Virus record (IMG/VR): IMGVR_UViG_3300025137_000294
Location: 1 to 23,695 of that record
DNA length: 23,695 nt
Strand: one strand, 5' to 3'
From: a virus
The notes under the pieces are model-generated. The model did not search any database and was not told the origin of the DNA. It saw only the letters and a list, made by a program, of their open reading frames with translations. Made by a program: the position numbers and the translations under genes. Below are positions 1-23,695 of this stretch, one piece after another (the first letter of the stretch is position 1; each line of letters opens with the position of its first letter).

Positions 1-95
1 AGCGTGACGATGTTAAAGAAGATATGCATAACATTATGGATGCTATGCAAAGACTAGAAGATAAATTAGATAAGATAATAATAGGAAGTAAATAA
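1..95 (+). CDS. C-terminal end of an unrecognised helical protein (partial)
   Basis: The reading frame that starts at base 3 is open from the window edge to a TAA at 93-95 and encodes about 30 residues ending in IIIGSK. The visible part is strongly charged with regularly spaced Met, Ile and Leu (DAMQRLEDKLDKII), as in an amphipathic helix or short coiled coil. The stop overlaps the next ATG as TAATG, the same tight coupling used throughout this genome, which supports a real gene of the late operon. The product cannot be identified from this fragment. By position it is probably a virion or assembly protein, which is inference. Confidence 0.7.
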   Translation, partial: RDDVKEDMHNIMDAMQRLEDKLDKIIIGSK

Positions 96-2050
96 TGGCT
101 ATATTTAAGGGTTTTAAACCTCAAGGTATGCAAAAGATTGCAGGTAAAATGGGTTATCAAGGTAGTATGGAAAACTTTGATAATTATTTGCAACAAAATC
201 CTAACAAGCAACGAGAGATGATTGTTTATCAAGATGCTGCTAGAAAAATGGCACAAGGTGGTGTGGTAAGATTACAAGAAGGTGGTGTTGCTGAAGATGG
301 TGCTGCAGGTGGACAAGTACAACCAAGACAATTGTCACAAAGCTATGTGCCACCACAGCAAAGTGCTCAAGGTACAGAAATAGGACAAGTAGCTGCAGAA
401 AGATTGCAAACACCGGGTCTACCTACAGGTGCAACAATAACTCCTGTTGGCACTAAGATAGAGCAAGGACAAGTTGTTGATCCACTAGCAGGTCAAATGC
501 AAGGTGATATAGCTGTTGATCCTGCACTAGCTACAACAACAATAACTACACAGCCTACTGTTACACAAGCAAATGTAATGGATGCTGATCAAAGATCACA
601 ACAAGTAAGTACAACCTTGGATGCTGTACAGACAGCACAAACAAATGAAGATGATCCTCGTGCAAAGGTAGTGGCTGCACAACAAACAGCATCAAGTGTA
701 GGCAACTTAAATGCCGCACAAGGTAATGCTATTAAGATGGATAATCCTGTACAAAGAAGTATACAGGATGGTGAACTTATTACAGGTGTAGCAAATGCAC
801 AAACAGCATCACAGTTTACTGAACAGATACAAGCTGCTGAAGCTACTCCAACAAAACAAGCTACGGTAGCAGGTCAGCTTGAAGAAAGAATGGCAGACTT
901 TGAAGGTGGTAAAACACCTGTGTGGGCTGCAGGGGCAATGCGAAGTGAGATGGCTCGTATGGCTGCTAGAGGTATGGGTGCTTCTAGTATGGCAGGACAG
1001 GCATTTGTACAGGCGGCTATGGAGTCAGCTTTACCAATAGCATCAGCAGATGCACAAGTAACTGCACAGTTTGAAGCACAGAATTTAAGTAATAGACAAC
1101 AAAGAGCAATGTTAGCTGCACAGCAACGTGCTACATTTATGGGTCAAGAGTTTGACCAAGCCTTTCAAGCTAGAGTACAAAATGCTAGTCGTGTATCTGA
1201 CATAGCTAACATGAACTTTACAGCAGAACAACAAGTAGCATTAGAAAACTCTCGTGCTGCAAATACAATGAATTTAAATAATTTGTCTAATAAACAAGCT
1301 ATGGTTATAGCAGAAGCATCTGCTTTAGCAAATATGGATATGTCTAATTTAAGTAACAGACAACAAGCTAGTGTACAGAATGCACAAAATTTCTTACAGA
1401 TGGATATGACTAATTTATCTAATCAACAACAAACTGAATTGTTTAAAGGACAACAAAGAGTGCAATCTTTATTTACAGATCAAGCTGCTACAAATGCAGC
1501 AAGACAATTTAATGCAACATCACAAGGTCAAACAGACCAATTCTTTGCTAACCTTTCACAACAGGCATCACAATATAATGCATCACAGTCTAATGCACAG
1601 GCACAGTTTAATGCAGGACAAGTTAATACTGTAGAAAGATTTAACGCTGAATTAAACAACCAACGTGATCAGTTTAATGCACAGAACGAGCTAGTAATAG
1701 CACAGAACAATGCACAATGGCGAAGACAGATAGCTACTGCAGATACAGCTAGTGTAAACAGAGCTAATGAACTTAATGCTAGTGCTGTATTAGGTATATC
1801 AAAACAGTCATATGATAACTTATGGCAGATGTATTCAGATACAATGGAGTTTGCTTGGAAAAGTGCAGAAAGCGAATTAGATAGAATTGTAACAATAGCT
1901 GAAGCACAATTAGATGCAGAAGCAAAACAATATACATCTGATGCTCAAAGCAAATCTGCTGCAGGTAAATCAATAGGTAGTTTAATTACTACATTAGGTG
2001 GAACATATCTAAAGTATTCATTAGGTGGACCAGATGCACTAGCTAGTTAG
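95..2050 (+). CDS. Gln/Asn-rich virion structural protein with 11/22-residue repeats
   Basis: This 651-residue protein starts with MAIFKGFKPQG. An AGGAA ribosome site lies ahead of the ATG, which overlaps the upstream stop as TAATG. Residues about 60-260 are low-complexity, rich in Gln, Ala, Thr and Gly. Residues 331-462 are six exact-length 22-residue repeats beginning L/F-S/T-N-x-Q-Q. Residues 471-547 are seven 11-residue repeats beginning Q-F-N-A. Such hendecad spacing predicts a long alpha-helical rod or coiled coil. The C-terminus (about 625-645) is glycine-rich and mildly hydrophobic. No catalytic motif is visible. It lies in the late operon ahead of the 524- and 1260-residue proteins, so a tail, internal or ejection-tube role is likely by position. 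Similar openings occur in marine podovirus structural proteins, but the exact role is inference. Confidence 0.8.
   Translation: MAIFKGFKPQGMQKIAGKMGYQGSMENFDNYLQQNPNKQREMIVYQDAARKMAQGGVVRLQEGGVAEDGAAGGQVQPRQLSQSYVPPQQSAQGTEIGQVAAERLQTPGLPTGATITPVGTKIEQGQVVDPLAGQMQGDIAVDPALATTTITTQPTVTQANVMDADQRSQQVSTTLDAVQTAQTNEDDPRAKVVAAQQTASSVGNLNAAQGNAIKMDNPVQRSIQDGELITGVANAQTASQFTEQIQAAEATPTKQATVAGQLEERMADFEGGKTPVWAAGAMRSEMARMAARGMGASSMAGQAFVQAAMESALPIASADAQVTAQFEAQNLSNRQQRAMLAAQQRATFMGQEFDQAFQARVQNASRVSDIANMNFTAEQQVALENSRAANTMNLNNLSNKQAMVIAEASALANMDMSNLSNRQQASVQNAQNFLQMDMTNLSNQQQTELFKGQQRVQSLFTDQAATNAARQFNATSQGQTDQFFANLSQQASQYNASQSNAQAQFNAGQVNTVERFNAELNNQRDQFNAQNELVIAQNNAQWRRQIATADTASVNRANELNASAVLGISKQSYDNLWQMYSDTMEFAWKSAESELDRIVTIAEAQLDAEAKQYTSDAQSKSAAGKSIGSLITTLGGTYLKYSLGGPDALAS
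1085..1735 (+). repeat. Degenerate 66-bp and 33-bp in-frame tandem repeats
   Basis: Inside the 651-residue gene, residues 331, 353, 375, 397, 419 and 441 each start a 22-residue unit (L/F-x-N/x-x-Q-Q...), covering bases 1085-1480. Residues 471, 482, 493, 504, 515, 526 and 537 each start an 11-residue unit (Q/R-F/Y-N-A), covering bases 1505-1735. A further x-L-N-A appears at 559. Spacing is exact with no indels inside each block. The DNA has diverged, so the repeat is old and kept at protein level. Confidence 0.85.
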
Positions 2051-2062
2051 TAGGTAAATAGT

Positions 2063-2284
2063 ATGAAAAAAAATTATGCAAAAGATTTATTTTTATTGTT
2101 TGATAACTTTAATATTTCTGAAAAAACAAAAGGAAATAAAAATAGTTTACTAAAAAGAAATTCAGGTTTTTCTAAAATGAATAATGATTCAAAAAGTCAA
2201 CCTATATTTAAAGTAGCACGATATAAAAATACAATTAAAAAGAAAAGAATGGAATTTTTAAATGCAAGAAACAGCACAACATAA
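2063..2284 (+). CDS. Small basic protein of unknown function
   Basis: A 73-residue, Lys/Asn-rich, strongly basic protein starting MKKNYAKDLF, with AGTAGGT upstream as a modest ribosome site. No domain is recognised and there is no signal peptide or membrane segment. It is even more AT-rich than its neighbours. Its last 23 bases overlap the start of the next gene. It fills an otherwise empty slot in the late operon, so it is probably expressed. It could be a virion component, an assembly factor or a nucleic-acid binder. Nothing in the sequence decides between these. Confidence 0.6.
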   Translation: MKKNYAKDLFLLFDNFNISEKTKGNKNSLLKRNSGFSKMNNDSKSQPIFKVARYKNTIKKKRMEFLNARNSTT

Positions 2285-2765
2285 ATTTAGTGGTCCTATT
2301 CCGGGTGAGTCTTTAACGCACGAATTAGGTGCAAGACCTTGGCAAAAACCTGCTCAATATTCTGATATAAATGAAGTTGTTAATTATTATACTTCTCGTA
2401 TGGATTCAGATGAATTTTCTATGATGTTAGCAGATGTAATGGAAATGGGTGTTCCTTTAACTACATTAGCTAATACAATACAGATGTCAGGTGTTATGGA
2501 AGGTAAACATAGTATTGATACAGGTATATTAGTAATGCCTGTAATTATAGAAAATATGATGGCTATTGGTGATGCTCTTGGTATTAAATACAATAGTGGT
2601 TTAGAAGACGATGCAAAATTAATGTCTGATAGAGATAGTTTAGCAAACAGAAGTATAATGAAACTTAGAAAAGAAAAAGATATGCCTACTAAACCTGTAG
2701 AAAAAGAACCTATGCCTATGAAAGAAGAAAAGTCAATGGGATTAATGTCTAGGAGAGAAGGATGA
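2262..2765 (+). CDS. Conserved phage structural-module protein
   Basis: A 167-residue protein. The N-terminus contains the phrase GPIPGESLT followed by RPWQKPAQY. A similar Gly-Pro-Ile-Pro-Gly and Pro-Trp/Tyr-x-x-Pro opening is familiar from hypothetical structural proteins of marine tailed phages. The middle (about 50-115) is predicted helical with a hydrophobic stretch around VMPVIIENMMAIGDALG. The C-terminal third is charged and rich in Lys, Glu, Met and Pro, probably disordered. Its stop overlaps the next ATG as ATGA, so it is translationally coupled to the 524-residue gene. No enzyme motif is seen. A role in the virion or its assembly is inferred from position. Confidence 0.7.
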   Translation: MQETAQHKFSGPIPGESLTHELGARPWQKPAQYSDINEVVNYYTSRMDSDEFSMMLADVMEMGVPLTTLANTIQMSGVMEGKHSIDTGILVMPVIIENMMAIGDALGIKYNSGLEDDAKLMSDRDSLANRSIMKLRKEKDMPTKPVEKEPMPMKEEKSMGLMSRREG

Positions 2766-4336
2766 GTATATTTGATGGCATTGCTAAAATATTAGGTGGT
2801 GGAGATAAACACGCAGGTTACGGTGTTATGGAAGGTGTTGGAGATACAGCTACACAAATTATACAAGATGAGGATAAAAGAATAGACGATAATATAAGTC
2901 GTTTAACAGAAATAAGACAGAGAAGACTTTTAAACGAGGAAACAAAATACAACACAGAATACAATGCTAATTTTGAAGAAGTAAAGGCATTAGCTGCTTC
3001 TTTAGGTTCTAATGGTTCTGATATATTACACAGTTTAATTGTACAAGATAATAGAGGATATTCAGGTGCTAAAGCACTTGTTCCTACAGTAGTTAAAAAA
3101 GCTGCAACTGAAAATAGAACTGTAGAAGATGTTTTAAATTACACTCAAAGAAAAGAAGGAAAAAGTATAACAGCAAAACAATTAACGGATATAGTTACAA
3201 CACCTATGAATATACCTGATTTTGATTTAGGAACTATATTACAGGGAACAGGAAGTGATCTTTTAAACTTGATAGCAGGTACAGGTTCGGTAGAAAAAGG
3301 TGCAGGTTCAGTAGAAAAATATACAGAAAAAAAAGTAAAACAACAGATGGCTATTGCAGGTTTTGGAGAAGATTTTGGTAAAACAGAAAAATCTGATTTA
3401 GCTATTGAACCTATCACTGTAGATTTATTTGAGTTAAATTTAGTTGGAACTATAGATCAAAAAATAAAAATGCTTAATGCTGCTTTTATGAATACATCAG
3501 ATGACAATAAAAAGAAAAAGTATTCTGATAGAATATCAGAATTAATTATTAGAAAAAATATATTAGGTGAAAGTAAACCTTTATCTTCTTCAGCATTAAA
3601 TAGCCAAATACAATTAACTCTAGCAGACATAGCTAAAGCACAAAATTTAAGTGGAACATTTGATAGCCGTAGTGGTATGTGGATTAATCAAGGCACAGAA
3701 ATAGAAAGAGTAAATGAAGGAACTAGACTTGCAACAAATATAACGAGCGTAATAGAGTCTGCAAAAATGATTAAGTCAAGATCAGATGGAAGACCTGCTC
3801 AAGGATATTTAGAAGCAAGTGTTTCAAGTGAAATACAAGATATTGCAGATTCTCTTGGTATAGCAATTGGTGCAGATATATCTGTAATACAATTAAAAAC
3901 AATGGCTACAACTTTAGGATATAATGTAAAACTTGTTTCTGCAAAAGATTCTAGTACAGGTGAACCTTACCTTACTCTAGGTTCTAAATTTGCATTTACA
4001 CCACCATCAAATACTGGTTCAACAGGTTCAACAGGTGGTAGCAGTGGTAGCAATCCATTTCCACAAGGTCTTAGTGCAACAGTAACTAACCACAAAAAAA
4101 CATTATCAAAAATATCTCCTAGAACAGGGTTAACTGCAAATCAAAACGCAGCTAGAAAAGCCCTTATAAAAATAGCAATACAAAATAGTCATCCAAGTGC
4201 TCCTACAACAAATAATATAACACAACAGTATATAAATACTATACCAAAAGATTTATTAGAGAAGTATTGGGAAGACAACATAGGCTATCCTTATGATTCT
4301 AATAATCTTAAAAAGCAAATAAACGATTTATCATAG
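2762..4336 (+). CDS. Late-operon structural protein, candidate internal virion protein
   Basis: This 524-residue protein starts at an ATGA overlap with a purine-rich GGAGAGAAGG site ahead. It opens with a short glycine-containing hydrophobic segment (MSIFDGIAKILGGG), followed by a charged helical region (residues about 30-75). Residues about 173-186 hold a duplicated GSVEK unit. Residues 417-431 form a Gly/Ser/Thr linker that separates the main body from a C-terminal domain of about 90 residues. No catalytic motif was found. It sits directly before the 1260-residue protein, the place of a T7 gp15-like internal core protein, but sequence similarity to gp15 cannot be claimed by eye. Virion protein is likely; the exact role is inference. 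Confidence 0.7.
   Translation: MSIFDGIAKILGGGDKHAGYGVMEGVGDTATQIIQDEDKRIDDNISRLTEIRQRRLLNEETKYNTEYNANFEEVKALAASLGSNGSDILHSLIVQDNRGYSGAKALVPTVVKKAATENRTVEDVLNYTQRKEGKSITAKQLTDIVTTPMNIPDFDLGTILQGTGSDLLNLIAGTGSVEKGAGSVEKYTEKKVKQQMAIAGFGEDFGKTEKSDLAIEPITVDLFELNLVGTIDQKIKMLNAAFMNTSDDNKKKKYSDRISELIIRKNILGESKPLSSSALNSQIQLTLADIAKAQNLSGTFDSRSGMWINQGTEIERVNEGTRLATNITSVIESAKMIKSRSDGRPAQGYLEASVSSEIQDIADSLGIAIGADISVIQLKTMATTLGYNVKLVSAKDSSTGEPYLTLGSKFAFTPPSNTGSTGSTGGSSGSNPFPQGLSATVTNHKKTLSKISPRTGLTANQNAARKALIKIAIQNSHPSAPTTNNITQQYINTIPKDLLEKYWEDNIGYPYDSNNLKKQINDLS
3278..3319 (+). repeat. 21-bp tandem duplication (GSVEK unit)
   Basis: Two adjacent 21-base copies (3278-3298 and 3299-3319) differ at two positions and encode GTGSVEK then GAGSVEK in the 524-residue gene. 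This is a recent in-frame duplication. Confidence 0.85.
4010..4054 (+). repeat. Gly/Ser/Thr low-complexity linker
   Basis: Bases 4010-4054 encode residues 417-431 of the 524-residue protein, with the nine-base word GGTTCAACA repeated in tandem and then GGTGGTAGC-type codons. It looks like a flexible interdomain linker. Confidence 0.8.
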
Positions 4337-4355
4337 ATTAAAGGTAAACATATAA

Positions 4356-7300
4356 ATGAGTTCATACACTACTTACGGTCAAGAAGATTTAACAAAAGAA
4401 GTTCTTATTGACAATGAAGATTTTTTAACTGATGCAACTAGTTTTTTAAATAAACGTAGAAAAGCAGGATTAAAAACTAACATAGACGAAATGAGCCTAG
4501 AAGATAAAACTAAGGTTTATGATGAGTTTATGGAACATTTTCGTATGCAAAATGTAAACGAAGGAACTGCAACTTTTGATTTATTTCACGCTCAACAACA
4601 AGACGCTGCAGGTAAAACGCAAATGGGTAATCTTATGAATACCTACGATAGAATGGATAGTGACTTTGGTTTTAAAGCTGCAGGTGATTATCTTCAAGGT
4701 ATAGTTACTGCACCTTCTACATATGCAGGTATATTTTCTTTTGGTGCGGCAAAAGCAGGTGCAATAGCGGCTCAACAAGGAATAAAATTAGGTATAAGAG
4801 AAGTTATAAAAAGAGGTGCTGTAAAAGCATTAGAAAAACAAGGTGTTGCCCTAACTCAAAAAAATATTGCTAAAGAAGCAGGAGAACAAGCCATTAGAGG
4901 TGTAGGTTTTAAAGAAGCAATAAAAAGCCCTTTAAAAACTATAGGTCAACAGGCAATGAATTATAAAGATGGTTTTATACACGGTGGTTATAAAACAGCT
5001 ATAGGTGCAGGTCTTGTTGAAGGTGCAGGTGCAGGAGTAACTGTTTATCAACAAGAAAGACTAAGAGCAGAGCAGTTAGGTCTAAAAGAAAATATAAATT
5101 TATTTGATGTATCTTTAGCAACAGGTTTAGCTACGGTAACAGGTGGTGTGTTAGGTGGTATTACAGGTAGTAGTAGAACACTAAGTGCTAATGTAGCTGA
5201 ACAAATTAGAATGGTTGCAATAGCAAAAGAAACAAGAGGTATTGAAAGAGTAAATAAAAAACTAGCAAAAAAAGCATTTACAGATTCTACAAAAGGTGAT
5301 TTAATTAAAGTTAATAGTAAAGGTGAAGAAGTAATATTAAAAGGTAAAGGAGAATCTATAGCAGACAATGCAAAAACAATATATAGTGATTTAAAAGCAT
5401 CGTTAGAAGAGTCTGTACCTAAACTTAAAAAAGCAGGTCAAAAACTTAAAGAAAGAGTAGGTATTTCAGGGGATGTTGATTTTGGTCAAGTAGGTTATGA
5501 TTTATCCTTAGATAGAAAGTTACATGAAAACATTGCTACTGCTGCAGCAAAAGTATTACATTTAATACCTGCTCAAGATGTAGCTGCAGTATCAAAAGAT
5601 GGTCTTACTAAAGTGTTAAAAAAAGAAAGAATAGCATCTAGAATAGCTAGAGGATTAACATCAGGAGTTATTAGTGATGTTAGATTTATAAAAATATTAG
5701 ATGAACACGGTTTAAGTTTACAACAATTTTCTGGACTTTTAGTTGAAGATTATAGTTTAGCAGGTAAAACTCTACAAACAGCTGCACAATTATCTAAAGC
5801 AGAAAAGAAAGCTAAACAAAATTTATTATTATCTGAATTAACAGAAATAGATCAAAGACTATTAAATTTAGTTGATATTGTTACACCTGCTACAAAAGCT
5901 ATAAAAGAATCAGGTTCAGAAAGTAGAGCTGCTAAAGTATCTACCTTGTGGAAAAACTGGTTTGGTTTAGGTGCTGCAAATAAAGCACGTATTGGAATGA
6001 TGACAATACAAACTGCTACTACAATGCGTAACAACTCTAGTGGTTATATGCGTAATTATACATACGCTCTTGATACTTTTGGTGAAGGGTTATTAACTAC
6101 TCTAAAAGGTAAAGTGCAAGGTGGTAGTTTAAAAAAAGCAATAAAAGGATTGACTGATGAAGAAATAAAAGAAGCAGGAAATTTAAATGTTCGTTTAGGT
6201 CTTGGAATGATGAGAAATGGTTGGCACTCAGCTTTAGGAAAAGATTTATGGCTAGGAACTAGAAGTTGGGAAACAGAAGCACTAGAACTATTACTAAGAG
6301 ATGAAAGATTTTCTAAGTCAGATTTAGGTAAAAAACTATTTAAAGAGTTAGGAGATATAGGTAGTATAACAGGACAAGAAGCAGGAATTGTTAGACTTGC
6401 AAGAAAAATGAATTACTTAAATACTTTAAGTGATAATATGTTTAAACGTGCTATTTTTTCAAGAGAGGTAGATAAGTGGTTATATACATCAGGACAAAGA
6501 GGTGGTTTAAGAGGATTTTTTGAAGATGCTTATTTAGACCCTATCAACGCAGCTAGTTCAACAGGAAAGTTTAGTAGTTTACCTGATAAAGTAATAGCAG
6601 AGTCTATGGAAAAAGCACTTGAGTTTACTTATCAAACAGGAAATTTTACAGACAAAGAAGGTGCTTTTAATATTGGAGCAAATGCTTTTATAAAAACATT
6701 TGAAAGAATTATACCTCTATCTTTTGCTGCACCTTTTCCACGATATTTAGTTAATCAACTTATATTTCAATGGGAACATATGCCGATACTTGCTCTTGTA
6801 AATGCAGGTGGCATACTTAATAAAAAAGGTGGTAAAAAAGGTGTTAGAGGAATAGAAATAGCACCAGAACTTAGATTAAAATTAGATGCTGAATCTTTTG
6901 CAAAACAAACAACAGGACTTGCAACACTATCTACTTTTTTTGCTATTAGGGCACATTTTGGAGATGAAGATACAGGTCCTTACACAATTAATAATCCATT
7001 TGGTGAAGGGCAATATAATTTACAAGCATTATTAGGACCTTATTTGGGTTATGCTATGGTTGCAGATATAATATATAGAATGACTGGACCTAATAGAAAA
7101 AGAAAAAAGATTCCAGTACTTGGAATACCGATACCTCAATTACACGATAATGATAAAGTAGCTGTAGATATACCTGTACCAACAAGAGAAATATTACAAG
7201 CAATAGCAGGTGGTCAGGGTCGTGCAGGTACAGGTTTGCATATAGTTGATGCTGCTGTCGATATTGTAGTTAATGGTGCTGAACAAGGTTTAAATAAAGA

Positions 7301-8138
7301 ATTTATTTCTGAATCTCTTGCAAGAGTTTTAGGAGATGCTTTTAATTCTGCAACAGTTGGAATGGGTCAACTTAAAGATATAGCAGGTACATTTCTTGAT
7401 CCTGAATATAGAATAATATCAGACAGTACATCTGTTGATTTTTTTGAATATATGTTAAAACAAGCTGTAAGATCATTTCCAAATAGATATGATGCTAACG
7501 AGGGTAATATTCTTTTAGACAAGGAAGACGTACCTGTATATACACCCTATAAGAAAAAACCTTTAACTAACGTAAATCCATTTTTAAAAATGACTACAGG
7601 TGTCACAATAGAAGAAGAAAAAACTGTAGCAGAAAATGAGTTAGATAGATTGAGATTTGATTGGTTTGAAGTTTCACCTAAAACAATTAAAGGAGATAGA
7701 CCTAAAACAAATCTAGCTAGATTAAAAATGGGCACTTATATGGATGATCAAATAACAGGGTTTATTTTAAGTGATGATTATAAAAATTTAAAAAGTGATT
7801 TAGTTAAAAGATTTTTTTTAAAGTCTTTAATAAATCAAAAAAGAACTGCATCTAGAGGTGAGATAATGGCTCTAGTTGGCAATGAAACTCTAGAAGAACA
7901 ACATCAAAAATTTAAAAATATATTTTTCTCATTACCAAAATCAAAAATAAATATAGTTGCCGAAGCCTACAAAGAAGTTTCTAAAGGTGTTTCTATATTT
8001 GAAGAAGTATTACCCGGTAAACTTAAAGGCAACTATGAATACGGCATGTTTTTGTATACAGATTACTTTGGTCAAGAAGATGAAGATTTAGTAAAACTAA
8101 AACTTAAAGATATGTTTAAAGCTAGAAGACCAAAATAA
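4356..8138 (+). CDS. Large internal virion (DNA ejection) protein
   Basis: This 1260-residue protein starts MSSYTTYGQEDL, 19 bases after the previous stop, with AAAGGT ahead as ribosome site. Its size is close to T7 gp16 (about 1300 residues), and it is the last and largest gene of the late operon, as expected for an ejection protein that enters the host envelope with the DNA. The N-terminal third has Gly/Ala-rich segments that could insert in a membrane: residues about 113-145, 213-231 and 248-272, the last with several glycine-spaced small residues. The rest is long and helical, with a Pro/Phe-rich hydrophobic patch around SFAAPFPRYLVNQL (about 790-805). I do not see a transglycosylase motif such as that of T7 gp16, so a lytic domain is not claimed. 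The stop codon directly abuts the stop of the opposing mazG gene. Confidence 0.75.
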   Translation: MSSYTTYGQEDLTKEVLIDNEDFLTDATSFLNKRRKAGLKTNIDEMSLEDKTKVYDEFMEHFRMQNVNEGTATFDLFHAQQQDAAGKTQMGNLMNTYDRMDSDFGFKAAGDYLQGIVTAPSTYAGIFSFGAAKAGAIAAQQGIKLGIREVIKRGAVKALEKQGVALTQKNIAKEAGEQAIRGVGFKEAIKSPLKTIGQQAMNYKDGFIHGGYKTAIGAGLVEGAGAGVTVYQQERLRAEQLGLKENINLFDVSLATGLATVTGGVLGGITGSSRTLSANVAEQIRMVAIAKETRGIERVNKKLAKKAFTDSTKGDLIKVNSKGEEVILKGKGESIADNAKTIYSDLKASLEESVPKLKKAGQKLKERVGISGDVDFGQVGYDLSLDRKLHENIATAAAKVLHLIPAQDVAAVSKDGLTKVLKKERIASRIARGLTSGVISDVRFIKILDEHGLSLQQFSGLLVEDYSLAGKTLQTAAQLSKAEKKAKQNLLLSELTEIDQRLLNLVDIVTPATKAIKESGSESRAAKVSTLWKNWFGLGAANKARIGMMTIQTATTMRNNSSGYMRNYTYALDTFGEGLLTTLKGKVQGGSLKKAIKGLTDEEIKEAGNLNVRLGLGMMRNGWHSALGKDLWLGTRSWETEALELLLRDERFSKSDLGKKLFKELGDIGSITGQEAGIVRLARKMNYLNTLSDNMFKRAIFSREVDKWLYTSGQRGGLRGFFEDAYLDPINAASSTGKFSSLPDKVIAESMEKALEFTYQTGNFTDKEGAFNIGANAFIKTFERIIPLSFAAPFPRYLVNQLIFQWEHMPILALVNAGGILNKKGGKKGVRGIEIAPELRLKLDAESFAKQTTGLATLSTFFAIRAHFGDEDTGPYTINNPFGEGQYNLQALLGPYLGYAMVADIIYRMTGPNRKRKKIPVLGIPIPQLHDNDKVAVDIPVPTREILQAIAGGQGRAGTGLHIVDAAVDIVVNGAEQGLNKEFISESLARVLGDAFNSATVGMGQLKDIAGTFLDPEYRIISDSTSVDFFEYMLKQAVRSFPNRYDANEGNILLDKEDVPVYTPYKKKPLTNVNPFLKMTTGVTIEEEKTVAENELDRLRFDWFEVSPKTIKGDRPKTNLARLKMGTYMDDQITGFILSDDYKNLKSDLVKRFFLKSLINQKRTASRGEIMALVGNETLEEQHQKFKNIFFSLPKSKINIVAEAYKEVSKGVSIFEEVLPGKLKGNYEYGMFLYTDYFGQEDEDLVKLKLKDMFKARRPK

Positions 8139-8501
8139 CTAACGGTTATCACCACTACCACCTAAAACACCTCTACTTTTTCTAGAGTGTAGTTTATTAA
8201 TATTGTTTTCCATTATAGTACCAAGATCAACATCTAGATAGTCAGCTAACATAGCACAGTACCAAAGTACATCACCTATCTCCCCACCTATATCTACATC
8301 AATCTTTTTATCACGTATAATCTTTTTAACTTTGTTAGCAACTTCTCCTGCTTCACCTACTAACCCTAGAGATAAATACTCTAGGGCTTTGTTAGCAGGA
8401 AAGATAGCAGTCTTCTTTGCTTCTGTTTGATAATGATTAGCAGTTATCATACTTTTGTTTTTATTTTGCATATACTTCTTTACCTCTTCTTCTAGTTTCA
8501 T
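8139..8501 (-). CDS. mazG: MazG-like nucleotide pyrophosphohydrolase
   Basis: A 120-residue all-alpha NTP-pyrophosphohydrolase of the MazG-like family, which cleaves nucleoside triphosphates to monophosphate and pyrophosphate using Mg2+. The metal-binding pattern is clear: GEAGE with E50 and E53, then EIGD with E74 and D77. The tail KLHSRKSRGVLGG-SGDNR is typical of phage members. The ATG at 8501 has an AAAGGA ribosome site. A later Met at residue 18 (MITANHYQ) matches where many family members begin, but it has no better site. The start overlaps the upstream RMF-like gene by 41 bases. Marine phage MazG has been proposed to act on (p)ppGpp or on abnormal or degraded-host nucleotides. The true substrate is not shown by sequence. 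Confidence 0.9.
   Translation of the reverse strand: MKLEEEVKKYMQNKNKSMITANHYQTEAKKTAIFPANKALEYLSLGLVGEAGEVANKVKKIIRDKKIDVDIGGEIGDVLWYCAMLADYLDVDLGTIMENNINKLHSRKSRGVLGGSGDNR
8167..8190. other. Weak inverted repeat at the convergent gene junction
   Basis: ACACcTCTA (8167-8175) pairs with TAGAGTGT (8183-8190) across a 7-base loop, with one bulged C. It lies in the mazG 3' end, about 30 bases past the end of the late operon. On the - strand it is followed by TTTT. It is the only stem-loop near the junction and a possible weak terminator for either direction. It could equally be chance. Confidence 0.25.
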
Positions 8502-8700
8502 TTACTTGTGTCCTTTTAAACTGTCTGCTATAAGCATCATTCCAACCACGTAACCATTCTCTATAAGCCATAGAGTTTAAATGATATGGTGACCTTTCAT
8601 TTCTCTTAAAAGCATTGACTCCTTTATTAAACTGTATAATTAAAGGAGCATCGTATTTAGAAAGTCCTCTTTCTTTTCTACTTCTTATCTTTTTTATCAT
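8461..8700 (-). CDS. RMF/CrpP-like small basic protein
   Basis: A 79-residue basic protein with a clean AGGAG site before its ATG. The central part is a run of G27-V-N-A-F, then N34, S37-P38-Y39, then W49-L-R-G-W-N-D-A. This matches the layout of the ribosome modulation factor/CrpP family: Gly-x-x-Ala-x-x-x-Gly or Arg, Pro-Tyr, then Trp-Leu-x-Gly-Trp-x-x-Ala. RMF dimerises 70S ribosomes during stationary phase. Short phage relatives are usually left as hypothetical. The basic N- and C-terminal arms would fit RNA binding. It overlaps mazG by 41 bases and the preceding 82-residue gene by 23 bases, so the three are one expression unit. The family call is by pattern only; ribosome binding is inference. 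Confidence 0.55.
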   Translation of the reverse strand: MIKKIRSRKERGLSKYDAPLIIQFNKGVNAFKRNERSPYHLNSMAYREWLRGWNDAYSRQFKRTQVNETRRRGKEVYAK

Positions 8701-8926
8701 CCTTATTCTCCTCTTGTTGTTGAGGTTTAGTAAAATATTTAATGAGCATCTCTAACTTATCATTATAGTCTGCAATCTTACCAAGCTCTTCTTCTATAGA
8801 AGCATGAATATCGTGATGCTCTCCTATGCCTGTAGGATTTGTAAGTAAAACTTCTACATTTGCTATATGTTTATTAATTAACCCAACATAATAGGTTCTT
8901 GATGCTCCAATTAGTAATTCTCTCAT
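8678..8926 (-). CDS. Conserved marine-phage protein of unknown function (MRELLIGA type)
   Basis: An 82-residue protein preceded by a strong AAGGAG site. It starts MRELLIGASRTYYVGLINKH and has a GIGEH-HDIHASIEEEL segment followed by a charged, Lys/Glu/Asp/Gln-rich tail (about 67-82). This N-terminal pattern recurs in small unannotated proteins of marine podoviruses and cyanophages (recognition from memory, not a search). It is probably helical and cytoplasmic, with no signal peptide. It is the first gene after the longest gap of the early operon (8927-9010) and overlaps the RMF-like gene. Its function is unknown. Confidence 0.7.
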   Translation of the reverse strand: MRELLIGASRTYYVGLINKHIANVEVLLTNPTGIGEHHDIHASIEEELGKIADYNDKLEMLIKYFTKPQQQEENKDDKKDKK

Positions 8927-8950
8927 AAATTTTCTCCTTTTTTAAAATTT

Positions 8951-8991
8951 GTCTTCATATAAAGACCGTCAGAGGGGTGAAACACACCCTC
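8951..8991 (-). other. Two stem-loops between the reductase gene and the 82-residue gene
   Basis: In the 84-base gap after the reductase stop, bases 8972-8979 (GAGGGGTG) pair with 8985-8991 (CACCCTC) with one bulge and a 5-base loop. A second small stem pairs 8951-8955 with 8962-8966 (GTCTT/AAGAC). The first is GC-rich in an AT-rich genome and stands out. On the - strand no clean T-run follows, so this is not a textbook terminator. Partial termination, RNA processing or mRNA 3'-end protection are all possible. Confidence 0.45.
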
Positions 8992-9010
8992 CGAGGGTTC
9001 TAGTACCTGA

Positions 9011-10996
9011 TTATGTAGACTGTATATCTACAACCTCACAGACTCCAGCACTACAGGCTAACTCTTTTGACCCTGCTGTGTTGTCTTCTTTCTCATAATT
9101 TTGCAGTAATTTCCAATCTATCTTGTCAGGCATCTTATTTTTTAGTTTTTCATACTCTTTCTTACCAATTTCTTGATAAGGAGCTTGTGCATAGGTGTGA
9201 TCACTATGAGGTAGAAAACTAATTCCTGATATATCATCAAAGTTTTTATACACCCATGCTCCTACTTCCATCCATTCATCTTCTTTTACAGAGATAGTTA
9301 CAGATGGTTTATGTTCACACCAATACTCTTGGTATGTTTGCCACAATCTTAGTTGATCTATAGCAGACATATTGTCTCTTGTTGTTGCACCATCAGGTGC
9401 TTTCATAGGAAAGCTAAACACTGTAGTGCTATCAGGTTTCATAACGTCAGGTTCACTTGGTATACCTGCTGACTTCATAAACTCTGTTAATGGGTCTTTG
9501 TTGTCACCACGAACAGTGCGAATGTAATACTTGCTATGTCTAGTATGTATGCCACTTGCACTATCCACGAGTTGAGAAACTGTACCACTAGGTTTGACAC
9601 AAGTGATGGCAGTTGATTGAGGTATGCCCAACATTTCTGAATACTTCTTGTTTGTTTCAATTGCTTTCTCCTTTAGTTTTGTAAGAATACCACCAACTCT
9701 TGATCCATCAAATACTTGTTGTCCGTCTTCAAGAAAGATTGTATTATAATCATTAAATAGTTTACTGTCCATAATACCTGTTAGTGATACACCAAGTAAT
9801 CTTTCTTCTTCTGTATTATCTTTCCATATCTTACGTAGATATTTAAAGTCTGTAAGTGTAGCTTGGAATGTGCCAAGGATAGTAGCCATCTCTACTTTTT
9901 CTAATAGAGACTTTTCTGTATCGTTTTCTCGTATAACTACTTCTGATAGATTACAAAATTGATAAGGTCTAAGTATAATCTCACTACAGGGATTACAACC
10001 AAATGCATAGTCTGTCTTTCGTCTACCATTTTTATCTGCTTGTTTTACAGCAGACTTACGATTAAAGATACCACGCTCACCTGATTTACTTTCTACAAGA
10101 GCTAACCATTCACGCATAAAAGTTTCCATATTAATCTTACCTTTGTATGCTATACTATTATTTGCTAAAGCTCTCTGTCCTTCATTCTCCCACCATTGAC
10201 CTGACTTAGCATAACGCATCTGATCATCACCTAAGTTAGATAAACTAATAAGAGCAGAGCGTCTTACTCCACCTACTACAACTACTTCACCTATCTTACA
10301 CATAAGGTCGTGACATTCTATAGGATATAATCTTCTACCTGCAGCACCTTTAAACATATTTATACAGAATTTATATAAATCTACAAGAGGTTCAGGACCA
10401 GATGCTCTACCACCAAATGTTTTAAGTCTAGCACCTGCAGGTCTAACATCTTCTACATCAAACTCAGGTATTTGACCTACGTATAACATAGCAATTAATT
10501 CACGCAAGGCTTTAGCCCAACCTGAACGTGAGTCACCTACTTTAATAGTAGTCGTGCTATCTTCAAAATGTTCATTAACAATAGGTAGTTTATCTACGTT
10601 CTCTCTTTCAACAGAGAAACCTACACCTGTACCACACATAAGAATATACATACACTCATCAAAAGCACGAGGGCTATCAACAGGTAAGTATGAACAGTTA
10701 TAACCTGCTACATGACATTTATCAAGTGCTTTACCTGAAGTCATTAATGCTCTCATACTTGGCATGATGCTTAGATTTGTGATATAATTAAATAGCTTAT
10801 CTCTAAGCTCATAGAATACTACCTCATCAAAGTTATATTTTTTAATTACATGATCCTGCATATAGTTTAAATATCTATCAACTGTTTCAGACCACTCCTC
10901 TCTTCTACTTTCTTCAGGAATCCACCTAGCATACCTAGAAAGTGCTATAAAGTTTTGGTAATCTGTAGGTAAATTGTTTGCTGCGTTTGATATCAT
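9011..10996 (-). CDS. nrdJ: Class II (adenosylcobalamin-dependent) ribonucleoside-triphosphate reductase
   Basis: A 661-residue monomeric-type class II ribonucleotide reductase, which makes deoxynucleotides with vitamin B12 as radical source. Active-site residues match the Lactobacillus leichmannii enzyme one for one. N335-P-C337-S-E339 corresponds to N406/C408/E410, where C337 is the thiyl radical site. C101 and C348 are the oxidised pair (C119/C419). C648-x4-C653 at the C-terminus is the swinging redox pair (C731/C736). CGTGVGFSVE (121-130) and KPSGTVSQ (468-475) are further family signatures. The ATG at 10996 has a GAGGAGA site and overlaps the stop of the small upstream gene as ATGA. The enzyme appears complete. 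No separate small subunit or activase is needed or seen, so function depends on host B12. Confidence 0.95.
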   Translation of the reverse strand: MISNAANNLPTDYQNFIALSRYARWIPEESRREEWSETVDRYLNYMQDHVIKKYNFDEVVFYELRDKLFNYITNLSIMPSMRALMTSGKALDKCHVAGYNCSYLPVDSPRAFDECMYILMCGTGVGFSVERENVDKLPIVNEHFEDSTTTIKVGDSRSGWAKALRELIAMLYVGQIPEFDVEDVRPAGARLKTFGGRASGPEPLVDLYKFCINMFKGAAGRRLYPIECHDLMCKIGEVVVVGGVRRSALISLSNLGDDQMRYAKSGQWWENEGQRALANNSIAYKGKINMETFMREWLALVESKSGERGIFNRKSAVKQADKNGRRKTDYAFGCNPCSEIILRPYQFCNLSEVVIRENDTEKSLLEKVEMATILGTFQATLTDFKYLRKIWKDNTEEERLLGVSLTGIMDSKLFNDYNTIFLEDGQQVFDGSRVGGILTKLKEKAIETNKKYSEMLGIPQSTAITCVKPSGTVSQLVDSASGIHTRHSKYYIRTVRGDNKDPLTEFMKSAGIPSEPDVMKPDSTTVFSFPMKAPDGATTRDNMSAIDQLRLWQTYQEYWCEHKPSVTISVKEDEWMEVGAWVYKNFDDISGISFLPHSDHTYAQAPYQEIGKKEYEKLKNKMPDKIDWKLLQNYEKEDNTAGSKELACSAGVCEVVDIQST

Positions 10997-11151
10997 TTAT
11001 TTATCTCCTCACTTGTTGTTCTAAAGTTTCTTATATCAGCACCTTCTAAATCGTAGAATGCTTCTCTTACAAATTCTTCTATTTCTATATTTACTTTTCC
11101 ATCGGCAGGTACAGCATACTCTTCTGTATCTATATCCAATGTTATCATCAT
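10993..11151 (-). CDS. Small acidic protein directly upstream of nrdJ
   Basis: An unlisted 52-residue frame reading MMITLDIDTEEYAVP and ending TTSEEINK. It fills the gap between the DUF3310 gene and nrdJ exactly: its ATG follows the upstream TAA by one base, and its TGA overlaps the nrdJ ATG as ATGA. The ribosome site is weak (AAGAG), so it probably relies on coupling. It is acidic, has no signal peptide or membrane segment, and no family is recognised. A second ATG one codon later (11148) is an equally good start. Tight packing on both sides is the main support that it is real. Confidence 0.65.
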   Translation of the reverse strand: MMITLDIDTEEYAVPADGKVNIEIEEFVREAFYDLEGADIRNFRTTSEEINK

Positions 11152-11152
11152 T

Positions 11153-11458
11153 TTAACTCTTATCGTCATTTACAATCTCTATTAATTTAGATAAGTACCA
11201 TTGTGCTTTTTTCAAGTCTTCTACTCCATTTTTATAATCATATCTCCAAAGATACTTTAATATATTACCTTGTAAGTATGCTTCAAATCCTTTACCTGTA
11301 CAAGCTTTTATTGCATCAATACATTCTATACCATATTGATTGTAATGTGGTGGATGATTAACCATGTCATCTACTAATTCTCTACCAACTATTTTTGGTT
11401 TATCTTCAGACGGTAAATCTTTTTCAAAGTCAATCATTTCTTTTATACTAGCAGCCAT
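11153..11458 (-). CDS. DUF3310 (SaV-like) protein
   Basis: A 101-residue protein with the DUF3310 core: H35-P-P-H-Y39, then YGIECIDAI (42-50), then YLQGNILKYLWRY (61-73), then K76-NGVEDLKKAQWYL (76-89). This family is widespread in tailed phages. It is sometimes labelled nucleotide kinase-like, without firm biochemical proof. Its start overlaps the stop of the upstream 103-residue gene as TAATG. The neighbourhood (reductase, nucleases, polymerase) suggests a role in nucleotide or DNA metabolism, which is inference from context. The N-terminal 30 residues are charged and may be a flexible extension. Confidence 0.85.
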   Translation of the reverse strand: MAASIKEMIDFEKDLPSEDKPKIVGRELVDDMVNHPPHYNQYGIECIDAIKACTGKGFEAYLQGNILKYLWRYDYKNGVEDLKKAQWYLSKLIEIVNDDKS

Positions 11459-11769
11459 TATGCATTCCCTTCAGTGTTAAAGTTAAAGTGTATTACGTTA
11501 CCATTTACAACAGGTTTTTCTTCAGGTTCTTTTATAAACTCTTCTAGTTTGTCTGCATAGTCTACATTCTTTTCCATAAACGCTATAGAACTTGCAACGA
11601 GTTGACTTAGATGTGTTAAGTCTCTTTTACTTTCTACAGGCATAGGATTTTCTTTTGATGTAATAATATTTACTTGTAAGCCACCCTGCCAATTATTATC
11701 TTCATCGAGTTCAGGTAAAAGTTCTATGTAGAAAGCAGATGGATATTTAGTTGTAATGTCTATTGTCAT
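11458..11769 (-). CDS. Conserved hypothetical early protein
   Basis: A 103-residue acidic protein starting MTIDITTKYPSAFYIELLPEL, two bases after the endonuclease I stop and overlapping the DUF3310 ATG as TAATG. The first half looks like beta strands (FYIELLP, GGLQVNIIT). The second is helical (DLTHLSQLVASSIAFME) with an acidic stretch EEFIKEPEEKP. No known motif or signal peptide is visible. It lies inside a replication and nuclease gene run, so an accessory role there is likely but not shown. Confidence 0.7.
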   Translation of the reverse strand: MTIDITTKYPSAFYIELLPELDEDNNWQGGLQVNIITSKENPMPVESKRDLTHLSQLVASSIAFMEKNVDYADKLEEFIKEPEEKPVVNGNVIHFNFNTEGNA

Positions 11770-11771
11770 AA

Positions 11772-12224
11772 TTAACTCCCTAGTTTCTTTCCTAAAAATT
11801 TTATAAATTTAGGATAATTGTTTTTTCCTTTTTCTTTTAGCCAATCTTCAGGTATAATTCTAGTATAGTATCTAAACCCATGCTTAATACACCATTGTGC
11901 ATACGTTGACTTTGCATTCTTATATAATTTTCTATTACTATTTTCAAAAACAAATCGTATATCTAAATCAGGATGTTGTTTCTTTACACATAAATGTTTT
12001 CGTCTATCGGCAGTAGTAAACATACCTTTTGTTTCTATAATGATCCCATTATTAAGCACAAAGTCAGGGGTATAGGTGCGATAGGCAAGGTCTTCCCATT
12101 CTATTTTTACTTTTTCATATAGAAAAACAATAGAGTTACTCTTTAAGTATTCAGCAACCTTGTCTTCTAAACCACTCCTATACCCATTCTTACGAGCTGC
12201 ATGTCTAGCACTATATGCTGACAT
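11772..12224 (-). CDS. T7 gp3-like endonuclease I (Holliday-junction resolvase)
   Basis: Start chosen at 12224: this ATG overlaps the upstream stop as TAATG, and the protein (150 residues, T7 gp3 is 149) then aligns with T7 gp3 from its first residues. The longer frame from 12239 adds five residues with no family match. Catalytic residues are present at nearly the same numbers as in T7 (E20, D55, E65, K67): E20 in SGLEDKV, D54 in YTPDF, and E64 and K66 in IIETKG. The following ADRRKHLCVKKQHPDLDIRFVF segment and the C-terminal EDWLKEKG are also gp3-like. The enzyme resolves branched DNA and helps degrade host DNA. It is the last of three nuclease/ssDNA genes in a row. Confidence 0.93.
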   Translation of the reverse strand: MSAYSARHAARKNGYRSGLEDKVAEYLKSNSIVFLYEKVKIEWEDLAYRTYTPDFVLNNGIIIETKGMFTTADRRKHLCVKKQHPDLDIRFVFENSNRKLYKNAKSTYAQWCIKHGFRYYTRIIPEDWLKEKGKNNYPKFIKFLGKKLGS

Positions 12225-12973
12225 TATACATCTGCCCATATTTTCTTTGCTTCTTTTTTAAACTTAGCACTCCAAGTCCATGAATCAAAGTTTGGATAAA
12301 CTAAAGAAGCTAACTCGTGTTTATCTTTACTAATAGATAGAAATTTCTGTATACTAAAAGCCACACTTTTAAGTTGTTTTTTATACAAAGATAAATTATC
12401 TAATGTAAAAGTCTTATGATCCTTTGGTGTAGCAAAAAACAAATCTACACTATTGTTTGGATATGCCATAGAGTAAAATGCCATCTGTCTCTTTTGTGCT
12501 TCTGTAGGTCTTGATGGCATTCGTGTTGATGTCTTTAAGTCAACTATTTTATCTTTAAATCTAAAATCAATATATCCCATAACAGGTATAGGCATGTCAT
12601 CAAACTGAACCTCAACTCTTTCTTGATAGTCTTCTAAGTTTTTATACTTAAAATTCTCATCAATAATTTTACCAAAGTTAGGTAGTAGGTTTCTTTCTTT
12701 CTCTACTTTAACATCCCCTAAATCAATATTAGATTCTGTACACATAGTCATAAACTGCATTTCTAATGCATCGAAATCAAACTTACCTGTCTTGTATTTA
12801 TCAGCTAGTGCCGCTTCTTGAACAATACCTCTGACTGCTCCTGCTCCACTACCTGATTTAATACCAAACAGATACCTAGCTACCCACATAGGCATGTCGC
12901 TTATGTAGGTATTCATATTGCTAGGTGATAAATATTTAATATCATGCACCTCAAAAGGATTATTACTTTTCAT
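12224..12973 (-). CDS. PD-(D/E)XK (Cas4/RecB-type) exonuclease
   Basis: A 249-residue protein with the RecB/Cas4 nuclease core: helix RGIVQEAA (48-55) with E53, D136 in GYIDF, D145-L-K147 (IVDLKTS) as the metal and catalytic pair, then Q163-MAFY167, the QxxxY motif. It probably acts as a 5' or dsDNA exonuclease in recombination and host DNA breakdown, the job done by gp6 in T7. No Walker helicase motif and no cysteine cluster is seen, so it is a nuclease domain alone without an Fe-S site. It overlaps the upstream SSB candidate by 11 bases and the endonuclease I gene as TAATG. Confidence 0.85.
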   Translation of the reverse strand: MKSNNPFEVHDIKYLSPSNMNTYISDMPMWVARYLFGIKSGSGAGAVRGIVQEAALADKYKTGKFDFDALEMQFMTMCTESNIDLGDVKVEKERNLLPNFGKIIDENFKYKNLEDYQERVEVQFDDMPIPVMGYIDFRFKDKIVDLKTSTRMPSRPTEAQKRQMAFYSMAYPNNSVDLFFATPKDHKTFTLDNLSLYKKQLKSVAFSIQKFLSISKDKHELASLVYPNFDSWTWSAKFKKEAKKIWADV

Positions 12974-13886
12974 TTAAATCCACATCTACAAAGTCATCAA
13001 TAGTACTTAAGTCATCTTCAGATACTTCACTTTGTTTTTCTTGCACTGCATTTTCCCATGCTTTGTATACACCATCGTTATAGTTTTTAATCCAATCAAG
13101 AAAACTAGAAAATGTTTTGTGGTCTTCTTCTCCTATTCCTATAGTGCTTGATAAATCTACAAGTGCTATTGGTGTATAGAAACTAGAACCATTTTGCATT
13201 GGGTTTTCTTTACTAGACTTTAACATTATATAATGATTTAAAGGTAGCTTTTCTTTCTTAGCATAGATGTTAAATTGATCACCTATTGTTTTATAGGCAT
13301 CTCTATTATCTATCTCCCATATAAAAGGAACTTCACCTAGCTCTACATCATTACCTTTATCATCAGTAGGATTGTCTAACTTAATTGTTCCAAAAACAGC
13401 ACGTACACGCTTAGTCTGTTTAATAAGGTCTTGCATACCAACAGGAAGTGCTTTAAAGTCTTTGATATAACCTGCAGGTTTACCACAGTTAAAATGCCCT
13501 TTGTTATCTTTTAAATCTATATTTAGATTATCAGACATAATAGTTTTATGAAACGTACCCTTAGGTTCACCTTCTTTTACATTACTAAATGACTCATATC
13601 TTTTTAACATATAGCGTTGCATAAAAGGTCTTACCTTAGCAGTCTTTGCATAGTAGTATGTAGATGTATCATCGTCTACTAATTCTAATCTATATACACC
13701 ACCTTCTACTACCTCTACTTTCTTTAACTTACCACCAACCTTCTCTTCACCCATAATAGGTGAATGCCATATCCTTAATCTATTTAAGTTATTAGCCGTC
13801 TTTGTGCCTACAGTAGCACCTGCTATGCCCATAGCCTTTGCCATAACTGCATAATTGTCTGTATTTATTGTTACTAAATCGCTCAT
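12963..13886 (-). CDS. Candidate single-stranded DNA-binding protein
   Basis: A 307-residue protein starting at an ATG with a strong AAGGAG site. Its location between DNA polymerase and exonuclease is where T7-like phages keep their ssDNA-binding protein. The body looks beta-rich with many Lys and aromatic residues (GGVYRLELVDD, STYYYAKTAK). The C-terminus (287-307) is strongly acidic, ending DDFVDVDLNEK, like the acidic tails through which phage SSBs contact polymerase and helicase. No direct OB-fold signature can be claimed by eye, so this is inference from position and tail. A sigma-70-like promoter (13915-13943) lies just upstream, which would give it strong early expression as needed for an SSB. 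Confidence 0.55.
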   Translation of the reverse strand: MSDLVTINTDNYAVMAKAMGIAGATVGTKTANNLNRLRIWHSPIMGEEKVGGKLKKVEVVEGGVYRLELVDDDTSTYYYAKTAKVRPFMQRYMLKRYESFSNVKEGEPKGTFHKTIMSDNLNIDLKDNKGHFNCGKPAGYIKDFKALPVGMQDLIKQTKRVRAVFGTIKLDNPTDDKGNDVELGEVPFIWEIDNRDAYKTIGDQFNIYAKKEKLPLNHYIMLKSSKENPMQNGSSFYTPIALVDLSSTIGIGEEDHKTFSSFLDWIKNYNDGVYKAWENAVQEKQSEVSEDDLSTIDDFVDVDLNEK

Positions 13887-13914
13887 AGTTTCTCCTTTTT
13901 CTATTTGTCTAGAC

Positions 13915-13943
13915 GTTATATCACATTACGTCTTGCATGTCAA
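13915..13943 (-). promoter_or_regulatory. Sigma-70-like promoter upstream of the SSB candidate
   Basis: On the - strand TTGACA (13943-13938) is followed after exactly 17 bases by TATAAC (13920-13915). The -35 box lies in the last codons of polA and the -10 in the gap, with the ribosome site and ATG of the 307-residue gene about 25-30 bases downstream. The boxes and spacing are identical to those of the promoter at 20199-20227. Confidence 0.75.
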
Positions 13944-15939
13944 GCCAATTATTACCTATTTTTGCTTCTAGTAATAATGGAACATTTAAGTCTATATTGA
14001 AATGATTATTAATAGTATTTGTCATATCATTATTAGTACTTTCTATTATACTTTTTACTATGTCTATTTCATTAGGGTGTATATCAATTACTATAGAATC
14101 ATGTACTGTATTTACAACACAGGATTCATACTCTTCTAGTCTCTTATCTACATCCATTAGTATAAGAGGTACTATATCTGCAGTAGCAAATGATTGCACA
14201 GGATAATTTTTAATCTGTGTAAAGTATGTAACCCCACCCTTAATTCTTCTTTCTACATCAGGAAATGAAAACTCTCTACCTGATGGTGTCTTTATCTTAA
14301 AATGCGTTACAGCCTCCTTAGCCAATCTGGAATGCCAAGATGCGATTCCTTTGTACTTTTTTGTAAACTGCTCGTAGTACGCGGCTTCTGCCCTCGACCT
14401 TCCAAACCCGGTTGCTCCGAAGAGTGGTGCGAATGTGTGTCCTTTTGCTTCTTGCCTAGTAATCTTCTGACCTGCTTCTGAAATAACTTTCGCAGTGTAA
14501 CTATGTACGTCAAAACCATTTTCAATCTCCTTCATTGCTGTTTCATCTTGTGCTAAAAATGCAGCAGTTCTAAACTCTAACTGTGCAAAGTCAGCTTCAA
14601 GTATCATACCACCTTCCCATCTAGATATAAATACTTTCTTTACAGGAAATGTACCACCTCTAGGCATATTCTGCATATTAGGTTCTGCTCCACTAAACCT
14701 ACCTGTAGATGTCCTGTGCTGTAATAATCTTACATGCAACTTACCATCGTCCTTTAAATATGTATTTATACCTTCTACAAAAGAAGATAGGTATGTATCT
14801 AATGCAGACAGTCTTTGTAAGTCTGCTAAAAAGTTATATGCAGCCATAGAATTATTTCTCTTAGCTACACTTTGTAGTATGCCTAGCATGTTTTTATTTA
14901 CACTAAACCCATTTGCACTAACCCATTTAGCTGTAGGTGCATTAAACTTTAGACCTGCTATAGATTGGGTTGGTTTAAACAAATAACCTGAACCATCACA
15001 CTCAGAACACTTAGTATCATTCTTATAAGGTGTACCATCTTTCTTTATCTTCTTAATAAAACCTGCTCCATAACATACTGAGCATTTTACAGCGATAGTC
15101 TTATAAACTATATTGCTGTTCTCTTTTATAACCTTAGTAAAGTCTGCCTTACCCATATAAGGTGTAAAGTTATTAAGCCATGTTGTTTTATCTTTAGGCT
15201 TTCTACTATATATAACCCACGACATCTGTTCAGGGCTGTTAAGATTTATCTGTGTATCTCCCATAAGTTTCTTGACTTGAGAAGAAAGTCTCTTCTCGAC
15301 ATCAGCTTTTTCTTTTTCAAACTCTGATTGTACTTGTTTAAGAGATTCTGTATCCACATTAAACCCACGCTTATATATATTAGCAAGAGTAAGGGCAACA
15401 CGATTGGTATGATTAACAGTAGCAACAAGACCACTATGCTCATCATCATTAAGTTTTTTATATAATGCATCTGATAACTCCTTTGTAGCATTTAAATCTG
15501 CTGACAGATACTCTGATAACTCTTCTTTTGGTACGTCATCAACACCTAAACCTTTCTTAAAATATTCTTTAAGTGTATCTTTCTTCTGTGTGTGTAGGCT
15601 ATATCTTTCGGCACAGGCTTTAAGAGATAGAGGTTTCTTCTGACCACGTAGCATTATATATTCTACCAGCATAGTATCAAATACATCACCGTCATATTTA
15701 AAACCACATTCCCAAAGCCACATTAAGTCATAAGATATATTGTGTCCGACTAGGATAGTAGTGCTGTCAAGCAACTGCTGCACACCATCAAAGCCTGTCT
15801 CATGGTGAAACAGATATTCCTTACCGTCTTCTGTAAGACAGCCTACCATAATTAATTGGTTGTCTTTTTCAAATGGGTCAAGATGCATTTTATCATCTCG
15901 CTTTGTTACTGTATTCTCTACATCAAATATTAATTTCAT
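13921..15939 (-). CDS. polA: Family A DNA polymerase with 3'-5' exonuclease and DnaJ-type zinc insert
   Basis: A 672-residue replicative polymerase. The exonuclease domain has D6-V-E8 (Exo I), GHN67-ISYD71 (Exo II) and Y144-LSAD148 (Exo III). Residues 286-317 hold two CxxCxGxG units (C286/C289 and C311/C314), like half of a DnaJ central zinc domain. The same insert is the hallmark of phage HMO-2011. The polymerase domain has motif A D450 (EADFAQLEF), the motif B helix R495-QEAK499-GHTF503-APLF507-G, and motif C VH613D614S. The residue equal to E. coli Phe762 is F503. The ATG at 15939 has a GGAGAAG site and a promoter-like element just upstream, and overlaps the HNH gene by 17 bases. A GC-rich patch of about 120-140 bases covers motif B (see findings). 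Confidence 0.96.
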   Translation of the reverse strand: MKLIFDVENTVTKRDDKMHLDPFEKDNQLIMVGCLTEDGKEYLFHHETGFDGVQQLLDSTTILVGHNISYDLMWLWECGFKYDGDVFDTMLVEYIMLRGQKKPLSLKACAERYSLHTQKKDTLKEYFKKGLGVDDVPKEELSEYLSADLNATKELSDALYKKLNDDEHSGLVATVNHTNRVALTLANIYKRGFNVDTESLKQVQSEFEKEKADVEKRLSSQVKKLMGDTQINLNSPEQMSWVIYSRKPKDKTTWLNNFTPYMGKADFTKVIKENSNIVYKTIAVKCSVCYGAGFIKKIKKDGTPYKNDTKCSECDGSGYLFKPTQSIAGLKFNAPTAKWVSANGFSVNKNMLGILQSVAKRNNSMAAYNFLADLQRLSALDTYLSSFVEGINTYLKDDGKLHVRLLQHRTSTGRFSGAEPNMQNMPRGGTFPVKKVFISRWEGGMILEADFAQLEFRTAAFLAQDETAMKEIENGFDVHSYTAKVISEAGQKITRQEAKGHTFAPLFGATGFGRSRAEAAYYEQFTKKYKGIASWHSRLAKEAVTHFKIKTPSGREFSFPDVERRIKGGVTYFTQIKNYPVQSFATADIVPLILMDVDKRLEEYESCVVNTVHDSIVIDIHPNEIDIVKSIIESTNNDMTNTINNHFNIDLNVPLLLEAKIGNNWLDMQDVM
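14974..15084 (-). other. DnaJ-like zinc-finger insert in DNA polymerase
   Basis: Codons 286-322 of polA encode C286-S-V-C-Y-G-A-G and C311-S-E-C-D-G-S-G separated by a 17-residue, lysine-rich linker. The four cysteines can bind one zinc. The segment lies between the exonuclease domain and polymerase motif A, near where the thumb of family A enzymes would be. Confidence 0.88.
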
Positions 15940-16363
15940 TTATCTTCTCCATATGTCTCTCTAAATATATAATAGCTTTTTTTAAAATGTCAACACTATC
16001 TGAAAATCCACCTAATGCTCTGTTGCAACTATGGCAAAGCCAACCTCTAAAAGTACTAGTGTCGTGACAGTGATCTAATACCCATGCACCATTTCTCTGA
16101 CCACCCTTACCTGCTACCTCTGTTTCTCCTCTGTTACATACAGGGCAGTGATAATCTTTATCAGGCATTCCATGTTTTTCTCGTAATCTGTTTCTAACTT
16201 TTGTTAGTTCATTATTACATTTTTTACATTCAGGTCTAAGAAAGTTTGCACCTGATGAAACACTAAATGCTGTTAGTGGTAATCTTTGATTACACTTACT
16301 ACATGTTTTTGTTTCACCATCTATGTGTAATAGTTCAATGTCAAACAATTCTTTTTGGGTCAT
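15923..16363 (-). CDS. Endonuclease VII-like HNH nuclease
   Basis: A 146-residue protein of the recombination endonuclease VII (T4 gp49-like) HNH family. An N-terminal zinc ribbon-like pair C21/C24 and C46/C49 precedes the nuclease core. That core is C73/C76, then D97-H98-C-H100-D-x4-FRG-x-L-C110-x-x-C113-N114, the metal site and treble-clef zinc of the family. It could resolve branched DNA during replication or packaging, or be a free-standing homing-type nuclease, since such genes are often found beside polymerase genes. It is stitched into the operon by an ATGA overlap with helicase and a 17-base overlap with polA, which speaks for a settled resident. The phage also carries an unrelated resolvase (endonuclease I). 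Confidence 0.9.
   Translation of the reverse strand: MTQKELFDIELLHIDGETKTCSKCNQRLPLTAFSVSSGANFLRPECKKCNNELTKVRNRLREKHGMPDKDYHCPVCNRGETEVAGKGGQRNGAWVLDHCHDTSTFRGWLCHSCNRALGGFSDSVDILKKAIIYLERHMEKINEINI
15966..15993 (-). promoter_or_regulatory. Sigma-70-like promoter upstream of polA
   Basis: On the - strand TTGACA (15993-15988) is followed after 16 bases, mostly an A-tract, by TATATA (15971-15966). It lies inside the 3' end of the HNH gene, about 27 bases before the polA ATG, leaving room for the GGAGAAG ribosome site at about 15944-15950. Confidence 0.6.
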
Positions 16364-17586
16364 GCTTCGTATCTTCCAATCTGATAATTAAGTTGACAGT
16401 TTACCATACCATGCCATCCTGTTAACTTATTCTTGACAATATTTAAATGTCTTTCTATATCCTCGCCTTCACCATCATCTTGCTTTGGAGGGTTCTTGGC
16501 TATTAGTATCATAAGGTCGGCTTCTGCTGCCTTACCTGTCCTACTGCCTTCCATCATACTCTGATTAAGTAGCACCTTACCTTCTGCATCTGCAGATAGC
16601 TGTGACATATAAAACATAGCACACTTGTGTTGCTTGGCAATCTGTCTAGCATGTATAGCATTTGCTTTCAGTGCTTCATCAGGTCTTGCAAAGCCACCTG
16701 TACGTGCAAACTTATCACCCATATCAAGTAGTACTATGTCAGGTTTATATGACTTACAGACAGACTCTACCCAATTCATATCTCTACCTGTAGCATCTTT
16801 TATCTTAACTCTATTCTTGATAGGCTCATATAAGTCACGAGCTTTTGAGGGGTTATTCTTTATCTCTTTCATTGTCATGCCTGTAGCTGCAGTAAGATAT
16901 CTAGCACCAACTCTGTGACTACCTTCTTCATTACACAACACAATACAATCAGCACCTTGATGTGCAAACCCATCAGGTGATGCAATCATACTAGCATGAA
17001 AAGATGTCTTACCTGTATTAGGTCTAGCACCTACCTCAATCAAGTGTCCTTCATTAACTCCACTAATCTGTCTTGTCAGTGCAGGTATATTAAAATGCCA
17101 CCTTGCTTCAAGTGCATTCTTAGCTAACAATGTCTCAATGTCCATGTCATCCCACTCTACATTTAAGTCAGGTGTAAAGTCATCATTGTGTTGCTCTAGT
17201 AGTAATCTAAGAGGTTCTAAACTTGTCTGCGAACCATTTACATAATCAAATCCTAAGTTGGCAATATCTTCTCCAACAACCTGCTGAAACAACTTAGACA
17301 ATACTTCTTGTGCAATGTCACTACCAAGAGGTTTCTCATTCTTAATCTGTCTAAACAAATGAGAGTATGCTTGTTTCTGTGCTGTCGTAAGTGCAGGATT
17401 GTCCGACATAAATAATGCTTCTATTTCATCAGGCAGTACAGACCTTTCGTATCTGTCCATTGCCTTATCAATAGCTTGTTTTATTTTCCTTGTGTCTTTA
17501 CTAAACAATCTGTCAGGGCATCTAGCACCACGATTCTCTTCGTAGAATGCTTTGTCCATAAGACTGCGTACTAATGAAAGTTCCAT
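16360..17586 (-). CDS. DnaB-like replicative helicase (T7 gp4 C-terminal type)
   Basis: A 408-residue RecA-fold hexameric helicase. Walker A is G186-ARPNTGKT194-S, the catalytic glutamate region is CNEEG (218-222), Walker B is DIVLLD (283-288), motif H3 is FYMSQLSAD (325-333) with Q329, and the arginine-finger region is MEGSRTGKAAEAD (345-357). It is expected to unwind DNA 5'-3' at the fork with the primase and polymerase encoded beside it. The N-terminal 160 residues are helical and lack primase motifs, so the gp4 functions are split over two genes here. The ATG has an AAAGGAGA site two bases after the primase stop. Confidence 0.93.
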   Translation of the reverse strand: MELSLVRSLMDKAFYEENRGARCPDRLFSKDTRKIKQAIDKAMDRYERSVLPDEIEALFMSDNPALTTAQKQAYSHLFRQIKNEKPLGSDIAQEVLSKLFQQVVGEDIANLGFDYVNGSQTSLEPLRLLLEQHNDDFTPDLNVEWDDMDIETLLAKNALEARWHFNIPALTRQISGVNEGHLIEVGARPNTGKTSFHASMIASPDGFAHQGADCIVLCNEEGSHRVGARYLTAATGMTMKEIKNNPSKARDLYEPIKNRVKIKDATGRDMNWVESVCKSYKPDIVLLDMGDKFARTGGFARPDEALKANAIHARQIAKQHKCAMFYMSQLSADAEGKVLLNQSMMEGSRTGKAAEADLMILIAKNPPKQDDGEGEDIERHLNIVKNKLTGWHGMVNCQLNYQIGRYEA

Positions 17587-17588
17587 GT

Positions 17589-18359
17589 CTATATCTCCTT
17601 TGGGGTTAGGTTATTTAAATTATTAAAGTCTTTACTATTGTTGTATTTTAAATCATCGTTAAGTTTAAGAACACGTACATCTCTTACATGACCACGTAGT
17701 TCTTTAGCAAAAAAAAGTGTCTTGGGTAATGCGTCAGGGTCTAATGCTATGATGGCTGTTGAAAATTGTGATATGTGCTTCTTGTGTATTTCAGATAGAG
17801 ATGTACCCAACACAGCTACCCCAACTAATACATCGCTACCTACAACTGCAGCACTTACACAATCTTCAACAACTACTGCCACCTTACCACATCCGAAAGA
17901 AAAAGGCAACCCACTATTACCATATTTCTTCCATTTGGGTAATCTTTTTCCAAGTGACCTGCCAATCGCATCTACAATCTTATTGTCTTTGTACACAGGA
18001 AAGACAACTCTATGCTCTTTAACATCATAATGCAAATCTAAGTTAGATGCATTAAGCGACCACTTGGTACACCATGAAACTAAGTCAGGTGTATTCTTTC
18101 TATCTACTATATACTCAGGTAATACAAATGTATTATCTTTAGTAGCTTCCACAGACCTATTAAATGTAGTCTGTATATCATCTATAGATAAATGTACACG
18201 TTTCTTACCACTCACATTACAGGATGCTTTATAACAATTCCACAGCAATGAACCCATATTGTTAGTTATAGTAAATGTTTTATACCCTTTACATAAAGGA
18301 CAGTCCACTCTACGTGTATCACCTATATCTATATTTAAACTATATATGTAATCTAACAC
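17589..18359 (-). CDS. Phage DNA primase (zinc-binding plus Toprim)
   Basis: A 256-residue protein matching the primase half of T7 gp4. An N-terminal zinc finger C20-x2-C23...C42-x4-C47 is followed by a Toprim core with VVVEDCVSA (162-170; E165 the catalytic acid) and IALDPDAL (204-211; D207 and D209 for metal). The start is a GTG at 18359 with AGGGGA nine bases ahead. No ATG fits the zinc finger as well. It lies just after the integrase and its own promoter-like element. It should make RNA primers for lagging-strand synthesis and work with the separate helicase that follows by two bases. Confidence 0.9.
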   Translation of the reverse strand: MLDYIYSLNIDIGDTRRVDCPLCKGYKTFTITNNMGSLLWNCYKASCNVSGKKRVHLSIDDIQTTFNRSVEATKDNTFVLPEYIVDRKNTPDLVSWCTKWSLNASNLDLHYDVKEHRVVFPVYKDNKIVDAIGRSLGKRLPKWKKYGNSGLPFSFGCGKVAVVVEDCVSAAVVGSDVLVGVAVLGTSLSEIHKKHISQFSTAIIALDPDALPKTLFFAKELRGHVRDVRVLKLNDDLKYNNSKDFNNLNNLTPKEI

Positions 18360-18380
18360 TTTATGTGTTCCCCTATGTAA

Positions 18381-18399
18381 TGATAATATGTATTTATCA
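18381..18399. promoter_or_regulatory. Inverted repeat overlapping the primase promoter, next to the integrase gene
   Basis: TGATAA (18381-18386) and TTATCA (18394-18399) are perfect 6-base arms around a 7-base spacer. The repeat covers the -10 box of the promoter candidate, so it could be a repressor operator. The 7-base spacer between inverted arms beside int also fits a tyrosine-recombinase core site. Six-base arms in AT-rich DNA can arise by chance. No tRNA-like sequence flanks it. Confidence 0.35.
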
Positions 18400-18419
18400 C
18401 AGTTTTAAACATCTGTCAA
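18391..18419 (-). promoter_or_regulatory. Sigma-70-like promoter upstream of primase
   Basis: On the - strand TTGACA (18419-18414), in the last codons of the integrase, is followed after 17 bases by TAAATA (18396-18391). The -10 is imperfect (3 of 6), but the sequence GGCTTGACA and the TGTGATA before or within the -10 match the promoter at 13915. It would separate primase/helicase expression from the integrase. Confidence 0.5.
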
Positions 18420-19310
18420 GCCTTTTCTTTTCCTTAATGCTAAATTAGCACTTGTGTATGTGTTTTTCATGTACGGTTTTACACTCTGTGGGTTAGCATG
18501 TCCTGTAACTGACATAATATTACCCATAGATACACCAGCATCTACCATCTCTACTGTTCCTGTACGTCTTAGATCAGATAAACGTAGCTCATCAGGTAGG
18601 TTGGCATCTCTCATTACCTTTCTAGCCACCTTAGGCAGCCTATAGAGAGAATAAGGCTTATATATACCACCGACAGGCTTAACTTGAGGTGCTACATACT
18701 TCTGAAAGCCAAAATCTTCTTTTTGTTGTACAAGCATCTCACCTAAACTGTCACCAATGGGTAAAAATACCTCTGCCCTACGTTTAGATTGTTCTATATG
18801 CATTCTTTGATCTTCTAAATCTAAGTTAGACCATTGCAATAAACGCATATCACCTAACCTTTGACACCAATCGTATGCCATGTGTGCTATAAGACCTATG
18901 CTACGTGTTTTAAAATCAGAGTAAGCTACATCTAGAAAGTCTGTTACATTCTCCTTTGTCCACACTGTTTTTCTCCTATCAGGTATTCTTTTCTTTATGT
19001 TACTAAAAGGATTCTGCCTTATTTTCTCCATGTTTATGCCATAGTTATAGATAACTCTAGACACAGACATTACATGGTTTGCGAGATGCACACCACGATT
19101 ACACCAATCGTTGTATGCAAGTTTAGCCATAAGAGTAGTTATATTATTTATTGTAAAGTCACCTAAGTTTTTGTCTGTGTCAGGTAACCTTGTGTCCAAG
19201 AGTACGTTCAGAAAGTATTGATATTGTTGTTTAGTTTCGTCACGTAAACTCTTGAACTCAAAGCATAAATAATACTCTTTAACTAAATTTTTAAGAGTAA
19301 GATATCCCAT
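18405..19310 (-). CDS. int: Tyrosine recombinase (integrase)
   Basis: A 301-residue integrase. The N-terminal half (about 1-105) looks like the SAM-like core-binding domain. Catalytic residues of the C-terminal domain are R151 (CQRLGDM), K176 (QSKRR), R248 (DLRRTG), H271 (TGH) and nucleophile Y280, nine residues after the His as in lambda Int. The usual first His, three residues before R248, is Ser245 (codon TCT), an uncommon change at a catalytic position. Length and spacing look normal, so the enzyme is probably active. Its ATG overlaps the DUF932 stop as TAATG, so both share the promoter at 20199-20227. It implies site-specific integration, or that an ancestor could integrate. No attP with tRNA identity was seen. 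Confidence 0.93.
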   Translation of the reverse strand: MGYLTLKNLVKEYYLCFEFKSLRDETKQQYQYFLNVLLDTRLPDTDKNLGDFTINNITTLMAKLAYNDWCNRGVHLANHVMSVSRVIYNYGINMEKIRQNPFSNIKKRIPDRRKTVWTKENVTDFLDVAYSDFKTRSIGLIAHMAYDWCQRLGDMRLLQWSNLDLEDQRMHIEQSKRRAEVFLPIGDSLGEMLVQQKEDFGFQKYVAPQVKPVGGIYKPYSLYRLPKVARKVMRDANLPDELRLSDLRRTGTVEMVDAGVSMGNIMSVTGHANPQSVKPYMKNTYTSANLALRKRKGLTDV

Positions 19311-20167
19311 TAGGCTGCAGCTAACTTTTTAAATTCAGGTGTAGCAACCCACTTAGTTACCTCGTGTTCTCTAGCCCACATTGATTGAGACTGTGTATCA
19401 TTACCTGTGTTACGTAGGTTAAATCCATTCCTCTCATCTGCATAAGATGCGTAGTTAGTAAAAGCACTATATAATGCAAACACATTCCTGCCACGTTTAC
19501 TGACCTCTTGTTGTACTAGTGGTAGCATCTTCTTAGCCTTTTGATCTGACTTAGTTATAGAAGACAGCACTTCATTCCAACCTTTATTTGAATAGGTAGG
19601 CAACTCTACTCTAGCCCAAGTCTTTAATTTATCTGACTGCTCTTGAAAGTCTAAGCTACTCTGATTAAGTTCATTAATAAATCTAGACATGCAAAAATTA
19701 GATGTGTTCTTACGTTTAACCTTATCATAGTCTCCTGTAATCATACCATTGGTACAGAAGAAATCTATAGCACCAAAGAATACTTGATTAGAACAAGACC
19801 CATCTACACCGTGCAGGGCTATAATTCTTTGCCCTACCTCTGTGGTATGTTTATCTGTTTCAATCTTAGTGCTAACATTAGGCATAACAATATCCATCAT
19901 TGCCCATGCATTGTTCCTAGCACTTGACCATCTTACAGTAGAGTCTACCATAGCATCAGGTATGTTGTCTACCATAACATTCTGAACACCATCAAAGAAC
20001 TTCTTGTGACTAGCACAGTTAAACCCCTTTCCTACAACACCAAGATAATCTCCTGTCTCATTGTTGATAACATATTTCTTCTCATCAAACTTTGTAGTCT
20101 CAAAGTCTACAGAGAAATCTAAATTTTCAGGTACTTCATGTACCGTTGGTAAAACATCATATGGCAT
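19310..20167 (-). CDS. DUF932 phage/plasmid-like protein
   Basis: A 285-residue protein when started at the ATG at 20167 (MPYDVLPTVHEV), which has a perfect AGGAGA site six bases upstream. A longer frame from a TTG at 20227 exists, but that TTG is the -35 box of a promoter, so the long form is rejected. The sequence fits the DUF932 family (phage/plasmid-like protein, TIGR03299): V-G-K-G-F-N near residue 46, the middle HGVDGSCSNQVFFGAIDFFCTNGMI, and a helical C-terminal half. Function is not established for the family, which is common in phages and plasmids near replication genes. Here it heads the integrase-primase-helicase run, with TAATG coupling to the integrase. Confidence 0.85.
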   Translation of the reverse strand: MPYDVLPTVHEVPENLDFSVDFETTKFDEKKYVINNETGDYLGVVGKGFNCASHKKFFDGVQNVMVDNIPDAMVDSTVRWSSARNNAWAMMDIVMPNVSTKIETDKHTTEVGQRIIALHGVDGSCSNQVFFGAIDFFCTNGMITGDYDKVKRKNTSNFCMSRFINELNQSSLDFQEQSDKLKTWARVELPTYSNKGWNEVLSSITKSDQKAKKMLPLVQQEVSKRGRNVFALYSAFTNYASYADERNGFNLRNTGNDTQSQSMWAREHEVTKWVATPEFKKLAAA

Positions 20168-20173
20168 AATATA

Positions 20174-20179
20174 TCTCCT
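20174..20179 (-). promoter_or_regulatory. Ribosome binding site fixing the DUF932 start
   Basis: AGGAGA on the - strand, six bases before the ATG at 20167. It decides against the TTG start 60 bases upstream. Confidence 0.85.
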
Positions 20180-20198
20180 ATTGGTTAAGTGATGTTGT

Positions 20199-20227
20199 GT
20201 TATATAATAAATCAAAGCATTTGTCAA
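20199..20227 (-). promoter_or_regulatory. Strong sigma-70-like promoter for the DUF932-integrase run
   Basis: On the - strand TTGACA (20227-20222), exactly 17 bases, then TATAAC (20204-20199). It lies in the 68-base gap between the 102-residue gene and DUF932. The leader to the ATG would be about 25 bases and contains AGGAGA. It is the clearest promoter in the window. Confidence 0.8.
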
Positions 20228-20235
20228 GCATTATT

Positions 20236-20544
20236 TTAGTCATATTTATATGCTCTTTGCCATGCTTTATCATCAGAGCTTAATACATAGTCTGAATAGA
20301 ACATAGGTGAATCATCTTGTTGATCCTTCTGTGGTGAAAATTGTAAAGTACTATGCAGCTCGTGAATCAAATCCTCTATTAATCTAATATGAGTTAATTC
20401 AATATCCCTTGCTTCATCTATGTGACGAAGCATACGTTGTAATCTATTGTGATAATTAAGAAACACTCTTCTTGTACCACCTGCTACGAGAATATCTTCA
20501 CTATTCATGTCCACTTTAAATGGACTTTCTTTTTTCTTTGTCAT
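20236..20544 (-). CDS. Small hypothetical early protein
   Basis: A 102-residue, highly charged protein starting MTKKKESPFKVDMNSEDI, with AGGAG at a good distance from the ATG. The centre (about 28-70) is His/Arg/Leu-rich and helical (LQRMLRHIDEARDIELTHIRLIEDLIHELH), probably a coiled coil or hairpin. The C-terminus is acidic and aromatic (MFYSDYVLSSDD). No family is recognised. It is the last gene before the DUF932 promoter and would be read from the promoter at 20866-20894. Confidence 0.65.
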   Translation of the reverse strand: MTKKKESPFKVDMNSEDILVAGGTRRVFLNYHNRLQRMLRHIDEARDIELTHIRLIEDLIHELHSTLQFSPQKDQQDDSPMFYSDYVLSSDDKAWQRAYKYD

Positions 20545-20557
20545 TTTGTTTCTCCTA

Positions 20558-20698
20558 TTATGTTAATACAATTAAATGTTTTTTAAGCCACTCTGCATTG
20601 GCATTTGTTTTTTTAATTACGTGTTGCCTTACAGCTTTTTTTAATTCTTTGTGATATTTTCTACTACCACTTGTATTTTTTTTGTGTTTATTTCCCAT
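20558..20698 (-). CDS. Tiny basic protein (46 residues)
   Basis: An unlisted frame MGNKHKKNTSGSRKYHKEL ending EWLKKHLIVLT. The ATG overlaps the end of the upstream 46-residue gene by 11 bases and the stop lies 13 bases before the next ATG, so it fills an otherwise empty 143-base slot. It has a lysine- and histidine-rich first half and an amphipathic helix in the second. It could bind nucleic acid or be a small host-takeover peptide. No family is recognised. Support is packing and codon style, not homology. Confidence 0.55.
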   Translation of the reverse strand: MGNKHKKNTSGSRKYHKELKKAVRQHVIKKTNANAEWLKKHLIVLT

Positions 20699-20828
20699 TG
20701 TCTTTATCCTTTTGTTGTTTTTGTTTAAGTTCATTTCTTATTTTTTCTAGTCGTGTTTTATGTTTAAGACTTCTCTCGTTCTTTTTTCTTATCCACTCTT
20801 TTAAATAGTGGTAGTCATTACTATTCAT
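20688..20828 (-). CDS. Tiny basic coiled-coil-like protein (46 residues)
   Basis: Start chosen at the ATG at 20828 (MNSNDYHYLKEW), which has AAGAGGT just ahead and overlaps the upstream stop by only eight bases. A frame starting at 20897 would overlap that gene by 77 bases and carry the -10 region of a promoter. The 46 residues are mostly Lys, Arg, Glu and Gln, ending KQKQQKDKDNGK, a single charged helix. No family is recognised. It is the first gene after the promoter candidate at 20866-20894. Confidence 0.6.
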   Translation of the reverse strand: MNSNDYHYLKEWIRKKNERSLKHKTRLEKIRNELKQKQQKDKDNGK

Positions 20829-21324
20829 AATGTACCTCTTTAAACCATGTTGGTCTATCTGTATACTTATACCTTGCAAATCTTGCTTTGTCAACATTAT
20901 AAAATGCTCGGTATGCTTTTATTGGATAAAACTCATCTGTTTTGAGTTCATCTAGCCCACTAAAACATTGTGGGTGTTGTGTTATCTGCCCTTCAGGTAT
21001 TAAAGGTACACCATTTAGCAGAGAGTTGTAGTGTTTCTTTGCTCCATGTATCCTACCATATCTACGTGTGTACTCTTCTAACATATGGTGGTACAATCTA
21101 AAAGCAAACTTATAGTTCTTGTTACTTTCCATAGCCCATAATGTACATGGGTGTTTCTGATGCACAGGCTTGTACAAGTCACAGGTTTCTGCATAGTCAG
21201 GTGCAATATGCCACAGTGCAGTACATAACATCTGTGCTTCTTCTAATGGCATCTTGACTACGTGCTGGTCACATAAAGACTTTGCTATTAAATATGGATT
21301 GTCTTCTATAATAAATCTATTCAT
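20821..21324 (-). CDS. Conserved phage protein with CDxHVVKM motif
   Basis: A 167-residue protein starting MNRFIIEDNPYLIAKSLCDQHVVKM. The N-terminal Leu/Ile-acidic stretch followed by C18-D-x-H-V-V-K-M25 and then E28/E29-x-x-Q-x-L-C is a pattern I recall from small conserved proteins of marine and T4-like phages. Some of these are labelled pyrimidine-dimer glycosylase-like, without clear proof. The C-terminal RPTWFKEV recalls the Arg-Pro-x-Trp end of T4 endonuclease V (DenV), but the N-terminal catalytic pattern of DenV is absent. His and Cys are frequent (H37, C47, H55, H58, C60). DNA repair is therefore only a guess. A promoter candidate lies within its last third. Confidence 0.6.
   Translation of the reverse strand: MNRFIIEDNPYLIAKSLCDQHVVKMPLEEAQMLCTALWHIAPDYAETCDLYKPVHQKHPCTLWAMESNKNYKFAFRLYHHMLEEYTRRYGRIHGAKKHYNSLLNGVPLIPEGQITQHPQCFSGLDELKTDEFYPIKAYRAFYNVDKARFARYKYTDRPTWFKEVHYE
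20866..20894 (-). promoter_or_regulatory. Sigma-70-like promoter inside the CDxHVVKM gene
   Basis: On the - strand TTGACA (20894-20889), 17 bases, then TATAAG (20871-20866). It is coding sequence for Val-Asp-Lys...Tyr-Lys, so the match may be accidental. Even so, spacing and boxes agree with the other early-strand promoters, and it lies about 38 bases before the next ATG (20828). Confidence 0.5.
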
Positions 21325-21538
21325 TGTTTTCTTCTTTCCAATAGTTAGGGTTAAAATATTTATCTAGTACTCTTAGATTTTTATAATCACATTTTTCTAA
21401 ATCTTCTATTGATATATCTTCAGGGTGTATCTCCTTGTATATATAATTTTCTTCATACCATTTTGTTTCGTTGTCATAGTGATTTGTAAACAAGCTATCA
21501 AATGCTTCTCTTGCTTTTTGTTTTGTTATTTTAGTCAT
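21317..21538 (-). CDS. Small acidic hypothetical protein
   Basis: A 73-residue protein when started at the ATG at 21538 (MTKITKQKAREAF), which overlaps the upstream hydrolase stop by eight bases in the style of this operon. A start at 21571 adds 11 residues but has a poorly spaced ribosome site. It is Glu/Asp/Asn/Tyr-rich with several Tyr/Trp near NYIYKEIHPEDISIEDLEKC and ending NYWKEENNE. No domain is recognised. It lies between the lysis-type hydrolase and the CDxHVVKM gene. Confidence 0.6.
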   Translation of the reverse strand: MTKITKQKAREAFDSLFTNHYDNETKWYEENYIYKEIHPEDISIEDLEKCDYKNLRVLDKYFNPNYWKEENNE

Positions 21539-21962
21539 ATTTAATATCCCATCTGTAAAATATGTGGTCATCTATTCTTGCTATGTATGTCTTGGTACTA
21601 GCCCAAGATGGTAACACATAGTGAGCATGGTAGTGTGTAGCACCTTCTACAAAGTCATCAAGGTTGCCATAGTACACACCATGTGCAACTGTGATTGCTG
21701 TATCCCATGCGTGTCCTTCTTTAGGCTTGTCACTCTTGCCATCACAGTACCAACTAAACTGACACCTATTCTTAACAGGGTAGTCTGTCTTCCAACTGTA
21801 GGTAGGTCCTTGTTTAACTACTTCACATACTGTGTTGGGGTATCGTTCATCTTTAACTCTGTTCATCACGACTTGTGCTACTGCTATCTGTCCAATCAAA
21901 GATTGGTTTTTAGCTTCGTGATATACGTTAAGTGCTAGACATACTAGTGCTTCAGCTATCAT
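21531..21962 (-). CDS. SleB-type cell-wall hydrolase (endolysin candidate)
   Basis: A 143-residue single-domain hydrolase of the SleB family (Hydrolase_2), which cuts peptidoglycan glycan strands as a lytic transglycosylase or amidase-like enzyme. Family signatures are in order: catalytic E16 in YHEAKNQ, VAQVVMNRV (28-36), C67-QFSW-YCDG (67-75), GATHYHA (107-113) and HIFYR (133-137). It begins directly with the catalytic domain: there is no signal peptide or membrane anchor, so release would need a holin, which I do not see in the window. The ATG has GGGAGA at a good distance. It sits in the early-strand gene run, not with the late structural genes. Confidence 0.88.
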   Translation of the reverse strand: MIAEALVCLALNVYHEAKNQSLIGQIAVAQVVMNRVKDERYPNTVCEVVKQGPTYSWKTDYPVKNRCQFSWYCDGKSDKPKEGHAWDTAITVAHGVYYGNLDDFVEGATHYHAHYVLPSWASTKTYIARIDDHIFYRWDIKYD

Positions 21963-21964
21963 AC

Positions 21965-22093
21965 TTATCTCCCATTGTTTATGTATCTAAGTTGTTGCTT
22001 CTGTTTACGTTTTCTTTCTAATCTATACTGTTGTTTAATCCACTTGTTCTTTGGTTTCTTTTTGCTTGGTATTTTCTCTAACTGAGTCAGCAT
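21965..22093 (-). CDS. Tiny Lys/Arg-rich protein (42 residues)
   Basis: An unlisted frame with an excellent AAGGAGAGG site before its ATG at 22093, starting MLTQLEKIPSKKKPKNKW and ending QLRYINNGR. Nearly half the residues are Lys, Arg or Gln. It overlaps the upstream 54-residue gene by 59 bases in another frame and ends two bases before the hydrolase ATG, whose ribosome site lies in its stop region. It may bind nucleic acid or serve mainly to couple translation of the hydrolase. No family is recognised. Confidence 0.55.
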   Translation of the reverse strand: MLTQLEKIPSKKKPKNKWIKQQYRLERKRKQKQQLRYINNGR

Positions 22094-22199
22094 AATTCCT
22101 CTCCTTCTTTCTATTATAAGTTTTCTTTGACGGAACTACTTGTGTCCTACGTCTAGATTCTAGCATAGCTTTGGCTATAGGATTTATCTTTCTAATCAT
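22035..22199 (-). CDS. Small Arg/Lys-rich protein (54 residues)
   Basis: An unlisted frame starting MIRKINPIAKAMLESRR and ending KQKETKEQVD. Its ATG overlaps the methyltransferase stop as ATGA, the hallmark coupling of this genome. The segment PSKKTYNRKK resembles short basic proteins common in marine phages (Val-x-Pro-x-Lys-Lys-x-Tyr-x-Arg-Lys-Lys), known to me only as hypothetical. Very basic, probably nucleic-acid binding. The second half of the gene also encodes the start of the 42-residue protein in another frame. Confidence 0.6.
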   Translation of the reverse strand: MIRKINPIAKAMLESRRRTQVVPSKKTYNRKKERNYADSVRENTKQKETKEQVD

Positions 22200-23251
22200 T
22201 CTATACCTTTCATTATATGTGCTATGACATCAACTGTCCACCCATTACCTAACATCTTATATCGTTGGCTATTGGATACATGATTAGTGTAATTGTCAGG
22301 TACAGTCTGCAGTCTCTCGCATTCTACAGGTGTTAGCTTTCTCCATTGCATACCCTCTACAAGCACATTGTCTTTGGTAAACGTAGTTAAACAATTAGTC
22401 TTACCTTTGTAATGATACTCAAGCTGTCTACTAAGAGGTAGCTCAAGTTGGCTGTCTTTACGTGTACCATGCTCATCTAGTCTACGATTAACAATTCTAC
22501 CTATAGCTACCTTAGGCTCTCTATGCCCACCCTGCATCGTGGTAAGTGTGGGAGCTTTCCCACTAGGTGAGTAGATACGTTTAATGCTATCAAAGCCTTT
22601 GATATTGTCAGCTTCACCTACTTGTACCATAGTACGTTGCTTACGTTGTATACTGTTCCACCACACAGCACCATTGTATCGTGCAGTAATGCAATGTGAC
22701 TTACCATTCTGATTAGTCATAGCTTCATTAGCAATACCATCTTCTAGTACATCTTGTAAGATTATACCCTTGTCATCTGTAGGTATATCAAAAGGTATGT
22801 TAGTCCAATACAATCTCTTTCTATTTTGTGCAGAGAATAAGCTACTGTTTATAGTGACAGGCTTAACACCTAAATACCTTGTAATAATATCCTGTGACTC
22901 CTGTTTCATAGGTACGTTCTCCATAAGAAAGTACTTAGGTTTTAACTCATCTTTTAATCTAACAAACTCAAAGAATAACTTACTACGTGGATCATCAAAG
23001 TCTAACTGTTTACCTGCCACACTAAACCCCTGACAAGGTGAGCCACCCATCAGTAGGTCTATGTTATCAGAAGATGGTCTACCTATCTGTGTCACATCTC
23101 CTACATGTATAGTGCGTGGGTAGTTAGCCTTTGCTACCTTGATAGCATACTTGTCTATCTCAGATGCAAAGTAGTGACCATACTTTACACCTGCTCTGTT
23201 GAGGGCTATTTGTCCACAGGACATACCATCAAATAAACTTAATACATTCAT
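22196..23251 (-). CDS. C5-cytosine DNA methyltransferase
   Basis: A 351-residue C5-cytosine methyltransferase. Motif I is LSLFDGMSCGQ (4-14, SAM site). Motif IV is GGSPCQGFS with catalytic C73, motif VI is MENV (110-113) and motif VIII is QNRKRLYW (142-149). A target-recognition region spans about 165-300, and the motif IX-X segments are LTPVECERLQ and MLGNGWTVDVI. The protein is complete. The ATG has a GAGGAG site. No restriction enzyme is adjacent, so it is an orphan, probably protecting phage DNA from host restriction. Target sequence cannot be read from the protein. Base composition is more GC-rich than most neighbours (one 60-base row near 22501 is about 53% GC against about one third elsewhere), which suggests separate acquisition. 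Confidence 0.93.
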   Translation of the reverse strand: MNVLSLFDGMSCGQIALNRAGVKYGHYFASEIDKYAIKVAKANYPRTIHVGDVTQIGRPSSDNIDLLMGGSPCQGFSVAGKQLDFDDPRSKLFFEFVRLKDELKPKYFLMENVPMKQESQDIITRYLGVKPVTINSSLFSAQNRKRLYWTNIPFDIPTDDKGIILQDVLEDGIANEAMTNQNGKSHCITARYNGAVWWNSIQRKQRTMVQVGEADNIKGFDSIKRIYSPSGKAPTLTTMQGGHREPKVAIGRIVNRRLDEHGTRKDSQLELPLSRQLEYHYKGKTNCLTTFTKDNVLVEGMQWRKLTPVECERLQTVPDNYTNHVSNSQRYKMLGNGWTVDVIAHIMKGIE

Positions 23252-23253
23252 AA

Positions 23254-23695
23254 CTACTTCTCCTCTATGTACACTCGTAAGTGTGTTGATTGATCTATGT
23301 TCTGCCCATATGCCGTAGCACCTGTGCCTTTGTATTCTTCCTTGATGTGTTGACCTCTAACACGCATCTTATACTTTTTAAAGTTAAGATATTTCTTTAC
23401 GTTGTCTACAAACTCCTGTCCTTCACAATCGTTAGGTATCTCACTGAAGTCATACTTAGGTACTGCCTTGTCAGGTGTCAGTTCTTTTACCCTTTCTTGT
23501 AGGTATACATTTCTTGCCCTTATTCGTGACACCTCTTGCTCTAGTTTCATTATCTGATTAGTCTGTGATACAGACACTTCTAATTGTTTGTCGTGAGTTT
23601 TTAACCTGTTATTCTCCTCTGTTAAATACTCTACTTCCTTAGTTAACTCAGCTACTGCACCCTCTTGAGTATCTCTTCTTACTTCCTCTCCAAGT
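23254..23695 (-). CDS. Coiled-coil protein, N-terminus beyond the window (partial)
   Basis: A GTG at 23577 would give 107 residues. The same frame stays open without a stop for another 39 codons to the window edge and contains no ATG, and its sequence continues the same heptad-like pattern (AELTKEVEYLTEENNRL, then KLEQEVSRIRARNVYLQERV). The gene therefore most likely starts outside, with at least 146 residues visible. The N-terminal part is a long coiled coil. The C-terminal about 70 residues (from PKYDFSEIPND) form a mixed domain ending THLRVYIEEK. No catalytic motif is seen. Its stop is two bases before the methyltransferase ATG. Unknown function. Confidence 0.7.
   Translation of the reverse strand, partial: LGEEVRRDTQEGAVAELTKEVEYLTEENNRLKTHDKQLEVSVSQTNQIMKLEQEVSRIRARNVYLQERVKELTPDKAVPKYDFSEIPNDCEGQEFVDNVKKYLNFKKYKMRVRGQHIKEEYKGTGATAYGQNIDQSTHLRVYIEEK

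Follow-up and report, generated by a model that had tools for sequence, protein, structure and literature searches.

Strong consensus promoters are usual in phages, and the early promoters of E. coli-type phages, e.g. A1-A3 of T7, are near-consensus sites read by host RNA polymerase carrying sigma70. HMO-2011-type podoviruses of the sea have been described through their gene order, a DnaJ-like zinc-finger insertion in polA and an integrase-primase-helicase-polA module, in a text that does not mention promoters or RNA polymerase (PMC9038755). In the four alphaproteobacteria studied, Rhodobacter, Caulobacter, Novosphingobium and Zymomonas, over 60% of sigma70 promoters lack T at position -7, and CarD has been proposed to compensate (PMC8407463). 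Such promoters combine a TTG-type -35 box with a commonest spacing of 17, and on average the four bases are nearly equally frequent at -7 (PMC8407463).

The stretch of DNA analysed here, referred to as the window, is a virus record of 23,695 nucleotides (23.7 kb) in which structural genes occupy the + strand from 95 to 8138 and a replication module the - strand from 8139 to 23577, the two blocks converging tail to tail. Its polA is 61% identical to that of HMO-2011 (Puniceispirillum phage) and joins PF00476 and PF00684 in one protein, the PF00684 match being below its curated cut-off, with the DnaJ-type zinc finger (CXXCXGXG) inserted inside. The early gene order is that of HMO-2011 (integrase-primase-helicase-polA). 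Judged by this insertion and module order, the window is a fragment of an HMO-2011-type marine podovirus. Its - strand carries a DUF932 gene (19310-20167; Pfam PF06067, E 1.6e-8), then integrase, primase, helicase, an endonuclease VII-like gene and polA. Downstream lies an open reading frame of 307 aa (12963-13886, - strand), which has an orthologue in the same position in HMO-2011 and CRP phages and gave no match in Pfam and PHROG searches; PD-(D/E)XK nuclease, endonuclease I-like, DUF3310, ribonucleotide reductase and MazG-like genes follow. Near the convergence point, a 79-aa open reading frame (8461-8700, - strand) weakly resembles ribosome modulation factor (PF04957, E 0.016, below cut-off), and a terminator-like hairpin, CCCTAGAGATAAATACTCTAGGG (8364-8386, + strand), lies antisense within the MazG-like gene directly past the end of the + strand genes. 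In three isolates the ribonucleotide reductase gene is followed by some 360-370 nt free of annotated genes (L004:15316-15679, L005:18452-18823, L086:17584-17955).

A sequence-only reading of the window had listed five near-consensus host-type promoters on the - strand. All five TTGACA boxes are present, at 20894, 20227, 18419, 15993 and 13943, and are followed by TATAAG, TATAAC, TAAATA, TATATA and TATAAC at spacers of 17, 17, 17, 16 and 17, respectively (at 15993, TATATT at spacer 18 is an alternative). The two unpaired TTGACA boxes on this strand are likewise where they had been placed, at 16344 and 15770, and GCTTGACA is common to three of the five sites. The proximity to gene starts was also borne out: 26-37 nt separate the end of the -10 box from the next start codon at all five sites, counting at 20894 from an internal ATG (20828) that was chosen by the analyst, while only 4.1% of early-strand positions fall 20-45 nt before a start. 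The elements have the sigma70-type layout of a TTGACA-like -35, a TATAAT-like -10 and 16-18 bp between them, and depart from the E. coli consensus in the last -10 base. The label "near-consensus" is thus accurate for the -35 boxes and inaccurate for that last base, as T is absent from -7 in all five at the spacers given first.

The -7 base also shapes the statistics of the motif. TTGACA by itself shows no enrichment (7 found; dinucleotide shuffles give 7.9 and synonymous-codon shuffles 5.5). The count that had been proposed as a check, TTGACA-N15-19-TANNNT, shows no enrichment over shuffled sequence either (2 versus 1.1-1.3), because the sites end their -10 box in C, G or A. A generic sigma70 consensus scan of the window gives no excess (68 versus 83) for the same reason. 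TTGACA-N15-19-TATA occurs 4 times against 0.37 expected from dinucleotide and 0.61 from synonymous-codon shuffles, an approximately seven- to eleven-fold excess (P 0.001 or less). A matrix built from the promoters of relatives ranks 20227 and 13943 above every other site on both strands (0.03 expected each); sequence by itself does not set apart 20894 (0.30 expected), 15993 (6 expected) or 18419 (outside the top 25). On the + strand, TTGACA-N17-TATATC at 16433, antisense to the helicase gene, scores like 20894 (approximately 0.3 expected by chance).

The 13943 site, P13943, lies at the 3' end of polA. Its -35 box (13938-13943, - strand) falls within the codons Trp-Leu-Asp, and its extended -10, TGA-TATAAC (13915-13923, - strand), begins with the polA stop codon, so that TATAAC itself is non-coding. 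Comparison with 80 relatives fetched by polA, a check suggested with the sequence-only reading, returned GCTTGACA-N14-TGA-TATAAC in 80/80, with the -10 past the stop codon; TTGACA-N17-TATAAC is likewise invariant, the -35 box included. All 51 unique sequences are identical at every base of TTGACA and TGATATAAC, and neighbouring non-coding columns vary. No Leu or Asp codon of polA is chosen more strictly than those under the -35 box: among non-redundant genes Leu is CTT in 70/71, ranking first of 40 conserved Leu columns, and Asp is GAC in 68/71, first of 18 Asp columns. Among the IMG/VR matches listed, whose make-up rather than total was used, 63 of 123 TTGACA-N14-TGnTATAAC sites are at an HMO-2011-type polA end, versus 1/143 for the TATAAT form and 0/120 for the reversed control.

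The element also follows the downstream gene. Most of 11 isolates have it upstream of the orthologue of the 307-aa gene, at 25-35 nt from the ATG, and it is kept there even away from polA in HTVC033P (TTGACA-N17-TATACA, wholly intergenic), CRP-738 (TTGATT-N17-TATAAT, overlapping the stop codon) and CRP-212 (TTGATT-N17-TATAAC). Since the matrix was trained partly on this site of some isolates, the independent cases are HMO-2011, HTVC033P, CRP-738 and CRP-212. The spacer is 16 in CRP-2, CRP-603 and CRP-207, and the match at the equivalent place is poor in CRP-3 and CRP-235. A conserved sequence at a gene junction might instead serve translation, recombination or RNA processing. This is very improbable here, as the two blocks recur before the DUF932, primase and coat genes with the same 16-17 nt spacing and unrelated spacer sequence. 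P13943 is, by its conservation, firmly supported as a strongly conserved predicted promoter.

The second such site, P20227, precedes the DUF932 gene and is intergenic in the window (-35 TTGACA, 20222-20227; -10 TATAAC, 20199-20204; - strand; spacer 17). The upstream regions of DUF932 in 32 of 39 unique relatives are promoter-like, scoring at least 12 bits compared with 2.8% of control windows, a count that is not fully independent, several sequences of this lineage being in the matrix training set; an alignment of the region shows the same conservation. In these 32 relatives the spacer is 16-17, variable in sequence and fixed in length, and HMO-2011 has TTGACT-N17-TATAAA at the equivalent place. 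A conserved ACARYATCASTTAAC lies just downstream of the -10 (20184-20198, - strand). A DUF932 start at the TTG at 20227 was rejected in favour of the true start at 20167. CACTTAAC, a possible shared downstream operator, is correctly placed in the window only at the DUF932 site. P20227 is likewise firm, by conservation, as a strongly conserved putative promoter.

Before primase, TTGACA (18414-18419, - strand) lies in the last integrase codons and is followed by the extended -10 TGA-TAAATA (18391-18399, - strand), in which -7 is A or G in relatives and never T. The pattern TTGACn-N17-TGn-TAWWWR, written after inspecting these regions, matches upstream of primase in 35/44 unique regions compared with 2% of control windows. 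In the close group of the window the -10 lies past the integrase stop codon; in distant relatives the element is largely within integrase codons, and it is kept in a relative where an HNH gene replaces integrase (L232). Conservation in this weaker form gives moderate support to 18419 as a likely primase promoter. In relatives, GCACTTAACTGCC or a palindrome, GCACTTATAAGTGC, comes after the primase promoters and may serve as an operator or in initiation; together with ACARYATCASTTAAC of the DUF932 site, these downstream sequences were noted from the window, L213, L215 and L004:6249.

The two remaining sites are inside genes. At 15993, TTGACA (15988-15993, - strand) and TATATA (15966-15971, or TATATT at 15964-15969) fall within the endonuclease VII-like gene and would form a possible polA promoter. 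Of 44 unique homologous stretches, 29 carry TTGAC[A/T] and 26 of these also a -10-like box, with two reading frames involved, and loci that lack the endonuclease VII-like gene mostly lack the element. Relatives that differ in the genes downstream also have the TTGACA/TATATA tail on this gene (15923-16363), as might be expected of a mobile gene bringing its own outward promoter. At 20894, TTGACA (20889-20894, - strand) and TATAAG (20866-20871, - strand) are inside a pyrimidine-dimer glycosylase-like gene; the Asp codon is GAC in 51/51, yet the -10 codons drift among relatives. In two relatives (L130 and L135) the homologue is TTGACA-N17-TATAAC directly before DUF932. The assignment is ambiguous at both sites, coding constraint being an alternative cause, with 15993 a possible promoter and 20894 a weak candidate.

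Coding constraint could also be proposed for the whole set, the hexamers arising from conserved protein motifs (polA Leu-Asp, integrase Leu-Thr, glycosylase Val-Asp) beside AT-rich flanks. The lack of enrichment of TTGACA alone fits this, as do the positions of 20894, 15993 and partly 18419 in coding sequence and the drifting -10 codons of 20894. At P13943 it is contradicted by an invariant -10 past the stop codon and by the constrained -35 codons, and at P20227 by an intergenic position with a variable spacer of fixed length; for these two sites it is refuted, and as an account of the set it is quite unlikely. The claim of internal host-type promoters on the early strand stands for 13943 and 20227 through deep conservation and moderately for 18419, and is not secure for 15993 and 20894.

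The least explained part of the finding is the -7 base, where all five window sites resemble the alphaproteobacterial promoters that lack T. C occupies this position in 51/51 unique polA-end sequences and in 32/32 unique DUF932 sequences, those scoring as promoters, a fixation that exceeds the near-equal base usage of alphaproteobacteria. The base differs by promoter, being C at the polA-end, DUF932 and coat promoters and G or A at the primase promoter; of four promoters close to where the late strand begins, three have T. In comparison with alphaproteobacterial promoters (PMC8407463), the phage base is fixed promoter by promoter instead of being spread over four bases, and the phage -35 box matches TTGACA exactly. 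Two candidate marine alphaproteobacterial host families have CarD-domain genes, in 16/21 genomes of one and 20/20 of the other. One tentative and rather doubtful idea is that the -7 base encodes timing, and that host CarD or a phage factor would read it and change promoter opening during infection.

The promoter type is not confined to the early module, as complete relatives carry it on the late strand. HMO-2011, CRP-345 and CRP-1 have it ahead of their coat gene and HTVC033P ahead of its terminase small subunit; in HMO-2011 and CRP-2 it also lies upstream of the gene that opens the late strand. Across 14 related records TTGACA-N16-18-TATAAY has 25 matches and its reversed pattern 3. The isolates among the relatives infect bacteria of SAR116, Roseobacter and SAR11, all of them alphaproteobacteria. 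In putative host genomes the near-consensus motif is rare and not above its reversed control, and it was therefore rejected as a host-genome consensus; a set of 25 bacterial genomes gave 8 matches to the TATAAC form, with the polA-end sequence itself present in two of these genomes. A pattern scan of a genome collection matched mostly metagenome-assembled genome (MAG) bins with implausible hosts. HMO-2011-type contigs occur in MAGs labelled Flavobacteriales, Neomarinimicrobiota and Euryarchaeota (L267, L268, L269 and L274), and one contig is in two bins; these are therefore probably mis-binned phage.

The claim that a phage polymerase is not needed agrees with searches of the relatives. The T7-type RNA polymerase family was found in 0/14 related records, a set that does not include the 23.7 kb window record, with a positive T7 control; sigma region 2 or 4 was found in 0/13; and three Pfam models detected neither in 11 complete isolates. 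A divergent phage polymerase or sigma factor beyond recognition by these three models is possible. The two blocks might then be read by a phage-encoded sigma factor, an activator or an unrecognised polymerase instead of the unmodified host holoenzyme, which would suit both a motif far commoner in phages than in candidate host genomes and a -7 fixed as C where alphaproteobacterial promoters have near-equal bases. This is unlikely, given the empty searches of the 11 isolates and the sigma70 signature of TTGACA, a 16-17 spacer, TATAA and TGn; phages, moreover, usually have strong consensus promoters, as noted above.

The reading preferred here, and held with high confidence, is that the host sigma70 holoenzyme would read HMO-2011-type phages from a few fixed promoters. 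It is based on sequence conservation, codon constraint, geometry and the finding that complete relatives encode no recognisable RNA polymerase or sigma factor of their own. In the phage of the window, host sigma70 RNA polymerase would transcribe the early strand from a small number of internal promoters at fixed places: P20227, strong, ahead of DUF932; P18419, weaker and of the extended -10 kind, ahead of primase; and P13943, again strong, within the 3' end of polA, which would drive the genes for the 307-aa protein, nuclease, ribonucleotide reductase and MazG-like protein. Each start would give a short leader of approximately 20-30 nt to the start codon. Because the -10 boxes lack -7T, like most alphaproteobacterial sigma70 promoters, formation of the open complex may require the extended TGn element and host CarD. 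Transcription itself, leader length, CarD dependence and an alphaproteobacterial host for this phage are what we infer from these data. Relative to T7 A1-A3, there would be no takeover by a phage RNA polymerase, the -10 ends in C rather than T, and the same promoter type serves late genes.

Phage promoters for host RNA polymerase are ordinary in kind, and as far as the literature was searched those of the HMO-2011-type group have not been described, nor was a description of the transcription strategy of this widespread marine group found. A sigma70 scan that requires T at -7 overlooks these promoters. The fixed, codon-embedded promoter set provides exact predicted start sites for isolates that are already cultured, and makes it possible to ask, in a natural setting, why the promoters of alphaproteobacteria do without -7T and whether CarD is put to use by phages.
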